From the NCBI RefSeq assembly GCF_016679925.1, contig NZ_JAEQBW010000004.1:62001-126000 (forward strand): DNA of 64,000 nt, written 5' to 3'. Both the position numbers and the translations under genes were made by a program. Source of the stretch: Marivirga aurantiaca. GTDB taxonomy: Bacteria; Bacteroidota; Bacteroidia; Cytophagales; Cyclobacteriaceae. This document shows, piece after piece, positions 1-64,000 of this stretch (the stretch's first letter is position 1; every line of letters starts with the position of its first letter). The notes beneath the pieces are model-generated. The model saw nothing but the letters and a program-made list of their open reading frames with translations. It did not search any database and had not been told where the DNA came from.

Positions 1-179
1 TGAGTGTTGATTTAAAGGGATTCATAATATTTTGGTAGTTGTTTTTGACTCAACCCAAAAACTATGCCTGTATAACTTTCCTAATAAAAATTCTGATTGG
101 GTATTTCCTATTTTGAATTTTAACGTGAATATAGCCTAACAAAACTCTTAGCTGGTTTTCTTGGTTACTTTAATTAATC

Positions 180-725
180 ATGAAAAACCTCTTCTTTATA
201 TCATTATCCTTCCTGATGGCATGCTCTATCAACACTTCCCGGGAAATAGAGAAAGAAAAACTCACTTTCAATTATCGTGATGATGCTTACATATTTTTCA
301 GAAACATGAGGCAGGCCAGGTACAATCTGGAAGTAATGGAAGAGGCCGGTTGGCGTATTTACCGTCATGAAGATTTTGAAAAGGATACTTCTGAATATTT
401 TTTCACTACCGCCCTGGTAGTTAACTGGCAAGCCAGTAAAGCCTATGCTATTATGGAGTTGCCCGGTCAAATATCAAAAGAAGGGCTAAAAGTATTTTGG
501 AAAGGAGAGGAGACAAATGAACAAGGGGAGATAAGCCTTAGCGGGCTAAGCAGGCAGGCCGAATTAGCATTTTTGACGGATATTTATAATCATATTGTAA
601 AAGATCATTTACTTTATTGGAATCAGGAAAGGAAAGAGAGCGTTGCTTTATTTAAAAATAATGATCAAAAGGAAGCTTTCAGGGTAAGTATGTATGATTT
701 TTACAGGCTGACTGGTTTGTTATAA
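180..725 (+). CDS. hypothetical lipoprotein, 181 aa
   Basis: A lipoprotein signal is visible at the N-terminus: MKN, a short hydrophobic stretch, then the lipobox LMAC with Cys15. The mature part is mixed and soluble, rich in aromatic residues, with no motif I recognise. It would sit in the cell envelope facing the periplasm or the surface. The SIMPL-domain gene follows on the same strand 56 bp after the stop (measured to that gene's likely start), so the two may share a transcript. I cannot assign a function. An opposite-strand ORF inside it is a shadow. Confidence 0.75.
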   Translation: MKNLFFISLSFLMACSINTSREIEKEKLTFNYRDDAYIFFRNMRQARYNLEVMEEAGWRIYRHEDFEKDTSEYFFTTALVVNWQASKAYAIMELPGQISKEGLKVFWKGEETNEQGEISLSGLSRQAELAFLTDIYNHIVKDHLLYWNQERKESVALFKNNDQKEAFRVSMYDFYRLTGLL

Positions 726-781
726 GTATTTCGGCATAAGATTTGACTCCCTTCAGATACAAGCAAAAACAAGAATTAATT

Positions 782-1513
782 ATGAAAAACAAGTTATTTA
801 AATTCAGCCTGCTGACCTTCGCATTGATATTTTCCTTTTCTCAGCTAAACGCCCAACAAAAGGAAAATGATAAAAACATCAGAAGTATTTCTGTTACAGG
901 CAAAGCAGAAAAGGAAATTGCCCCGGATATTATCTACTTCACTATTTCATTAAAAGAGTATGCTATAAAATCAGGTAGTAAGTTCACCATTTCCGAACTG
1001 GAAAATCAATTGAGTTCAGCTGTCAAAAAAGCAGGTATTGATAAAGAAAACCTGACAGTGGAGAATGTTTATGGCTACAATTATAACTGGCAGAAAAAAG
1101 AGGAAAATAAAGATTTTATGGCCAGAAAACAGTACAGGCTTAAATTGAGTGATGGGAAATACCTCCATCAGATTTTAAATCAGCTGGATCCAAAAGGTAT
1201 AGAATATGTGCGGGTTACCGAATATACCCATTCACGCATTCAGGAAATCAATCAGGAACTGCAGGTGGAGGCAGTTAAAAATGCCAAAGCCAAAGCAGAA
1301 GCTTTGTTAAAGCCATTGGGAGAAGAGTTAGGTAAAGTAATTGAAATTCAGGAAAATGCTGGCGGTTACCAGCCTGTTTACTATTACAAAAACCAAAACA
1401 ACAACATGAGATCGATGTCAATGGCAGAGGAGAGTGGCATGGATGCCAGTGATGTGGAGTTTAGAAACATCAAATTGGAGGTTGAACTAAACATTGTGTT
1501 TTCTATTAAGTAA
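782..1513 (+). CDS. SIMPL (DUF541) domain periplasmic protein
   Basis: After a signal peptide ending around LNAQQ comes a SIMPL/DUF541 domain. Typical features are the early segment ISVTGKAEKEIAPDIIYFTI, the paired beta-alpha pattern, and a C-terminal segment ending in a beta strand (KLEVELNIVFSI). SIMPL proteins are secreted or periplasmic and their biochemical role is poorly defined. The frame opens at 743, but I chose the ATG at 782 because the signal peptide MKNKLFKFSLLTF begins there and AAGAATTAATT lies just upstream. This gives about 243 aa. No gene partner clarifies its role. Confidence 0.88.
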   Translation: MKNKLFKFSLLTFALIFSFSQLNAQQKENDKNIRSISVTGKAEKEIAPDIIYFTISLKEYAIKSGSKFTISELENQLSSAVKKAGIDKENLTVENVYGYNYNWQKKEENKDFMARKQYRLKLSDGKYLHQILNQLDPKGIEYVRVTEYTHSRIQEINQELQVEAVKNAKAKAEALLKPLGEELGKVIEIQENAGGYQPVYYYKNQNNNMRSMSMAEESGMDASDVEFRNIKLEVELNIVFSIK

Positions 1514-1561
1514 AGTTCAAAATTGGCTTTATATTGCAGTTTCATTTTAAAACCTTAGAAT

Positions 1562-2026
1562 ATGGAACCTATCAAAATTAGCAGTTTTGAAGAATTTAAA
1601 GCCTATGATGGTCAGGAGTTAGGAGTTTCCGATTGGCATACTATTGACCAGGAGCAGGTTAATTTATTTGCTGATGCCACCCTGGATCACCAATGGATAC
1701 ATATAGACCCTAAAAAGGCTGCTGAAAGTCCATTTGGCCACACTATTGCCCATGGATATTTAACTTTGTCCCTGGCACCTTACTTGTGGAAACAAATTGC
1801 TGAAGTAAGCAATTTGAAAATGATGATCAATTATGGCATAGAAAAATTAAAATTCAACAATGCGGTAAAAGTAGGTTCTTCAGTACGCTTATCGGCTAAG
1901 CTTAATTCAATTATTGATTTGAGGGGAGTGTGCAAAGCACAAATAGATATTGTGATGGATGTAAAAGGGGAAAAAAAACCTGCCTATTCGGCTTCCCTGA
2001 TATTTTTATATCATTTTGAAGATTGA
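1562..2026 (+). CDS. MaoC-like (R)-specific enoyl-CoA hydratase/dehydratase
   Basis: A 154-aa single hot-dog-fold protein of the MaoC/NodN type. The hydratase motif is present: near residue 37 FADATLDHQWIHIDP gives the catalytic Asp/His pair, followed by SPFGHTIAHGYLTLSL, the conserved PFGxxIAHG segment. Members hydrate trans-2-enoyl-CoA to (R)-3-hydroxyacyl-CoA or carry out related dehydrations in the cytoplasm. Its length is normal for the single-domain family. A bidirectional hairpin begins 18 bp after the stop, so the gene probably ends its own transcript. The exact substrate cannot be read from the sequence. Confidence 0.9.
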   Translation: MEPIKISSFEEFKAYDGQELGVSDWHTIDQEQVNLFADATLDHQWIHIDPKKAAESPFGHTIAHGYLTLSLAPYLWKQIAEVSNLKMMINYGIEKLKFNNAVKVGSSVRLSAKLNSIIDLRGVCKAQIDIVMDVKGEKKPAYSASLIFLYHFED

Positions 2027-2043
2027 TTCAAAAAAGTAAAATC

Positions 2044-2074
2044 AGAAGCTACGGTAGTTTATACTGTGGCTTCT
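2044..2074. terminator. bidirectional hairpin terminator
   Basis: Imperfect inverted repeat with outer arms AGAAGC and GCTTCT, about 13 pairs including two G-U pairs. ATTGTTTT follows on the plus strand, and the minus-strand reading runs into a T-rich stretch (GATTTTACTTTTTT). It lies between the MaoC gene and the convergent small lipoprotein gene and overlaps the last codons of the latter. Confidence 0.6.
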
Positions 2075-2193
2075 ATTGTTTTCTCCTGAGCAGTATCAAC
2101 ATCGGCATAAGTAGGACATGTCCTTTGTGCACAAGCTGAAGCAAATAAGATTAATCCTGCCAGTGCTGCGAATAATTTAGTTGTCTTTTTCAT
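2059..2193 (-). CDS. small lipoprotein, 44 aa
   Basis: An ORF starting at ATG 2193 and ending in TAA at 2059-2061 encodes 44 aa. It has a clear lipoprotein signal (MKKTTKLFAALAGLILFASA, then Cys21) and a short mature peptide beginning CAQRTCPTYADVDTA with a second Cys at position 26. Its downstream end is folded into a convergent terminator. The near-perfect signal peptide, MKK start and lipobox make it unlikely to be random. I recall similar very short CPTY-type lipoproteins in Cytophagales genomes, but I cannot name a family or function. It would be anchored in a membrane as a tiny peptide. Confidence 0.7.
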   Translation of the reverse strand: MKKTTKLFAALAGLILFASACAQRTCPTYADVDTAQEKTIEATV

Positions 2194-2581
2194 AATCGTT
2201 TTTTCAATTAATTTTGATAGGGTAAAGTTAAGTACCTACAGCCAGCTAAAAAAAGGCTTTACACTTAAATATTACGTTTTGCTTGCAAATAGTTTACCAA
2301 AACAATATAAATCGATTAATAACTAAATATACTATCTGAATCTATAATATTTGAGGATTAAATAATTTGAGGAGGACTCATACGTTGTAAGCTTTCCAAG
2401 ATTAAATATCCATACAAGCAGAAAATGAAGAGAATGGCTAAAAAAGTACATTGAAAAGTATCAGCTTTGGACTTTCTTAATACCCTATAATCTTGACATG
2501 CTCTGATTTTTGCTCAACAATTAATGAAATAAAGAGAAATCTATTCTTATTTTTGATAAAGAAAACGGCATTATTCCATTC
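2194..2581. other. intergenic region, no gene found
   Basis: About 390 very AT-rich bases between the small lipoprotein gene (minus) and the M28 peptidase gene (plus). It must hold both divergent promoters. I could not pick a convincing -7/-33 pair, and I see no RNA gene, repeat or protein-coding ORF. Confidence 0.5.
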
Positions 2582-3571
2582 ATGAAAAATTTATTTATAA
2601 TATCTATATTACTTCTTCTATTTTCTGCCTGTACCGGGGATTCAAAAAAGGAGACCACAGAAAAAGAAGAAACGAAAAGGGACATTCCGGTTCCATCTTT
2701 CAATCAGGACAAGGCATATCAATTTGTGGTTGATCAGGTAGAATTTGGCCCTCGGGTTCCTAATACTGAACCTCACAGGCAAACAGAAGAATATTTAGTA
2801 AACCAACTGAATGAATTTGGAGCCAAAGTGACCCGGCAAAAATTTGAGGCAGAAACTTATGATGGGGAAATATGGAACCTGACAAATATCATAGGATCTA
2901 TACTACCCGAAAAGAAAAGAAGAATTTTATTGGCCGCTCATTGGGATACCAGGAAAATTGCGGATAAAGACACAGAACGTACCAATGAACCAATTGACGG
3001 AGCCAATGATGGGGCCAGCGGTGTGGCGGTGGTCCTGGAAATTTTAAGAACCATCCAACAAGCGGAAGTAAAGCCGGAAATAGGTATTGATATTATTTTC
3101 TTCGATGGAGAAGATAACGGAATGCCTCACAATACAGGTGGCGATCCGGATTGGTGGTGTCTGGGTTCTCAATATTGGTCTAAAAACAAACATGTTTCCA
3201 ACTACTCTGCCTATTATGGAATTTTATTTGACATGGTGGGTGGTGTGAATGCACAATTTTATAAAGAAGGGTTTTCTATGAAATATGCCCCCGGCATTGT
3301 TAATAAGGTGTGGAATGCTGCGGAAAGAACTGGGTATGGGAATTATTTTTTCTCCGGGGAAGTAGACCCTATTACTGATGATCATTATTATGTAAATGAG
3401 TATGGGAAAATACCCATGATAGATATTATTGCTCATGACCCCCTTTCCAATCATTTCTTTCCAGATTTTCACCACACCCATGATGATAATATGGACATCA
3501 TTTCGCAGGAAACATTGAAAGCTGTTGGGCAGACTGCGCTACAGGTGATTTATGAGGAAAAAGGGAGATGA
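2582..3571 (+). CDS. M28-family metallohydrolase / glutaminyl-cyclase-like lipoprotein
   Basis: A 329-aa lipoprotein (lipobox FSAC, Cys17) with a full M28/Zn-exopeptidase domain. FGPRVPNTEPH opens the domain. Metal-ligand segments are AAHWDTR (H120, D122), GANDGASG (D143), FFDGEDNG (E177), FDMVGG (D217) and a C-terminal HHTHDD. The combination GPRVPNT...HWDTR...DGANDGASG is typical of bacterial glutaminyl-peptide cyclotransferase-like proteins, which form N-terminal pyroglutamate. An aminopeptidase activity cannot be excluded from sequence. It is probably active in the periplasm or at the surface. It stands alone, with a convergent terminator shared with the next gene. Confidence 0.9.
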   Translation: MKNLFIISILLLLFSACTGDSKKETTEKEETKRDIPVPSFNQDKAYQFVVDQVEFGPRVPNTEPHRQTEEYLVNQLNEFGAKVTRQKFEAETYDGEIWNLTNIIGSILPEKKRRILLAAHWDTRKIADKDTERTNEPIDGANDGASGVAVVLEILRTIQQAEVKPEIGIDIIFFDGEDNGMPHNTGGDPDWWCLGSQYWSKNKHVSNYSAYYGILFDMVGGVNAQFYKEGFSMKYAPGIVNKVWNAAERTGYGNYFFSGEVDPITDDHYYVNEYGKIPMIDIIAHDPLSNHFFPDFHHTHDDNMDIISQETLKAVGQTALQVIYEEKGR

Positions 3572-3616
3572 GATTTCCAAACGAATACTTTATCTGTAGA
3601 GTTTAACTTAGCACCT

Positions 3617-3648
3617 CAGTTGCCAAAGTTTGTGTCCTCACAAACTTT
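3617..3648. repeat. REP-like palindromic element, copy 1
   Basis: A perfect 10-bp inverted repeat AAAGTTTGTG / CACAAACTTT with loop TCCT (3625-3648), preceded by CAGTTGCC. The same unit, inverted, recurs at 51856-51893 and in diverged form at 51651-51690, so it is a dispersed repeat and not only a local terminator. Confidence 0.65.
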
Positions 3649-3686
3649 TTTGAAACATAGGTCCAGCGAAAAAATGACACACAAAA

Positions 3687-3723
3687 ACCGAAGGAGTGAT
3701 TGGTAAAAAATCACTCCTTCGGT
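3687..3723. terminator. strong bidirectional terminator
   Basis: A perfect 15-bp inverted repeat ACCGAAGGAGTGATT / AATCACTCCTTCGGT with a 7-nt loop, followed by TCTTCTTT on the plus strand and flanked by A-rich sequence for the minus strand. It separates the convergent M28 and YcxB-like genes. Confidence 0.8.
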
Positions 3724-3751
3724 TCTTCTTTGCGGGGTCTTTGCAATACTA

Positions 3752-4228
3752 CTATGCCTTCAACAAATTCTTCCTTTTCAAAATGGTTTCTACAAACTTT
3801 CGCTCATTCTCGGTATTAAATATTTTGTAGGGCAAATAAATAAATTGTGCTTTAGACAATACAAAAATAAAGGCTTTTTTACCCATCTTGGCCGATTTAA
3901 TCTGATCCCATTTAACAGGCATTCCCTGTTTGGTATTCAGTTTTATCAATATCTGCTGTGAGGTAATTTCATAAGATAGCTTTTCAAACAAGATTTTATA
4001 TTGCTCAAGTTGTGTCACCCCGGCAAACTGGATCAGCCAGAATAAAAAGTAAAGTAATAAGGCAATTCCGGTACCAATGAACCACCAGATACTTGGAGCA
4101 AAAAAGTAACCGCTACACAAAGCCACTACAATTAAACCTACCCACCACTGCTCTTTGATAATGTTTTTTAATCCTGTTTTGATGTAAGTGCTGTTATCCA
4201 GCTTATATTTTTTAGTTTTTACAAGCAT
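3752..4228 (-). CDS. YcxB-like membrane protein
   Basis: A 158-aa protein with two closely spaced hydrophobic segments at about residues 30-70 (WWVGLIVVALCSGYFF and WWFIGTGIALLLYFLFWLI), followed by a cytoplasmic-looking C-terminal region (ILIKLNTKQGMPVKWDQIKS...FIYLPYKIF) that resembles the YcxB-like C-terminal domain. The family has no established function. A -7 box TATATTTG lies at 4291-4298, about 60 bp upstream. The call rests on overall architecture, so the family name is tentative. Confidence 0.7.
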   Translation of the reverse strand: MLVKTKKYKLDNSTYIKTGLKNIIKEQWWVGLIVVALCSGYFFAPSIWWFIGTGIALLLYFLFWLIQFAGVTQLEQYKILFEKLSYEITSQQILIKLNTKQGMPVKWDQIKSAKMGKKAFIFVLSKAQFIYLPYKIFNTENERKFVETILKRKNLLKA

Positions 4229-4289
4229 TTCTGATTATTGATTTATGTTAAATAGAAAGATCGATTTTTTCGAACTTTCGAAACGGACT

Positions 4290-4298
4290 GCAAATATA
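4290..4298 (-). promoter_or_regulatory. candidate -7 promoter box of the YcxB-like gene
   Basis: Read on the minus strand the site is TATATTTGC, matching the Bacteroidota -7 consensus TAnnTTTG followed by C. It lies about 60 bp upstream of the start codon. No clear -33 TTG was picked out. Confidence 0.45.
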
Positions 4299-4313
4299 TT
4301 CGATTTTATGGTA

Positions 4314-5174
4314 TCAGGAAACTGCTTTCAAACTGATATCTAAACTTTTATAGGAATGAGTAAGAGCACCTACCGAAATGTAATCTACTCCGGTTTCAGC
4401 AATAGCCACAATGGTTTCTTCTGTAATGCCTCCTGAGGCTTCAGTTTCGCATTTTCCATTGATCATTTCCACTGCCTTGGCCATCATTTCAGTACTCATA
4501 TTGTCCAACATGATCACATCCACTCCTCCCAGACTTAAAACTTCCTCAACCTCTTTTAAATTCCTTGTTTCCACTTCAATTCGTAAATCCAGGGATTTTT
4601 CTTTTAAATAAGACTGTGTGGCTTTCACTGCTTGTGTAATGCCACCCGCAAAGTCATTATGATTGTCTTTCAACATAATCATATCGAATAACCCGTAACG
4701 ATGGTTTTTTCCACCGCCAATGGCTACCGCCCATTTTTCTGCTATCCTGAAATTGGGTGTGGTTTTGCGGGTATCAAGCAATTTTGTATGAGTATGTGCA
4801 ATTAAGCTGCTTAAATGGTGTGTATAAGTGGCAATACCGCTCATTCTTTGCAGGCAATTCAGCACCAGCCTTTCCGAACTCAAAATAGAAATGGCAGAAC
4901 CACTTACTTTTAACCCAATATCTCCATACTTCACCTGCTCCCCGTCTTTTTTAAAGATTTCAAGAGTGAGGTTGCTATCCACTTTTTTGAAGATATGTTG
5001 GGCCATTTCAACGCCAGCTAAAATGCCCTCCCCTTTAATGATCAATTGAGCTGTGCTTTTTTTTCCTTCAGGAATAGAGGCAAGGGAAGAATGATCCCCA
5101 TCCTGTATATCCTCTTTTAAAGCCAGGGAGATAAAATGTTGAATTGCCGATTCTGTTAAATACTGGTATGCCAC
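4314..5174 (-). CDS. nadC: nicotinate-nucleotide pyrophosphorylase (carboxylating)
   Basis: The 286-aa quinolinate phosphoribosyltransferase converts quinolinate and PRPP to nicotinate mononucleotide, CO2 and PPi in de novo NAD synthesis. Diagnostic segments are LKEDIQDGDHSS near the N-terminus, LDTRKTTPNFR, the KNHRYGLFDMIMLKDNH substrate-binding stretch, DVIMLDNMS and EASGGI near the C-terminus. Length and order fit the family. nadA and nadB are not in the window. A -7 box at 5199-5206 would give a short leader. It is probably monocistronic, since the upstream membrane protein gene ends 171 bp away. Confidence 0.97.
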   Translation of the reverse strand: MAYQYLTESAIQHFISLALKEDIQDGDHSSLASIPEGKKSTAQLIIKGEGILAGVEMAQHIFKKVDSNLTLEIFKKDGEQVKYGDIGLKVSGSAISILSSERLVLNCLQRMSGIATYTHHLSSLIAHTHTKLLDTRKTTPNFRIAEKWAVAIGGGKNHRYGLFDMIMLKDNHNDFAGGITQAVKATQSYLKEKSLDLRIEVETRNLKEVEEVLSLGGVDVIMLDNMSTEMMAKAVEMINGKCETEASGGITEETIVAIAETGVDYISVGALTHSYKSLDISLKAVS

Positions 5175-5198
5175 TAGTTCGTTTTTTTATTGAAAGGC

Positions 5199-5206
5199 CA
5201 AATTTA
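5199..5206 (-). promoter_or_regulatory. candidate -7 promoter box of nadC
   Basis: The minus-strand reading is TAAATTTG, an exact TAnnTTTG match. It sits 25 bp upstream of the nadC ATG, implying a leader of roughly 18-20 nt. Confidence 0.4.
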
Positions 5207-5345
5207 CAACCTGCGATTGATTATTCGTTATTTTTTAGCATACAATTGATCCTTTTATCTGGGTTCGATAATTAATTACACAAAGGCTAGATTTTCAAGA
5301 AGACACCAATGGATCTCGAGTAATTGCCTAATAGGCTCTATTTAA

Positions 5346-6668
5346 TTATTCTTCCATAGCATTTCTTTTGGCAGATGCATGGAAATCAATTAAAAACAAA
5401 GCCATTACAAAAAAAGGCACCATTACAATCCGATACCTGGAAAGAGTACCAAAATTATAGGTAGAGATGCCTACTCCAAAAGCAAAAATCAATGTGAATA
5501 GTAGGCAAAACATAATGATAGGAGTGCGCAGACTGCTTATAATATGTACCAATTTATTTCTCCATAAAATTCGGATAAAAATACCCAAAAGAAAAAGCGC
5601 TTCAATGGCTGATAGAAGCATGAGCGGATTATTTACTTCCCATAGATAAGGACGAAATAAAGCTACATTTACTGCTTGTGGAGCCAGCTTAATCATACTA
5701 CCAAAACTTCCGTCCAGCTCACCAAGTGAATAACCAGAACCGGCATCTCTCCCTGTCCAGTAACGGATGTCATAAGCGGTTACCTGGGCTGTTTCTGCTA
5801 GTTTATCCAATGCATATCGACTGTTATCTTCCCCGGCCTTAAGTGCCACAAAATAAGCCAGAAAGAATCCAATTGCCAGTAAAAAAGGGGCGATTAGGAT
5901 TTTGGCTACCAAAGAGGGTATGCGCCCGATTCTGTAAATGAAAAACCAAAAAACCAAAGTAGGTGCAAGGCTCATCAATATATATAGTTTAACAGAATAA
6001 ATGATATAAATGCTAAGGAGGATAAGCATGCTGTTAAGGACAATGTTTTTTCTTTCAAAAAACACTTGTATAAAACCATATACCAAAAAACCCACTGCCC
6101 CGAGGGTAACAGTATCTTTTAAAATTCCTGAGCCCCAAAAAAAAACAGTGGGGATAAAAAAAATAGCTACAACAAAAGGCCATTTCAATTCGGGATAGAT
6201 CTTGTAAAATGACTGGAACATTAACCATAGGCCCCAGAAAGAAAAGAAAGCAAAAAGCAAAGCGACAGCGCTATAGGTATTGAAGGTGATCAAACCAAAG
6301 ATAGCGGCAATGCGAACTATAAAGAAAGAGCTTTGATCGCGGTACATCCAGATTTTGGAGGCGTACTTATAGGTTTCGGGATCAAATTCTCCATTGGAGC
6401 CAAGTAATTTCATACCCACAGAAAAATCATCCTGAAAGGCATGATATATATGGGTGGCACCGTGAGTAAAATAAGCAAAGGTGTCTCCTCCTCCATAATA
6501 AAACTGATAAACCAAGCCTACTCCTATGGCACCGATCATTTTCAGCAATAAGGCCGGATAAAAATATTTTTTCGTTTCTTCGGTAGCTGTGCTTTCACGC
6601 ATCGCATACGCCAATAACATGATTACCAAAAAGGCGATGGGGGTTATTATGAGATCTTTAGAGGTCAT
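5346..6668 (-). CDS. polytopic membrane protein of unknown function
   Basis: A 440-aa integral membrane protein with about ten hydrophobic helices. A conserved-looking loop YYGGGDTFAYFTHGATHIYHAF falls near residue 57 after the second helix, and a second soluble stretch (YWTGRDAGSGYSLGEL) near residue 305. The overall layout resembles GT-C-type glycosyltransferases or polysaccharide polymerases, where acidic residues in the first large loop are functional, but I cannot show homology. The start lies 12 bp downstream of the TPR gene, so the two are probably co-transcribed and may act together in the envelope. Confidence 0.8.
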   Translation of the reverse strand: MTSKDLIITPIAFLVIMLLAYAMRESTATEETKKYFYPALLLKMIGAIGVGLVYQFYYGGGDTFAYFTHGATHIYHAFQDDFSVGMKLLGSNGEFDPETYKYASKIWMYRDQSSFFIVRIAAIFGLITFNTYSAVALLFAFFSFWGLWLMFQSFYKIYPELKWPFVVAIFFIPTVFFWGSGILKDTVTLGAVGFLVYGFIQVFFERKNIVLNSMLILLSIYIIYSVKLYILMSLAPTLVFWFFIYRIGRIPSLVAKILIAPFLLAIGFFLAYFVALKAGEDNSRYALDKLAETAQVTAYDIRYWTGRDAGSGYSLGELDGSFGSMIKLAPQAVNVALFRPYLWEVNNPLMLLSAIEALFLLGIFIRILWRNKLVHIISSLRTPIIMFCLLFTLIFAFGVGISTYNFGTLSRYRIVMVPFFVMALFLIDFHASAKRNAMEE

Positions 6669-6680
6669 CCGAACCTAAAA

Positions 6681-7850
6681 TTACAACTCTTTCAGCTTAT
6701 CTTTTGCATTATTGTGAACAGTTTCACCACGCTTGGCTTTCTTTTTAGCTTTTTTGAAATATTCTTTGGCTAATTGTGTGTCTCCATCCCTTTCCGCTAA
6801 TACGCCCAAATGGTATAAACTATACAAATAATAACCAGCTTCTTCTTCTCCTATGCTTTCTGAGAATTCTATTGCTCGTTGATAATAATGTTTGGCTTCA
6901 TCATATTCTTTCTTTCTTTCATAAATCTGGCCCAGAAAGAAGCCTGCATACCTGCCTGAGGTAGCACCATATCCCGCCATGGCACTGTCAATATTGGCTA
7001 TGATCTCCAGGCATTCTTCCTTTGCGTTTTCCAAACGTCCGGTAGAGTAAAGAAGCCGGGCGTAAAATCGATGGAAATAAGCATTTTTAGGGAAAGTCTG
7101 ATGTAGGTATTCAGATAGTTGATGCCCTTTCTGTATTTCACCTTCTTCAACAGCAAGAATCCGCATCAGAAAATATTGTGCTTCTGTGCGGGTATAAAAA
7201 GCCATGCGTGAAACGGTAGTGAGTTGCTGGACGCCAAGCTCTTTGTCGCCCGGATCGAATAAACGGAGAACAGGTTTAAGTATACCATAGTTTTCCGGAA
7301 TCCATTCCCTGTAATAATTATATAGGCCATCTCCAAAAAGAAATTCAGGGCTTAAATCTTTTTGACCTTTGCTTAATTCCAGATACTTTAAGGAATTTTT
7401 GGCAGCAAAAGCTCCCTTAGTCCAACTTCCCCTTTCTGCATACAGCCGGCCTTTGAAGCCATGTATAGCAGAAAGAAAAAAGGCTGCTTCTGTATTTTCA
7501 GGATCTTTTTCAAATAATTTTTCGGCATAAAAAAGAGAGGTATCCATATAAGCCAACATGATATCATCCCTGGAGGTATTGTGTGGCTCAGGCATTATTT
7601 TCCACCATTCGTTCAACCCGAAAAGGAAGTAGGGCAGAGGGTGATGCGGGAATCTGTAGCGCAACCATCGAAAATTTTTTTCTGCTTTCTCATGCTCTGC
7701 ATTATAAAGAGCATTCACTGAAGCTGTCACCTCCATTTGGATATACATATTGTTAATAAGGATACTGCTATCCTGCTCCATTACATATTGTGCTTTCGCC
7801 AGGAGAGGTAAAGAAATGATCAATAAAAAAGTGAAGAATAATTTTCTCAT
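6681..7850 (-). CDS. exported TPR-repeat protein
   Basis: A signal peptide (MRKLFFTFLLIISLPLLAKAQ) is followed by helical repeats of TPR type. The clearest are at the C-terminal end: AGFFLGQIYERKKEYDEAKHYY near residue 310 and YYLYSLYHLGVLAERDGDTQLA near residue 345. The open frame reaches 7892, but the ATG at 7850 begins the signal peptide, so I place the start there (389 aa). TPR proteins are scaffolds, and the partner here may be the adjoining membrane protein encoded 12 bp downstream. The function is unknown. Confidence 0.8.
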   Translation of the reverse strand: MRKLFFTFLLIISLPLLAKAQYVMEQDSSILINNMYIQMEVTASVNALYNAEHEKAEKNFRWLRYRFPHHPLPYFLFGLNEWWKIMPEPHNTSRDDIMLAYMDTSLFYAEKLFEKDPENTEAAFFLSAIHGFKGRLYAERGSWTKGAFAAKNSLKYLELSKGQKDLSPEFLFGDGLYNYYREWIPENYGILKPVLRLFDPGDKELGVQQLTTVSRMAFYTRTEAQYFLMRILAVEEGEIQKGHQLSEYLHQTFPKNAYFHRFYARLLYSTGRLENAKEECLEIIANIDSAMAGYGATSGRYAGFFLGQIYERKKEYDEAKHYYQRAIEFSESIGEEEAGYYLYSLYHLGVLAERDGDTQLAKEYFKKAKKKAKRGETVHNNAKDKLKEL

Positions 7851-8064
7851 GAAGTTATTGTAAATGCTATTTTGGCTGAATGCCGATTGCAAATCTGCAA
7901 AAAAATTCTTTAATGGGGTTGGGTTTTTTAATTGTACTTAAGAAACGCGTATTTGATATAAATTATATAATAACAACATAGAACTTGTCTCTTTTCTTTT
8001 AAATATATGTGGCAAACTCTATACCAGAAATTTTTAACGAAAGCCGATAGTTTGCATGAACGAA

Positions 8065-8090
8065 AAAAGCCCGCATTAGTACGGGCTTTT
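8065..8090. terminator. terminator downstream of hpf
   Basis: A perfect inverted repeat AAAAGCCCG / CGGGCTTTT with an 8-nt loop. It lies 23 bp beyond the hpf stop codon, with A- and T-runs on both sides, so it can work on either strand. It ends the rpsU-xerC-hpf run. Confidence 0.8.
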
Positions 8091-8112
8091 AAATTATTGA
8101 CAGAGGATTTGG

Positions 8113-8412
8113 CTATTGTGCCAGTTGTTTCTCCTTATGTTTTTTAATTTGTCGTCTCAGTGCTTCCACTGCATAGTCCACGCTGGCTTCAAAAGAATCT
8201 TTCTTTTCCTTTGCGAAAAATTGTCCACCTGGAATATTCAATTTCACTTCTACAAGTTTGTTTTCATTCTGAGAGTCCTTGTCTATTCTTAAGAAGACCT
8301 CCCCATCGATAAAACGATCATAGAACGTTTCCAGTTTATCAACCTTTTTTTGAATAAAGCCTAATAATTTGGCGTCTGCGTCAAAGTGGATCGAATGCAT
8401 TTGTAGCTTCAT
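8113..8412 (-). CDS. hpf: ribosome hibernation-promoting factor (HPF/RaiA/YfiA family)
   Basis: The 99-aa protein has the S30AE/YfiA fold layout: the early segment MHSIHFDADAKLLGFIQKKVDKL, a strand-rich middle (VFLRIDKDSQNENKLVEVKLNIPGGQFFA) and the closing helix FEASVDYAVEALRRQIKKHKEKQ with basic residues that contact rRNA. It is the short form without the dimerisation tail of long HPF. Such proteins bind the 30S decoding centre and inactivate ribosomes in stationary phase. It starts 23 bp after xerC, so it is in one operon with xerC and perhaps rpsU, a common Bacteroidota arrangement. Confidence 0.93.
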   Translation of the reverse strand: MKLQMHSIHFDADAKLLGFIQKKVDKLETFYDRFIDGEVFLRIDKDSQNENKLVEVKLNIPGGQFFAKEKKDSFEASVDYAVEALRRQIKKHKEKQLAQ

Positions 8413-8435
8413 GGTTTTGTGGTTTAAAGTTAAAC

Positions 8436-9317
8436 TTACGCTTTTGGATGTGCCTGATCAAACACTGCTTTGAGTTTGTCAAGCGAATTGTGGGTGTAAA
8501 CTTGTGTTGCTGCCAGGCTGCTGTGTCCGAGCAAATCCTTTACAGCATTCAAGTCGGCCCCTTTATTTAATAAATGTGTTGCAAATGTATGTCTAAGAAC
8601 ATGGGGGCTTCTTTTGTCAATGGTTGTACATTGATCTAAGTATTTTTTGACAATTCTGTAGATTAACATAGGGTATGATTTCTCTCCTTTGTTAGTAACG
8701 ATGAGCGGTTCACTTTCCGTATGAAAAAGGTGTTCTTTTTTATGTAGCAGGTAATGATCCAGCCTTTCCTTTAATGCATTGTGAAAAGGAATTACTCTTT
8801 CCTTGCTTCCTTTGCCTAAAACCTTGATGGTGCTTGCGTATAAATCAAAATCTTTTAATCGCAGACCAATTAATTCTGACAACCGTATGCCGGTTCCATA
8901 AAGCAACTCCATTACAAAAGCATCTCTGCTTCCCTCAAAATCATCTTCAAATTCGAATAAGGTGAGCAAATCATTGATGTCAGCCTCATGGACAAATTGT
9001 GGCAGGTCTTTGGAAACCTTAAGAGCCTGTATTTTTTGAACCGGGCTTTGACTAATTTTTTCCCGCGAAATGGCAAATTTATAAAACATGCGAAGGGAAG
9101 CCATCTTTCTGTTGATGGATCTTGGACTGATTTTCTGCTGCATCATGGCTACTATCCAGGAACGGATGTGGCGGTGTTCAGCCAGCAGTAAATCTTTGAG
9201 TTGGTATTGGTTCTCCAAAAATGCTGCAAATTGATCCAGATCTGATCTGTAGGATACCAGTGTGTTCACACTGTATCTTTTTTCAAATTGCAAGTATTTC
9301 AAGAATGTATTGAGCAT
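8436..9317 (-). CDS. xerC: tyrosine recombinase XerC/XerD
   Basis: The 293-aa tyrosine site-specific recombinase has an N-terminal SAM-like core-binding domain (MLNTFLKYLQFEKRYSVNTLVSYRSDLDQF) and a C-terminal catalytic domain with the R-K-H-R-H-Y set: LYGTGIRLSELIGL (Arg), the KGSKER lysine segment, HVLRHTFATHLL (HxLRH), LLGHSS (His) and TQVYTHN (Tyr). It resolves chromosome dimers at dif. The genomic position between rpsU and hpf supports the housekeeping paralogue. The ATG follows directly on the U-tract of the rpsU terminator with no recognisable Shine-Dalgarno sequence. Confidence 0.94.
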   Translation of the reverse strand: MLNTFLKYLQFEKRYSVNTLVSYRSDLDQFAAFLENQYQLKDLLLAEHRHIRSWIVAMMQQKISPRSINRKMASLRMFYKFAISREKISQSPVQKIQALKVSKDLPQFVHEADINDLLTLFEFEDDFEGSRDAFVMELLYGTGIRLSELIGLRLKDFDLYASTIKVLGKGSKERVIPFHNALKERLDHYLLHKKEHLFHTESEPLIVTNKGEKSYPMLIYRIVKKYLDQCTTIDKRSPHVLRHTFATHLLNKGADLNAVKDLLGHSSLAATQVYTHNSLDKLKAVFDQAHPKA

Positions 9318-9322
9318 AAAAA

Positions 9323-9360
9323 AAGTTAGTATCCTTCCCCTTAAGGATGAATACTAACTT
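9323..9360 (-). terminator. terminator of rpsU, abutting the xerC start
   Basis: A 10-bp perfect outer stem (AAGTTAGTAT / ATACTAACTT) continues into an inner CCTT/AAGG stem. On the minus strand it is followed by a run of seven T residues that ends in the xerC ATG. It should stop most rpsU transcripts and would leave xerC-hpf to readthrough. Confidence 0.8.
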
Positions 9361-9390
9361 AGTAAAAAGATTTCAAATTAGCTAGAAAAA

Positions 9391-9582
9391 TTAGCTATCT
9401 AAATCCCTCATTTTTTGTCTATATGCTGCACGTATAACTTCTTTTCTTCTTTCAACAGAAGGTTTTACAAAGTGTTGACGAGCACGAACTTCTTTCAAAG
9501 CACCTGTTTTCTCAAACTTCTTCTTAAAGCGTTTTAATGCCTTATCGATTGATTCGTTTTCTTTTACGTTTATTTGTATCAT
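9391..9582 (-). CDS. rpsU: 30S ribosomal protein S21
   Basis: A 63-aa basic protein matching bS21: MIQINVKENESIDKALKRFK, then GALKEVRARQHFVKPSVERR and a Lys/Arg-rich end (KEVIRAAYRQKMRD). It is a small-subunit protein near the mRNA exit that helps initiation. The frame can be extended to a GTG at 9591, but the ATG at 9582 is preceded by a strong GGAGG at 9591-9595 with 8-nt spacing. A near-consensus -7 box is at 9664-9672. A leader hairpin around 9633-9652 (TTCCC ... GGGA) could matter for control, but that is only a suggestion. Confidence 0.96.
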   Translation of the reverse strand: MIQINVKENESIDKALKRFKKKFEKTGALKEVRARQHFVKPSVERRKEVIRAAYRQKMRDLDS

Positions 9583-9590
9583 ATTATACA

Positions 9591-9595
9591 CCTCC
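9591..9595 (-). promoter_or_regulatory. Shine-Dalgarno site of rpsU
   Basis: GGAGG on the minus strand, 8 nt before the ATG at 9582. Strong Shine-Dalgarno sites are uncommon in Bacteroidota, so this one decides the start codon against the upstream GTG. Confidence 0.75.
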
Positions 9596-9663
9596 TTCCG
9601 CGAGCGTTCTTAAAACTTTATCTATAATTTATTCCCTGTGATAACGGGATTGTTTTAAGGACT

Positions 9664-9672
9664 GCAAAGGTA
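9664..9672 (-). promoter_or_regulatory. -7 promoter box of rpsU
   Basis: The minus-strand reading TACCTTTGC is a full match to the Bacteroidota -7 consensus TAnnTTTGC. It predicts a leader of roughly 75 nt before the rpsU ATG. Confidence 0.6.
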
Positions 9673-9792
9673 TAAGTAATGTTTTTATTTTCCTAATGGC
9701 TTCAACCTTAGTGTAAATATCTCTTTTTCAGATACTCACCCGTCTCTCATTTTACAGGTGCTACGTGCTACAGTTTGCACACTAAAATAGCG

Positions 9793-9800
9793 TATATTTA
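9793..9800 (+). promoter_or_regulatory. weak candidate promoter of the 9.8-21.2 kb gene run
   Basis: TATATTTA at 9793-9800 differs from TAnnTTTG only at the last base, and a TTTG lies 15 nt upstream at 9774-9777. It is 30 bp before the first gene of the long co-directional run. The fit is only partial. Confidence 0.3.
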
Positions 9801-9829
9801 CTATTTTCTTCATTTAAACCTATTATAAC

Positions 9830-10447
9830 ATGATGCTGATATTTCCCGGGCTGGTGATTTCCTTTGTCTTGCTGATTGCGAGCTACTACTATTATCAGAA
9901 TAAGCAGGAAAATATGGGAGGTAAAATATCTGTGGCAAAAGCATTTTGGCTTGGCTATGCTTTGTTTAATTATTTTATTTTTACAGTTTTTCTGTATTTT
10001 TTTCTGGAAAATCAGATATTTCAATCCGTACTATTTCTTATTATTTGCGTTTTTTATTTCAGGGCATTGTTCCAGGGGTTTTTGATGTTTGTTACCCGGA
10101 ATTGGGTACCCAACTATGGAATGATGTATAATATAGTCTGTATCATTATTATATTCAGCGCACTGATCAAACTCTACCTTTCCTTTGGCTCTTTGAAGGA
10201 AGAAGGTTTGGTTCTCACATCATTATTTCTTTTTAAATTAATTCTAATACTCTTTACAGATACCATCTATGCCTATAAATTCAAACAGCTCATCGGCAAC
10301 AACACCAAAGGAAGAAAAGCTATTTGGTATGCTTCCGATGAAAGGAAATTTGAAAAAATCAACCGCCTCACTATAAGAAATAACATTATATTTAGTTTTA
10401 TTAGTATTACATTAATTATCCTAATGATTTTATATGATAAACCTTAA
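9830..10447 (+). CDS. small polytopic membrane protein, unknown function
   Basis: A 205-aa protein made almost wholly of hydrophobic helices, five or six by eye (residues about 3-20, 38-60, 64-85, 98-118, 127-147 and 183-201), with a short polar loop around residues 150-180 (KQLIGNNTKGRKAIWYASDERKFEKINR). I recognise no family. It is the first gene of the long run. Its last 14 bp overlap the start of the UnbU/UnbV-like fusion gene, so the two products are probably translationally coupled and may form one membrane complex. Confidence 0.75.
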   Translation: MMLIFPGLVISFVLLIASYYYYQNKQENMGGKISVAKAFWLGYALFNYFIFTVFLYFFLENQIFQSVLFLIICVFYFRALFQGFLMFVTRNWVPNYGMMYNIVCIIIIFSALIKLYLSFGSLKEEGLVLTSLFLFKLILILFTDTIYAYKFKQLIGNNTKGRKAIWYASDERKFEKINRLTIRNNIIFSFISITLIILMILYDKP

Positions 10448-13211
10448 GCCCAATACCTGGACCGGTAGTTACAGTATACCACCTGCCGGGGATGTGCGCT
10501 GGCGTGCGTTTGGCTTGTTATTCCTTTACCTGATCTTAGGAATGACTATTCTGGGCTTTAGCCGCCAACCTTTACATATTTTCATCCTGATTGCTTCAGG
10601 AGCCCTTTTGGATGTGGTGCTGAGTGGTTTATTGAGATCAAGGAAAATTTTCCCGCTTTCTGCGATGATTTCCTGTAGTTCTCTGGCACTCATATTAAAT
10701 TGGTCATTCGGCATGCATAATTTATGGTTGCCGGTATTTATCTGTATAGCTTCAAAATACCTGATTACGTTAAATGGGAAACATTTCTTTAACCCATCTT
10801 TATTCGCCATTTGTGTTTGCCTTATTTTAGGGGAAGAGTTTGTTACCTTGGCACCGGCATACCAGTGGTATGGCAGCGCAGAGACGGCCTGGTTAATGGG
10901 CTTTTTTATAGTTACAGGAGCACTGTTCTTATTTGTTTTTAAAATAAAAAGAGGCTGGCTCATTGGCTCTTTCTTAATTACTTTTTTCCTGCAAACACTT
11001 TACAGGGCATATGTAATGGAGCACATTATTCCATGGGAAACTTTATTCCTGAGCTCCCTTACTTCCCCGGCATTTTATCTGTTTACTTTCTATATGATCA
11101 CCGATCCTGCTACAAGCCCCGGAAAGCGATCAGACCAAATTTTGGTGGGTGTGTTCATCGCCCTTTTCGATTTGCTCTTTCATTTAAAATATAGCCTTTA
11201 TACTTTCTTTTTTGCGGGATTAACGGTTGCAGGGATTCGTTATATATATTTTCTTGCTAAACAATTATTGAGTAAAGACGGATTTTATCCTTTATCTGCC
11301 ATTAAAGCAAAGGCCTCTCATGCAGGATTGTTGCTCGTTTTTTTTATTCCCGTTATACTGGCCTTTCAGTTGAATAAAAACGAAGCCCTAATTCCTCATG
11401 AGGATTTATTTAGTCTTGAAAATGTAACTCACGAACATAGTGGTCTGGGCTGGGCAAAAGGAGATTTGCTGGAAAATACAGATCCAAGACTGGCGCATGT
11501 AGCCAAATGGATACTTTCGGTTGGAGATGCTTCTGCAATAGCGGATGTTAACCATGATGGCTTGCCTGATATTTTTCTCACACAACCTTTGAAAACAGCA
11601 GAATGGAAAGCTAAGCTTTACATTAACCAAGGCGATTTTAGGTTTGAAAAAGTAAGTATTCCTGATTTGGATCGGTACCTGGATGACCCTGTAAAATATG
11701 GAGTGCCTGGTTTTGCTTTCTTTATGGATTATGACAATGATGGTGACAAGGATTTGTTTGTAGGTTTTGGGTTCGGAAAATCGCACCTTTTTGAGAATAA
11801 AAGCACAGCTGATGGCAAAGTTGTTTTTAAAGAAGTGAAAGTGCCGTTTTTGGAAAACCAGCATACGATATGTCTTGCCGCCAATGCTTTCGACTTTGAT
11901 AATGATGGTTTTCTTGATTTGTTTTTAACCAATACTTTGCCTACACATTTACCAGGCTATAAAGAAAATCCTGAACCATTAAACATCTTTAAACTGCCCG
12001 AAGCTGCTTATGAGGGGGATGAAAGAATGTTTCAGTTTATGCATGAAAGCTGGCACAATGCCAATAATGGAGGCTTAAATTACCTTTTGAAAAACACCCG
12101 TGATTCCTCTGTTTTCAGTTCATTGAACAATGATGAAATAGGCTTGCAGGCTACTCGATGGAGTCTTGCTGTTGGCACACTGGACATTAACAATGATGGC
12201 TTTACTGATATTTATGTAGCCAATGACTTTGGACGGGATGATTGTTACCTGAACATGGAAGGCAAATATTTTGAAAGGCAGGAGGGTGAATTTTATGGTG
12301 ATTTAGGATTAGATACCTATAAAGGCATGAATGTATCTGTGGGTGACCTTGACCGGAACGGGAAAGAAGATATTTACATTAGCAATGTACACCATGCTAT
12401 GCAGGCAGAAGGTAGTTTGTTGTGGATGAATTTTACAGAAGATGAAGCCCCAAAAGCCAATTTTAAGGAACAAGCCTCTCAACTAAATGCACTCAACACC
12501 AATCGTTTCGGTTGGGGAGCTGCTGTTGGCGATCTTAATTTGAATGGTTGGCAGGATGTTATCCAGGCTAATGGGATGGTGGATGCGTCATGGGATCCTA
12601 AATTTGAAAAACCTACCGATTATTGGTACTACCAGGCGCAAATAGCCAGAACTGGTCCAGAAGTCCACAGCTTTGCCAATAAATGGGCGGATATTAGGGG
12701 ATGTTTTATTTATCCTAATGAACCGGATAGGGTGATGATCAATAATTATGGAAAGGGTTTTGTGGATCTGGCAGAACAGTTGAATTTAACCCATCAAGCG
12801 AATACGAGAGGTGTAGCCTTGGCAGATTTTGACAACGATGGTGATCTGGATATTTTAATTACTAATCAGTTTGGGGCGCCAATTCTATATAAGAACAAAC
12901 TGGAAAACCACCAGTGGCTGGCAGTGAGCCTTTCTGGCAATGGCATTACAACCAATTCCGATGCGGTAGGGTCTAAAGTATGGATAAGCTATACCCTGGA
13001 AGGTGAAAAGCAAACACAATACAGGGAGCAGCGGTTGGTAAATGGATTTAGCGCCATGGGGGATAATCGTTTATTGTTTGGCCTCGGACATAAAAAGTAT
13101 AAGGTGGAAAATTTACAATTGAAAGTGCAATGGCATAATGGAGAACAACAAGTGCTGAATGTAGATGAGCTAAATCAGTACCTGGAAATCAATCAGGGAC
13201 TTAAATTATAA
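10434..13211 (+). CDS. NqrB/RnfD-like (UnbU-like) membrane domain fused to VCBS repeats and an ASPIC/UnbV domain
   Basis: A 925-aa fusion. Residues about 20-305 form an integral membrane domain with 9-10 helices and the NqrB/RnfD hallmarks FNPSLFAIC and FYMITDPATSPGK. From about 330 comes a predicted extracytoplasmic beta-propeller with seven calcium-type DxDxDG repeats near residues 369, 431, 485, 583, 638, 700 and 798 (for example DYDNDGDKDLF, DFDNDGDLDIL). The C-terminal 100 residues are an ASPIC/UnbV domain (HQWLAVSLSGN...SDAVGSKVWI...REQRLVNGFSAMGD). In enediyne gene sets UnbU (RnfD-like) and UnbV (ASPIC) are separate neighbouring genes; here they are one polypeptide. The canonical S/TGAT flavin-attachment motif is not evident; the nearest match is YGSAETAW. 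An electron-transfer or membrane-anchoring role is inference. Confidence 0.88.
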   Translation: MINLKPNTWTGSYSIPPAGDVRWRAFGLLFLYLILGMTILGFSRQPLHIFILIASGALLDVVLSGLLRSRKIFPLSAMISCSSLALILNWSFGMHNLWLPVFICIASKYLITLNGKHFFNPSLFAICVCLILGEEFVTLAPAYQWYGSAETAWLMGFFIVTGALFLFVFKIKRGWLIGSFLITFFLQTLYRAYVMEHIIPWETLFLSSLTSPAFYLFTFYMITDPATSPGKRSDQILVGVFIALFDLLFHLKYSLYTFFFAGLTVAGIRYIYFLAKQLLSKDGFYPLSAIKAKASHAGLLLVFFIPVILAFQLNKNEALIPHEDLFSLENVTHEHSGLGWAKGDLLENTDPRLAHVAKWILSVGDASAIADVNHDGLPDIFLTQPLKTAEWKAKLYINQGDFRFEKVSIPDLDRYLDDPVKYGVPGFAFFMDYDNDGDKDLFVGFGFGKSHLFENKSTADGKVVFKEVKVPFLENQHTICLAANAFDFDNDGFLDLFLTNTLPTHLPGYKENPEPLNIFKLPEAAYEGDERMFQFMHESWHNANNGGLNYLLKNTRDSSVFSSLNNDEIGLQATRWSLAVGTLDINNDGFTDIYVANDFGRDDCYLNMEGKYFERQEGEFYGDLGLDTYKGMNVSVGDLDRNGKEDIYISNVHHAMQAEGSLLWMNFTEDEAPKANFKEQASQLNALNTNRFGWGAAVGDLNLNGWQDVIQANGMVDASWDPKFEKPTDYWYYQAQIARTGPEVHSFANKWADIRGCFIYPNEPDRVMINNYGKGFVDLAEQLNLTHQANTRGVALADFDNDGDLDILITNQFGAPILYKNKLENHQWLAVSLSGNGITTNSDAVGSKVWISYTLEGEKQTQYREQRLVNGFSAMGDNRLLFGLGHKKYKVENLQLKVQWHNGEQQVLNVDELNQYLEINQGLKL

Positions 13212-13215
13212 AGCG

Positions 13216-14133
13216 ATGTTAAAGAACCAATCAAATGACATAAAGGCAATGGCCATTATTTTATGGCAGGTAGCCTTTACTTTTTTTGCCTTGTTTGTTT
13301 CCTTTAAAGGGGAAAACCTTGTTTGGTTCCTGGGGCAGGTGTTACTTGCTATCAGTATCTTTCAATGGTTTGTTATTCATCATGACTTGGCACATGATAG
13401 CTTTTTTAAAACCAGGGTCTTAAATAAAATATTTGGTCATATATCTTCCATCCCAACTTTAATACCATTTTTTAGCTTTAAATTGGCTCATCATCAGCAC
13501 CATGTCTGGACAGGTTGGCGAGATAAGGATCCGTCCAACCCTGAAAATTATTTTAAAACACCTCCATCATGGATTATCAGAATCGTTAATTTTTGTTGGA
13601 AATTCTGGATTCCTTTAATGTCACCGGTATTTGTAATTCAGAACTTCTGGAACATGCCAAGATTATTCAGAAACTTTAAATCAGCTGTGGCCAGAGCCGG
13701 AATAGTTTTGAGTATTGTACTCGTTTTCTCGATCTACGTTTTTCTGTTTGCTGGTTTTGGTAAGTTGATGCTGGAGTGTTGGCTAACAGCATTTATATTA
13801 TATATGATTTTTTCTGATTTGGTACTGATGAGCCAACATACAGATATTGAATGGCAAACTGCCGGAAAAAAAGAGGTCACTTCTTTCCAATATGCTGAGC
13901 AGTCCAATTATACCCGGACGATTATTTACCCGAAGCCTGTATCAAGATTTTTATTTTACAATTTCGACAGGCATGGACTGCATCACCAGAACCCTTCTAT
14001 TCCTACTTATCAACTTGGGAGCTTACCACAAACCCCTCATTTAAATGTGGGTTGGTGGGAATGGCTCAAAAAAGCAAAAAGTCTTTCAGCTTTTTCATTA
14101 TTGTATGTAACACCAAAAGCAAGTAAATCATAA
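13216..14133 (+). CDS. membrane fatty-acid-desaturase-family protein (first of two)
   Basis: A 305-aa FA_desaturase-type protein with the three diiron histidine boxes: HHDLAHDSFF near residue 56, LAHHQHHVW near 93 and DRHGLHHQNP near 253. About four membrane helices lie between them. The family inserts double bonds or hydroxyl groups into acyl or isoprenoid chains using O2 and electrons from a redox partner. It starts 4 bp after the UnbU/UnbV-like fusion gene. No ferredoxin or cytochrome b5 domain is fused, so electrons must come from elsewhere, possibly through the NqrB/RnfD-like neighbour. The substrate is unknown. Confidence 0.9.
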   Translation: MLKNQSNDIKAMAIILWQVAFTFFALFVSFKGENLVWFLGQVLLAISIFQWFVIHHDLAHDSFFKTRVLNKIFGHISSIPTLIPFFSFKLAHHQHHVWTGWRDKDPSNPENYFKTPPSWIIRIVNFCWKFWIPLMSPVFVIQNFWNMPRLFRNFKSAVARAGIVLSIVLVFSIYVFLFAGFGKLMLECWLTAFILYMIFSDLVLMSQHTDIEWQTAGKKEVTSFQYAEQSNYTRTIIYPKPVSRFLFYNFDRHGLHHQNPSIPTYQLGSLPQTPHLNVGWWEWLKKAKSLSAFSLLYVTPKASKS

Positions 14134-14162
14134 GATTTCGAAATGATTGACAGATTTTAATA

Positions 14163-15017
14163 GTGAAAAACTCTAAAGACATAAGAACACTTTGTTTTCT
14201 TCTGATAATAGTATCAGTGAGAATAGTGCTTTGGTGGAAGGCCCCTAATTACTTCCTGATTTGGCTTCCATTCATTATCGCTTCAGTTTTTATACTTTAT
14301 AGCATCAAACATAACCATCTCCATTATTCAGTTTTTAAGTCAGCAGTACTTAATCGTATTTATGAAAATATTTTAGGGGTTTTCACCGGTACCAGTATGA
14401 ATGGGGCTTATGTTATTCACCTTGTAAATCATCATAAAGAGAATAATAATTCGAATGATTGGGGAAATACTGCTAGGTATCAGCATCGCTCTGAAGCAAT
14501 TAATCTTATGAAATATGCATGTATGACACCTTTAAAGTTTCTGAAAGCGAAACGGAAATGGCTCCAAAATACTGCACATAAAAGTATAGGATTGGTAAGC
14601 AAAACAGAAAGTTGGATTATCATGATCGTTTATTTTGTGATGCTGATCCTGAAATTTGAGGCAACCATTTTGTACATAATATTACCTCATTTGCTAGGGC
14701 AGTTAGTATTGGTCAGTTTTAATTATTTCCAACATGCTGATTGTGATCCACTTTCAGAATACGACCATTCCCGAAACTTCACGGGCAAGTTCATTAATTT
14801 TTTTAATTTTAATAATGGCTTTCATACCGCTCATCATCACCATCCGGCAGCACATTGGAGCGAGTACAAAAGAATTCATCTTTCAATGCAGCATAAAATT
14901 GCCGCCAGTTTAAATGAGCGAAATTTTATTTACTATTTTATTCGTCTGCTATTGAGTAGAAATCAGAAGATGACAAATCAGAAAAGCAATGAAATCCTTC
15001 ACAAAATAAATGTGTAG
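14163..15017 (+). CDS. membrane fatty-acid-desaturase-family protein (second of two)
   Basis: A 284-aa integral membrane diiron-type protein with His boxes KHNHLHYSVF (near residue 49), LVNHHKENN (near 88) and GFHTAHHHHPAAHW (near 220), plus FNYFQHADCD, which adds a further His. Four or five hydrophobic helices surround them. Box spacing and wording differ clearly from the preceding desaturase, so this is a distinct subfamily rather than a tandem duplicate. The start is a GTG at 14163, and no better ATG is available. It ends 2 bp before the Rieske gene. Hydroxylase, desaturase or acetylenase activity cannot be told apart by sequence alone. Confidence 0.85.
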   Translation: MKNSKDIRTLCFLLIIVSVRIVLWWKAPNYFLIWLPFIIASVFILYSIKHNHLHYSVFKSAVLNRIYENILGVFTGTSMNGAYVIHLVNHHKENNNSNDWGNTARYQHRSEAINLMKYACMTPLKFLKAKRKWLQNTAHKSIGLVSKTESWIIMIVYFVMLILKFEATILYIILPHLLGQLVLVSFNYFQHADCDPLSEYDHSRNFTGKFINFFNFNNGFHTAHHHHPAAHWSEYKRIHLSMQHKIAASLNERNFIYYFIRLLLSRNQKMTNQKSNEILHKINV

Positions 15018-15019
15018 AA

Positions 15020-16072
15020 ATGAGTAAAATGTACAAATCATCAGGTGAATTGGTCAATCATTGGTATGCTGCCGGTCAATCAAAAGCATTTAAAAAAGGG
15101 AAACCACAATCGGTCGTTATTTTTGAAAAGCCCCTGGTGATCTGGCGAATGAAGGATGGTTCATTAACAGTAATGCTGGATCGTTGTAATCATAGGAATG
15201 CTCCTTTAAGTGAAGGAAAAGTGCTGAATGATTGTTTGATTTGCCCCTACCATGGCTGGACCTATAATAAAGAAGGAAAATGTATCGAAATACCTTCTGA
15301 GGGGCCCAATGTAGATAGAATCCCCAATAAAAAAGTGGAGTCATTTCCTTTAAAAGAAGCCTATGGCCTGGTTTGGGTTTGGATGGGAAAGGATAAATCA
15401 CCTACTTCAGCACCTTTTGAAATGCCTGTGATGAAAGAGTTAGGCTGGCATAGCTATTATATGGAGACGAAGTTCAGCAATACGGTTACTGATCTGGTGG
15501 AGAATTTTATGGATGTGCCTCATACTGTTTTTGTCCACAAAGGCTGGTTCAGGGACAGAAAGCAAATTTGTATAAAAGCAAAAGTAGAACGTACGGCTGA
15601 CAGTGTGCTCGTTAGTTATGATCAACCCAATGACTCAATCGGGTTTTCCGGCTGGCTGGTAAACCCTAAAGAGCTACCAATGAAGCATACAGATAATTTC
15701 TATATGCCCAATATTACTAGGGTCGATTATATTTTTGGTGGAAATGAAAGAGGTTTTATTATTACAAGTACATGTACCCCGGTGAGTCCTTATGAAACCA
15801 TGGTTTATACCTTGATCAGTTATAAGTTTGGTTGGTTAACACCGATAGCCAAATTGGGCTTGTCAGCATATACACGGAAAGTAATTAATCAGGACGTATG
15901 GATTATGGATGTTCATGGTAAAAACATTCAGAGGTTTGATGAAACGGATTACCACTCCACCCAGTGTGATTTTATGCACTTATACATAGAATCATTGAGA
16001 GAGTATGCAACAAATGCTGATGAGAAATCTATTCCTGAGCCGACTGTAAAAGAGATTGAATTTTGGGTATGA
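15020..16072 (+). CDS. Rieske non-heme iron oxygenase, alpha-subunit type
   Basis: A 350-aa ring-hydroxylating-oxygenase-type protein. The N-terminal Rieske [2Fe-2S] site is C56-x-H58 ... C75-x2-H78 (RCNHRNAPL and CPYHGW). The mononuclear iron site follows as ENFMDVPHTVFVH with N162, D165, H168 and H173. The Asp bridging the two centres is presumably D165. The length fits single-component oxygenases of the PaO/VanA-like group. Such enzymes hydroxylate, demethylate or desaturate small molecules and need an external reductase, which is not encoded nearby. The gene is embedded between the second desaturase and the radical SAM gene (ATGA overlap with the latter). Confidence 0.93.
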   Translation: MSKMYKSSGELVNHWYAAGQSKAFKKGKPQSVVIFEKPLVIWRMKDGSLTVMLDRCNHRNAPLSEGKVLNDCLICPYHGWTYNKEGKCIEIPSEGPNVDRIPNKKVESFPLKEAYGLVWVWMGKDKSPTSAPFEMPVMKELGWHSYYMETKFSNTVTDLVENFMDVPHTVFVHKGWFRDRKQICIKAKVERTADSVLVSYDQPNDSIGFSGWLVNPKELPMKHTDNFYMPNITRVDYIFGGNERGFIITSTCTPVSPYETMVYTLISYKFGWLTPIAKLGLSAYTRKVINQDVWIMDVHGKNIQRFDETDYHSTQCDFMHLYIESLREYATNADEKSIPEPTVKEIEFWV

Positions 16073-17733
16073 TAAAAGCGAATCTTCCAAAGGTTTTAAT
16101 AGTAACAGGAGGGCTTTTGAGCGCAGGTGAGAAGTCCATGTGGAACGCCCTCAAAAAGCAATATAAGCAAGTGAAAGCTGCGAAAGCCCACTGGCTGGAG
16201 ACAAAGATTAAATTGGTAACAGCTGAAATGTTGGTATATGAGAAGCTAAAGAAGAAAAGAGGAAAGCTGGCAGAGTATTTCAAAGGGGAATCTCAATCCA
16301 TACCTGAACTTACCGAAGTAGTGCTTGCAGATTTATTGTATAGGGAAGGAATCCCATTCGAAGCAATTACTTATGATTTGCTCTACTCCAATCCCAAAAA
16401 GGCCAATCAATTACTACAGGACACCCAGGTGGTATTGGCTTCTTCCACCTTACTGCATGATTTGAGCGAACTCATGCCATTGATAAAAATGCTCAAGAGA
16501 GATCATAACAGAATAATTCTTGGCGGGGCTTTATGTGGCAGCCTTTATAGCCACTGGAAAGGGGATAGCTTAGTTGATATAATGGCCATTGGTTATGGTG
16601 AATTCCTGGTTCCTAAAATTGCAGATTGGATTAAATCAGGGTTTAAAGAAATTCGTCCTCCGGAACAAGGAAGAATGATTCAAAAGGAACATACTTTGTT
16701 TTTGTTTAGTGGTGTGCCTGAAAGTCGTGACCTGGATTTTCTTCCTACTCCTGATTGGAGAGTGGCAGAAAGCTACCATCAGCGGAAATTTGAGCATGTT
16801 TATTACGAAAGTGTAAGGGGTTGCCCTTACCGTTGTAGCTTTTGTAATTATCCTTTTCTGTTTGACGATAAGAAATTCAGGACAAAAAGTGCTGAGAAAA
16901 TAGCCGCTGACTGGAAGTTCTACTATGAGGAATTAGGAGTGAAGTATATCACTTGCCTCGATTCATTATTTACCATGCCTAAAAAGCGATTGGTAGAGTT
17001 GTGTAAATTGTTAATAGCACAAAAGACCAATGTAAAATGGATTTGTTATGCCCGGGCGGATGATTTGGCAGATGAGTCTGTGGTGAAACTCATGAAAGCC
17101 GCAGGGGTTTCCCAGGTGCAAATAGGTTTGGAATCCGGCAATCAAATGATGTTGGACCAAATGAACAAACGTTGTACGGTTGAGCAAAATCTACAGGCGA
17201 TAAAGAATTGCAGGAAGCATGGGGTGATCAGTATGGTGTCATTAATAGTGGGCTATCCGGGGGAAACAGAAAAAACCTTAAAGGACACATTGAATTTTAT
17301 GCGTGAGGCACGGCCGGATTTTCATTTTTTGGCTACTTTTAGTGTACGGATTGAAGATGTACCCATGTTTAAGGCACCTCATAAAGAACGTTTTGGACTG
17401 GAAAAGATGGACAATCCTTACAGCTTTGCTCCTTACTGGAGGCACAATACCATGAGTTGTTCTGAAGTGGGAGAGCATGTACGAATCCTTGGCATGCAAT
17501 TGTGTGAAGAAAAAATCTCATTGGAAGGAGCGCTTTTTTATCAGAATATTTTACATTATGAACCGGTTATGAAAGAGGAATTTCTTGAGTATCAGCAATC
17601 GCTGATCAAGGGAAACACTTATTTAAAAAAGGTGTTCAATTGGATCAATCATAAGGTGGATCTAAAATTACAAAAAGATATGAAAAAGGTATTCCCTGAC
17701 AATAAGGAACAGCTACAACAGATAAAAGCTTGA
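16069..17733 (+). CDS. B12-binding-type radical SAM enzyme
   Basis: Starting at the ATG that overlaps the Rieske stop (ATGA), the protein is 554 aa. Residues about 90-185 form a Rossmann-like cobalamin-binding-type region (VVLASSTLLHDLSELMPLIKML...IILGGALCG...IMAIGYGE). The radical SAM core follows with C252-x3-C256-x2-C259 (RGCPYRCSFC) and later SAM-barrel strands (GVSQVQIGLESGNQMML, SLIVGYPGETEKT). The architecture matches BchE/P-methylase-like enzymes that methylate or cyclise unreactive carbons. The DxHxxG motif of base-off B12 binding is not evident, so actual cobalamin use is uncertain. About 100 C-terminal residues are family-specific. Confidence 0.9.
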   Translation: MIKANLPKVLIVTGGLLSAGEKSMWNALKKQYKQVKAAKAHWLETKIKLVTAEMLVYEKLKKKRGKLAEYFKGESQSIPELTEVVLADLLYREGIPFEAITYDLLYSNPKKANQLLQDTQVVLASSTLLHDLSELMPLIKMLKRDHNRIILGGALCGSLYSHWKGDSLVDIMAIGYGEFLVPKIADWIKSGFKEIRPPEQGRMIQKEHTLFLFSGVPESRDLDFLPTPDWRVAESYHQRKFEHVYYESVRGCPYRCSFCNYPFLFDDKKFRTKSAEKIAADWKFYYEELGVKYITCLDSLFTMPKKRLVELCKLLIAQKTNVKWICYARADDLADESVVKLMKAAGVSQVQIGLESGNQMMLDQMNKRCTVEQNLQAIKNCRKHGVISMVSLIVGYPGETEKTLKDTLNFMREARPDFHFLATFSVRIEDVPMFKAPHKERFGLEKMDNPYSFAPYWRHNTMSCSEVGEHVRILGMQLCEEKISLEGALFYQNILHYEPVMKEEFLEYQQSLIKGNTYLKKVFNWINHKVDLKLQKDMKKVFPDNKEQLQQIKA

Positions 17734-17740
17734 TTTGAAA

Positions 17741-18496
17741 ATGAAATTCAATCTCCAATTCCAATTAGTAGAAGTAAAAGATATTCATAACGTCCAGCGA
17801 AAGCGGATGTTTGAGTTGATGCATGCCTGCTATAATAAGGTAGAGGAGAGAAATTTTTTAGCAGATTTGGAAAAAAAGCATTGGGCAGGCCTCATTAGCG
17901 ACCAAGATGGAACGGTTCAGGGCTTCACTACTTTTGCAATTAACCCTAAAGGTGTTGGGGGAGAAGAATATCATGTGCTTTTTTCCGGTGATACGGTCAT
18001 TGCTCCTGAATATTGGGGCACCCAAATCATGAGAGATGGCTGGTGTAAGGCAGTAGGAAGTATCATTGCCGCAGACCCTTCCAAACCATGGTACTGGTAC
18101 CTATTATCCAAAGGTCACCGCACCTACATGTTTTTGCCTTTGTTTTTTAAAGAGTATTTTCCCTCTATAGAAAAAACTGCGGTTGAGGGGAAATTGGAAA
18201 AAATTGCCGCAGAAGTTTCAGCAAAACTTTATGGGCATTACTGGAAGCCAGATGAGGGAGTAATTCGCTTTGATGAAAGCCAGGGGGAGTTAAAGCAGGA
18301 GTGGATTGAAGCCTCCTACCAAAAGAAAGGAAGCAGTTTTGTTCAATTTTTCTTGCAAAAAAACCCGGGTTTTCATCAGGGAGAGGAATTAGTTTGTGTA
18401 GCACAACTACATCCTGACAATATTCTTCGTTCGGCAAAAATGATTGTGTTGGAAGGAATGGAGCATCCTATAAAGTTAAAGTTGGAGTCGAAATGA
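17741..18496 (+). CDS. GNAT-like protein, putative acyltransferase
   Basis: I use the ATG at 17741 (251 aa); the frame also opens at a TTG 6 bp earlier. By eye it follows a GNAT-like order: an N-terminal helix (MFELMHACYNKVEERNFLADL), a strand pair with substrate contact (GLISDQDGTVQGFTTFAI), a central strand with an acidic residue (YHVLFSGDTVIAPEYWG) and a helix (IMRDGWCKAVGSII). The acetyl-CoA P-loop Q/RxxGxG/A is not clear. It is nested between the radical SAM and GH3 genes (7-bp gap and 4-bp overlap), so it surely belongs to the pathway. An acyl transfer role is inference. Confidence 0.7.
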   Translation: MKFNLQFQLVEVKDIHNVQRKRMFELMHACYNKVEERNFLADLEKKHWAGLISDQDGTVQGFTTFAINPKGVGGEEYHVLFSGDTVIAPEYWGTQIMRDGWCKAVGSIIAADPSKPWYWYLLSKGHRTYMFLPLFFKEYFPSIEKTAVEGKLEKIAAEVSAKLYGHYWKPDEGVIRFDESQGELKQEWIEASYQKKGSSFVQFFLQKNPGFHQGEELVCVAQLHPDNILRSAKMIVLEGMEHPIKLKLESK

Positions 18497-20049
18497 AAGC
18501 CTCTTTAATCAACAAAGCATGGTTGCTTAGCCAGAAAAGCCTTTCAAAGCAGTTTCACCAAAACGCCCACCACTGTCAGCAAACCCAGGACTTGATTTTA
18601 AAGCAATATTTACAATTAAATGCAACTACGGATTTTGGAAAAAAACATCAATTTGACCGGCTGAAATCTTATCAGGATTATGTACAAAATGTCCCTGTAA
18701 TTGAAGAGTTTTCTGAGATGGAGAATTTTATCAATGACATGAAATCCGGGAGAGAAAATGTTTTGTTTGCCGGTAAAACCCTCTTTTTTGAAACCACTTC
18801 GGGTTCTGGCTCCACCCCTAAATTTATCCCCTATAATACCCGGCTAAAGAAAGAATTCAAGGCGGCAGTAGCTGTTTGGATGTGGGATCTATATCGGACT
18901 GACCCTAAAATATTCTCAGGAAAAGCTTATTGGTCCTTATCTCCTGCATTGAAGGAAACAAGTACTACATCAGGTGGTATTTCCATTGGAACCGGAGATG
19001 ATTCGGCTTATTTTGATCCCGTCACAGCTTTTTTGTTGAAGCAAATTTTTGCTGTTCCTCCGCAACTTAATAAAATTCAGGATGTACACGAATTTTATAT
19101 TCAAACATGGTGCTATTTACTCAGAGCCTCAAACTTGAGTTTTATTTCCGTTTGGAGCCCTCAGTTTTTGCTTCGTTTGATGGATTTTTTTGTGGAAAAT
19201 TTCCAACAGATCAGGAAAGAAAGTGGAATGTCTTTGGCCAGGGCAGATTTAGTTTGGCGGGCTATTGAAGAAAAACACTTAAGCCTCGATTTGTTGTTTT
19301 CAGGCTTGAAATTGATTAGTTGCTGGACACAAGGCCACTCCAAAATATGGATTAAGAAGCTGAAAGAAATAACAGGGGCCGTCCCCATTCAGGGCAAAGG
19401 ATTGTTGGCCACTGAGGGTGTTGTAAGTGTGCCCTTAGGTATGAACCAGCATGTGCTTTCCTATACTTCCCACTTTTACGAATTTAAAAGCGAAGAAGGG
19501 AAAGTTTGTATGGCAGATGCGCTTCGTCAGGGGGAAACTTATGAAGTAATAATTACCACAGGAGGAGGCTTATATCGCTATAACACCCATGATTTAGTGA
19601 AGTGTAGTGGTTTCTACAAAAGTGTTCCCTGTCTTGAATTTCTGGGTCGCTCAGGAAATATCAGCGACCTGGTTGGGGAGAAATTGGCAGAGAGCAGCCT
19701 GGTTGAAATTTTTCATCAGGCGTTGAGCACTTTTCCAAGTATTGAAGCCTTATATCTTTATTCCGAAAGACAGCAGCATATGGCAGGCTATGTATTGGTT
19801 ATCGAGAGTTCCACAACAATTGAATGTGATAATATTGTCCGCTTTGTTGAAGAACAAATGATGACCAACCCATATTATAAGCAAGCTATCAGCTCAGGTC
19901 AGTTGAATTTACTAAAAGCTGCTTCAGTTGATGGAGATTTTACACGCAGACTAACCCGTTATTATCAATCAACTAAAGGAATTAAAGATGGAGATCTAAA
20001 GCTTCCTCTGCTTTTTCCATCAGGTTTTTTAGACCCAATTCTCAAATGA
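18493..20049 (+). CDS. GH3-family acyl-adenylating enzyme
   Basis: A 518-aa GH3 auxin-responsive-promoter-family protein, a branch of the firefly-luciferase/ANL adenylate-forming superfamily. It starts with the family layout QTQDLILKQYLQLNATTDFGKKHQF, has the nucleotide-binding loop ETTSGSGSTPKFIPY at residue 100, a second motif GLLATEGVVSVPLG, TTGGGLYRYNTHDLVKCSG, and FLGRSGNISDLVGEKLAE near residue 385. Plant GH3 enzymes activate acids with ATP and join them to amino acids. The bacterial members are little studied. Here it is the only visible adenylating enzyme of the run and may release or amidate the final acid. Start and previous stop overlap as ATGA. Confidence 0.9.
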   Translation: MKASLINKAWLLSQKSLSKQFHQNAHHCQQTQDLILKQYLQLNATTDFGKKHQFDRLKSYQDYVQNVPVIEEFSEMENFINDMKSGRENVLFAGKTLFFETTSGSGSTPKFIPYNTRLKKEFKAAVAVWMWDLYRTDPKIFSGKAYWSLSPALKETSTTSGGISIGTGDDSAYFDPVTAFLLKQIFAVPPQLNKIQDVHEFYIQTWCYLLRASNLSFISVWSPQFLLRLMDFFVENFQQIRKESGMSLARADLVWRAIEEKHLSLDLLFSGLKLISCWTQGHSKIWIKKLKEITGAVPIQGKGLLATEGVVSVPLGMNQHVLSYTSHFYEFKSEEGKVCMADALRQGETYEVIITTGGGLYRYNTHDLVKCSGFYKSVPCLEFLGRSGNISDLVGEKLAESSLVEIFHQALSTFPSIEALYLYSERQQHMAGYVLVIESSTTIECDNIVRFVEEQMMTNPYYKQAISSGQLNLLKAASVDGDFTRRLTRYYQSTKGIKDGDLKLPLLFPSGFLDPILK

Positions 20050-20056
20050 ATACTTT

Positions 20057-21157
20057 ATGATAAAGATAGCTCCTTACCAGCCAGAATTTGAAGAAGGAAT
20101 AAAAGCACTTTGCCGGATACCGGTATCCGGCAATATTTCACTTGCCCTGGAGCGGGAGCCGAATTATTATGCAGGGGCCTGCCTGCAATGTGAAAAGCCT
20201 GAAATATTTGTGGTGTATGAGGAAAGTCTTTCAAAAGTGTGGGCTGTTTTTAATGCTGGAAAGAGAAGAGTGTGGTATAGGAACGAAGTGGTTGAGGTGC
20301 GCTATTTATGCGATTTAAGGATTCACCCTGAAAAACAACAAAGCCCGGCACTTTACCTGATCGTAAAGAAATTCAGTGAAATAACTGCAAATGATCTATT
20401 GCCAGCTCAAACCGTAGTGTTTGCTGATAACCATAAGATGTTAGCAATAATTGAAAAGCTGTCTCAAAGAAAAAAGACTTCTCAACTGCCTTTTTATCAT
20501 TTGATAGGAGGGTTGACTACTTATATGTTAGGGTTTAATTCCCCCAAAGAAACTAAGGAGAACCTTGACATAAGAAGAGCTACAAATGATGATATTGAAA
20601 CCATGCAAGCTTTTTTTGATAAGGAAAGCCCTCGAATCAACTACTCTCCTTATTATAATTTTAGTGAATTGGAGAGGCCCTATTACCGTGGATTAAAGAT
20701 CAGTGATTTTTTCCTGGCCTATGAGAAGGAAAAACTGGTTGGGGTTTGTGGCACCTGGGATCAAAGTGGAATAAAGCAGACGCGCATAGTGGGATATAGC
20801 AGGACTTATCAAATCATCAAACCACTTTATAATTTATTGGCATCAATTTTTGGCAGGCCTTTATTACCTGAAGCAGGTAAGATTTTAACTTATTTAAATG
20901 TACATAGTATTTTAGTTGAAGAGAGCAGAACCGAGGTGTTTGAACAACTTATACTGAGGATACAAAAGGAACGTTATAACAATGGATTTGACTATTTATT
21001 ATGTAGTTTAAGTGAGGAGGGTCCGTTAACCAAGGCCTTAGATAAGCTGGGGGCGGACAGAAAAATCAAAGGAAAATATTATTGTGTTAATTTTGGAGAA
21101 CCACTTCCCCAAGAATTTAAAAGTGGACATTTTTATGTGGAGTCGGCAAGGATTTAA
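20057..21157 (+). CDS. GNAT-family N-acyltransferase, apparent tandem domains
   Basis: A 366-aa protein whose first part reads as a GNAT fold: YQPEFEEGIKALCRIPVSGN, then the motif A strand VEVRYLCDLRIHPEKQQSPALYLIVKKF near residue 88. A second GNAT-like start appears at about residue 172 (LDIRRATNDDIETMQAFFDKE), with YFLAYEKEKLVGVCGTWDQS-type strands after it. A two-domain acyltransferase is therefore likely. It follows the GH3 gene by 7 bp. A natural proposal is transfer of an acyl group to, or from, the product activated by GH3. A 77-bp gap separates it from the next lipoprotein. Confidence 0.82.
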   Translation: MIKIAPYQPEFEEGIKALCRIPVSGNISLALEREPNYYAGACLQCEKPEIFVVYEESLSKVWAVFNAGKRRVWYRNEVVEVRYLCDLRIHPEKQQSPALYLIVKKFSEITANDLLPAQTVVFADNHKMLAIIEKLSQRKKTSQLPFYHLIGGLTTYMLGFNSPKETKENLDIRRATNDDIETMQAFFDKESPRINYSPYYNFSELERPYYRGLKISDFFLAYEKEKLVGVCGTWDQSGIKQTRIVGYSRTYQIIKPLYNLLASIFGRPLLPEAGKILTYLNVHSILVEESRTEVFEQLILRIQKERYNNGFDYLLCSLSEEGPLTKALDKLGADRKIKGKYYCVNFGEPLPQEFKSGHFYVESARI

Positions 21158-21234
21158 GATTGGACCAGTTCTAATTACTTGCTCTTGAGGCTTCTCTTTC
21201 CCAACTCTTTTATTAAAACCAGTGTCATAGAACT

Positions 21235-21627
21235 ATGATAAAACTCAAGTATAGCATTTTGTTATTGCTAATTTTTAGTGTTGTTTTTACTTCCTGTAAA
21301 AAGGAAGATGTTGCTGCAACCAGTATAGTTAAATGCTGGACATTATATGAAACAGAGGGAAATAGATCAACATTTTTACTTTGTGACAATGAAAACCTTG
21401 GAACAAGCTGGTACAGGCAATCCTATCATTTACAAGCGGATAATGTATGCTCTTATACAGTATTATCCCCTTCAGATGCCCATTATACCGAGGAAGGCAC
21501 TTATGAATACTCGGATACTACAAAGTTTCTGACTATAAAAGATGAGTGGGGCGATGTGGTGGTAAAATATTCAGTAATTAGCATCAAATCCAATGAACTG
21601 GTGATGGAACTTTTATTCTCACAATAA
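21235..21627 (+). CDS. hypothetical lipoprotein, 130 aa
   Basis: A lipoprotein signal ending FTSC (Cys21) is followed by KKED and a strand-rich mature domain of about 110 residues (KCWTLYETEGNRSTFLLCDN...GTYEYSDTTKFLTIKDEWGDVVVKYSVISIKSNELVMEL). This pattern resembles the lipocalin-like lipoproteins common in Bacteroidota. The resemblance is by pattern only. It is on the same strand as the long gene run, 77 bp after it, and ends in a strong terminator, so it may be co-transcribed. Its part in the pathway is unclear. Confidence 0.75.
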   Translation: MIKLKYSILLLLIFSVVFTSCKKEDVAATSIVKCWTLYETEGNRSTFLLCDNENLGTSWYRQSYHLQADNVCSYTVLSPSDAHYTEEGTYEYSDTTKFLTIKDEWGDVVVKYSVISIKSNELVMELLFSQ

Positions 21628-21629
21628 AA

Positions 21630-21657
21630 AACCCGCAAGGAAGCTTTCCTTACGGGT
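21630..21657. terminator. bidirectional terminator closing the long gene run
   Basis: Inverted repeat AACCCGCAAGGAA / TTCCTTACGGGTT with one mismatch and a 2-nt loop, T-rich afterwards on the plus strand (GGTTTTAT) and A-rich before. It separates the run from the convergent acyl-CoA dehydrogenase gene. Confidence 0.8.
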
Positions 21658-21687
21658 TGGTTTTATCAGTTAAGGCTCTTTAAGTCC

Positions 21688-22827
21688 TTACTTTAATATA
21701 GATCGGCTGATTACCAGTTTTTGAATTTCTGAGGTTCCTTCCCCAATAGTACAAAGCTTGGAATCACGGTAGTATTTCTCAACCGGATAATCTTTGGTAT
21801 AGCCATAGCCACCAAAAATCTGAACAGCTTCAGTAGAAATCCTTACGGCTGCTTCGGAAGCATGGTACTTAGCCATGGCAGATTCTTTGTTGACACTTTT
21901 GCCCCTATTTTTTAAGTCTGCCGCCTGGAAAGTCAATAATTTAGCAGCTTCCAGCTCAGTAGCCATGTCAGCTAATTTGAATGCAATTCCCTGGAAATTG
22001 GAAATAGGCTGATTGAACTGGTGTCTTTCTTTGCTGTAAGCCAAAGCGGCATCATATGCACCTTGTGCAATTCCTAAAGAAAGTGCGGCAATGGAAATTC
22101 TGCCACCATCTAATACTTTCATGGACTGGATAAAACCCTGACCCACTTCTCCTAAAATGTTATCTTTATGGATGCGGCAATCTTCAAAAATCATTTCAGC
22201 CGTTTCAGAAAGTCGCATCCCTAATTTATTCTCTTTACGACCACCCTTGAAGCCTTCAGTACCACGTTCTACTACAAAAGCAGTCATGCCATGAGAATCG
22301 CCCACTTCACCTGTTCTTACAATTACCACTGCAACATCACTTGAAACGCCATGTGTAATCCAGTTTTTGGCACCATTAATCACCCAATAGTCACCATCCT
22401 GCACAGCAGTAGTACGCATGTTTCCGGCATCAGAACCTGTATTAGGTTCGGTGAGTCCCCAGGCACCAATCCATTCGGCAGTGGCTAATTTGGGCAACCA
22501 TCTTTTTTTCTGTTCCTCATTGGCAAAGGTCAAAATATGGCCCGTGCATAAAGAGTTATGCGCTGCCATAGACAAACCTATGGATGGATCAACTTTGGAA
22601 AGTTCTAAAATGGCTGTAACATACTCTTCGTACCCAAAGCCTGCACCCCCATATTCCTGAGGTACTATCACACCCATTAAACCAAGACCTCCTAACTTCT
22701 TCATTACTTCAATGGGAAAATATTGTTCTTCATCCCATTGATCCCTAAAAGGTGTAATTTCTTTTGCACCAAAGTCTCTGATCATTTGGGCAATCATTTG
22801 TTGGTTCTCGTTCAATCCAAAATCCAT
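21688..22827 (-). CDS. acyl-CoA dehydrogenase
   Basis: A 379-aa FAD-dependent acyl-CoA dehydrogenase catalysing the first step of beta-oxidation or of branched-chain amino acid breakdown. Typical segments are GLTEPNTGSDAGNMRTTA, WVINGAKNWITHG, the FGGYGYTKDYPVEKYYRDSKLCTIGEGTSEIQ region with catalytic-base neighbourhood, and RQFNQPISNFQGIAFKLADM-type helices. Length is normal. A 26-bp dyad 75-100 bp upstream looks like a TetR-type operator overlapping the promoter, suggesting acyl-CoA- or metabolite-responsive control. The chain-length preference is not deducible. Confidence 0.96.
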   Translation of the reverse strand: MDFGLNENQQMIAQMIRDFGAKEITPFRDQWDEEQYFPIEVMKKLGGLGLMGVIVPQEYGGAGFGYEEYVTAILELSKVDPSIGLSMAAHNSLCTGHILTFANEEQKKRWLPKLATAEWIGAWGLTEPNTGSDAGNMRTTAVQDGDYWVINGAKNWITHGVSSDVAVVIVRTGEVGDSHGMTAFVVERGTEGFKGGRKENKLGMRLSETAEMIFEDCRIHKDNILGEVGQGFIQSMKVLDGGRISIAALSLGIAQGAYDAALAYSKERHQFNQPISNFQGIAFKLADMATELEAAKLLTFQAADLKNRGKSVNKESAMAKYHASEAAVRISTEAVQIFGGYGYTKDYPVEKYYRDSKLCTIGEGTSEIQKLVISRSILK

Positions 22828-23152
22828 AAATTAATGCTCTTGTTAGTTGATATTTATTTTGAAATCTTATTCAGCCCTAAAGATAAGTAAGATTGCTGTA
22901 TTTACCCAACTAACATTAGTTAGGTAAAAATGTTAAGATTGAATTCTTAATAACGGATTCAGTAAAAATTAGTCAAAAAAATCCAGAAGAAAATCCAAAA
23001 AACCCACCGGATAAAACTTGCTTCACTTAAATTTAAAAAATCAGGGAAAATACTTTCGCATAAGTCCAAGGTTGCACAAGCAAAACCGCAAACGGTCATT
23101 ATATTGAAAATTAATAAATATATTGCTTCCTGATTCCGTATGAAAAAAGGAA
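22828..23152. other. intergenic region with divergent promoters
   Basis: About 325 AT-rich bases between the acyl-CoA dehydrogenase gene (minus) and the ECF sigma gene (plus). It contains the 26-bp dyad at 22902-22927 and, on the minus strand, a near -7 box TATCTTTA at 22878-22885. Nothing else was recognised. A short opposite-strand ORF at 22959-23165 has unlikely composition. Confidence 0.5.
22902..22927. promoter_or_regulatory. 26-bp operator-like dyad
   Basis: Two 12-bp arms with a single mismatch around a central CA: the core is AACTAACATTAGTT, extended outward by TTACC and GGTAA. It lies about 17 bp upstream of a -7-like box for the acyl-CoA dehydrogenase gene, where a repressor would block the promoter. 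The size and symmetry fit TetR-family operators. Confidence 0.6.
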
Positions 23153-23725
23153 ATGGACACCACAATAGTCAAAAAAATTATTTCTGGGGATATAAAAGCG
23201 TTTGAAGCGCTTTTTAATGACTATTATGATAGGCTTGCCTATTTTGCTTATCAATATTTGAAAGATAAGGATAATGCCGAGGATGTTGTTCAGGAATTGT
23301 TTTCAAAGTTGTGGGTGAACAGGCAAAAGTTAAGTATTGAAACGTCCATTAATGCGTATCTGTATAGTGCTGTTCGGAATGCCTGCCTGAATCAGCTTAA
23401 GCATCAGAAAGTAAAAGAGGCTTATTTCTCTGCATCAGGTACTACTATGGAATATGACGAGTTTATTCCCAATAAAATTGATGCCGAAGATTTGGGTCAA
23501 CTCATTCAAAGCTGTATCATAGATTTGCCACCGGAAAGACAAAAAATCTTTTTACTAAGTAGGGAGCAAGATTTAAAGTATAAGGAGATAGCAGAAAAAC
23601 TAGGTATTTCTGTGAAGACGGTGGAGGCGCAGATGGGAAAAGCCTTACGGTTTTTAAGGGAAAGGCTAAAAGAATACTTAGCTGTTTGGATTGTGTTTTT
23701 TATAGATATCGCTAAATACTTCTAA
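23153..23725 (+). CDS. ECF RNA polymerase sigma factor, FecI-like (ECF sigma-70)
   Basis: A 190-aa ECF sigma factor with sigma2 (AFEALFNDYYDRLAYFAYQYLKDKDNAEDVVQELFSKLW near residues 14-52) and sigma4 (LPPERQKIFLLSREQDLKYKEIAEKLGISVKTVEAQMGKALRFLRERL near 125-172). It belongs to the Bacteroidota FecI-like group that works with FecR anti-sigma factors and TonB-dependent receptors. An extra C-terminal hydrophobic stretch (LAVWIVFFIDIAKYF) is common in this group. FecR follows after 49 bp, separated by a candidate promoter of the type this sigma factor should recognise. Confidence 0.94.
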   Translation: MDTTIVKKIISGDIKAFEALFNDYYDRLAYFAYQYLKDKDNAEDVVQELFSKLWVNRQKLSIETSINAYLYSAVRNACLNQLKHQKVKEAYFSASGTTMEYDEFIPNKIDAEDLGQLIQSCIIDLPPERQKIFLLSREQDLKYKEIAEKLGISVKTVEAQMGKALRFLRERLKEYLAVWIVFFIDIAKYF

Positions 23726-23730
23726 TTTGA

Positions 23731-23757
23731 GTAAGGGTAGATACTGGTTGGTTTGTC
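23731..23757 (+). promoter_or_regulatory. candidate ECF-type promoter, site 1 (before fecR)
   Basis: GTAAGGGTAGA, then 13 nt, then GTC. The same arrangement, GTAGGGGTATA, 13 nt, GTC, occurs before the TonB receptor gene at 26178-26204. Location directly after the sigma gene and before fecR fits autoregulation by the FecI-like factor. Confidence 0.55.
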
Positions 23758-23774
23758 TTTAATAAATAGAGATT

Positions 23775-24794
23775 ATGGAAAGTCCGAGAAATAATATTGA
23801 TGATTCGCTTTTAGCAAAATACCTGGATGGTTCAACGACTGAGCAGGAAAATGCTGAGGTGGAATCATGGATAGCTGAGAGTTCGGAAAACAGGCAACTT
23901 TTTGATCAATTTAAAGAAATTTGGTTTAAAAGCCAGGCAGCGAAATACAATCCTGCTATTAATTTTGATAAAAAAGCAGCTTTCCGGAATGTTTTGGACC
24001 GAATTAATGAGGGTTCAGACAGTGAAGAGCAAAATCAAAAATTAGGGAAGACATTTACACTCCCATCCTGGTTTGCGCGTGTGGCCGCTATTTTAATAAT
24101 AGGAGTATGCGTCTATCTAATTTACCAAAATTTTCAACCATCTGATTCGGAAGTGTTGCTAACCGCTACCAATGAAAACACGGAAATTGTGTTGCCTGAT
24201 AGTTCAATAATAAACCTTAATGCAGGAAGTCAAATTAAGTATAGTGGAGATTTTACTGAAAACAGAAGCCTCTCCTTATCCGGAGAAGCCTTTTTTGAAG
24301 TGGAGAAAGTAAAAAACCAAACTTTTGTAGTGGAAGCCAATGGTTTGGAGGTAAAAGTGCTGGGTACTTCTTTTTATGTCATAGCCCATGAAAATGACAT
24401 CTTTATTGAAGTAGGTGTAAAAACAGGAACTGTTGAGGTGGTGCAAAAATCCGGCAAGAAATCAGTTGTTTTGGAGGCAAATGAAATGGCGAAATATAAT
24501 AAAGCCACCCAATCTTTCAGCCTCACTGAAAAATATAATAACAACAAACTTTTCTGGAAAACAGCAGTACTGGAATTCAATGGGCAACCACTGGATCAGG
24601 TATTGTCCTCCCTTGAAAAAGCTTATGGCAAGGAGATCATCTTTCAGCAATCAGAACTGGAGAACTGTCATTTTACAGGCAGGTTTAAAAATGCCAGTCT
24701 GGAGGAAATTATAGCCCAGCTACAACTCAGTTTCAATATTGAAGCAACAATGGGAGAAAAGGTAATTATTAGCGGTAAAGCGTGTGAGGAATGA
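23775..24794 (+). CDS. FecR-family anti-sigma factor
   Basis: A 339-aa single-pass protein. A cytoplasmic N-terminal part (DSLLAKYLDGSTTEQENAEVESWI) binds the sigma factor, one membrane helix spans about residues 95-115 (WFARVAAILIIGVCVYLIYQ), and a periplasmic FecR domain follows (LPDSSIINLNAGSQIKYSGDF, LSLSGEAFFEV, FVVEANGLEVKVLGTSF). A C-terminal DUF4974/STN-like region (VLEFNGQPLDQVLSSLEKAYG...FTGRFKNASLEEIIAQL) contacts the receptor's signalling domain. It holds the preceding ECF sigma factor until a signal arrives through the STN domain. It overlaps the next gene by 4 bp. Confidence 0.95.
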   Translation: MESPRNNIDDSLLAKYLDGSTTEQENAEVESWIAESSENRQLFDQFKEIWFKSQAAKYNPAINFDKKAAFRNVLDRINEGSDSEEQNQKLGKTFTLPSWFARVAAILIIGVCVYLIYQNFQPSDSEVLLTATNENTEIVLPDSSIINLNAGSQIKYSGDFTENRSLSLSGEAFFEVEKVKNQTFVVEANGLEVKVLGTSFYVIAHENDIFIEVGVKTGTVEVVQKSGKKSVVLEANEMAKYNKATQSFSLTEKYNNNKLFWKTAVLEFNGQPLDQVLSSLEKAYGKEIIFQQSELENCHFTGRFKNASLEEIIAQLQLSFNIEATMGEKVIISGKACEE

Positions 24795-26152
24795 AATGGA
24801 GCCGTATAATAATGACAGTTTTCTTATGGTTGATCAATTTAAATCTTTGTGCTCAATCCAATATTCCTTTATTGGACAGAAATATATCACTGAATTTTTC
24901 AAGTGTGCAGCTTCATGAAGCGCTCTTTACTATTTCTAAAGAGGCTGATTTTAATTTATCCTTTAATTCCAGCATTATTCCTTCCGATAGCTTGATCAGC
25001 TTCAAATGCGAAGAAAAAAAGCTGGCAGAAATTTTCCCCTCCATATTACCTGGGGAAATTGACATTAAAACCTCAGGTAACAATGTCATCCTGCTTAAAA
25101 AAGCTAAATCCAAAAATGAGTTTAGGAAAAAGGAAATTACTGTACGAGGTAAAGTCATTGATTCAAGAAGCCGAGAGCCGGTAAAGGGAGTAACTATATT
25201 GGACGTTTACGGTTCTCAATCGGCTTTAACTGATTCAACAGGGAGTTTTATGCTTCATCTTACTCATAAGCAACAAGAACTGGTACTATCCATCAGCAAA
25301 AATGGTTATATGGATTCCTCTGTTTTATTGAACCCTGAAAATCAGGAGGTGGCCTTTCAATTGGCAAAAATTGAAAAAAGGACCCCGGAAGTTCAGCTTA
25401 AAAAAGTAGAGAGTATTCCTATAAAGACAGTGGAAACTTATCCTTTAGGACGATTGATGGTTCCTCAGCTTTTGGTGGCTCATTCCGAAAATATCAAAGG
25501 CTATACAAGAAGAAGGTTTCAGCTTTCCTTTACACCGGGAACCAGCACCAATTTGAAAATTGCAGGAACAGTTAAAAACGAAATCTCTATTAATTTGATA
25601 GGAGGCTATAATTATGGAGTAGATATTTTTGAAGTAGGCGGTGTTTTCAATATCAACAGAACAGATGTGAGTGGAGTACAAATTGCAGGAATGGCCAACC
25701 TGGTGGGTAGGGAGGTGAACGGCTTGCAAATATCAGGAGTATTCAACGGAACGAAAGGAAAGCAAAGTGGCATGCAAATAGCTGGTTTTGGAAATTTTAA
25801 TTTAGATGATTTTTCCGGAACCCAGTTGTCCGGGTCCTACAATCAGGCCAAAAATTTAGTAGGAACACAAATAGCCGGAGCAGTCAACTTAGCTGATACA
25901 TTGTCAGGCTTACAGTTGTCTTCTGTTTATAATAAGAGCAAACATTTGGAAGGGGTGCAGATCAGTTCAGGCCTGAATGTTTCTGAAAATATGAAAGGAG
26001 TACAGATAGGGATCGTTAACCGGGCAAGGCAGCAAAATGGATTTCAGTTGGGCTTTATTAATATAAATGATTCATCAGAGGGAGTTTCAATAGGCCTGCT
26101 TAATTTTGTAAAGAGCCGTAAATTTCCCCGGATAGGGTTTGCTTATAAGTAA
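24791..26152 (+). CDS. STN domain + carboxypeptidase-like regulatory domain + LA_2272-type surface repeats
   Basis: A 453-aa exported protein (signal peptide to LNLCAQS). Residues about 28-105 are a secretin/TonB short N-terminal (STN) domain (ISLNFSSVQLHEALFTISKEADFNLSF...). Next comes a carboxypeptidase-regulatory-like beta-sandwich at about 115-195 (VRGKVIDSRSREPVKGVTI). The C-terminal half (255-445) is eight or more about 20-residue repeats of the form GxQIAGxxNxxxxxxxG (GVQIAGMANLVG, GLQISGVFNGTKG, GMQIAGFGNFN), as in LA_2272 surface-repeat proteins, probably a beta-solenoid or barrel. It is translationally coupled to fecR. No TonB plug or barrel is present, so the STN signal domain here stands apart from the receptor. 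Confidence 0.85.
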   Translation: MKWSRIIMTVFLWLINLNLCAQSNIPLLDRNISLNFSSVQLHEALFTISKEADFNLSFNSSIIPSDSLISFKCEEKKLAEIFPSILPGEIDIKTSGNNVILLKKAKSKNEFRKKEITVRGKVIDSRSREPVKGVTILDVYGSQSALTDSTGSFMLHLTHKQQELVLSISKNGYMDSSVLLNPENQEVAFQLAKIEKRTPEVQLKKVESIPIKTVETYPLGRLMVPQLLVAHSENIKGYTRRRFQLSFTPGTSTNLKIAGTVKNEISINLIGGYNYGVDIFEVGGVFNINRTDVSGVQIAGMANLVGREVNGLQISGVFNGTKGKQSGMQIAGFGNFNLDDFSGTQLSGSYNQAKNLVGTQIAGAVNLADTLSGLQLSSVYNKSKHLEGVQISSGLNVSENMKGVQIGIVNRARQQNGFQLGFININDSSEGVSIGLLNFVKSRKFPRIGFAYK

Positions 26153-26177
26153 AAAACAAAAATAATTTTCCGTCAGA

Positions 26178-26204
26178 GTAGGGGTATAATTTATTCCGGA
26201 TGTC
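26178..26204 (+). promoter_or_regulatory. candidate ECF-type promoter, site 2 (before the TonB receptor)
   Basis: GTAGGGGTATA, 13 nt, GTC, matching site 1 at 23731-23757 in both boxes and in spacing. The receptor ATG at 26235 lies 30 bp further on. Confidence 0.55.
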
Positions 26205-26234
26205 ATAAGACTATAAACTTAAAAACACAGTCTT

Positions 26235-28592
26235 ATGAAAATGAAAAAATTATGCTTGCAATTATTGATAATGAGTCTGATTGCTTTTATGGCAACTGAT
26301 TTATCAGCTCAGGTTTTAACACAAACTATCCGGGGGAAAATAATTGATACCGACTCCAAATCCCCCATCGCATTTGCCAATATTATAGTGACCGGCTCGC
26401 AACCTCTTTTAGGAGCCACTTCAGATACGGATGGCTATTTCACCATTGAAGCAGTACCTGTAGGCAGAGCCACTATCAAAGTAAGCTATATTGGCTATGA
26501 AGATAAGCTCATTCCTAATTTGGTGGTTATTTCAGGAAAAGAAACGGTGCTGGATATTGAACTGAAAGAATCGTTCGAAACATTGAATGAAGTAACTGTT
26601 TCAGCCCGACAGCACAAATCTGAAATTAACAATGAAATGGCTCAGGTGTCTTCAAGAAGCTTGTCTGTGGAGGAATCCAAAAGATATGCAGGAGGAATTG
26701 GCGATCCTGCCCGATTGGTTTCTTCTTTTGCAGGTGTAGGCTCTACCGGGGAAGGCAATAACGATATTATTGTGAGAGGAAACAACCCACGGTATATTCA
26801 ATGGAAACTGGAAGGCACTGAAATACCCAATCCCAACCACTTTTCGCAAGAGGGCTTAACCGGTGGACCTATTAATGCCCTAAATAGCCAAATGTTAGCC
26901 AATTCCGAATTCTATACTGGTGCCTTTGCGCCTGAATTTGGTAATGCATTATCGGGTATTTTCGATATGAGATTGAGAAAAGGCAATAGTGAAAAAAGGG
27001 AGCACAGTTTCTCAATTGGAGTTTTAGGGACAGATCTTACCACCGAAGGACCTTTTAAAAAAGGAGGAAAAAGTAGTTACCTCATTAACTATAGATATTC
27101 TACGCTTGCTATCATCAGTAGCCTGGGGTTTCTGGATTTCGGGGGAGTTCCCAAATACCAGGATTTATCTTTTAAAGTATTTATCCCTACAGAAAAAGCT
27201 GGCACATTTTCTTTCTTCGGTTTAGGCGGATTAAACAATATCAAATCAGAATTCTATGATCCCGAGAATGAAGAGGAGGTAAATGAAGAATTCCAGCAAA
27301 AAGGGCAATTAGGAGTGGCTGGCGTTAGCCATATTATTAACCTCAATAAAAAAGCTTACATCAGCTCTACTCTTTCCTATTCCAATAATGGTAGCGAGTA
27401 TAGCAGTTCCAGAATATTTGATTCTTCAGTTCTTCAGGAAGACCAAAAGGCCAACACAAGTAATAATATTGTCCGATTAAATACCAGCCTCAACTATAAG
27501 CTCAACAACAGGCATCAATTTCAATTAGGCTCTGTCAGTTCACAGTTTAATTTCGATTTTAAAACCAGGTATTTTGATAGTGCTGCTGATCAGTTTATTC
27601 AAGGACAAGATATAACAGGCACTGCAAGTTTGTATCAATCATTTATCACCTGGAAATGGAGAGCTTCAGAAAAACTAAGTCTGGTCAATGGAATTCATAG
27701 CCAAAACACCTCAGAAAATGATGAAATAACCTTTGAGCCCCGTAGCTCATTGCGTTATGAGCTTCCAAAAGGACAAGCTATAACGGCAGGAATTGGTGTA
27801 CACAGCAATATGACCTCCCTGAGTAATTATAATACCATCGTGTATGATGAAGAAGGAAATAAAAGCACGCCTAATTCTTCATTGGAATTGTTGAAAGCCA
27901 GGCATTATGTGTTAGGTTATGAGAATAGATTGTCGAAAAACCTCTTCCTGAAAGTGGAAGGCTATTATCAGGACTTATATGATATCCCTGTGGAGGAAGG
28001 CAACAGTAGTTATTCCCTGATCAACCAAACATATGAATTTTCAGACAGGGTTTTGGTGAATGAGGGGAAAGGCAGAAACATTGGTCTTGAACTCACATTG
28101 GAAAGATATTTCGCCAACAATTATTACTTCCTGGTGACAGGTTCCTTATTTGATTCCAAGTATAAAGCAAGTGACGATGTATGGAGAAACACCCTCTTTA
28201 ATGGAAATTACATTGCGAATGGTTTATTTGGGAAAGAATTTATGGTAGGCAAAAGCAAGAATAATGTGATCGGCATTAATTCTAAGCTTAGCCTGCTGGG
28301 TGCCAGGAGGGTGATGACGATTGATTTGGAAAAATCAATTGAAAGTGGCTCTGTTGTTCACGATGAGGCGAATGCTTTTCAAAAGAAAGGGGAAGATGTA
28401 TTCAGTTTAAATTTGGCTATCAGTTACAGAATTAATAAGCCAAGGCTGAGCCATGAATTTAAAATTGATGTGCAAAATGTAACCAACAATACTGCTGTTA
28501 TTGATTATTACTATTATGATGTCAATAAGAGTATTGAAAAGGTAGAGCAATTGCCTATGCTGCCTGTTTTAAGCTACACACTTAATTTCTAA
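26235..28592 (+). CDS. TonB-dependent outer-membrane receptor
   Basis: A 785-aa receptor with signal peptide (to LSAQ), an N-terminal carboxypeptidase-like regulatory beta-sandwich (TIRGKIIDTDSKSPIAFANI...), a plug domain from about 115 (RHKSEINNEMAQVSSRSLSVEESKRYAGG...DIIVRGNNPRYIQWKLEG), and a 22-strand-type beta-barrel ending in the aromatic PVLSYTLNF. It imports a substrate too large for porins with energy from TonB. It lacks an N-terminal STN domain, so signalling to FecR would need the separately encoded STN protein. The substrate is not evident; no SusD gene is adjacent. Confidence 0.93.
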   Translation: MKMKKLCLQLLIMSLIAFMATDLSAQVLTQTIRGKIIDTDSKSPIAFANIIVTGSQPLLGATSDTDGYFTIEAVPVGRATIKVSYIGYEDKLIPNLVVISGKETVLDIELKESFETLNEVTVSARQHKSEINNEMAQVSSRSLSVEESKRYAGGIGDPARLVSSFAGVGSTGEGNNDIIVRGNNPRYIQWKLEGTEIPNPNHFSQEGLTGGPINALNSQMLANSEFYTGAFAPEFGNALSGIFDMRLRKGNSEKREHSFSIGVLGTDLTTEGPFKKGGKSSYLINYRYSTLAIISSLGFLDFGGVPKYQDLSFKVFIPTEKAGTFSFFGLGGLNNIKSEFYDPENEEEVNEEFQQKGQLGVAGVSHIINLNKKAYISSTLSYSNNGSEYSSSRIFDSSVLQEDQKANTSNNIVRLNTSLNYKLNNRHQFQLGSVSSQFNFDFKTRYFDSAADQFIQGQDITGTASLYQSFITWKWRASEKLSLVNGIHSQNTSENDEITFEPRSSLRYELPKGQAITAGIGVHSNMTSLSNYNTIVYDEEGNKSTPNSSLELLKARHYVLGYENRLSKNLFLKVEGYYQDLYDIPVEEGNSSYSLINQTYEFSDRVLVNEGKGRNIGLELTLERYFANNYYFLVTGSLFDSKYKASDDVWRNTLFNGNYIANGLFGKEFMVGKSKNNVIGINSKLSLLGARRVMTIDLEKSIESGSVVHDEANAFQKKGEDVFSLNLAISYRINKPRLSHEFKIDVQNVTNNTAVIDYYYYDVNKSIEKVEQLPMLPVLSYTLNF

Positions 28593-28637
28593 AAAAGCTG
28601 GCCTGAAATAGAGGGTTTTCAACTGAACAGAAAAGAT

Positions 28638-28865
28638 ATGAAAAAGTATATTCTACTCCGGAAGATCGTCCGGATTTTCCACCTGTACGGCATAAGTTTG
28701 CTTGGTAACCGGAAGCATGTAAACCTTTACCACGACCTGAAAATGGAGCAACTATTTGTAATGGGGTTGATTTTTGAGCTGGAACTGGCTTGCCAAAAAG
28801 ACATGCAGGATGCACATGCCTTTGCTGTTCAAACACCCATTCAAATTATTGAGAAACTGATTTAA
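28638..28865 (+). CDS. possible small protein, 75 aa
   Basis: The ORF starts MKKYILLRKIVRIFHLYGIS 45 bp after the receptor gene and ends just before a 12-bp hairpin (28873-28907). The composition is plausible for a coding sequence: a basic N-terminus, then LYHDLKMEQLFVMGLIFELEL and QTPIQIIEKLI. There is no family I recognise and no signal peptide. An 84-aa ORF on the opposite strand overlaps it but looks less protein-like. I give it even odds of being real. Confidence 0.45.
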   Translation: MKKYILLRKIVRIFHLYGISLLGNRKHVNLYHDLKMEQLFVMGLIFELELACQKDMQDAHAFAVQTPIQIIEKLI

Positions 28866-28872
28866 GCAGTCG

Positions 28873-28907
28873 GGCAGAAGGAATGTCGGGCAGAAATTCC
28901 TTCTGCC
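28873..28907. terminator. hairpin after the receptor locus
   Basis: Perfect 12-bp arms GGCAGAAGGAAT / ATTCCTTCTGCC with an 11-nt loop that itself repeats CGGGCAGAA. No U-tract follows, so termination is possible but unsure. Confidence 0.5.
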
Positions 28908-29101
28908 GAATTGCTTGAATAATGGTTAACTCAAGTGAAAAGAAGCATAAGTTTTTTTAAAAAAAAGATGACAGCTGCTAAAAATAGATATTGGAAATGA
29001 GTTTTCTGGCAGGTATTTTCTAAATTCAGGTGTTATAGTATCTGATTAAATGGAAAACATCCTCATTTTGGCTGATCATTATCAATTTTAAATTAATATA
29101 G

Positions 29102-30559
29102 ATGAAGTTTAAACTATTATTTTTCTGTTGGTTTTTTCCTGTTGCATTATCTGCTCAAACGGAATTAATGCAAAAACAAATTCGTGAAGATTATAGCATT
29201 TTTAAGAATATTTTGACAAGTGCACATCCTGGCTTGTATGAATACACTAGCCAGGCTCAATGGGATAGTTTATTTACACACTTTGAAGAAGGACTTAACC
29301 AACTGAAAAATGCTGACGATTTATTCAAATCAATGAGTGCATTGGCAGATCATGTGAAGGACGGACATTTTATAATACACCACCAAAAAATGGACACCGT
29401 TCCGTCTATGTTTCCTTTATTTATTAAAATAATTGACGAAAAGTTTTACGCAGATACGGATGATTTTGACATTCCTGTTGGTTCTGAGATTACGAGTGTT
29501 GATGGTATTAACAGTGAAGAATTACTTAATCGAATGTTAAAGTATGCCCCATCAGATGGCTATAATGTTACCAGGAAGTACAGGCAAATCGAGTTGGAAT
29601 TCGGTATTTTACTTTTTTATGAATTTGGGGCTAAGAAAGCTTATACAGTTAGGTGTCGTACACCTGATAATCTAACCAAAACGACTGAAATTCAAAGTCA
29701 GTCTTTAGAAAGTATTGGAAATAGAAACCATAACCGACATTCCTATTTTTCCGCTTATCACCAAACAACAGATAAAGCAGCACATTTTAGAAATACAATT
29801 CACCGGAAATGGCCTTTTGTTTATTTTATTGATTCAACAAATACTGCGGTACTTACAGTGAACTCTTTTGGAGTTGACCCTCAGGAATTCAAGTCCAGGC
29901 TCATTGATATTTTTAAAGAAATAAAAAAGAAGAAAACAGATCATTTAATCATTGACGTTAGACAGAATATTGGAGGTTTCCGGATAAATGCAATAAACCT
30001 GTTTTCATTTATTTCCGAACAAGTGTTTAAACAAAGAACATCAGAAAGCATAATCACTACATCCTTACCGGAACAGGAGCATATCATTCATACTATGTCT
30101 GATTATGGTCAGTTTTTGGAAACGTATTTTGATGGAGCTGAGAAAAAGGATGATCATTATGTATTAAGAACCGATAAGGCAGAAGAAATGATGAAGCCAT
30201 ATAAAAAAGTGTTTAAAGGAAAGATCTATATACTGACAAGCGGAAAAACATTTTCGGCAGCTTCCGCTTTTGCTTTGAGCGCAAAAAACAATCACTCAAT
30301 AACGCTTGTGGGGGAAGAGACAGGAGGCGGTTATTATTTTCATACAGGACAATTCCCTGTTTTATATGAGTTGCCCAATTCAAAAATAATGTTGAGAATC
30401 TCTCTGATTAAAATTAACCATTATGTCCGGGATGAATCTGTCCCAAAAGGAAAAGGAGTAATACCAGATATTGAAATCAAGCTAACACCTCAGGATTTGA
30501 TCGAGGGTAAAGACAGTCAATTAGATTATGTAATAAACGAAATTCCAAAAGAGTTTTAG
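29102..30559 (+). CDS. S41-family peptidase, exported
   Basis: A 485-aa protein with signal peptide (to ALSAQ) and an N-terminal helical S41 lead region (DYSIFKNILTSAHPGLYEYTS). The catalytic region contains DHLIIDVRQNIGG, then KIYILTSGKTFSAASAFALSAKNN with the nucleophile Ser in TFSAAS, and LVGEETGG. It belongs to the C-terminal-processing-peptidase/TSPc clan and probably acts in the periplasm. No classical PDZ domain is clear, although residues 90-190 may contain a degenerate one. It has no operon partner. The substrate is unknown. Confidence 0.88.
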   Translation: MKFKLLFFCWFFPVALSAQTELMQKQIREDYSIFKNILTSAHPGLYEYTSQAQWDSLFTHFEEGLNQLKNADDLFKSMSALADHVKDGHFIIHHQKMDTVPSMFPLFIKIIDEKFYADTDDFDIPVGSEITSVDGINSEELLNRMLKYAPSDGYNVTRKYRQIELEFGILLFYEFGAKKAYTVRCRTPDNLTKTTEIQSQSLESIGNRNHNRHSYFSAYHQTTDKAAHFRNTIHRKWPFVYFIDSTNTAVLTVNSFGVDPQEFKSRLIDIFKEIKKKKTDHLIIDVRQNIGGFRINAINLFSFISEQVFKQRTSESIITTSLPEQEHIIHTMSDYGQFLETYFDGAEKKDDHYVLRTDKAEEMMKPYKKVFKGKIYILTSGKTFSAASAFALSAKNNHSITLVGEETGGGYYFHTGQFPVLYELPNSKIMLRISLIKINHYVRDESVPKGKGVIPDIEIKLTPQDLIEGKDSQLDYVINEIPKEF

Positions 30560-30720
30560 AATGCTTTATTGGGCAAATTAGGGATTATCAAACCAATAGC
30601 GTTAAACCCATGATATGTAATTTCATTCTATAGTACGATAGCAAGTCTGTAAAATTATTAATCGGGACTTCACCAATGTTTTGTGGTCTTATTTGTTTTG
30701 GCGAACAGAAACCATAAAAA

Positions 30721-30758
30721 TGAAAGACTTGCGCTGCTTTAAGAGCGCAAGTCTTTCA
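30721..30758. terminator. strong terminator overlapping the end of the 201-aa membrane gene
   Basis: A perfect 15-bp inverted repeat TGAAAGACTTGCGCT / AGCGCAAGTCTTTCA with an 8-nt loop. On the minus strand the stop codon of the membrane protein gene (30739-30741) lies in the loop. Minus-strand readout runs into T-rich sequence. Confidence 0.75.
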
Positions 30759-31344
30759 TTTCTGCTATCATTTCATCTAGCTTTTTTATTAAGCTGCCGT
30801 ATACCAACTTTGTAGTAAGGAGATAAACAAAAACGCCCATTGCTGATAGGCTCAGCGAAATCCCCAACAGTATCAGTACAATTTTAAAAGGTTGAATACT
30901 TAAAAAACTCTCCATCACAGGGGAATTCCTAAAAAACAGATAGTAGCCCGTCAACCCCGCAACTGGGACTCCAATTCCCAATAAGCGGATGTAAAATTTC
31001 TTAAATCCTGTGAATATTTCCCGATATTCAAGCAGGTACTGATAGCTGCTGCTTTCTATCCTGATGCTTTCCAGTTTAGCCAGCTTTCTTCTGTTTAAAA
31101 AGAATAAACTCATCATAAGTACCATAAGGTATAGGCCAAGAACACCATATCCTGCAAGGCCAAAACCTACTACAGATATCACCGACAAGGGTATAATGCT
31201 CATATTATCTGCCCTGTAGGTTCTTTTGAGTTTTTCGATCAGGAGTTTTGATTTCCTGTTGTACAGATTGTTAATTTTAGGTGCTATTAATTCCTCTTCA
31301 TTAAGAAATCCTTTGGTCCAGATTGTTTCAATTGATTTTTCCAT
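30739..31344 (-). CDS. membrane protein paired with ECF sigma, possible anti-sigma factor
   Basis: A 201-aa protein with a 50-residue cytoplasmic N-terminus rich in charged residues (MEKSIETIWTKGFLNEEELIAPKINNLYNRKSKLL), then four hydrophobic helices near residues 52-68, 70-86, 120-138 and 150-178. It overlaps the sigma gene by 17 bp, the position where anti-sigma factors are normally encoded. It lacks a zinc-binding HxxxCxxC motif and a FecR domain. The role as a sigma regulator is inferred from position only. Confidence 0.75.
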   Translation of the reverse strand: MEKSIETIWTKGFLNEEELIAPKINNLYNRKSKLLIEKLKRTYRADNMSIIPLSVISVVGFGLAGYGVLGLYLMVLMMSLFFLNRRKLAKLESIRIESSSYQYLLEYREIFTGFKKFYIRLLGIGVPVAGLTGYYLFFRNSPVMESFLSIQPFKIVLILLGISLSLSAMGVFVYLLTTKLVYGSLIKKLDEMIAEMKDLRS

Positions 31345-31843
31345 CTAATAGTGTTTTTAGTCGTTTTTTAATTCTTGTAATTCTTACTCCTGTATTGTTT
31401 GGGCTGGTTCCGGTGATCTCAGCAATTTCCTTATAGGATTTCTCTTCCAGGTAAAGCAGTATGACCGCACGGTCTATTTCCGACAGCTTTTTGATGGCTT
31501 CATATAATAAATGAAGCGATTCATCAGAAAACCGATGCTCTTCTTCTGATTCCCTGGAAATAGTTTCTTCCTCAGAAAAACCCACTTTTTTGCTATTGTT
31601 TCTTAATAATGTCAGGCAAACATTCAGGGATATTCTGTAAATCCAGGTGGACCATTTCGAGTTTCCTTCAAAATTGGCCCTGCTTTTCCATATCTGCAGA
31701 CACACTTCCTGATAGTAATCTTCATAATCTTCCTGTGAATCTGTATATGCCCTACAAATCTTGATGATAATGGGGGCATAAGGTAAAATCGATGATGTAT
31801 AAAAATCGTTGCTCAAAACTATTCTTTTCCTGATTAGTGACAC
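31328..31843 (-). CDS. ECF RNA polymerase sigma factor
   Basis: A 171-aa ECF sigma factor: sigma2 around residues 20-80 (ICRAYTDSQEDYEDYYQEVCLQIWKSRANF, SKWSTWIYRISLNVCLTLLR) and sigma4 around 113-165 (IKKLSEIDRAVILLYLEEKSYKEIAEITGTSPNNTGVRITRIKKRLKTLL). The start is a GTG at 31843, as no ATG is available near the N-terminus. The LLYLEEKSYKEIAEITG helix region is well conserved in the family. It is independent of the FecI-like factor at 23 kb and translationally coupled to a four-helix membrane protein. Its regulon is unknown. Confidence 0.9.
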   Translation of the reverse strand: MSLIRKRIVLSNDFYTSSILPYAPIIIKICRAYTDSQEDYEDYYQEVCLQIWKSRANFEGNSKWSTWIYRISLNVCLTLLRNNSKKVGFSEEETISRESEEEHRFSDESLHLLYEAIKKLSEIDRAVILLYLEEKSYKEIAEITGTSPNNTGVRITRIKKRLKTLLDGKIN

Positions 31844-32755
31844 AAGTGGAAATTTATTACACCGTAGTTAAAAAAAAAATTATGAGATTTCAGTTTTTCC
31901 TGTTGAAAAGGTCTTTTGGAAAGGTTTTAAGGAAAGGCAGGATTAGTTAATAAAGAATGTATCCATACAGGAATTGAAGGCGAAAAACTAACGAGTATTG
32001 ACTTAGCTTACTGATGGCTTAGTGGCTAAGACTGTCGGAATTGAGTTATAAGATTTTGATTTAAGGAATGAGGAGGTGTAGAATATGCGTTTATTTCTGC
32101 AGCTATTTGTTTCATTAATTCCTGATACAGAGCTACTGCTAGTTATCATAAAGCTAATCTAAAACTATCGGAGTGTTAAAATTATTTAAACCCTACAAAA
32201 AATGAAGCTAAAGAATCAGGTCTCCTAGTGGAAGGGTGTTAAAGATGGTAAAACCTATCCGATTATCTCCAAAGCTACCTATATGATGAGTGGGTACTGA
32301 ACTTTACCGCAACAAGTTAAAATGAATACTAATACCCAGGTTAACGAGAAAAGAATATGTACAGCGAGAGGCTACAAACAAGGATGGATCAACAGGTAAT
32401 TGAAATATTCTTTCTTTTTGCTACCTTTATCAAATAGGCTAAGAAAGATCTTTTAACCGTCACAACTCAACAATCATTTTCAGTAATTGAGGAATAATGA
32501 CGAGAACACGTTTAATTTAAGAGGCTAAAATGGTATACCCAACTGAAAAACTCCATGCATATCTTACCTTTCCTACACTTCTAATCTATTCAAAATATCA
32601 CGGATATAGTTTTTCTCATATATTGGTTATTAGTCTATAGTTATTTTGTATTAGGGGTCAATTATAATGGAAATTAAAGTTGCAAAGTTTGATGGGAACA
32701 TGAACCTGAAAAACTAAATGGGAAAAATTTTAACGACAGATATCCAAAAACCTAA
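31844..32755. other. 0.9-kb gene-free region, possibly gene debris
   Basis: No ORF of normal length is open on either strand. At 32202-32400 one frame reads as protein-like segments interrupted by stops (for example WKGVKDGKTYPIISKATYMMSG), and another reads ATASYHKANLKLSE near 32127. This could be a decayed gene, but I cannot match it to a family. A GAGGAGGTG site precedes a 25-codon ORF at 32085. No RNA gene was recognised. Confidence 0.4.
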
Positions 32756-33679
32756 ATGAAAGCAGTTATTTGTACCCAATACGGGCCACCTGAAACCCTC
32801 CGGATGAGAGAAGTGGAAAAGCCCAGGCCTAAAGACCATGAGGTTTTAATAAAAGTATATGCAACAACTGCACATATTGGCGATACCCGTATTAGAAGAG
32901 CTGATCCATTTTTGGTGAGGATTATCTTTGGCCTATTCAAACCAAAGAAAAATTTAATACTTGGGCTGGAAGTATCCGGTGTGATTGAATCCGTTGGGAA
33001 AAACGTAAAATCATTTAGAAAAAGTGATAAGGTATTTGCCTTGACCGGATTTGGCTTAGGGGGATATGCGGAATACATATGCTTGCCTGAAAAAGCGAAA
33101 GGTGCCCTGCAAAGGAAGGGACTGGTAGCCATAAAACCCGAGAATTTATCCTTTGAAGAGGCCGCAACTGTCCCTGCCGGAGCACTTACTGCTTTAAAAA
33201 ACCTCCAAAAAGCAAATATTAAGGCTGGCCAGAAAATATTGATAAATGGCGCATCGGGAAGCCTTGGTACATACGCCATACAACTGGCCAGGCATTTTGG
33301 AGCAGAGATTACAGCTGTTTGTAGTGCAAAAAATTTCGAACTGGTAAAATCCATTGGAGCTGACAAAGTGATTGATTATACAGAACAGGATTTCACAAAA
33401 ACAGATGAGAAATACGATATAGTGTATGATGCAGTGATGAAATCAAAACGCGCTCACTGTAGACGAATATTAAAGAAAAAGGGTGTTTTTATCAACAATT
33501 CTGGTCTTCCCAACATACAAGAGAATGAGTTAACATTTATTAAAGACTTGATTGAGAAAAACATCCTAAAGCCCATTTTGGACAGAACATACCCTATCGA
33601 AGACATTGTTGAAGCGCATAGGTATGTGGACAAAGGACATAAGGTAGGAAATGTTGCTATAAAGATGTTTGAATCATAA
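32756..33679 (+). CDS. zinc-independent MDR oxidoreductase (quinone-oxidoreductase-like)
   Basis: A 307-aa medium-chain dehydrogenase/reductase of the quinone-oxidoreductase/zeta-crystallin type. The N-terminal GroES-like fold includes HIGDTRIRR and GLEVSGVIESVGKNV, and the Rossmann NADPH site is KILINGASGSLGTYAIQLARHFGA near residue 160. The structural and catalytic zinc cysteines of alcohol dehydrogenases are absent. It would reduce quinones or activated enones using NADPH. The flanks are non-coding, so it stands alone after the 0.9-kb gap. The substrate is undetermined. Confidence 0.93.
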   Translation: MKAVICTQYGPPETLRMREVEKPRPKDHEVLIKVYATTAHIGDTRIRRADPFLVRIIFGLFKPKKNLILGLEVSGVIESVGKNVKSFRKSDKVFALTGFGLGGYAEYICLPEKAKGALQRKGLVAIKPENLSFEEAATVPAGALTALKNLQKANIKAGQKILINGASGSLGTYAIQLARHFGAEITAVCSAKNFELVKSIGADKVIDYTEQDFTKTDEKYDIVYDAVMKSKRAHCRRILKKKGVFINNSGLPNIQENELTFIKDLIEKNILKPILDRTYPIEDIVEAHRYVDKGHKVGNVAIKMFES

Positions 33680-33868
33680 AATGGTGCTTAATATACCAAG
33701 GACAAGCAAATCAGCATAAATACGGATATTTTATGTAGATTAGATGCTATATGTTTAGATTCTCTTATTTTTCATATAAACTATTATCTTTATAAGGCTT
33801 GTATGTGGAAAACTGAGGCATTCTAATTGTTACTCATCATAGAAAGGTTCAATCACAATTAGTAATTT

Positions 33869-34723
33869 ATGAAATCGTCATTTTTAATTTTAGCATTGGT
33901 TTTTTTCACCGCCTGTCATGATGCCAGGGATTTATCAGACTCAGCACTCATGGATTTGAAAAATTCAAGTGGTGATTTTGACGCATATCTTGAAATTCCG
34001 GCTACTGAGCAATCACCGGTATCGGCACCAGATGAAACACCTGTGCCTGATTCCAGAACAAAGAAAATTATTAAAAATGGAGGTATCGACTTTCAAACTG
34101 AGAATATTGAAAAGGACTACCAAAAAATTCGTAACCTCTTACCTAAGTTCAATGCCTATATTGAAAATGAAAACCAATCGAAATCAGCTTTTAACATTCA
34201 ATACAATTTAACCATTCGAGTGCCTTCAACAGTTTATGATACTTTATTTTCATCAATATCAGCTCTTGCCTTTCAATTGGATAATCGCTATTCAAACGTA
34301 GAAGATGTGACAGAACGATACTATGATCTAAAAGCAAGGATTAAAAATAAAGAGGCTCTTGAACAGAGGTATGTTGAACTTTTAAAAAAGGCCTCGGCAA
34401 TAAAAGACATTTTAGAGATAGAAAAGAACTTAAATGAAGTGAGAACAGAGATTGAACGCCTCCAGGGCCAATTCAATTATTTAAATAAGCAGGTGAATTT
34501 TTCAACTATCCATTTATCTTTCTATGAAGTGTTACCTTATGAAGTGAACTCTTCTCAAAGGGAAGGATTTGGAGCAAGAATCCTGCGTGCTTTGGGAAGC
34601 GGCTGGAATGGCTTTCTTTCTTTTCTGATCGGTTTAACAACTCTTTGGCCATTTGTAATTCTAACAGTTGGGGTAATATATTTATTCCGTAAGTTGAGAA
34701 GAAAATGGAAAACGAAAAAATGA
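33869..34723 (+). CDS. DUF4349 lipoprotein
   Basis: A 284-aa lipoprotein (lipobox FTAC, Cys16). The DUF4349 domain occupies most of the mature part: KKIIKNGGIDFQTENIEKDYQKI, NLTIRVPSTVYDTLFSSISAL and SNVEDVTERYYDLKARIKNKEALEQRY. A coiled coil follows at about 165-205 (ILEIEKNLNEVRTEIERLQGQF), and a C-terminal transmembrane helix at about 250-272 (WPFVILTVGVIYLFRKLRRKW) ends in a basic tail. Lipid anchor plus membrane helix suggest it bridges the two envelope membranes or is held at both ends. The family's function is unknown. Confidence 0.9.
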   Translation: MKSSFLILALVFFTACHDARDLSDSALMDLKNSSGDFDAYLEIPATEQSPVSAPDETPVPDSRTKKIIKNGGIDFQTENIEKDYQKIRNLLPKFNAYIENENQSKSAFNIQYNLTIRVPSTVYDTLFSSISALAFQLDNRYSNVEDVTERYYDLKARIKNKEALEQRYVELLKKASAIKDILEIEKNLNEVRTEIERLQGQFNYLNKQVNFSTIHLSFYEVLPYEVNSSQREGFGARILRALGSGWNGFLSFLIGLTTLWPFVILTVGVIYLFRKLRRKWKTKK

Positions 34724-34732
34724 GAGACTAGA

Positions 34733-35224
34733 ATGACATTGAGACAGGTAATGAACAATGAAATAACAATCAGACCTTCAAAACTTGATGACTTGAAAGA
34801 GATGCAAAAGCTATTTGTGGATACGATTACGACAATCTGCAAAGCCGATTACTCAACAGAGCAAATTAATGTTTGGACTTCTTCAATTGAAAACACACAG
34901 CGCTGGACTGATAAATTAACTTCGCAATATTTTCTTGTTGCAGAATTAGGTAACCAAATAGTGGGCTACGCCTCATTAGAGAATAATAATTATCTAGACT
35001 TTCTCTATGTTCATAGTGACTACCAAAGGCAAGGTATAGCCGATAAATTGTATGATGAAATTGAAAAAGAAGCCATAAAAAGAAAGGCGACAGCCTTACA
35101 TTCAGACGTAAGCAAAACGGCCAAACCATTTTTTGAGAAAAAAGGATTTAGAACAATAGCACCTCAAATAAACATCATACAAGGTGTAGAAATCATCAAC
35201 TATAAAATGGCCAGACAATTGTGA
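34733..35224 (+). CDS. GNAT-family N-acetyltransferase
   Basis: A 163-aa acetyltransferase. The GNAT motifs are clear: an N-terminal strand-helix (ITIRPSKLDDLKEMQKLFVDTI), a central strand FLVAELGNQIVGYASLENNNYLDFLYVHSDYQRQGIADKLYDEIEKEA with the acetyl-CoA loop Q-R-Q-G-I-A, and a closing ALHSDVSKTAKPFFEKKGF. The start may be 34733 or an ATG at 34751. Its 3' end (from 35164) is present a second time at 37033-37131, where it lies behind foreign DNA. The coding differences in that copy are mostly silent. The substrate is unknown. Confidence 0.92.
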   Translation: MTLRQVMNNEITIRPSKLDDLKEMQKLFVDTITTICKADYSTEQINVWTSSIENTQRWTDKLTSQYFLVAELGNQIVGYASLENNNYLDFLYVHSDYQRQGIADKLYDEIEKEAIKRKATALHSDVSKTAKPFFEKKGFRTIAPQINIIQGVEIINYKMARQL

Positions 35225-35262
35225 CTTCCATGCTTTTAAGTACTAATTTACATTTGGAATAG
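35164..35262 (+). repeat. 99-bp direct repeat, copy A (3' end of the GNAT gene)
   Basis: Identical to 37033-37131 at 92 of 99 positions with no gaps. It holds the last 19 codons of the GNAT gene, its stop codon and 38 bp downstream. The two copies enclose 1770 bp. Confidence 0.9.
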
Positions 35263-35370
35263 ATTGTTAAAAATACGGGAGAAATGATCGGAGCATTCAT
35301 TAAAATATTGAGAAGATTCAAAAAATGAAAGGACTTGAAATTACAAAAGGATTGACTAAATAGAACTACA

Positions 35371-36690
35371 ATGTCCGAATCGCACAATATAGAATACAAA
35401 TCCACCTGGAGGGAAGAATACCTGAAATGGATATGTGGCTTTGCCAATGCCAACGGGGGCAGGCTTTATATAGGCATTGACGATAAGGGAAAGACAACAG
35501 GCATTGATAATCACGAAAAACTACTGGAAGATTTACCTAACAAGTTTCGGGATATTCTGGGCGTGTACGCAGAAGTGAACCTACAAAGTGAGAAAGGGAA
35601 GTACTATCTTGAAATTATAGTTCCTCGTTTTGATGTGCCTATTTCAGTAAGAGGAAAATACTATGTCCGTACCGGAAGTACTTTGCAGGAATTGAAAGGC
35701 CCAGCTTTAAATGAATTTATTCTTAAACGGACCGGAAAAACATGGGATGACATTCCGGTTGAATTGGCTACTTTACAAGATGTTGATGAGGATGCCATAA
35801 AGTTTTTCGCTAAAAAAGCCCTTAAAAGCAAACGTATTGTACCGGATGCTACGGAAGAAGACACAAAAACACTTTTGAACAACCTGCATCTTTTCAGCAA
35901 CAATGGAAAGCTGAAAAATGCTGCACTACTGCTTTTCGGAAAAGATCCCCAAAAGTATTTCACGTCTGCCTATTTCAAGATCGGGCGGTTCGGAGACTCG
36001 GATGCCGACCTGAAATTTCAGGATGTGGTGGAGGGCAACCTGATCGAAATGGTGGACAAGGTCATGGAAATACTCGAACGCAAGTACCTGATCAGGCCGA
36101 TACGTTACGAAGGTATGCAGCGTGTGGAAGAATTGGAATATCCAGAACCCGCTTTACGAGAAGCCATCCTGAACGCCATTGTTCACAAGGACTACAAAGG
36201 CACCACCATCCAACTCAGCGTGTATGACGATAAACTGATCCTTTGGAATCCCGGTATGTTGCCGGATGAATTGAATATTGAAATGCTCAAAGGAAAACAT
36301 CCCTCCCATCCACGCAACAAGAACATTGCAGACATTTTCTTTAAAGCCGGTTACATTGAAGCCTGGGGAAGGGGTATTTCCATGATAATGGATACCTGCC
36401 GAAAAGCCGGACTTCCCGAACCGGCTATTGAAGAAGTGGCAGGTGGTATGCAGATTACCTTCCTGAAAGACATATTTTCTGAGGACTACTTCAAGCGAAT
36501 GGGACTAAATGAACGGCAAATTGAGGCAGTCAAGTATGTAAAAGAGAACGGGAAAATTACAAATAGTGATTATCAGGAATTGCTAGGAGTTGCCAGAAGA
36601 ACCGCAACGAGGGATTTAGCAGAATTGGTGGAAAAAGAGATATTAAAATCTTCTGAAACAAGAGGAGCTGGAGCATATTACAAATTTTGA
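35371..36690 (+). CDS. AlbA/Schlafen-type ATP-binding regulator
   Basis: A 439-aa protein of the AlbA_2/Schlafen-core group. The N-terminal AlbA_2 domain shows the hallmarks ESHNIEYKSTWREEYLKWICGFANANGGRLYIGIDDKGKTTGI, a short linker, then a GHKL-like ATPase segment (YPEPALREAILNAIVHKDYKGT...LWNPGMLP...EAWGRGISMIMDTC). It ends in a winged helix (KYVKENGKITNSDYQELLGVARRTATRDLAELVEKEIL). Such proteins are found as regulators or defence-linked factors on mobile DNA. The middle of the gene (about 35.96-36.47 kb) is visibly richer in G and C than its neighbours, consistent with recent transfer. A degenerate tandem repeat starts right at its stop codon. Confidence 0.88.
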   Translation: MSESHNIEYKSTWREEYLKWICGFANANGGRLYIGIDDKGKTTGIDNHEKLLEDLPNKFRDILGVYAEVNLQSEKGKYYLEIIVPRFDVPISVRGKYYVRTGSTLQELKGPALNEFILKRTGKTWDDIPVELATLQDVDEDAIKFFAKKALKSKRIVPDATEEDTKTLLNNLHLFSNNGKLKNAALLLFGKDPQKYFTSAYFKIGRFGDSDADLKFQDVVEGNLIEMVDKVMEILERKYLIRPIRYEGMQRVEELEYPEPALREAILNAIVHKDYKGTTIQLSVYDDKLILWNPGMLPDELNIEMLKGKHPSHPRNKNIADIFFKAGYIEAWGRGISMIMDTCRKAGLPEPAIEEVAGGMQITFLKDIFSEDYFKRMGLNERQIEAVKYVKENGKITNSDYQELLGVARRTATRDLAELVEKEILKSSETRGAGAYYKF

Positions 36691-36805
36691 ATTGCGCCAT
36701 AATTGCGCCAATTGCGCCATAATGGAGTCATAATAGGGCCAATTGAGTTATAATGGGTTTATAATAGGCTGGTAATTGCACAGTGATTGCACCATAATGA
36801 TGAAA
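36691..36805 (+). repeat. degenerate tandem repeat, about 11-bp unit
   Basis: Starting just after the stop codon of the AlbA-type gene, about ten units follow the pattern AATTGCGCCAT with drift: AATTGCGCC, AATTGCGCCAT, AATGGAGTCAT, AATTGAGTTAT, AATGGGTTTAT. Units nearest the gene are the best conserved and later ones decay. Confidence 0.65.
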
Positions 36806-36863
36806 AAATTGTGAAAAACACATTAAGAGAGATCTCGTTACGTCAAAATGAATAACAAAACAG

Positions 36864-37115
36864 ATGAAACAATATTCAGAAAATGAAAAACTGAGTTTGT
36901 TCAAAAGCCTCTTTAAAGGCAGAGAGGATGTATTTGCTATCCGATGGGAAAAGGGAAATAAAAGTGGATATATGCCGGCTTATCATTTTGACCCCTACAT
37001 GTACCGGCTTCATAAAATGAAAGGAGGGACCTTCAAACAAACATCATACAAGGTGTGGAAATCATCAACTATAAAATGGCCAGGCAATTGTGACTTCAAT
37101 GCTTTTAAATATTAA
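36864..37115 (+). pseudogene. truncated TOTE-type primase N-terminus fused to duplicated GNAT tail
   Basis: The first about 57 codons (YSENEKLSLFKSLFKGREDVFAIRWEKGNKSGYMPAYHF) match the opening of TOTE conflict-system primase/helicase proteins, whose usual start reads like LFRSLFRGREDV...RWE...GYSP and which run to hundreds of residues. Here the sequence is cut at about 37032, where the second copy of the GNAT 3' end begins, and the ORF continues through that copy in a wrong frame (SYKVWKSSTIKWPG). It is therefore a chimeric remnant of a larger gene and unlikely to be functional. The family match is from memory of the motif. Confidence 0.65.
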
Positions 37116-37131
37116 TTTACATTTGGGATAG
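37033..37131 (+). repeat. 99-bp direct repeat, copy B
   Basis: Second copy of the GNAT 3' end, seven mismatches to copy A. In the GNAT frame it still encodes the same C-terminal residues NIIQGVEIINYKMARQL and stop; the differences there are GTA to GTG and AGA to AGG. It joins the truncated primase-like fragment on the left to the DNA before the 37.2-kb lipoprotein on the right. Confidence 0.9.
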
Positions 37132-37171
37132 TGAATATTTGCTTAAAAAATTTAACGTTTAGGAAATAAGA

Positions 37172-37612
37172 ATGAAAAAACTCTTTAACAATTTAGCATC
37201 AGTAGTTTTGGTTCTGATGTGTTTATCATGTTCTACTTATACAGTGACAACAGAAAATTTAACTTCTCAATTATCAGGCATTGATTCAACAAACCTAACA
37301 CCTGTCAGAGTGAGAGGCCCACTTGGTGAGGAATATAATTATTTAGCAAATCCGATTGATGCAATTGAAGTAACAGATAAAAAGGGAAATATTGTAGAAT
37401 TAACCAACATGCCTTCTATTGAAATTCGTGTAACTGAAACTAATGGAAAAAAAACCATTTTTTACTTTGACAGGATTCTAATTCAGGAAAACAAATTAAT
37501 CGGTGTCCAATCGAGGTTTATTTCAGCAATTCAGCAATCTATACCACTTAACGAGATAACAAAAATTGAAATTCAGGATGGGAAGAAAAATTTTGTTTAT
37601 TTATCCGAGTAA
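37172..37612 (+). CDS. hypothetical lipoprotein, 146 aa
   Basis: A lipoprotein signal ending LSC (Cys20) with a strand-rich mature domain (PVRVRGPLGEEYNYLANPIDAIEVTDKKGNIVELTNMPSIEIRVTETNGKKTIFYFDRILI). The shape suggests a small beta-sandwich. I know no family. It follows copy B of the GNAT repeat with 40 bp between and would have had the intact GNAT gene just upstream before the insertion. It has no obvious partner. Confidence 0.72.
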   Translation: MKKLFNNLASVVLVLMCLSCSTYTVTTENLTSQLSGIDSTNLTPVRVRGPLGEEYNYLANPIDAIEVTDKKGNIVELTNMPSIEIRVTETNGKKTIFYFDRILIQENKLIGVQSRFISAIQQSIPLNEITKIEIQDGKKNFVYLSE

Positions 37613-37693
37613 GGTGAAAGGAAACAATTGTTGAAACTAAAACATAGATTACTAATCAGTTGGAAACTACTAAACAAAGCTTTTACCCCCCAA

Positions 37694-38080
37694 TCACCCT
37701 TTATCCAGCCATGCCATCGCTTCAGCTTTGCTGCTGAAATTCTCCTTAGGCATTCCACATTGGGCAGAAAACCCACTCAATTGTAATTTAGCAATTTCCT
37801 CGTTTGGCAGTTCGGCTACTTTTTTCACTCCAAATTCAATGATTTTCTTATGTGCCTGCGCATGAATTTCCCTGACTTCTGAAGGGTGTATCACCATTTC
37901 CCTCGCATCTGTCAATAAAGTAAAACCCGGTTTTAATAAATCAATGGCCTGGTCCCAATCTTCCAGATAGGCAGGAATATCTGCTCTACTTCTCCAAAAC
38001 CCGACAATAGTTAAAAAAGCGCGATTGAGGTCAATATCCACCTGAAGTGTATATTGTTTGTTCTCTGCTATAGTTATCAT
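37694..38080 (-). CDS. SpoIIAA/STAS-like protein
   Basis: A 128-aa soluble protein with a STAS/SpoIIAA-like layout: an opening strand (YTLQVDIDLNRAFLTIVGFW), the helix SRADIPAYLEDWDQAIDLL, the strand GFTLLTDAREMVIHPSEVREI near residue 53, then a long helix HAQAHKKIIEFGVKKVAEL and AEAMAWLDK at the end. Bacteroidota proteins of this shape are mostly unassigned. The usual phosphorylatable Ser of anti-sigma-antagonist proteins is not evident. Assignment is by fold pattern only. Confidence 0.7.
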   Translation of the reverse strand: MITIAENKQYTLQVDIDLNRAFLTIVGFWRSRADIPAYLEDWDQAIDLLKPGFTLLTDAREMVIHPSEVREIHAQAHKKIIEFGVKKVAELPNEEIAKLQLSGFSAQCGMPKENFSSKAEAMAWLDKG

Positions 38081-38174
38081 AAAAAGTATTTGATATAAAA
38101 TTCAAAAATATTTTACCGTAAATCGAAAGGATTGCGGTAATTTCGACCACCTAAAGTATTTGTCCGATTAAAAC

Positions 38175-38345
38175 ATGGAGCTATTTTATATTGTTTTGAC
38201 TTTTTTCATGCTCAGCCTTTTTTTAGGATATATACGGCCGTGGTGGGTTCTTTGGTGGCACTCAGCACCTAACCGTTTAAGGGTATTGAAATACTACGGA
38301 GTTCCGCTTTTGCTTTTAATCCTGGTTTACTTTCTCGCAAACTAA
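38175..38345 (+). CDS. small two-helix membrane protein, 56 aa
   Basis: The ORF runs ATG 38175 to TAA 38343-38345. It has two hydrophobic helices (about residues 3-20 and 43-54) around a charged, Trp-rich loop (YIRPWWVLWWHSAPNRLRVL and KYYG). The regular two-helix plan and the Trp-Trp motifs argue for a real gene. Its last 30 bp overlap the convergent methyltransferase gene. I cannot name the family. It would sit in the inner membrane. Confidence 0.6.
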   Translation: MELFYIVLTFFMLSLFLGYIRPWWVLWWHSAPNRLRVLKYYGVPLLLLILVYFLAN

Positions 38346-39521
38346 AAGCCGTTTGCTGTTGTCCTGTAAAGTGCAGGCAAAAAGGTAAATGGAGCCTCCG
38401 TCTTTCAGTCCTAATTTCTTTTTCAGGTCTGCAACTGCCAATGGGAAATTCCTGCTACTGAGGTTGGCTTTCATTTCAGGCAATAATTTTTTCAAAGCCT
38501 TTTTGTTAACAGGCAGGCTTTCCAATATCCTGAAGCTTCTACCGGGAAAATCTTTATTTAATTCAGATGAAGTAAATAAATTGGTGTTAGAGTGTAATTT
38601 TTTCAGTTGGTAAGCTTCAGCCAGAGATTTAAAAAAGCCGGATTTCATTACTGCCGGAGAAGGTTCATATAAATATGGACCCGGAAGGGAAAAGGCAATA
38701 AGAGTCGACAGCTCCTTTAGCTTGTCAGAAGTAAATTGCTGTGTGGCCCGGCCCTCATCACTCAGGATAACAGCTGTTATTTCCGGGTTTTCGATTTCAG
38801 TTTTTCCCAGTTGAAACAACAGCTCCCGTACTTCTCCCCTCCATTCTACTATATGCACTTTTTTTACCTGATGTGATAAATCGAGAATGGCTTGTGAGAT
38901 GTCCAGCATGGGAGCACCTTTAAGCAAAACACGTGGTGCCTTCTCCAATATCTTTGGTAAAAGGTTAGTAATGTCAGGGCTACAGTCTTCCCAGCGGGAA
39001 ACTTTTTTCTGGTTTTGGTCTCTTCGGGCAGGATCTATGTACATCCAATCAAAATCATTTTTTGCACGCTCTAAAAAGGCAGAGGCTTCTTTGTTTTCCA
39101 CATGAATGGAGCTGTTCAGCTGCTTAAAATTATAAGTGGCTAACTCACATAAATGAGTTTGTTGTTCCACGTATACGCATTCCCGGAAGCTTTGGGACAA
39201 ATAATAGGTGTCAATCCCAAAACCACCGCTTAAATCGACCATTTTCGTGCCCTCTATTAATGAAGCTTTAAATTGAGCCGTTGCCTGCGAGCTGCATTGC
39301 TCCATAGAAATTGCAGGTGGAAACAGGATATTGGGATGGGCATAAAATTCAGGCAGTTTTTCCCGGGCTTTTTTTCGCGAAGCGACTTGTTCGGCAATTT
39401 CCCTCATGGGCAAATCCGGAAACTGCTTTGCCTTTAAAACCAAATGAGCAGGCTCAGCCTGCTCATTTTCTTTGATAAATTCCAATATTTTGGCTAATGA
39501 TTTATGCTCGCTCAAAGCCAT
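38316..39521 (-). CDS. SAM-dependent methyltransferase with THUMP-like domain
   Basis: A 401-aa protein with an N-terminal helical part (SEHKSLAKILEFIKENEQAEP), a class I methyltransferase domain near residues 85-240 (TKMVDLSGGFGIDTYYLSQSF as motif I, DWMYIDPARRD as the motif IV-like segment) and a C-terminal region resembling the THUMP-like domain of the Bacteroidota PG_1098 group. The IDPARR motif fits an RNA- or base-modifying enzyme, target unknown. It begins inside the asd gene (20-bp overlap) on the same strand, so it is probably co-transcribed with asd. Confidence 0.88.
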   Translation of the reverse strand: MALSEHKSLAKILEFIKENEQAEPAHLVLKAKQFPDLPMREIAEQVASRKKAREKLPEFYAHPNILFPPAISMEQCSSQATAQFKASLIEGTKMVDLSGGFGIDTYYLSQSFRECVYVEQQTHLCELATYNFKQLNSSIHVENKEASAFLERAKNDFDWMYIDPARRDQNQKKVSRWEDCSPDITNLLPKILEKAPRVLLKGAPMLDISQAILDLSHQVKKVHIVEWRGEVRELLFQLGKTEIENPEITAVILSDEGRATQQFTSDKLKELSTLIAFSLPGPYLYEPSPAVMKSGFFKSLAEAYQLKKLHSNTNLFTSSELNKDFPGRSFRILESLPVNKKALKKLLPEMKANLSSRNFPLAVADLKKKLGLKDGGSIYLFACTLQDNSKRLLVCEKVNQD

Positions 39522-40515
39522 ACGGATGCACTAAGCTATGTTGAACCATATATTCGGCAATTTGTACCGCATTAGTGGCCGCACCCTTACGCAGGTTATC
39601 TGCCACTATCCACATATTCAAAGTGTTGGGATTAGAATCATCCCTTCTTATTCTGCCGACAAAAACCTCATCTTTTCCATGTGCATTCAATGGCAACGGA
39701 TAAAGGTTGTTTTTCGGGTCATCCTGAAGTACAACTCCCTCTGATTGAGCAATCAAATCCTTCACCTCCTGAATGTCAAAATCTTTTTCAAAAGTAACAT
39801 TTACTGATTCCGAATGTCCGCCCATTACAGGTAAACGCACGCAGGTAGCTGAAACTCCTATGGATTCATCGCTGAAAATTTTACGTGTTTCGTTTACCAT
39901 TTTCATTTCTTCCTTAGTGTAATCGTTGTCCATAAACACATCAATATGTGGCAGCGCATTCATGTCGATAGGATGTGGATAAACCTTTTTGCCAGGTAAG
40001 CCGGCCCTTTCATCCATTAACTGGTCAACAGCTTCTTTTCCGGTGCCGGTTACAGACTGATAGGTGGAAACTACTATTCTCTTGATTTTATATTTTCTGT
40101 GCAAAGGAGCCAAAGCCATTACCATTTGAATGGTAGAGCAATTAGGGTTGGCAATAATTCTATGGTCAATTTTTAATTCTTTGGCATTAATTTCCGGCAC
40201 AATCAATTTAATGCGTTCGTGCATGCGCCATGCTGAGCTGTTATCAACTACAACAGTCCCTATTTCACTAAATTTGGGAGCCCATTCCAGGGAAGTATTT
40301 CCTCCGGCAGAGAATAAAGCCAAATCCGGTTTTTCAGCTAACGCATCTTCCAAAGTAATAATAGTATATTCTTTTCCCTTGAAAGTCATCTGTTTACCTG
40401 CTGATTTTGCAGAGGCTACTAACAACAATTCATCAAAAGGAAAATTTCTTTCTTCTAATACTTTTAACATCTCACCACCTACCAAACCAGTGGCACCTAC
40501 AACTGCGATTTTCAT
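39502..40515 (-). CDS. asd: aspartate-semialdehyde dehydrogenase
   Basis: A 337-aa NADPH-dependent enzyme that reduces aspartyl-4-phosphate to aspartate semialdehyde for lysine, methionine and threonine (and diaminopimelate). It has the Rossmann start VVGATGLVGGEML, FSAGGNTS, catalytic Cys126 in IIANPNCSTIQM, SVTGTGKEAVDQL and RLPVMGGHSESV. The ATG at 40515 follows a short leader; a -7 box at 40604-40611 faces it. The next enzyme up the pathway, aspartokinase, is encoded 12 kb away. Confidence 0.97.
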   Translation of the reverse strand: MKIAVVGATGLVGGEMLKVLEERNFPFDELLLVASAKSAGKQMTFKGKEYTIITLEDALAEKPDLALFSAGGNTSLEWAPKFSEIGTVVVDNSSAWRMHERIKLIVPEINAKELKIDHRIIANPNCSTIQMVMALAPLHRKYKIKRIVVSTYQSVTGTGKEAVDQLMDERAGLPGKKVYPHPIDMNALPHIDVFMDNDYTKEEMKMVNETRKIFSDESIGVSATCVRLPVMGGHSESVNVTFEKDFDIQEVKDLIAQSEGVVLQDDPKNNLYPLPLNAHGKDEVFVGRIRRDDSNPNTLNMWIVADNLRKGAATNAVQIAEYMVQHSLVHPYGFERA

Positions 40516-40603
40516 TTTTAGGATTTTAACGTTATATTATTGTGTGATTTCGAAACCAAGGCTTATGCTCTGAAATTTAAGCGTTTGACTTAATCCCGAA
40601 GTA

Positions 40604-40611
40604 CAAAAGTA
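40604..40611 (-). promoter_or_regulatory. candidate -7 box of asd
   Basis: Minus-strand TACTTTTG, an exact TAnnTTTG match, about 90 bp upstream of the asd ATG. It lies one base from an opposing -7 box for the 1230-aa surface-protein gene. Confidence 0.4.
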
Positions 40612-40612
40612 A

Positions 40613-40620
40613 TATATTTG
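40613..40620 (+). promoter_or_regulatory. candidate -7 box of the 1230-aa surface-protein gene
   Basis: TATATTTG on the plus strand, an exact TAnnTTTG match, 22 bp before the ATG at 40643. Adjacent to the minus-strand box 40604-40611. Confidence 0.4.
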
Positions 40621-40642
40621 ATCAATAAGAACAGTAATTAAT

Positions 40643-43600
40643 ATGACTTTCAGAGTTTTACTACTAAAAGTGATCTGTTACAGCTTCTGTTTTGCGGTGC
40701 AAGCGCAAATAATCTCCGATGATTTCTCTGACGGGGATTTTACCACCAACCCAGCCTGGACAGGCGAAGTATCAGAATTTATTGTAAATGAGGTCAATCA
40801 GCTTCAGCTTGATTTTCAGCCTGAGGATCTCAAACCGGCCTACATTTCCACCAATTTTACAGCAGTCACTTTAGATGACAAGGAATGGCGATTTGATCTT
40901 AAGTTGGATTTTGCCCCATCCAATAGCAATAAAGTGGTGATTTATTTGGCAAGCAGCACAGCTGATTTATTGGATAATGAAATTAGTGGCAGCACACAGG
41001 AAGGCTATTATTTGGAAATTGGAGAAAATGGATCTGATGATGCGGTAAGCTTATATTATAGAAATGGTTCAACCACTGATTTAATTGCCAGGGGGCAGAA
41101 TGGACAGTTTGCCGATAGCTTTGAGTTGAGCATAAGGGTAAGGAGAGATGCTGATGGAAACTGGGAAATAGCGGTCGGCAATCCGGGATTGGAAAACTAT
41201 GTCGTTACGGCTACCGGAAATGACGTTAACTATAATTCAGCGGAAAATATGGGCTTTGTCTGTTATTTTTCTACCACACGTAGAGACCTTTTCTTTTTTG
41301 ATAATGTGTATTTTGGGGACTACATCATTGATACAGCTCCTCCTGAAATTCTTACTACTCATATTACAGGGGAAAATTCCATTGCAGTAACATTTTCTGA
41401 GGCCATTGATGAGTCAACCGGAGCGGGATTGGAAAACTATCATTTAACACCTGGCAGTGTGAATCCATCAAATGTGACTATCAATCAGGACACTGCCTTT
41501 TTAACTTTTGCTACTCATTTTGAAAACGGAACAGATTATACATTGTTTGTTGAAAACATAGCTGATTTGTCTGGCAATCTAATGGAACCTGCTTCTGTTG
41601 ATTTTTTCTATTTTGAGCTGGAGGAGGCTGATGAGAGGGACATTATTATCAGTGAATTTTTTCCTGACCCTACTCCGGTGTTTGGTTTGCCGGAGGCAGA
41701 ATTTGTGGAATTATATAATCGCTCCGAAAAGTTTATCTCCCTGGAAAACTGGACAATCACCGACAATACAAGCTCAGAAAGCAGTTTGCCTCCCTATGTA
41801 CTATATCCTGGTGAATTTGTGATCCTGGCTCCTTCTTCAGCCAAAACAGATTATGAAGTTTTTGGCCCTACGATTTCGCCTTCTTCATGGCAGGCGCTTA
41901 ACAATAGTGAAGATAGTATTTCCATTAAATCGGCTGACGGGGAACTGGTTGATGCTTTGGCCTACAACCTGTCTTGGTACCAGGATGAGGAAAAGCAGGA
42001 GGGTGGTTATTCCCTGGAGTTGATTAACCTGGAATTGGATTGCTTCGACAGCAGGAATTGGAAAGCTTCTGAGAACAATACAGGAGGGACTCCCGGAACA
42101 GTTAATTCAATAAACGACCCTTCTTTTACAGGAAGTGTTCCCCAGATAATCAACCATACTACTCCGGAGCGGGACAAAATTGAAATTGCATTTGATAAAC
42201 CAATTGATCTGAACTCACTGGAAAATGCCATCTACACAATAGAGCCACAAATTGCTGTTGCAGAAATTAATACCAATTCTGATGAGGACAATAGTGTAGA
42301 ACTCATTTTGGCAGAAGATTTAAGTAATGGAATATCCTATACAGTAACCATCAATTCCGTGACAGATTGTAATGGGAATTCAAGTAATGATTTGTCCTTT
42401 ACTTTTGTTTTTGATGATATTCCTCCGGGTGTTTCAGGGTTGATCTTTTTATCAGACAGCATTATCTTGGTGCAGTTTGACGAATCGCTGGCAGCTGAAA
42501 CTGCCGAGGAAGCCTCTAACTACAGCATTTCTCCGGAAACCACTATTTCTGATGTCAGATTGTTTTCAGGTAATGAAGTAGTTTTAATTTTAAATGAGCC
42601 ATTAGATCGACAGACAGACTATACATTGACTATTTCCGGAATAAAGGATTTTTTTGATAATACGGTGCTGAGTCAGGAGACGGAATTTAGTTTTGAAGCA
42701 CCGGCACAACCGGCTTTCAATCAACTACTGATTACGGAAATAATGGCCAAGCCACTTGCAGATCAGAACTTGCCCAATTCCCAGTATTTGGAAATTTACA
42801 ACCCGACAGATGAGCTTATTTCATTGGTAGGGCTTCGATACATGGATGCCAGGGATACAGTGGATATTGGGTTAAATTATATTTTACCGAAGGAGTATTT
42901 GATTGTCTGCCCTAATTCAAATGTTGCTCAAATGCGTGATTACGGAAGGGCAATTGGCATCAGACCCTGGCCCAATCTCAACAATACAGGAGATGATTTA
43001 CAAATTATCAATGCAGGAAATGAGTTGGTGCATAAAGTTTTTTACAGGGATACATGGTACAAAGAAGATTTCAAAAATGAAGAAGGAGGTTGGTCACTGG
43101 AAATGATAGATACACTTAATCCGTGTGAAGGGTTCTCTAACTGGAGAGCTTCGGTAGCAGAACTAAAAGGTAGCCCCGGAGCAGTAAATTCCGTAACCGA
43201 AGACAATCAGGATTTACTGGGTCCACAAGTGATAAAAGCATTTGCCCCATCAGAAAATGAGGTAATTGTTTATTTTGATGAATCTATCAATATTACTCAT
43301 GTAATAGTCAATCAATTTGCCATTGAGCCGGCTATTGAAATTGCTTCTACCACTGTTGTAAAGGATAATGAAGTGCGACTTAATCTGGCAGAGAAGCTAT
43401 CAGTAAAAATCCTTTATACTCTGAAAGCAAATGCGTTGACCGATTGTGTAGGAAATACAGTACGATCTGACCATAATTCGGCCACTTTTGCAGTGGTGGA
43501 AGAACCGGTTCAAAATGATGTGATCTTAGATGAAGTACTTTATGATCCACGAAGCGGGGGTGTGGATTTTATCGAGTTGTACAACCGGTCCGATAAATAT

Positions 43601-44335
43601 ATTAATCTGAGAAACTGGCAAGTGTTGGGCCCCTCTCAGGAAAGGACCATTTTTCCTGATGATAATGTGGTGATGGCTCCGGGGGATATTTTAGCCCTGA
43701 CCTCAGACTTTGACATTTTAGTGAATCAATATCCTAATTCCACCACTCCTGAAAACATTGCTGTTACTAATCTACCCAGCTTCCCGAATGGTCAAGGTAT
43801 TGTCCATATCATTTCTGCCAATGGAGAGCTGGAAGAATATTTTGAATACGATGATGACATGCATGTGCCATTCTTGCGCTCGGTCGATGGCGTTTCTTTG
43901 GAGAGGATTTCTCCTGACGCAGCCATTGATGTCACTAATTCCTGGGCTTCCGCAGCAGCCACTTCAGGCTATGCCAGCCCCGGCACTGTTAATTCACAAT
44001 TGACCAATGAAAATATCAGCTTTGGCAAGGTTGAGGCTAATCCTAAAACATTTGCACACAATGCGCCAGGCAGAAATTATACCATCATCAACTACACTAT
44101 TGAAGACGCAGGGAATATAGCCACTGTAAAAATATTTGATGCAAAAGGAACATTGGTGAAAACTTTAGCGAATAACGAGACATTAAATAATACCGGCTTT
44201 TTTAGGTGGGATGGAGATGATGGACAAGGCAGAAAAGTACGTACAGGCTATTATATGATCTATTTTCAATTGTTTAGCGGGAATGGAAATACCCAGCTCA
44301 TTAAAGAGAAAGTAGCTGTCGGAGCAAATTTTTAA
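40643..44335 (+). CDS. large surface protein with lamin-tail and Ig-like domains
   Basis: A 1230-aa exported protein (signal peptide to AVQAQ). The N-terminal 215 residues form a jelly-roll-like domain (SDDFSDGDFTTNPAWTG...). Three lamin-tail domains are recognisable near residues 330-460, 695-825 and 975-1110 (for example DIIISEFFPDPTPVFGLPEAEFVELYNRSEKFISL; LLITEIMAKP; DVILDEVLYDPRSGGVDFIELYN), separated by Ig-like domains with conserved TYTL/NGxxYT endings. The last about 90 residues resemble a FlgD/T9SS-type C-terminal Ig domain (GFFRWDGDDGQGRKVRTGYYMIYF). It is probably secreted by the type IX system. Its role is unknown. Confidence 0.88.
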   Translation: MTFRVLLLKVICYSFCFAVQAQIISDDFSDGDFTTNPAWTGEVSEFIVNEVNQLQLDFQPEDLKPAYISTNFTAVTLDDKEWRFDLKLDFAPSNSNKVVIYLASSTADLLDNEISGSTQEGYYLEIGENGSDDAVSLYYRNGSTTDLIARGQNGQFADSFELSIRVRRDADGNWEIAVGNPGLENYVVTATGNDVNYNSAENMGFVCYFSTTRRDLFFFDNVYFGDYIIDTAPPEILTTHITGENSIAVTFSEAIDESTGAGLENYHLTPGSVNPSNVTINQDTAFLTFATHFENGTDYTLFVENIADLSGNLMEPASVDFFYFELEEADERDIIISEFFPDPTPVFGLPEAEFVELYNRSEKFISLENWTITDNTSSESSLPPYVLYPGEFVILAPSSAKTDYEVFGPTISPSSWQALNNSEDSISIKSADGELVDALAYNLSWYQDEEKQEGGYSLELINLELDCFDSRNWKASENNTGGTPGTVNSINDPSFTGSVPQIINHTTPERDKIEIAFDKPIDLNSLENAIYTIEPQIAVAEINTNSDEDNSVELILAEDLSNGISYTVTINSVTDCNGNSSNDLSFTFVFDDIPPGVSGLIFLSDSIILVQFDESLAAETAEEASNYSISPETTISDVRLFSGNEVVLILNEPLDRQTDYTLTISGIKDFFDNTVLSQETEFSFEAPAQPAFNQLLITEIMAKPLADQNLPNSQYLEIYNPTDELISLVGLRYMDARDTVDIGLNYILPKEYLIVCPNSNVAQMRDYGRAIGIRPWPNLNNTGDDLQIINAGNELVHKVFYRDTWYKEDFKNEEGGWSLEMIDTLNPCEGFSNWRASVAELKGSPGAVNSVTEDNQDLLGPQVIKAFAPSENEVIVYFDESINITHVIVNQFAIEPAIEIASTTVVKDNEVRLNLAEKLSVKILYTLKANALTDCVGNTVRSDHNSATFAVVEEPVQNDVILDEVLYDPRSGGVDFIELYNRSDKYINLRNWQVLGPSQERTIFPDDNVVMAPGDILALTSDFDILVNQYPNSTTPENIAVTNLPSFPNGQGIVHIISANGELEEYFEYDDDMHVPFLRSVDGVSLERISPDAAIDVTNSWASAAATSGYASPGTVNSQLTNENISFGKVEANPKTFAHNAPGRNYTIINYTIEDAGNIATVKIFDAKGTLVKTLANNETLNNTGFFRWDGDDGQGRKVRTGYYMIYFQLFSGNGNTQLIKEKVAVGANF

Positions 44336-44455
44336 TTTTTTTTTACAACCCTTCCAACCCTTTTGCCTGAAGCTGTGTCATTGATACATAAGGTTTTGGT
44401 TGAAATCTTTTCTGTGAAAGGCTGGTTACCGTTCATAGTTTTATGGTTGTAGGCG

Positions 44456-44482
44456 AAAAGGGTAGCTCTGTGCTACCCTTTT
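44456..44482 (+). terminator. terminator after the surface-protein gene
   Basis: A perfect 11-bp inverted repeat AAAAGGGTAGC / GCTACCCTTTT with a 5-nt loop, followed by CTGTTTT. Confidence 0.75.
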
Positions 44483-44712
44483 CTGTTTTAAAAAACTCAT
44501 ACCACGAGTGCTGAGGTGAACTTTTTAAAGTTCACATACGCTACCTTATAGTTTATCGCTTCTTGCTTTCCGCAAAGTGTTTTTAATTTTTAGCAGTAAC
44601 ATGCTAATCAAGAGATTGCTTCACATAAATTCTATTCAGATTTCATCTGTTAGAATTATATGCTCGCAATAACCATTGGTATTGCAGTTTTCTGGCTTTA
44701 TCTAAAAACAAA

Positions 44713-44742
44713 AACACCAACCATGAATTCATGATTGGTGTT
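44713..44742 (-). terminator. terminator of the CocE-type hydrolase gene
   Basis: Inverted repeat AACACCAA / TTGGTGTT around the palindrome CATGAATTCATG, one mismatch. It follows the stop codon of the minus-strand hydrolase gene by 24 bp; T-rich sequence follows on the minus strand. Confidence 0.65.
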
Positions 44743-44766
44743 AAAATCACTTGTTCTAAATCACAT

Positions 44767-46671
44767 TTATTTATCCATATCCACTTTCAAAGGCGCAGGA
44801 GTAGTATTCAGTTCACCAATCTCAATTTTGGAATCACCTTTCACTGTAATGGTGGCTTTAATAAAATCCTCTTCATTGGCTTCATAAATATTGTCCACAT
44901 ATTTCTGTGGGTTTCTGTCAATATAAGGAAACCAGGTACTGTGGATTTGCACCATCACTTTATGTCCTTTTTTGAAAGTGTGCAAAATATCCTGCAACAC
45001 ATATTCCACATCCGTTACTTCATTGGGCACAAAAGGCTCAGGCTCTGCAAAGCTGTTTCTGAAACGACCACGGAATACTTCCGCACGCACTAACTGCTGA
45101 TAATTGCCCATTACTATATTTTCAGGGTTGTGCTCATAATTTTCATGATCTGGCGGATACACATCAATAATTTTTACGATAAAATCAGCATCTGTTGAAG
45201 AAATGGCCACTCTTAATTTAGCCATAATTTCTCCGGCCAGCACCAAATCTTCCTCCAAAGCTTCAGTTTCAAAAGTAAGTACGTCCGGTCTTCGGCTGGC
45301 ATGACGTTGATCATCTGTCATATAAGCCCGGGGAGTAAATGTTACGCCTTCAGTAAAAGAAGTATAAGGCACGGGTTTGGCAGGATCCGACACATAATTG
45401 AATGCAACATCCGCACTTCCTGTCTCATTGATGGTGAGTACTCCATTCTCCTTGAAACCTAAAGTAGTTTTAGGGATTTGTGGAGGCCATACATCAAATT
45501 TCTGCCATTCTTTTAAGCCTGTATCAAACATATAAGCTTCTGGTAAAGCCGGCTTACCTTTTCCGTCTCTTAAGAAGTGATTGAAAAACGTGCGTTCTAT
45601 TTCTTTTTGGTAAAAAGTGGAAATACTATCACCATAATAGATATGGTTCACTTTCTGAATACCTCTTTCACGTGCCCAATCACCATGGCTCCATGGACCA
45701 AATACAATAGTATTGTAGGTATCAGGATTGTTCTTTTCAATGGTTTTATAAATATTCAGCGGGCCGAATAAATCCTCTGCATCAAACCATCCACCTACAA
45801 CCATTACAGCATGGTCTACATCTTTTAAATGAGGGATAATGCTTCTTTTCTGCCAAAACTCATCATAGTTAGGATGTTCCACCGTCTGTTGCCAGAACTC
45901 ATTATCGAAATGGATTTTCTCAGTAATATTTTTCAAAGGGCCAATTTCCATGTGGTAGTCATATCCGTCTACAGCATTGGCAGTTCGCATTCTTGTCAAG
46001 GCTTCACCATACCACGATTGTTTAGTGGTATCAGTTTGATAGCCAAATACAGGGTAAGCAGCAGTATAACTTTGCAGATAAGCTCCGTTGTGGTGGAAGT
46101 CATCAAAAAAGAAATCACCAATTGGTGCTTGTGGTGAACTGGCTTTTAAAGCAGGGTGGGCATCCGGTAAAGCGGCTGCTGTATAAAAACCAGGGTAACT
46201 AATGCCCCACTGTCCTACTTTTCCATTGGTTTTGCCTTTCAAATATTTCAAAAGCCATTCAATGGTGTCAAAAGTATCAGAGCTTTCATCTGTTTCCTTT
46301 TTATGCTTATTGCCGGGAATATTAGGAGTCATGTTGGTAAATTCTCCTTCGGACATCCAACGGCCGCGCACATCCTGATAAACAAAAATAAACTTGTCCT
46401 CCATTAGGTATTTGGATGGGCCTAATTGTTTTTTAAAGTTATCAACACCATAAGGTGCAATGCTGTAGCAAGTACGCTGCATCATGATTGGGTGCTTTCC
46501 CGTTTCTTTGGGAGTATAAATAGCGGTATATAGTTTCACGCCATCACGCATAGGAATGTAAACCTCCTCTTTGTTGTAATTTTCTTTCACATAATCGGGA
46601 GCTTCCTGGGCATAAGTAGGAATTATCAAAAGCAGATAAGCTGCCAATAATGAGTTTAGGTATTTTTTCAT
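44767..46671 (-). CDS. CocE/NonD-family hydrolase (X-Pro dipeptidyl-peptidase S15 type)
   Basis: A 634-aa exported hydrolase (signal peptide to TYAQ). The alpha/beta-hydrolase part has FVYQDVRGRWMSEGEF and the nucleophile Ser158 in GQWGISYPGFYTAA; the acid is probably in VGGWFDAEDLF and the His in FGPWSHGDW. A C-terminal jelly-roll domain (about 400-560, with VLAGEIMAKLRVAISSTDADFIVKIIDVYP) is typical of the CocE/S15 family. Members cleave cocaine-like esters, glutaryl-acyl bonds or X-Pro dipeptides. The true substrate is not deducible. It stands alone. Confidence 0.94.
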   Translation of the reverse strand: MKKYLNSLLAAYLLLIIPTYAQEAPDYVKENYNKEEVYIPMRDGVKLYTAIYTPKETGKHPIMMQRTCYSIAPYGVDNFKKQLGPSKYLMEDKFIFVYQDVRGRWMSEGEFTNMTPNIPGNKHKKETDESSDTFDTIEWLLKYLKGKTNGKVGQWGISYPGFYTAAALPDAHPALKASSPQAPIGDFFFDDFHHNGAYLQSYTAAYPVFGYQTDTTKQSWYGEALTRMRTANAVDGYDYHMEIGPLKNITEKIHFDNEFWQQTVEHPNYDEFWQKRSIIPHLKDVDHAVMVVGGWFDAEDLFGPLNIYKTIEKNNPDTYNTIVFGPWSHGDWARERGIQKVNHIYYGDSISTFYQKEIERTFFNHFLRDGKGKPALPEAYMFDTGLKEWQKFDVWPPQIPKTTLGFKENGVLTINETGSADVAFNYVSDPAKPVPYTSFTEGVTFTPRAYMTDDQRHASRRPDVLTFETEALEEDLVLAGEIMAKLRVAISSTDADFIVKIIDVYPPDHENYEHNPENIVMGNYQQLVRAEVFRGRFRNSFAEPEPFVPNEVTDVEYVLQDILHTFKKGHKVMVQIHSTWFPYIDRNPQKYVDNIYEANEEDFIKATITVKGDSKIEIGELNTTPAPLKVDMDK

Positions 46672-46833
46672 AAATTGTATAAATTAAATTCAGTGATAAA
46701 TTATAAAATAATAAGGGGTTAAGTAATCGAAAAGTAAAATATTTGATAATCGGTTAATTTCTTATCAGACAATTTGACGAATCTTTGTACTTTACACTCA
46801 ACTACAATACCTATAGCTAAACCGTAAAACTTC

Positions 46834-47724
46834 ATGATCAAGTTCCTTTTAAGTCTGATTGCTTTAAACCTGCTTTTATTTTCCTGCACTCAGCCAACTG
46901 AAAATCCCTTTGCTACAAATGCTACGGCAGAATTAATTATCGATGGCTTTAGTTTTACCGAAGGCCCAACTTCGGATTCAGAAGGAAATATTTATTTCAC
47001 TGATCAGCCTAATAACTTAATCTATAAATACAGCACTGAGGCTGTGCTTGATACTTTTTCAAATGAAAGTAGCCGATCCAATGGTTTGTACATTGATCAA
47101 AATGAGAATTTGTGGGCATGTGCAGATATGTACAACCAATTATGGAAGTACGATTTGAACGGAAATAAAGAAGTGGTACTCAATCCTGAAGGAAAAGTAG
47201 TATTCAATGGTCCTAATGATGTGTGGGTTCATACAAATGGCAATGTATACTTTACCGATCCCTACTACAAAAGACCTTATTGGGAAGGAGTTCATGATAC
47301 ATTGGTCTATCAGGGGGTTTATTTATTGCGTAAAGGCCAAATAGCACCCGTTTTATTAGACTCTACTTTGGTACAGCCTAACGGGATAGTGGGCATTTCC
47401 TCTGATAATTTCCTTTATGTGGCGGATATTGGTGATGATAAAACCTATCGTTACAGCATACTTGCTGATGGCACACTTGCTGAGAAAGAATTACTTATTG
47501 AACAAGGGTCTGATGGAATGACGCTTGATAGTGAGGGAAATATTTACCTCACGGGGAAGGGAGTAGATGTATTCGACAGTAGTGGGAAAGCAATAAGGCA
47601 CCTTGATATTCCTGAAGATTGGACCGCCAATATTTGTTTTGGTGGGAAAGATAATAATGAGCTTTTTATTACTGCTTCAAAAGGCTTGTATGGTTTGAAG
47701 ACTAATGTTAAGGGAGTAAAATAA
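46834..47724 (+). CDS. SMP-30/gluconolactonase-like lipoprotein
   Basis: A 296-aa lipoprotein (lipobox FSC, Cys18) with a six-bladed beta-propeller of the SMP-30/gluconolaconase/LRE type: FSFTEGPTSDSEGNIYFTDQPNNLIYKY, SNGLYIDQNENLWACADMYNQLW, FNGPNDVWVHTNGNVYFTDPYY, VQPNGIVGISSDNFLYVADIG and SDGMTLDSEGNIYLTG. Conserved Glu, Asn and Asp metal ligands (GPxW/GP, PND, ADIGxD) are visible. Family members hydrolyse lactones using a divalent metal ion. It is probably periplasmic and its lactone is unknown. Confidence 0.92.
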   Translation: MIKFLLSLIALNLLLFSCTQPTENPFATNATAELIIDGFSFTEGPTSDSEGNIYFTDQPNNLIYKYSTEAVLDTFSNESSRSNGLYIDQNENLWACADMYNQLWKYDLNGNKEVVLNPEGKVVFNGPNDVWVHTNGNVYFTDPYYKRPYWEGVHDTLVYQGVYLLRKGQIAPVLLDSTLVQPNGIVGISSDNFLYVADIGDDKTYRYSILADGTLAEKELLIEQGSDGMTLDSEGNIYLTGKGVDVFDSSGKAIRHLDIPEDWTANICFGGKDNNELFITASKGLYGLKTNVKGVK

Positions 47725-47922
47725 ATGGGTGATGAGCACTCTTAAAAAATAATTTTTTTGAAATACCTTCAGTTAGAATCATCGTGCTATTCCGGCCCAG
47801 ACAACGGAAAAGTTTTTCCATCCGATGCCTGAAAATTAATACCGCTAGTGGAAGTTCCTTTTTTTGTAAAACTATTGCGCTATAATTTCGAATATTAATT
47901 CGAACACAAGCCATTTTAGTCA

Positions 47923-48606
47923 ATGAAGAAAATTTTTTTTACCGCTATTTTATTATCTGTTTTTACAAGCACATACGCTCAGGAGAAAAGTGATTTAGGG
48001 TCCTGGTATATGTATTTCGGGGGGCTCAAATTTGAGAATAGCCAATGGGGAATCCATGGAGAGGCACAGTATAGAAATCACAATATTTTAGGTGATCTGG
48101 AGCAATTATTACTTAGAACCGGTTTACAGTATCATTTAAAAGACGGCTCAGCTACCTTTACACTGGGCTATGGAAATATTACTACAGAAAGTGAGGGAAC
48201 TCCCAATAATACCTTTTACGAACACCGAATTTATCAGGAGGCCCTTTTGCGGCAGGATATTTATTTGGTCAATTTGAATCATCGTTTTCGGTATGAGCAA
48301 AGGTTTATTGATGAACAGGATTTAAGGAGCCGCTTTCGGTATGCCCTCTTCATTAATATTCCTCTTACCGAGAAAAAATTTGCTTCCGGGGGAATATACA
48401 TACCTATTTACAACGAGCTTTTTATTAATGGTGAACAAACTGCTAATGCCGGATATTTTGATAGAAACCGCCTTTATGGAGGCTTAGGTTATGTCTGGAC
48501 AAATAATTTGAGGATACAGGTAGGGGTGATGGAGCAGACTACCAGTAACTGGAGTAAAACTCAACTTCAGTTTTCTTTGCACCATGTGATTCAGGCCGGG
48601 AGATAA
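47923..48606 (+). CDS. DUF2490 outer-membrane-type protein
   Basis: A 227-aa exported protein (signal peptide MKKIFFTAILLSVFTSTYAQ). The mature chain alternates strands typical of a small outer-membrane beta-barrel, with DLGSWYMYFGGLKF, LLLRTGLQYHLKDGSATFTLGYGN, HRFRYEQRFIDEQDLRSRFRYALF and a final strand ending in an aromatic-rich segment. It fits DUF2490, a family of unknown function frequently found in Bacteroidota. It starts 198 bp after the SMP-30-like gene and may share its transcript. Confidence 0.88.
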   Translation: MKKIFFTAILLSVFTSTYAQEKSDLGSWYMYFGGLKFENSQWGIHGEAQYRNHNILGDLEQLLLRTGLQYHLKDGSATFTLGYGNITTESEGTPNNTFYEHRIYQEALLRQDIYLVNLNHRFRYEQRFIDEQDLRSRFRYALFINIPLTEKKFASGGIYIPIYNELFINGEQTANAGYFDRNRLYGGLGYVWTNNLRIQVGVMEQTTSNWSKTQLQFSLHHVIQAGR

Positions 48607-48611
48607 TTAGC

Positions 48612-49238
48612 TTATAAAATTTTTAAATATAATTGAAACCGGATGGTGATGTTTTCATTCACACGCACCATGCCCAAAAATTTTTCAGGAGCATCCAGAC
48701 CAAAATCTGTAATGCATATTTCCTGTTCTCCTTCGCAGTGAACCCATTCCTGTGATGGGTTGGTAGCTAACTCCATATTGTATTTTTGTTGCTGTCCGGA
48801 CAATTGAATAAGTGTTTCAGCTATAAAATTTTTGCTTGTTGTCTGACTAATTTCATTTACATCAATATAAATGAAGGGGTGTTTTTTGAACTCTAATAGC
48901 TCCCTGAAATCTTTAGTCATCTGAGAATTCTCACAAGAAAATTCTGTCACTTTTAATTTAAGGGTGCCGTTTTTGATATTTAGATGAGTAGGATATTTTA
49001 GCGTTTCAATATCGAATTGATTGGGCATTGTTTCCATTTTGTACTCACATTTGAACGAATTGATATTGGTTTTGCCATGGATTTCAATATGGCTTTTTTC
49101 TGTATCAAGGATAATGGTTTTCCTGATTGATTCATCTTCCTTAGGCATGTAAGTGCTTATGTACACAAACTGATGTGTTAAGAGGGTAGGTGCTAAAAGG
49201 AAGGACAAGAAAAATGCGAAATAAGTCATTATTAACAT
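48612..49238 (-). CDS. YceI-family protein
   Basis: A 208-aa exported protein of the YceI lipocalin-like family: KSHIEIHGKTNINSFKCEY, the cue for the first strands, HPFIYIDVNEI in the middle and APEKFLGMVRVNENITIRFQL at the end. YceI proteins bind polyisoprenoid-like lipids in the periplasm. The start (MLIMTYFAFFLSF) is a hydrophobic signal. It lies downstream of the porin-like gene, with a strong terminator in between, and a second YceI protein is encoded upstream of the porin. The two YceI proteins are only distantly alike. Confidence 0.85.
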   Translation of the reverse strand: MLIMTYFAFFLSFLLAPTLLTHQFVYISTYMPKEDESIRKTIILDTEKSHIEIHGKTNINSFKCEYKMETMPNQFDIETLKYPTHLNIKNGTLKLKVTEFSCENSQMTKDFRELLEFKKHPFIYIDVNEISQTTSKNFIAETLIQLSGQQQKYNMELATNPSQEWVHCEGEQEICITDFGLDAPEKFLGMVRVNENITIRFQLYLKIL

Positions 49239-49252
49239 TTTTAATTAAAAAG

Positions 49253-49290
49253 AAAGACCTCGTTTTGATTAAGGGTAAAACGAGGTCTTT
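49253..49290 (-). terminator. terminator after the porin-like gene
   Basis: A perfect 14-bp inverted repeat AAAGACCTCGTTTT / AAAACGAGGTCTTT with a 10-nt loop, T-rich on both sides. It lies between the porin-like gene and the downstream YceI gene. Confidence 0.8.
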
Positions 49291-49318
49291 TCTATTTTTG
49301 ATCTAATTTACTATTTCC

Positions 49319-50647
49319 TTAGAAACTAATGGCAGCTTCTACCATAAATCCTTTGAATTCCCCACCGGCAAATCTGGCATTGTTGCCAACCCATCCGTCA
49401 CCATTGTATTGTTGGTTTACATATTCCAACTTTGTGATGATATTATTGGTCAGGAACCATCCGGCACCCACATTTAATCTGCTAATATTCAAATCTTCAG
49501 TGGCACTTTCTCTCAATTTACCATTTACAGTATTATAACGGCCTCCAATGTAGTAACGCTCATTAGCTCCAAACCGGTAAAGCAATTCAGCTGCTATTTG
49601 TGTAAAAGCTCCTTCAGTATCAGCAGTTGGCGCTGTGAATTCATTGTTGCCATTGGCCAATTCGTAGATGCCAAAGAACTCTAAACCTTTAAATTTAATG
49701 AATGGATTCACTTGTATGGCTGTAAGTTTACCAAAACGTGGGTTAAAACGTCCATCAAAATTAGTTGCCTGAGAAGGAACAGCAACAATGCCATTATCTG
49801 GATCTGCTTCAATGGCTTCGGTTTTCATGATGTTGTAGTAACGTGAGCCTGCACGATCACCACCATACAGATAAGTACCTGTTGTTGTACCATTATTGAT
49901 ATACCATGAACCAGTCAATCGAAGTCTGAAATCTTCATTTAATTGTTGATCGTACCCTACTTTCCCATAAAAAGAAGGTTGATTGTCACTATTTGCATTC
50001 AAGCTAACGTTTTGGTTTAATTTACCATTTGTAACACCAACCACTGCCAGCAAACCATTAGTTTGTAATGTTATCTCACCAAATGCTTCTGTAGAAAAGG
50101 CATCCATGATGTAATTGCCAACAAATGGATTGTAAATGGCTCTTGCATTATCTGTTCTTCTGAAGTGGGCATCACCATAGTTGAACTCATCCAAACCAAC
50201 AGTAATAGAGGTGTATTGCATAAGCCCTTCTAAGAAACCTTCACTAATAAAATCCAATTTATCTATTTGCATATGTCCACCTTTAATCCAGGCTTCATTA
50301 TGGTGCTTGGAAGAGAGGTAGGTTCTTAAGTGCATTCTTACCCCATCATACAATTGTACATCTAGATTAAGATTAGCTGTAGGAAGGTTAAAATCAGATC
50401 CAAGATCTATTAAATTCCCTGCAGTATTGCTGTGATCAATCCCTTGAAATTGCATGGCAAAATCACCACCTACTCTCACTTTGATACCGTCATACTCTAC
50501 AGTATCTACTTTAGGGGTTTCGAAAACATTCAGGCCATCCTGGCCTACAGGTCTGAAAAATTGAAGGGAACGGTTATTCTGTCCCATGGCTAATTCGCCT
50601 GCTCCAATTAATACGCCAATCATCAGTATTCTAATTAGGTTTTTCAT
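49319..50647 (-). CDS. porin-like outer-membrane beta-barrel
   Basis: A 442-aa exported protein (signal peptide to LAMGQ) with barrel composition: alternating strands such as VRVGGDFAMQFQGIDHS, LNLDVQLYDGVRMHLRTYLSSKHHNEAWIKGG, GLLAVVGVTNGKLNQNV and a terminal strand FKGFMVEAAISF ending in Phe. It resembles phosphate-selective or general porins of Bacteroidota. The genomic setting, YceI genes on both sides, suggests a common envelope function such as uptake or retention of a hydrophobic compound. The transported compound is unknown. Confidence 0.85.
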   Translation of the reverse strand: MKNLIRILMIGVLIGAGELAMGQNNRSLQFFRPVGQDGLNVFETPKVDTVEYDGIKVRVGGDFAMQFQGIDHSNTAGNLIDLGSDFNLPTANLNLDVQLYDGVRMHLRTYLSSKHHNEAWIKGGHMQIDKLDFISEGFLEGLMQYTSITVGLDEFNYGDAHFRRTDNARAIYNPFVGNYIMDAFSTEAFGEITLQTNGLLAVVGVTNGKLNQNVSLNANSDNQPSFYGKVGYDQQLNEDFRLRLTGSWYINNGTTTGTYLYGGDRAGSRYYNIMKTEAIEADPDNGIVAVPSQATNFDGRFNPRFGKLTAIQVNPFIKFKGLEFFGIYELANGNNEFTAPTADTEGAFTQIAAELLYRFGANERYYIGGRYNTVNGKLRESATEDLNISRLNVGAGWFLTNNIITKLEYVNQQYNGDGWVGNNARFAGGEFKGFMVEAAISF

Positions 50648-50681
50648 GACATTTAATAATTAAATTGTTATTTATATAGTT

Positions 50682-51242
50682 CTATTTTGTGTAATTCGCT
50701 TTAAAATTAATGGTGATTTTATCACCGGTTTTGATGGTGCCAAACACAGCGGTTGGTGGATCAATATTAAAATGACTCATATTGAAGCTGACATTTCCGC
50801 TAAACACTACTCCATTGGTTACATCGGTTGTTACTTTCATGTTCACCACTTTTGTTACCCCGGCAATTGTAAGGCTACCTTTGGTCATTAAAACCTGTTT
50901 GCCTTCTGCTTTTTCCTTGCTTTCAATAGAGTTCAATTGATAGCTAATGTAGGGATGGGACTTTTCTTTCAGTGCTTTATAAGTATTGTCATCCATACCT
51001 GATTTCCCACTTTTCAAACTTTTCACCGGCACTTTAAAAGAGAGGTTTTTAATGTCACCGATATTATTGCCTTCCAGTACAATTTCTGCTTTGCCGTCAA
51101 ACTCTTCTGCTATAATAGTCCAGTCATGAACCGAAGAAGTTCCATCTACAGTCAGTTCTGTCTGCCCTGGACTTAATGTAAATGTCTGTGCCTGTGCAAA
51201 GGGCATGGTGACGATAAATAAGAATAAGATTAGATTTTTCAT
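50682..51242 (-). CDS. YceI-family protein (periplasmic)
   Basis: A 186-aa protein with signal peptide (to FAQAQ) and a full YceI domain: SPGQTELTVDGTSSVHDWTI, the LSFKVPVKSLKSGKSGMDDNTYKALK segment with KSHPYISY, LTIAGVTKVVNMKVT and the final strand GDKITINFKANYT. YceI members bind isoprenoid quinone-like ligands in a lipocalin-type barrel. It is the first gene of the minus-strand YceI-porin-YceI order, 34 bp before the porin-like gene, which it probably shares a transcript with. Confidence 0.93.
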   Translation of the reverse strand: MKNLILFLFIVTMPFAQAQTFTLSPGQTELTVDGTSSVHDWTIIAEEFDGKAEIVLEGNNIGDIKNLSFKVPVKSLKSGKSGMDDNTYKALKEKSHPYISYQLNSIESKEKAEGKQVLMTKGSLTIAGVTKVVNMKVTTDVTNGVVFSGNVSFNMSHFNIDPPTAVFGTIKTGDKITINFKANYTK

Positions 51243-51494
51243 GGTATTTGTATTTAAAATTTATTGTTCTTTTGGCCTCTCCTTAGTCTACGCTTCTATT
51301 TCCAATTAGATGCCGTAACTTTTTGTGCCTTTATTATGATGTAAAGGTCAGTGATAGAAGTTGCCCATTTCATGACATTTGTCATGTAAAAAGGATGATT
51401 AATTACGAATTAAACTGGAACAGGCGGGCTACAGTTTTGCCGGAATTCAGCAGCTTGCCCGCCCTCGTGTTGTGTTTTTTCCCAGGTGAGCGAG

Positions 51495-51580
51495 CAATGT
51501 CGTTAAGGTAAGATAATCTTCCTTCTCCCTTTGGAGAAGGATAAAAGGGTGAGGTTTTAGTTTAAAGCTTAACGACATTG
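51495..51580. repeat. nested inverted-repeat element, MITE-like
   Basis: Outer perfect 13-bp arms CAATGTCGTTAAG (51495-51507) and CTTAACGACATTG (51568-51580). Inside lies a 9-bp hairpin TCCTTCTCC / GGAGAAGGA with loop CTTT (51520-51541). The nested design resembles a non-autonomous palindromic element. Confidence 0.6.
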
Positions 51581-51650
51581 AGCAAGCTAAATACAGTTTT
51601 CTAAGTATCCTGATTGTTTATTTTAAGGTAAAAGTTAATTTCCGTAACGC

Positions 51651-51690
51651 ACTTGTGGGGACACAAGTTCTGGCGGTCGGTGTGCCAGGT
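51651..51690. repeat. REP-like palindromic element, diverged copy
   Basis: Palindrome ACTTGTG / CACAAGT with loop GGGA (51651-51668), followed by TTCTGGCGGTCGGTGTGCC. Both the palindrome and the following GGCG segment correspond to the copy at 51856-51893 with several substitutions. Confidence 0.5.
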
Positions 51691-51855
51691 ATTGTCGGTA
51701 GGCCCTTCAGCAAACCTTATTCACTGGAAATTTTAGAAACATCTAATGAGTTGTGTCGATTTTAAAGCCAACTAACCTACCATGCCCGCCCTCGTTTTGT
51801 GTCTCCACTAACGAGCCTGGATCTGGTTTTCAAAATATACCTCATCCATTAGCAG

Positions 51856-51893
51856 AAAGTTTGTGAGGACACAAACTTTGGCGACTGTGGTGC
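51856..51893. repeat. REP-like palindromic element, copy 2
   Basis: Perfect palindrome AAAGTTTGTG / CACAAACTTT with loop AGGA, followed by GGCGACTGTGGTGC. In inverted orientation it matches copy 1 at 3617-3648 over the stem, loop and the outer GGC-ACTG flank. Confidence 0.65.
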
Positions 51894-51959
51894 AAATAGG
51901 CAGGGAGCAGGAAATAGTTGTTATTCAAACTACAATAATCAGAAAAGGGAGCGCACAAA

Positions 51960-51990
51960 AAAAAGTCGGTTTTTTGAAAGCCGACTTTTT
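51960..51990. terminator. terminator of the aspartokinase gene
   Basis: A 10-bp inverted repeat AAAAAGTCGG / CCGACTTTTT with an 11-nt loop containing a T-run, 24 bp after the aspartokinase stop on the minus strand. Confidence 0.75.
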
Positions 51991-52013
51991 ACTTTTTAAA
52001 TTTTCTATAGATT

Positions 52014-53333
52014 CTAAAATACTCCCGCATTCAAATTCTTTAGCGCTTCTTTCTTATATTTTGAATCCACTACTACAGAGATGTTATGTCGGCTGCCACC
52101 GTAAGAGATCATCCTTACCGGCACCTCTTGCAAGGCATTAAAAATTTTGCTGACCATCCCGGTTCTTTCTGCCACCATATTTCCTACTATGCAAATAATA
52201 CTTTGTTCTCTGTCAACTTCCACCTCCCCAAAAGGGCGCAACTCACTTAAAATACTATCTAAATAATATACATTATCAATGGTAACAGAAATAGCTACTT
52301 CCGAGGTGGTAATTACATCAATTGGAGTTTTATATTTTTCAAAAATTTCAAAAACCCTGCGTAAAAATCCATAGGCCATAAGCATACGTAAGGATTTTAC
52401 TTTGATGGCCACTATGCCATCTTTGGCGGCTATGGCTTTAATGCCTTCGCCAATGATGTTTTTACTATCGATGAGTGTTCCGGCTGCTTCAGGTTTCATG
52501 GTGTTTTTTAAGCGTACCGGAATGTTTTTCCGTTGAGCAGGTCTGATGCAGGATGGATGCAGGATTTTTGCTCCGAAATAAGCCAATTCAGCAGCCTCAT
52601 CAAAAGAAAGCTCAGGAATACTAAAAGTGTTTTCCACTACGCGTGGATCATTATTATGCATACCATCTATATCGGTCCATATTTGGATCTCATCGGCATG
52701 TAAAGCTGCACCTATTAATGAAGCAGTATAGTCACTTCCCCCACGCTGTAAATTGTCTATATTGCCTTCAATATTTCTGCAAATATATCCTTGGGTAATA
52801 ATGAGGTTGGTATCGGCAGGCTGTTTGACCAAAATATCGGACAGCTCTTTGTTAATAAATGCTTCATCAGGCTCACCGAAAATATCGGTCCTCACAAAAT
52901 CTAGGGCATTAATCAAGGCACTGTTGAGTTGGTGTTCCTCCAAGTGTAAATGGAATAATTGGGTAGACATCAATTCTCCCTGAGCTAAAAGCTCTTTATC
53001 CATCAGATTAGTAAATTTTTCTGTTAAGCACCTTTTTAGAAAGTCCTGGCTTTTGGTTACAGCCTTTTCTGCTTGTTTTTTATAATTATCAGACTGATAT
53101 AAATCGTCAATAAATTGCGCATATTTATTGGCCAGCTGATCCACTACTCTTTGAGCTGCTTCAATGTCATTTCTTCTCAAGCGCTCACCAATTTCTACCA
53201 AGCTATTGGTTACTCCACCGAGAGCTGAAAGCACTACCAATTTCTTTTGTCCGTCTTTAGTGATGATTTCACGGATTTGGTTCATTCCCTCAGGAGTACC
53301 TACGGATGTACCTCCAAATTTTACTACAATCAT
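52014..53333 (-). CDS. lysC: aspartate kinase (monofunctional)
   Basis: A 439-aa aspartokinase phosphorylating aspartate to aspartyl-4-phosphate, first step toward lysine, threonine and methionine. The start MIVVKFGGTSVGTPEGM, LSALGGVTNSLV, the kinase segment RGGSDYTASLIGAAL and ILHPSCIRPAQRKNIPVRLKNT are canonical. The C-terminal part has ACT-type regulatory sequence (GIVAIKVKSLRMLMAYGFLRRVFEIFEKYKTPIDVITTSE). There is no homoserine dehydrogenase domain. It overlaps the ribH stop by 4 bp, so it is translationally coupled to riboflavin synthesis. The choice of symbol among paralogues is by type only. Confidence 0.95.
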   Translation of the reverse strand: MIVVKFGGTSVGTPEGMNQIREIITKDGQKKLVVLSALGGVTNSLVEIGERLRRNDIEAAQRVVDQLANKYAQFIDDLYQSDNYKKQAEKAVTKSQDFLKRCLTEKFTNLMDKELLAQGELMSTQLFHLHLEEHQLNSALINALDFVRTDIFGEPDEAFINKELSDILVKQPADTNLIITQGYICRNIEGNIDNLQRGGSDYTASLIGAALHADEIQIWTDIDGMHNNDPRVVENTFSIPELSFDEAAELAYFGAKILHPSCIRPAQRKNIPVRLKNTMKPEAAGTLIDSKNIIGEGIKAIAAKDGIVAIKVKSLRMLMAYGFLRRVFEIFEKYKTPIDVITTSEVAISVTIDNVYYLDSILSELRPFGEVEVDREQSIICIVGNMVAERTGMVSKIFNALQEVPVRMISYGGSRHNISVVVDSKYKKEALKNLNAGVF

Positions 53334-53818
53334 AACTGTTCTGCTAATCCTAACATTTTAATAGCGGTAATCGCTGCTTCATCTCCCTTGTTACCGTGTT
53401 TTCCTCCGGCTCTGTCCAAAGCTTGTTGTTGTGTGTTGGGGGTTAAAACCCCAAAAATTACCGGTTTGTTATATTTTAGGGAAACATTGGTAATACCATG
53501 TGCTACAGCATCGCAAATAAAATCAAAATGTTTTGTTTCTCCCTGGATTACACAACCCAGGCAAATCACTGCATCAATTTCTTTTTTGGCAGCCAGCCAT
53601 TGTGCTGCCATGGAAAGCTCGAAACTTCCGGGCACATAATGTTTAATGATGTTTTCCTTTTGGGCACCTTGGTCTATCAAGGTTTGGTAAGCACCACTAA
53701 AAAGGGATTCTGTTACTTCTTCATTCCATTCAGATACAATCACTGCAAATTTCTTTTTGCCTATGTTGGAAATGTTTTTTGCCGAGTGATCACTAAGGTT
53801 TTTAAGCTTTGTTGCCAT
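53330..53818 (-). CDS. ribH: 6,7-dimethyl-8-ribityllumazine synthase
   Basis: A 162-aa lumazine synthase joining 5-amino-6-ribitylaminouracil with dihydroxybutanone phosphate in riboflavin synthesis. It has FAVIVSEWNEEVTESLFSGAYQTLIDQG, VPGSFELSMAAQWLA, VICLGCVIQGETKHFDFICDAVAHGI (with the active-site loop) and VIFGVLTPNTQQQALDRAGG. The length matches the pentamer/icosahedral subunit. Its stop overlaps the aspartokinase start by 4 bp. No other rib gene is near. Confidence 0.97.
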   Translation of the reverse strand: MATKLKNLSDHSAKNISNIGKKKFAVIVSEWNEEVTESLFSGAYQTLIDQGAQKENIIKHYVPGSFELSMAAQWLAAKKEIDAVICLGCVIQGETKHFDFICDAVAHGITNVSLKYNKPVIFGVLTPNTQQQALDRAGGKHGNKGDEAAITAIKMLGLAEQL

Positions 53819-53865
53819 GGTTTATATTTATTAGCTGAGGTTTTTATTTATCATCAATAAAACAA

Positions 53866-53898
53866 AAAAGGGATAAGTTTTATCAACCTATCCCTTTT
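53866..53898 (-). terminator. terminator after the 231-aa TPR protein gene
   Basis: Inverted repeat AAAAGGGATA / TATCCCTTTT with a 13-nt loop. It lies 25 bp downstream of the TPR gene stop and before ribH, both on the minus strand. Confidence 0.7.
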
Positions 53899-53923
53899 AG
53901 CATTTTATTATTTGAAGTGTCTA

Positions 53924-54619
53924 TTATTTTTTTGCTTCTAATAAGGACAGGTATTTTTTTGCTTCTGAAACTTCCTCTGATTTGCTGAAGTCCTTTATAA
54001 TCTGTTTATAGCTATCCTTAGCTTTTTCTGTATCATTAGCCTTTTCGTAAGCTAAGCCTTGTTTAAGTAAATAAATAGGGCTGAATTCCTCTGTGCTGTT
54101 TGTGGAAGCTGCTTTTCCATAATGGTCAGCTGCTTTAGAATAATTTCCTAATTCAAGATAAGCATCACCAATTAGAGCGTAAGCCCTTGATTGAACCAAA
54201 AGGTCATCCGCACTAAAATCTTCTAAATGATCAATGGCTTTTTGGAATTCACCTTGTTGTAAGTAAATGCTTCCAATATAAAAAGAAGATAAATTACCCG
54301 CTTTTGTTGCTCCGAAATCTTCTAAAAGATCCATAAAGCCTAAATTATTACCATCACCATTAAGTGCTAAATCGAACTCACCATTTTCATACCAATAAAC
54401 AGCTTGAAACATTTCCTTCTGAGCCAACTCATTTTGGTTGTCCATGTAGTATTTGTAGCCAAAAAATGCAACGATTATGATTGCGATTAAGCCACCAACA
54501 CCTAATACCACTTTTTTGTTGTTTTCTATGAACTGCTCTGTTTTAGAGAGTTGTTGAGCAAGGACTTCAGGATTCTCGTAAAACTCCGTTCCTTTTTCCT
54601 TTCCTTTATTTTTTGCCAT
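53924..54619 (-). CDS. membrane-anchored TPR protein
   Basis: A 231-aa protein with a cytoplasmic N-terminus (KGTEFYENPEVLAQQLSKTEQFIENNKK), one membrane helix near residues 40-58 (VVLGVGGLIAIIIVAFFGYKYYM) and TPR helices to the end (ALIGDAYLELGNYSKAADHYGKAA, KQGLAYEKANDTEKAKDSYKQIIKDF). The arrangement is like the YfgM/BamB-partner type periplasmic TPR protein with a single N-terminal anchor. A chaperone-like envelope role is possible by analogy only. It sits upstream of ribH on the same strand. Confidence 0.85.
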   Translation of the reverse strand: MAKNKGKEKGTEFYENPEVLAQQLSKTEQFIENNKKVVLGVGGLIAIIIVAFFGYKYYMDNQNELAQKEMFQAVYWYENGEFDLALNGDGNNLGFMDLLEDFGATKAGNLSSFYIGSIYLQQGEFQKAIDHLEDFSADDLLVQSRAYALIGDAYLELGNYSKAADHYGKAASTNSTEEFSPIYLLKQGLAYEKANDTEKAKDSYKQIIKDFSKSEEVSEAKKYLSLLEAKK

Positions 54620-54852
54620 TGTAATTTATTTAAGACCGCAAAGCTATAAAAAAATGTGAATTAAAACCCAATGCTATCAACTTAATTGCTATTTATCTTA
54701 CAAACTCAATAAGTAAAGCCTCATTTTTCCATTCTTCTTACGGAAGGGAAAGCTTGAGGCGTTTAAATGATACTTTGGTGTTTATTTCTACTCTAAGACA
54801 CTAATAGTGAGAGAAGAACATTTTTGTTTAAAAATGGATCGACTAAATGTAA

Positions 54853-55872
54853 TTAATCAATTATAAACGGATAATCTTCCTGAGCATATACATCTTTGTA
54901 TACCTCATCTACAGACGGCCATTCTGACTCTTCAGAAAAATCAACCGCTTCTTTCACGATGTCCTTTACCTTTTTGTCAATTTTATTTAATTCGTCCTCA
55001 GTTGCATATTTCTTTTCAAGAATAGTAGCTCTTACCTGTTCTATAGGGTCTTTTGCCTTATATCCTTCTAATTCCTCCTTGGTTCTGTATTTTGCAGGGT
55101 CAGACATGGAATGGCCTTTATATCTGTAAGTTCTGAATTCCAATAAAGTAGGTCCTTCACCTTTTCTTGCTCTTTCAGCAGCTTCCGCCACAGCATTGTG
55201 TACATCTTCCACATTCATGGCATCCACAGCTTTAGAGGGCATATCGTATGCTTCACCCAAAGTATAAAGCTCTGTTACATTGGAAGTTCTTTTTACAGAA
55301 GTACCCATTGCATACCCATTGTTTTCAATAGCAAAAATAACAGGGATTTTATAGAACATGGCCATGTTCAAGGCTTCATGAAAAGCGCCTTGCCTTACAG
55401 CGCCATCGCCCATATAAGTGATACATAAATTATCTGTGCCTTTGTATTTTTCAGCGAATCCAATTCCTGCACCCAGGGGAACTTGTCCACCCACAATACC
55501 ATGTCCGCCAAAAAAGTGGTGTTCTTTGTCAAACATGTGCATAGATCCGCCTTTTCCTTTGGAAACACCGGTAGCTTTACCATATAATTCAGCCATTACT
55601 TTTTTCGGATCTGTTCCCAACCCAATTGGGTGTGCGTGGTCGCGATAAGCCGTTACGTATTTATCACCTTCTTTCAAGGCACTTACCGCACCGGCAACAC
55701 AAGCTTCCTGACCTATATATAAATGGCAAAATCCTTTGATTTTTTGCTGCCCGTATAACTGCCCGGCCTTCTCTTCAAATCTCCTCATTAAGGACATGGA
55801 TTCAAACCAGGTCATGTAGGTTTCCTTATCGAAACTCTTTTTAGTGGCAGTTTTTGTTTTTTTTGTAGCCAT
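54853..55872 (-). CDS. pdhA: pyruvate dehydrogenase E1 component, alpha subunit
   Basis: The 339-aa (from ATG 55872) E1 alpha subunit carries the thiamine-diphosphate site GDGAVRQGAFHEALNMAMFYKIPVIFAIENN and the early GGSMHMFDKEHHFFGGHGIVGG, with FCHLYIGQEACVAGAVSAL and TYRYKGHSMSDPAKYRTKEE near the C-terminus. It pairs with an E1 beta subunit (not in the window) and decarboxylates pyruvate in the pyruvate dehydrogenase complex. The frame extends to 55911, but the ATG at 55872 begins MATKKTKTATKKSF, a more likely start. It is divergent from recF. Confidence 0.96.
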   Translation of the reverse strand: MATKKTKTATKKSFDKETYMTWFESMSLMRRFEEKAGQLYGQQKIKGFCHLYIGQEACVAGAVSALKEGDKYVTAYRDHAHPIGLGTDPKKVMAELYGKATGVSKGKGGSMHMFDKEHHFFGGHGIVGGQVPLGAGIGFAEKYKGTDNLCITYMGDGAVRQGAFHEALNMAMFYKIPVIFAIENNGYAMGTSVKRTSNVTELYTLGEAYDMPSKAVDAMNVEDVHNAVAEAAERARKGEGPTLLEFRTYRYKGHSMSDPAKYRTKEELEGYKAKDPIEQVRATILEKKYATEDELNKIDKKVKDIVKEAVDFSEESEWPSVDEVYKDVYAQEDYPFIID

Positions 55873-55982
55873 ATTGCTTTTTTCTTTTTGTCTTTCCTTC
55901 TCCCATGCCACAGGAAAAGCATAACTTTGTTATTCCTGAAGCCGGGATGCGAAAATAACGAAAAAACCCACAACTAAGAAAA

Positions 55983-57095
55983 ATGAAGCTTCAAAATATC
56001 CGTCTTATTCAATTCAAAAATTATTCGAAGTCGGATTTTGAGTTTGTGGAAGGAATAAATTGCCTTTTAGGTAAAAATGGAGTGGGTAAGACCAATATAT
56101 TGGACGCTATTCATTATTTGGCGTTTACCAAAAGTGCATTCAATTCGGTAGACAAAGACAATATTCTTCACAACGAGAAATTCTTTTCCATAAAAGCCCA
56201 ATTCCAAAAGGATGGAAAGAAAGTGGATATGCTTTGTGCTGTGCAATTGGGGGAAAAGAAAATGATTAGGTGGGAGGGAAAAGAATATGAAAGGTTAAGC
56301 GACCATATCGGGAAATTACCATTGGTGATGATCATACCTCAGGATACCGATATTGTAAGGGAAGCCAGCGAAATGAGGAGAAAGTTTTTTGATAATCTAT
56401 TGTGTCAGGTCGATCAGAAATATTTACAGCTTTTGGTGAAATACAATCATTTGCTTAAGCAAAGAAATGCTTTATTGAAAAGCCTGGGGGAACAAAATCG
56501 TTTTGAAATTTCCAGAATCGAACCATATGACGAATTAATGATTCCTTTGGCTATTGAAATTGCGGAGTGCAGGAAGCAACTAATGAAGCAATTTCTCCCC
56601 GTTTTTAGTACATACTATAAGGATTTATCTGATGGCAGAGAGGATGTTGACATCATCTATCAAACCACAGTGGATAACAATTTCGCAGAAATTTTTAAAA
56701 GCCGCAGGCAGAAGGATTTTCAGCAAGGCCGTACTACTCTCGGAGCCCATCGTGATGATTTTTTATTTACCATTGATGCTTATCCTCTGAAAAAATTTGG
56801 TTCGCAAGGTCAGCAGAAATCTTTTGTGATTGCATTGAAGTTAGCTCAATTTGAATTGCTACATTTAGCTAAATCCCAAAAGCCACTTTTACTTTTGGAT
56901 GATATTTTCGATAAATTAGATGATAAAAGAATTGCTTATTTATTGAAAATGATGGCTGATGGCCGATTTGGGCAGATTTTCCTTACAGATGCGAGGCCGG
57001 AACGCAGCAGGAATTACCTGGATGCACTGGAAATTGAAAAGAAGTATTTTCAGTTGAATGATAATAAAGATATTACAACAGATGAATCAATATAA
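55983..57095 (+). CDS. recF: DNA replication and repair protein RecF
   Basis: The 370-aa RecF has an N-terminal ABC-type ATPase with Walker A GKNGVGKTNI near residue 32, a central helical arm region and the C-terminal motifs SQGQQKSFVIALKLAQ (signature) and LLLDDIFDKLDDKRI (Walker B/D-loop). RecF loads RecA at gaps with RecO and RecR. It opens 72 bp after pdhA's divergent start in a small shared region. It overlaps the following DUF721 gene by 14 or 38 bp depending on start, as usual for this pair in Bacteroidota. Confidence 0.97.
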   Translation: MKLQNIRLIQFKNYSKSDFEFVEGINCLLGKNGVGKTNILDAIHYLAFTKSAFNSVDKDNILHNEKFFSIKAQFQKDGKKVDMLCAVQLGEKKMIRWEGKEYERLSDHIGKLPLVMIIPQDTDIVREASEMRRKFFDNLLCQVDQKYLQLLVKYNHLLKQRNALLKSLGEQNRFEISRIEPYDELMIPLAIEIAECRKQLMKQFLPVFSTYYKDLSDGREDVDIIYQTTVDNNFAEIFKSRRQKDFQQGRTTLGAHRDDFLFTIDAYPLKKFGSQGQQKSFVIALKLAQFELLHLAKSQKPLLLLDDIFDKLDDKRIAYLLKMMADGRFGQIFLTDARPERSRNYLDALEIEKKYFQLNDNKDITTDESI

Positions 57096-57408
57096 GAAAA
57101 AGCCACATGCCGCCAGTATCCGTAAATCAGAAGCCACTCCTTTGGGGGATGTGATCAAGGATATGATTGATGCCTATCATTTGAACAAGAAGTTCGATCA
57201 GACTACTGTGATTAACCTATGGCCCAAATTGATGGGCAATACTATTGCCAGCCGTACCAAGGGCATTTTTATGAAGGATGATAAACTGTTTATCAATGTT
57301 GAATCGAGCCCATTGAAACAGGAATTACATATGAACAAAGGGAAAATAATTGCTCTTTTCGAGGCAGAACTGGGCAAGAAAGTAATAAAGGAAGTGATTT
57401 TATTGTAA
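57082..57408 (+). CDS. DUF721/DciA-like protein
   Basis: Taking the ATG at 57082 (an ATG at 57058 is also open), the protein is 108 aa: ATPLGDVIKDMIDAYHLNKKFDQTTVINLWPKLMGNTIASRTKGIFMKDDKLFINVESSPLKQELHMNKGKIIALF is a standard DUF721 domain. In other bacteria this family (DciA) helps load the replicative helicase DnaB. The overlap with recF puts it in one transcript with a recombination gene, consistent with a replication-repair role. The exact start is not certain. Confidence 0.85.
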   Translation: MNQYKKKPHAASIRKSEATPLGDVIKDMIDAYHLNKKFDQTTVINLWPKLMGNTIASRTKGIFMKDDKLFINVESSPLKQELHMNKGKIIALFEAELGKKVIKEVILL

Positions 57409-57452
57409 GAAATAGTAGATAAATTTTAATACGCTGTAATTCAAAATAAATT

Positions 57453-57481
57453 ACACCGGCATCAGTGAATGAAGCCGGTGT
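57453..57481. terminator. bidirectional terminator between DUF721 and DUF1573 genes
   Basis: Perfect 8-bp arms ACACCGGC / GCCGGTGT with a 13-nt loop, flanked by A- and T-rich sequence. It lies between the convergent genes. Confidence 0.65.
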
Positions 57482-57489
57482 GTGGAAAA

Positions 57490-57879
57490 TTATTTCACCA
57501 CTCCTTTTATCTGTAGTGTAATGGCTTCTTCCCCTGCAGTAGTGAAAACCTGAATGGTTTTCTGAAACGGACCTGATTGCTTGGCAGTATACTTTGCAGA
57601 AACATAGCCCTTTTCTCCTGAAAGAATTTCACCTGTTGTATGCTCTGTTACTGTGCATCCGCAGGAAGCTTTCGTTCTCACAATTTTGATGGTCTCATCA
57701 TGTTGGTTGGTAAAAACAAATTGTTTGGTAACGGCATCCCCTTTTTCCAATTCCCCTAAATCAATTGTTTTGGTTTCCCATACAATTACTTCTGTTCGGT
57801 TGTCACTGTACTTGAACGAGCTAAATGCGATCAATACAACTAATAATACTCCTGTAATTTTCATTAAATTTTTCATCAT
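57490..57879 (-). CDS. DUF1573 exported protein
   Basis: A 129-aa protein with an N-terminal signal (MMKNLMKITGVLLVVLIAFSSF) and a single DUF1573 Ig-like domain: EKGDAVTKQFVFTNQHDETIKIVRTKASCGCTVTEHTTGEILSGEKGYVSAKYTAKQ, with the conserved C-G-C cysteine pair, and a final strand ITLQIKGVV. Many Bacteroidota encode several copies. The function is not established. It is convergent with DUF721 and divergent from the two-component system. Confidence 0.93.
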   Translation of the reverse strand: MMKNLMKITGVLLVVLIAFSSFKYSDNRTEVIVWETKTIDLGELEKGDAVTKQFVFTNQHDETIKIVRTKASCGCTVTEHTTGEILSGEKGYVSAKYTAKQSGPFQKTIQVFTTAGEEAITLQIKGVVK

Positions 57880-58006
57880 TTTTTATTTTTAGTGAGCATC
57901 AAAATTGCTTTATTCTTTCATGGATTGCTGTTAATGAAATGACAACATTTGTTAACGAGTTGTTAAAAAGTATAAAATCAATTTTTCATCATGTATATTT
58001 ATCTGT

Positions 58007-59269
58007 ATGCAAGGGAAAATCATCTCCAGAATTATTATTCTTGGAACAATTGCTCTCATAGGTATGCTGATAGTACAAAGCATTTGGCTGTCGAGAAGTC
58101 TTGATAGCAGGAAAAGGCAGTTTACTCAAAATGTACAGGCGGCATTGAGGGCTACAAGTGAGGCCATCATAAGTTCTAATGAGGCAAATTCAAAACAAAT
58201 GCATCCGGTTGAGCAACTTTCTAGCAATTATTTTGTGGTAATGATCAATGGGGCCATTCAGCCGGAAACACTTAAAACACTTTTAATAAGGGAATTGACA
58301 TTAAGGAATGTAAACCTTGATTTTGAATTTAGCATCTACGATTGTTCTAACGAAAAACTTGTGTTTGGAAATTATATCAGCAATGAGGCAAAGCAAAAGC
58401 TGGGAACGGAATTCCCCGAGATTAATAAAGATGATTATTATTTCAGCGTGCTTTTCCCAAGCATTTCTTTTCAGTTAATTCAGGAAATGCAGATTTGGGT
58501 TATTTCCATCATTATTTTACTAATTATCGTCATCATCTTTTCCTATACAGTTTACGCCCTTTTTAAACAAAAACGCCTGTCGGAAATTCAAAAAGATTTT
58601 ATTAACAATATGACTCATGAATTTAAAACTCCGCTGACAGCCATTTCAGTTTGTGCAGAGGTGATTTCGGATAAAAACATTTTGAATGATCAGGAGAGAC
58701 TATGGCAATATACATCCATCATTCACAAAGAAGCGGAAAGGTTGGCGGGTCATGTACAAAAGTTGTTGCAGGCTTCTAAAATTGAGCAGAAAGTAGTCCA
58801 ATTGAATATTTCAGAGGTGGAGGTTTCCAGCCTTATAAATGAGTGTATTGAGCAATTGAAGCCAGTATTTGAGAAAGCGGGAGGAAGGGTCACTTTTACT
58901 GAAAACTTAAAGGGGCTTAAATTGAGAACTGATGCCTTTCACCTGGGCAACATGATTTATAATCTGTTGGACAATGCTATTAAATATGGGGGAGATCCTG
59001 CGCTTATTGAAATAAATTCAGCAACCAATGGAAATGAGGTGCAAATAAGTATTTCCGATAATGGAGGAGGAATTCTTAAAAAACAGCAGCAAAATATTTT
59101 TGAGCGCTTTTTCAGAGTTACATCCGGGGACATACATGATGTAAAGGGCTTTGGTTTAGGCCTGTTTTATGTAAAACAGATGAGCAAAGTCTTAAAAGGA
59201 GATGTATTTATTCAAAAATCTGATGAGTCAGGCAGTATTTTCATTTTAAAATTAGCGAATTATGAGTAA
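58007..59269 (+). CDS. sensor histidine kinase
   Basis: A 420-aa kinase with two membrane helices (about residues 5-22 and 166-187) flanking a periplasmic sensor of about 140 residues, then HisKA with H204 in FINNMTHEFKTPLTAISV and a HATPase_c domain with N, G1 and G2 boxes (NMIYNLLDNAIKYGG, ISISDNGGGI, GFGLGLFYVKQM). It phosphorylates the response regulator encoded directly downstream (8-bp overlap). The signal is unknown; the sensor region has no PAS or HAMP domain that I can see. Confidence 0.95.
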   Translation: MQGKIISRIIILGTIALIGMLIVQSIWLSRSLDSRKRQFTQNVQAALRATSEAIISSNEANSKQMHPVEQLSSNYFVVMINGAIQPETLKTLLIRELTLRNVNLDFEFSIYDCSNEKLVFGNYISNEAKQKLGTEFPEINKDDYYFSVLFPSISFQLIQEMQIWVISIIILLIIVIIFSYTVYALFKQKRLSEIQKDFINNMTHEFKTPLTAISVCAEVISDKNILNDQERLWQYTSIIHKEAERLAGHVQKLLQASKIEQKVVQLNISEVEVSSLINECIEQLKPVFEKAGGRVTFTENLKGLKLRTDAFHLGNMIYNLLDNAIKYGGDPALIEINSATNGNEVQISISDNGGGILKKQQQNIFERFFRVTSGDIHDVKGFGLGLFYVKQMSKVLKGDVFIQKSDESGSIFILKLANYE

Positions 59270-59927
59270 TCATATCTTTTTGGTGGAGGACGATGAATCA
59301 CTGGCTTATATTCTGAAAGACTCATTAGAGAATGGAGGTTATAAAGTAAGCAACTTTTATGATGGGAAATCCGCCAGGCTTGCTTTTTCCAGAGGAGCAT
59401 ATCATTTGTGTATTATTGATGTGATGCTTCCCTTATTAGACGGATTTTCCCTGGCTTCATATATTCGTCAGATGGATCGAAGTGTGCCCATTCTGTTTCT
59501 TACTGCCAGAGATGCTGAAGAAGATAAAATCAATGGCTTTAAACTGGGGGCAGATGATTACATTACAAAACCATTCAGCCTCGAGGAATTGAAATTGCGC
59601 ATTGAGGTTTTTTTGAGAAGGACAAGCCAGACAAGCCAGTGTCTGATCGGTAAGTTTAAGTTCGATTACACCAACTTAAAATTGGAGTGTAGTGAAACAC
59701 AATTTATTCTTACCCAAAAGGAGGCGGATTTACTAAAATTTCTTTGCATGCATGCAGATGTGGTGGTGAAGAGAGAAACCATACTGAAGGAACTTTGGGG
59801 AGATGATGATTATTTTATGGGCAGGAGTTTGGATGTTTTTATTTCCAAATTGCGTAAATATTTAAGCAGTGATTCCTCTATTGAAATAAAGAATTACCAT
59901 GGAGTGGGCTTTAAACTGCTCATGTAG
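59262..59927 (+). CDS. OmpR/PhoB-type response regulator
   Basis: A 221-aa two-domain regulator: a receiver with acidic residues FLVEDDES, phospho-acceptor D53 in CIIDVMLPLLDGF and KPFSLEEL, then a winged-helix trans-reg-C domain (KFKFDYTNLKLECSETQFILTQKEADLLKFLCMHADVVVKRETILKELWG...SLDVFISKLRKYL). The start overlaps the kinase gene by 8 bp, so the pair is translationally coupled. Targets are unknown. Confidence 0.96.
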   Translation: MSNHIFLVEDDESLAYILKDSLENGGYKVSNFYDGKSARLAFSRGAYHLCIIDVMLPLLDGFSLASYIRQMDRSVPILFLTARDAEEDKINGFKLGADDYITKPFSLEELKLRIEVFLRRTSQTSQCLIGKFKFDYTNLKLECSETQFILTQKEADLLKFLCMHADVVVKRETILKELWGDDDYFMGRSLDVFISKLRKYLSSDSSIEIKNYHGVGFKLLM

Positions 59928-59994
59928 GTTCTCTTGTGAAAAAATATACCTCAATTTTCAATAACCAATAATTTTCGATCGCAATGGGCTGGTT

Positions 59995-60040
59995 ATTGCG
60001 AGCATGCTATTCCGTGCCAGCGGAATTCATGAGACGCAAT
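59995..60040. repeat. REP-like palindromic unit with nested stems
   Basis: Outer arms ATTGCG (59995-60000) and CGCAAT (60035-60040), with an inner perfect stem TTCCG / CGGAA (60010-60025) and matching GCATG / CATGAG segments between. It lies in the 170-bp gap after the response regulator gene. The ATTGCGAGC...GCAATCTG layout resembles repeats seen dispersed in other genomes. Confidence 0.5.
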
Positions 60041-60095
60041 CTGTTAGTTAAGGAGTACACTAATAGACTTGCCTATTGAATACTCAAATAACTTA

Positions 60096-60794
60096 CTACT
60101 TAATCTCCTCCAACTTCACTTTATATAAATCAACCATTTTCTTCACTTTCTCGATTTCCAGGTAAACTGAATCAAGCTTTATGTTCAGTGCTTCTAAAGT
60201 ATGATTATAGTTGATAGAATCCTGTCTCATTTGTTTTAGCTCCAACTCATATTCCTTTATTTTTTGATGATTTTTCTCCTGGGATCTCACATTTTTGCGT
60301 TCCTCCCTTTTTAATTCTTCATAGGATTTGCTTAGAAAGGAAGCAGCTCTTTCGGACTCTTCAATTTCTTTTTGTGCGGCATCTTTTCTCATTTTGATAT
60401 TGAAATCGTGAAGATAGGTTTGCATCTCCATTTGAAGTTTAGGGTAAATGTCTTTTGGAATGCCTTGAGGGTCAATACCTGCCCAAATTTTACCGGATTT
60501 TGTATTGCCTTTTATTTCTGTGAAAACCAATATTTTATTGGAATAGATCTCTTGTTTAAATACCGTTTCATAAGCCTGATGTCCTTGAGTGGCTTCACTT
60601 CTTCCAAAGGATTTGGCATAATCTTTCCAGGCAATTTCTGTTTCAGTTTTACTGAAAGGCAATTCAATTTCAGCCCCTTCCACGTCTACTCCCAGCAAGT
60701 GATGAGAAGTTTTAATGAGCGTGTGTTGCGCCAATAAACCAGGAATAGTATATAATAAAAGAAGAGCGAGCGTAACCGGATATTTTATTTTCAT
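60096..60794 (-). CDS. exported coiled-coil protein, unknown function
   Basis: Taking the ATG at 60794 the protein is 232 aa with a signal peptide (MKIKYPVTLALLLLYTIPGLLAQ). After a globular N-terminal half (TSHHLLGVDVEGAEIELPFSKTETEIAWKDYAKSFGRS...VLVFTEIKGNTKSGKIWAGID), the second half from about residue 125 is a long coiled coil (EESERAASFLSKSYEELKREERKNVRSQEKNHQKIKEYELELKQMRQDSINYNHTLEAL). I recognise no family. The frame also opens 27 codons earlier, but that extension would place a second hydrophobic stretch before the signal. Confidence 0.75.
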   Translation of the reverse strand: MKIKYPVTLALLLLYTIPGLLAQHTLIKTSHHLLGVDVEGAEIELPFSKTETEIAWKDYAKSFGRSEATQGHQAYETVFKQEIYSNKILVFTEIKGNTKSGKIWAGIDPQGIPKDIYPKLQMEMQTYLHDFNIKMRKDAAQKEIEESERAASFLSKSYEELKREERKNVRSQEKNHQKIKEYELELKQMRQDSINYNHTLEALNIKLDSVYLEIEKVKKMVDLYKVKLEEIK

Positions 60795-61059
60795 TAGGAA
60801 ATATTTTATACTTTGTGTGAAGTCAATAATTATGCCTAACACAATAACAAAGTACAAATATAAGCGGAAAAGCAATGCATATTGAATTGTGAAATAACCT
60901 TATCTTTTCCCAAAGATTATGGTATGTAACAAATATCCAACTTTCAGACTAAAATGCAGTTAATTGATAGGGTATCTGCTCATGTTGAGAATCAGGTGCA
61001 ATAAACTGGAACCTTTTGAGATTTTAGGTTAAAAATTTGTAATGCGAAACTAAAGAAAT

Positions 61060-61965
61060 ATGCCAGATAAAATACTTATAAGTGGAGGTTCCGGATTAAT
61101 AGGAATGGAGTTGTCAAAGTTGTTGATGGAGAATGGATTTGAAGTAGCTCATTTAACAAGAAGCAAGGAAGCAAATTTTCCTTACAAGCAATTTGAATGG
61201 GACATTCCTGCACAGAAAATAGAAGAGGAGGCTATGGAATTTGCTGATGCAGTGATTCATTTGGCAGGAGCCAGTGTGGCCGATAAAAGGTGGACCGATA
61301 AAAGAAAGAAACAGATTATTAAAAGCCGGACGGAATCAGCGTCATTGTTAAGAAAGGCAATTGAAAGACAGGGCAGAAAGATTCAATATTTTATTGGTGC
61401 CAGTGGTGTCAATTATTATGGTGTAGATACAGGAGATCAATTGATGACAGAAGAGGATCCTGCAGGAGAGAGTTTTTTGCCTAATGTTTGTAAAAAGTGG
61501 GAGCAGGCAACGGATGAAATTGCTGCTTTAGGAATAAAAACCGCAAAAGTACGGATAGGGGTAGTGTTAGCGGAAAAAGGTGGGGCTTTGTCTCAGCTGG
61601 AACAGCCTATTAAACTTGGAGTGGGGGCACCTTTAGGCTCAGGCAAGCAGTTTATGAGCTGGATCCATATTAATGATCTGTGCGGCATATTTTTGCACAT
61701 GCTTAAGAATAAACCGGCTGGAACTTTTAATGCCGTAGCTCCAAATCCTGTGACTAATGAAGAATTGACTAAAGCCGTAGCCAGGGAACTTAATAAGCCA
61801 TTGTGGTTACCCAATATACCACCGTTTGCCATGAAATTGCTGTTAGGTGAGATGGCTGCTATGATTTTAGGAGGTGTAAAAGCTAGTTCCGGGAAAATTG
61901 AGGAGGCCAAATATTCTTTTAAGTTTGATAATATTGAATTAGCCTTGAAAGAAATTTATCAGTAA
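61060..61965 (+). CDS. TIGR01777-family SDR epimerase-like protein
   Basis: A 301-aa extended short-chain-dehydrogenase: Rossmann motif ISGGSGLIGMELSKLL (GxxGxxG), DAVIHLAGASVADKRWTDKRKKQII, then the C-terminal DUF1731-type helical end (APNPVTNEELTKAVARELNKPLWLPNIPPFAMKLLLGEMAAMIL). Members are NAD(P)-dependent epimerase-like proteins of unknown substrate, in some bacteria linked to cell division (YfcH/SulA-like). It stands alone, followed by the DUF4168 gene after 117 bp. Confidence 0.93.
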   Translation: MPDKILISGGSGLIGMELSKLLMENGFEVAHLTRSKEANFPYKQFEWDIPAQKIEEEAMEFADAVIHLAGASVADKRWTDKRKKQIIKSRTESASLLRKAIERQGRKIQYFIGASGVNYYGVDTGDQLMTEEDPAGESFLPNVCKKWEQATDEIAALGIKTAKVRIGVVLAEKGGALSQLEQPIKLGVGAPLGSGKQFMSWIHINDLCGIFLHMLKNKPAGTFNAVAPNPVTNEELTKAVARELNKPLWLPNIPPFAMKLLLGEMAAMILGGVKASSGKIEEAKYSFKFDNIELALKEIYQ

Positions 61966-62082
61966 CCTTTAATTTATGGAGATAAGATTGTAGGATATAA
62001 AGAATATTATAATTAGTTGCGGTGAAGTACAACATTCTTTTCTGAGAACGTTCTCTATTCTAACCACAAATTATATAATACT

Positions 62083-62577
62083 ATGAAAACGAGTAATGGA
62101 GTTTTAACCAGATTATTTTCAACTGCATTTTTAATGTTGCTATCTTTTGGTTTGTTTGCACAACTACCTCCTGCGGGTCAGCAACAACAGGAAGTGAAAA
62201 CGGATTTTGATGATGCAGAAATTGAAAAATTTGTTGATGCGAATCTTGAAGTAACAAAAGTGCAGCAAAAAGCAGAGCAAGAGGCTATCCAGATCATTAC
62301 AGAAAAAGATTTGGAACTGGAAAGGTTTAATGAAATTGTAGCCATCCAGCAAGGACAGTCAGAAGAAGAGGCCACGCCTGAAGAGCTGGCTGCTTTTAAT
62401 GAAGCTGCTCAGGAGATAATGGCAGTTAATCAGAAGAATCAAGCTAAAATGGTGAAAGCCCTGGAAGCACATGATGTAAGTGAGGAAGAATACCAACAGA
62501 TTATGATGGCCTATCAACAAGATGAAGAATTTAGAGCCAAAGTAGACGCTGTGGTACAAAAAAAAAGTAAAGGGTAA
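62083..62577 (+). CDS. DUF4168 exported protein
   Basis: A 164-aa protein with signal peptide (to LFAQ) and a helical, acid-rich mature part of the DUF4168 type: DDAEIEKFVDANLEVTKVQQKAEQEAIQIITEKDLELERFNEIVAIQQGQ and EEATPEELAAFNEAAQEIMAVNQKNQAKMVKAL. It is likely a two-helix periplasmic protein. The function of the family is unknown. An opposite-strand pair of ORFs here is shadow. Confidence 0.85.
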   Translation: MKTSNGVLTRLFSTAFLMLLSFGLFAQLPPAGQQQQEVKTDFDDAEIEKFVDANLEVTKVQQKAEQEAIQIITEKDLELERFNEIVAIQQGQSEEEATPEELAAFNEAAQEIMAVNQKNQAKMVKALEAHDVSEEEYQQIMMAYQQDEEFRAKVDAVVQKKSKG

Positions 62578-62660
62578 TTAAAAATTGCCTTGTTTAGTTT
62601 AATTGGAAAAAGCAGATAGTGATATCTGCTTTTTTTATGGGTTTGGAAAAATATCAGCTT

Positions 62661-63455
62661 TTATTGTTTCCATCTTTTTTGGATAGAGTGTAACATTTCT
62701 TCGTGAACTTTAGGAGAGGCCGCTATAATTTCCCTGCCAAAATTAAAATCATTTCCACCGCTGAAAGTACTTACTTTTCCACCGGCTTGTTGTACAATAA
62801 AAGCGCCAGCTGCCACATCCCAGGAATTCAGGTTATACTCAAAAAATCCTTCAAAACGCCCGCAAGCCACATAGGCCAAATCCACTGCCGCACTACCCAA
62901 CCTTCTTATGCCATGGCTATTTTGCATTAAATCCTGCAAAATAGTGAAATAAACACTCATTTTATCGAAGTCATAGTAAGGGAAGCCAGTGGCTATCAGG
63001 CTTTCAGCTAAAACAATGTTTTTGGAAACATGGATGGGATGGTGGTTTAAGTACCCTTTTTCTCCCTCAATGGCATGAAAACATTCATCACGATTGATTT
63101 CATATACTATTCCTGCAATAGTGGTCTCGTTTTTTTGTAAGGCCACACTAATGGAATAGATGGGCAGGCCATGTACAAAATTGGTGGTGCCATCCACAGG
63201 GTCTATTATCCAATTATATTCCTCCCCTGTTTTATCGGAAGTTCCTTCTTCAGCTATAAAGCCTGCCTCGGGAAGAATTTTACTCAAGCCTTCCACCAAT
63301 TTGATTTCAGCTTGCTTATCCACATAACTTACCAAATCATTAAAGCCTTTCTTTTCTACTTTATCCAATTGGAAACCCTCAGCTTCTTTTCTGATAAAGG
63401 CTCCTACTTCTTTTACTAATTCAATGGCTTCTGTTTGTACTATCGCTAAATCCAT
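62661..63455 (-). CDS. inositol-monophosphatase-family protein
   Basis: A 264-aa lithium-sensitive phosphatase-fold enzyme. Metal-site motifs are clear: AEEGTSD near residue 69, WIIDPVDGTTNFVHGLP (metal and catalytic Asp residues) near residue 81, and the late WDVAAGAFIVQQAGGKVS near 213. Members remove phosphate from inositol phosphates, or from 3'-phosphoadenosine-like nucleotides; SuhB-like versions also have a transcription role. The exact substrate is undetermined. Its ATG is directly at the next gene's stop, so the two are coupled. Confidence 0.93.
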   Translation of the reverse strand: MDLAIVQTEAIELVKEVGAFIRKEAEGFQLDKVEKKGFNDLVSYVDKQAEIKLVEGLSKILPEAGFIAEEGTSDKTGEEYNWIIDPVDGTTNFVHGLPIYSISVALQKNETTIAGIVYEINRDECFHAIEGEKGYLNHHPIHVSKNIVLAESLIATGFPYYDFDKMSVYFTILQDLMQNSHGIRRLGSAAVDLAYVACGRFEGFFEYNLNSWDVAAGAFIVQQAGGKVSTFSGGNDFNFGREIIAASPKVHEEMLHSIQKRWKQ

Positions 63456-64000
63456 TACACATTCATCTTTTTGGTTCGGTACAATAAGTTAAAGGAAATA
63501 AACGTAAAATAAAGTACAATGGGGAAGACGGTAGCGTGTAATTGTTGAGGAAGAGTATAGAAGAACCCCAGTACAATAAAGCAAACAATTCCGAATGCGG
63601 CATAGTAGAAAGTATGCCATTTTTTGGCCGGCTTCCGGAAAAGTAAAAAAGCAAATACCACATTCAGAGGAAATGCCCAAAGAATATTCCAATTGTTGAC
63701 GGTGGCCACATGATCCGATAAGAACCATAAAAAGAAAATCAAACAGCCTACCAAACCTGTCACAAAAAAGAGTATACGGTTAAAAAGTTTGTCATTTAGC
63801 CCTGCCTTATAATGCCTAATGCTCATGAAAATACCCAAAAGACAGATAAACCAGGTAAGGTGTTGTGGCAATAAACCAAAGGAGGCTGTTTCTTCTTCCT
63901 CCTGGGCATTAAAAAGGATTATCTTTTCCGATACTAAAGGCTGGCCGTTATGTGTAGCAGCATCAAAGTGGTACATGAGCAGGTCAGGTAGAAACATTTC
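63455..64000 (-). CDS. partial membrane protein, 5' end outside the window
   Basis: The reading frame is still open at the window's edge (the codon before the first visible Met is GAA), so this is the C-terminal end of a longer gene. The visible 180 residues start MFLPDLLMYHFDAATHNGQPLVSEK and continue into five hydrophobic helices ending NLLYRTKKMNV. The lead segment is reminiscent of DUF4105-type envelope proteins that end in membrane helices, but this is a weak match. The stop overlaps the phosphatase start by one base. Confidence 0.6.
   Translation of the reverse strand, partial: EMFLPDLLMYHFDAATHNGQPLVSEKIILFNAQEEEETASFGLLPQHLTWFICLLGIFMSIRHYKAGLNDKLFNRILFFVTGLVGCLIFFLWFLSDHVATVNNWNILWAFPLNVVFAFLLFRKPAKKWHTFYYAAFGIVCFIVLGFFYTLPQQLHATVFPIVLYFTFISFNLLYRTKKMNV

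Follow-up and report, generated by a model that had tools for sequence, protein, structure and literature searches.

Gene content and organization of the locus

Nine ORFs of 205-925 aa, designated p1 to p9, fill positions 9830-21157 on the + strand of the window, i.e. the whole 64,000-nucleotide stretch of Marivirga aurantiaca DNA that was analysed. These genes and a convergent gene further downstream are as follows:

p1, 9830..10447, + strand: predicted membrane protein of 205 aa, without a Pfam family
p2, 10434..13211, + strand: 925-aa protein with an NQR2/RnfD-like membrane domain, FG-GAP repeats and UnbV_ASPIC (Pfam)
p3, 13216..14133, + strand: membrane fatty acid desaturase family protein (Pfam FA_desaturase)
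p4, 14163..15017, + strand: second membrane fatty acid desaturase family protein (Pfam FA_desaturase), with conserved histidines
p5, 15020..16072, + strand: Rieske oxygenase of the VanA_C type (Pfam Rieske and VanA_C)
p6, 16063..17733, + strand: radical SAM enzyme (Pfam), resembling PhpK, BchE and AprD4 far below the family cut-offs
p7, 17735..18496, + strand: single-domain GNAT fold (predicted structure), without a family model; anchor of the cross-phylum family
p8, 18493..20049, + strand: GH3-type acyl-acid amido synthetase (Pfam GH3), belonging to a separate clade
p9, 20057..21157, + strand: tandem GNAT with an N-myristoyltransferase-like fold (predicted structure) and a fixed C-terminus
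acyl-CoA dehydrogenase gene, 21688-22827, convergent to p1-p9: a hairpin (21630-21658) sits behind its end

A preliminary description of this DNA proposed a same-strand run of nine genes with gaps of -14 to +29 bp. The ORF coordinates confirm this, the gaps from p1 to p9 being, in order, -14, +4, +29, +2, -10, +1, -4 and +7 bp. The same coordinates leave only one of the several ATGA overlaps it mentioned, a 4-base overlap at the p7/p8 junction. The hairpin, which had been taken for the terminator closing the run, scores as a terminator on the - strand only and lies behind the convergent acyl-CoA dehydrogenase gene, therefore it is not the end mark of a p1-p9 operon. Between p9 and this hairpin there is a lipoprotein ORF (21235-21627), lipocalin-like and with a weak match to the BSAP-5i immunity family, for which no match was found in the corresponding locus of a sister species (G006). 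In GC content (34-42% per kb) the cluster is inconspicuous. Elsewhere, the window encodes a 1230-aa protein with lamin-tail and bacterial Ig-like domains (40643-44335) and a Schlafen/AlbA_2 domain protein with a RecG-type C-terminal domain (35371-36690).

Pfam searches confirmed the assignments of the UnbV_ASPIC membrane fusion, the two desaturases, the Rieske oxygenase, the radical SAM enzyme and the GH3 protein. No Pfam family was found at E 0.01 for p1, p7 and p9; the suggested GNAT nature of the last two is borne out by their predicted folds (see below). In ten window proteins scanned against Pfam, with filters that drop weak matches, there was no match to PKS, NRPS, carrier-protein, thioesterase or transporter families, nor to KS, condensation or AMP-binding domains. 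An NRPS/PKS route was rejected on these grounds, which also make the GH3 and GNAT proteins the best candidates for amide formation. The absence of PKS, NRPS, carrier-protein, thioesterase and transporter genes, as originally stated, thus holds for the ten proteins; for transporters it does not hold in general, as a relative in Acinetobacter baumannii carries efflux genes.

Occurrence in close relatives

The complete order p1-p9 recurs in a genome of Saprospiraceae (locus L052), and in the sister species G006 p1, p2 and p4-p9 follow one another in this order at 62-88% identity, without p3. Gene order is thus kept in near relatives; its loss would have spoken against the proposal of the preliminary description. 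Among 146 relatives, a full-length p8 orthologue (66%) was detected only in G006 besides the M. aurantiaca genome itself; most of the others contain distant GH3s only, and distant GH3s are also encoded at two further places in the M. aurantiaca genome. Orthologues of p6 (E up to 1e-60) and p2 (E up to 1e-100) were confined to the same 2/146 genomes, the own genome included. In a sample of 296 genomes of the phylum, the p6 orthologue was present in one, M. aurantiaca. Weak matches to p9 appeared in 5/395 genomes besides the own one, and one of them adjoins a radical SAM gene (L042).

In both M. aurantiaca and G006 the cluster is flanked by xerD on one side and by the acyl-CoA dehydrogenase gene on the other. 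In G008 about 1.4 kb separate these two genes, and in G004 3.6 kb; in five further members of the genus that were compared, no acyl-CoA dehydrogenase gene was found within the stretch taken. This comparison indicates that the genus is not uniform in carrying the cluster, which was either gained or repeatedly lost.

The p7-GH3-p9 core in 12 phyla

A scan of named genomes with GH3 as the query returned no relatives. It was insensitive, since GH3s turned up later beside p7. The scan with the p7 alignment yielded 261 encoding loci, the nearest named relatives being Saprospiraceae and Segetibacter, both Bacteroidota. All locus counts given here use the best 80 of these 261. The neighbourhoods of these 80 contain GH3 (64), Rieske (58), p9 (47), desaturase (36), p1 (26), p2 (20) and radical SAM (19) genes, one desaturase profile covering both p3 and p4. 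Because ORF calling in the fetched loci was mechanical, some ORFs are overlong at their start and some genes may have escaped notice. Absences are lower bounds, because several loci are cut by contig ends.

p7, GH3 and p9 occur together in 46/80 loci (best 80 of 261), as they do in the window. The p7 loci with GH3 span 12 named phyla (best 80 of 261), across which the p7-p8-p9 core is accompanied by Rieske, desaturase or radical SAM genes. Of the 64 loci with both genes, 40 have GH3 directly next to p7 and 55 have it on the same strand (best 80 of 261). The same set includes 18/64 p7-GH3 loci without p9, some of them cut by contig ends. A further 16/80 p7 loci (best 80 of 261) are without GH3, and there p7 adjoins, e.g., an AMP-binding protein or TldD/PmbA pairs.

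The arrangement of the core and its accompanying genes differs among lineages. Several Gammaproteobacteria have the order Rieske-p1-p7-GH3-p9-p2-desaturase, Saprospiraceae p1-p2-desaturases-Rieske-(radical SAM)-p7-GH3-p9, and Synergistales, Hyphomicrobiales and others p7-GH3-radical SAM pair-p9, while in Pseudomonas and Burkholderia desaturase/p7/p9 is followed by desaturase/GH3/Rieske. A further variant contains two Rieske genes together with genes for a protein of about 394 aa (weak AurF match) and one of about 700 aa (amidohydrolase, weakly Mpo1-like). PAP2-type, alpha/beta-hydrolase, fatty-acid hydroxylase and SnoaL-like proteins are recurrent neighbours in relatives; named mostly by sequence reading, they suggest lipid chemistry. 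One locus of a Hormoscilla MAG (L088:10669-18789) has a short GH3 ORF and a p2 homologue split over three ORFs, which reflects decay or an assembly error.

Searches of plasmid-collection records with tblastn revealed relatives of the core genes together in three species. In Citrobacter portucalensis, p7, GH3 and p9 are found with five radical SAM genes, a PAP2 phosphatase and a desaturase; no E. coli copies of this version were matched by megablast. In Burkholderia arboris they are found with a Rieske gene and a desaturase-matching ORF whose match to PAP2 was below the cut-off. In A. baumannii the core is accompanied by MFS, HlyD, outer-membrane efflux and SurE genes, and no oxidative gene was recognised beside it. 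This efflux set next to a core without a recognised oxidative gene suggests that the core alone most likely makes a secretable molecule, which oxidation cassettes decorate elsewhere. p4 had no match in the plasmid-collection records.

Several p7 loci with other partners were also observed. In Thiolapillus and Sedimenticola (L065, L069, L071), p7 and a Rieske gene occur with an ORF of 1337-1577 aa and a 484-aa pyridine-nucleotide oxidoreductase; L065 additionally encodes a SnoaL-like protein and two TldD/PmbA peptidases. These loci possibly represent another pathway using p7. Three alphaproteobacterial loci (L081, L102, L107) carry p7 without GH3 and have in common proteins of about 1000 and 1130 aa; in L107 the gene directly upstream of p7 encodes an AMP-binding enzyme.

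Pairwise distances of the core proteins are correlated, with r values of 0.765 for p7-p8 (59 loci), 0.780 for p7-p9 (47) and 0.834 for p8-p9 (45), and none of 999 permutations gave values as high. Therefore the three genes share their inheritance; physical interaction of their products does not follow from this. The dispensability of p3, which is missing in G006, and the other gene orders in far relatives would be compatible with p1-p9 being unrelated genes adjacent by chance. Against this stand the nine-gene order kept in L052, the association of p7 with GH3 in 12 named phyla, the correlated core distances, and a control sequence of about 222 kb without the cluster, in which seven of eight profiles gave zero matches. 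The three p9 matches in this control all lie in loci fetched for their remote p9 similarity. We consider a chance association highly improbable.

The GH3 protein p8

Phylogenetic analysis placed 61 cluster GH3s, the window p8 among them, and 27 generic GH3s from related genomes on opposite sides of one branch with a support of 100. The tree was built from 61 of 70 GH3 matches (score >400, length <=680) and from the generic GH3s of 27/28 loci. Relative to the 27 generic GH3s sampled, the cluster GH3s are a separate clade.

According to the accessible text of PMC12493201, the characterised bacterial GH3 OlsH converts ornithine and a free fatty acid into N-acyl ornithine. The OlsH/OlsI ornithine-lipid pathway of Singulisphaera thus resembles the present system in that a fatty acid and an amine are joined as an amide by a bacterial GH3. 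As far as that source describes it, the pathway is without the GNATs, Rieske and radical SAM enzymes and p1/p2 of our cluster, while the nine genes described here include no alpha/beta-hydrolase (Pfam), unlike the OlsH/OlsI pathway. Against the NCBIfam OlsH model p8 scored 41 bits, below the cut-off of 620. The OlsH reaction may thus not carry over to p8, and ornithine-lipid synthesis as such was rejected because p8 is below this cut-off and outside the generic GH3 group.

In a wider sense, the locus might encode a membrane aminolipid pathway in which GH3 would form an N-acyl amino acid lipid kept in the envelope, comparable to the OlsH product, with acyl chains tuned by desaturases and by the Rieske and radical SAM enzymes. 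OlsH, itself a GH3, starts ornithine lipid synthesis (accessible part of PMC12493201), and lipids are also suggested by the desaturases found here and by PAP2-type and hydroxylase-like genes nearby in relatives. On the other hand, p8 is far from OlsH in score and lies outside the generic GH3 group, the pathway is rare in relatives (2/146 genomes), unlike a housekeeping lipid, and the A. baumannii relative has an efflux set. We therefore regard an envelope aminolipid as a rather unlikely product.

The plant enzymes JAR1 and GH3.15 have the GH3 domain in common with p8 and are distant in sequence; GH3.15 was matched at E 2e-15 in a sequence search. The compounds that JAR1 joins are an amino acid and an oxidised derivative of a fatty acid (PMC12493201). 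In the accessible part of another paper, a GH3 gene of A. baumannii is named merely as a predicted interaction partner.

The GNAT proteins p9 and p7

The AlphaFold model of p9 (pLDDT 93.4; alignment of 41 homologues and the window protein) was compared with known structures using Foldseek, where N-myristoyltransferases (NMTs) and tandem GNATs ranked first. In VIA-align, used for a second look at the Foldseek matches, all 50 entries listed for p9 were NMTs, with 11-13% identity in the structural alignment and a best Z of 22.5 (rmsd 3.6, 300 residues, model 1..366). The predicted model has the tandem GNAT fold over the whole chain, as in NMTs, and its last residue, 366, aligns near the chain ends of the human (496), yeast (455) and Candida (451) enzymes. 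No significant match of p9 to NMT was found in a profile search of PDB sequences, where NMT chains appeared at E 0.5-0.65.

In all 52 usable p9 proteins, exactly four residues follow one acidic column (Glu in 50, Asp in 2), the last of them being Leu, Ile, Val or Met. This count covers 52 of 53 matches, the one left out being a short contig-end fragment; an earlier count, which included three p9-like genes outside clusters, gave 55/55. The GH3, p7, Rieske, p1 and p2 proteins of the same loci have ragged C-termini with many tail lengths. The p9-like tandem GNATs outside the cluster (L043, L044, L046) show the same chain end after the acidic column (Asp, Asp and Asn, respectively).

The C-terminal residue of yeast NMT, L455, can provide its carboxylate as the base, and the review stating this (PMC4964394) calls a C-terminal carboxylate base unique to NMT among GNATs. 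The fixed C-terminus of p9 fits such a base: the position is conserved and the catalysis is predicted. Mycobacterial Eis, another GNAT, likewise uses its own C-terminal carboxylate, therefore the trait may not be special to NMT. The eukaryotic enzyme and p9 thus share the whole-length fold, the aligned chain end and the fixed C-terminus, and they differ in that p9 has no significant sequence match to NMT and sits in a biosynthetic cluster. From these features, we infer that p9 probably works like NMT; by its sequence it would not be classified as one.

The whole-length NMT fold would also agree with p9 and p7 acylating a peptide or a protein, as the eukaryotic NMT does, with the oxidative enzymes acting on the attached chain. 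We find this improbable, as the census of gene neighbourhoods (ORFs >=70 aa) brought up no recognisable conserved peptide gene and GH3 enzymes, e.g. OlsH, act on small acids.

The p7 model (pLDDT 94.4; alignment of 53 homologues and the window protein) has a GNAT fold with a Z of 13.4 to GCN5 and similar values for many acetyltransferases and LasI. A p7 profile gave no match to PDB sequences up to E 5. A role of p7 as an autoinducer synthase does not follow from this, because LasI (Z 12.1) is tied with many GNATs. By itself, the fold does not point to a particular reaction for p7.

Oxidative enzymes and the membrane proteins p1 and p2

The nearest solved sequences of p5 are SxtT and SxtDIOX (E 3e-30). 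The likeness to the saxitoxin pathway is limited to this Rieske enzyme, as no other cluster protein returned such names in the scans run. Residues C56, H58, C75, H78, D165, H168, H173 and D317 of p5 are >=90% conserved, and we take them to be the Rieske Cys/His and mononuclear-iron ligands. In p6 the radical SAM cysteines C254, C258 and C261 are conserved to the same degree (>=90%), and eight histidines of the desaturase are >=85% conserved; these, too, are presumably ligands. The description of p6 as a "B12-type" radical SAM enzyme stands in its second part (Pfam), the B12 label being a matter of resemblance, with no B12-binding Pfam family matched; its best NCBIfam match is PhpK (191 bits, cut-off 600). 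Among 20 homologues of p2, 225 positions are >=90% identical, which indicates that p2 is under strong constraint.

Radical SAM loci without a Rieske gene in the sequence covered make up 11 of 19 (best 80 of 261 p7 loci). Five of these 11 come from lineages that we take to be anaerobic or fermentative, and six do not; two of the 11 also contain a desaturase. p1 or p2 is present in 25/58 Rieske loci versus 0/11 radical-SAM-only loci (best 80 of 261; Fisher p 0.005, ignoring kinship), and also in L097 and L116, which have neither Rieske nor radical SAM genes. On the p7 tree, the supported branches require two or more switches between Rieske and radical SAM states.

Proposed pathway and its relation to known systems

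Based on these observations, we suggest that the nine genes form one biosynthetic cluster belonging to a cross-phylum family with a p7-p8-p9 core, and that its product is most likely an N-acyl amide tailored by oxidation and made without NRPS or PKS; we give this reading an even chance. Weighing against it are the distance of p8 from OlsH, the p7 loci without p9 or GH3, the absence of p3 in G006, the mixed origin of the radical-SAM-only loci and the lack of a significant sequence match of p9 to NMT. Gene content and conservation, the shared inheritance of the three core genes, the separation of the GH3s and the fold and chain end of p9 come from computation; for the substrates, step order and product, as well as the roles of p1, p2 and p7, we propose the following. 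p9 would acylate the amine of an amino acid or a small amine with a fatty acyl group supplied by CoA or ACP, its own C-terminal carboxylate acting as the base. p3 and p4 would desaturate the acyl chain, and p5 and p6 may oxidise or rearrange it. p8 would adenylate a free carboxylate and couple it to an amine, giving an amide, and p7 might perform a further acyl transfer. p1 and p2 would assist, perhaps as a redox partner, in those steps at the membrane that depend on O2. Elsewhere, radical SAM pairs occupy the position that the Rieske gene has here, and Rieske/desaturase and radical SAM modules would be swapped between lineages. Acyl-chain modification with amide formation by GH3, as initially suggested for this locus, fits the evidence; the chemistry is largely upheld and the proposal as a whole partly supported, the membrane-lipid substrate, carbon-carbon bond and ester that it also named being no more than conceivable.

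Of the systems compared, the afc antifungal lipopeptide cluster of Burkholderia is alike in its small acylated product and desaturase-like enzymes and in the lack of a large NRPS (accessible part of PMC12186527). As described there, its machinery consists of a fatty acyl-AMP ligase together with an adenylation-domain protein and a carrier protein, and GH3 goes unmentioned in that part of the text; it was rejected as a match. No description of the p1-p9 cluster was found in searches of one library of open-licence PMC papers, which agrees with the initial view that this is not a familiar natural-product class; subscription journals lie largely outside this library, so the novelty is provisional.

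A broader and more tentative reading, which we consider possible, is that the family represents an unnamed NRPS/PKS-free class spread across phyla, with a core of an NMT-like acyltransferase, a dedicated GH3 and a new GNAT, and with interchangeable Rieske/desaturase or radical SAM cassettes, whose products would be oxylipin-amino acid amides paralleling jasmonate conjugates.

If these proposals are true, there exists a biosynthetic class across about a dozen phyla that is easy to overlook, because p7 and p9 match no family model and GH3 bears a plant name. They would also add a bacterial enzyme family working like the eukaryotic N-myristoyltransferase. Furthermore, the clusters would constitute a natural comparison of O2-dependent and radical SAM chemistry on one scaffold.
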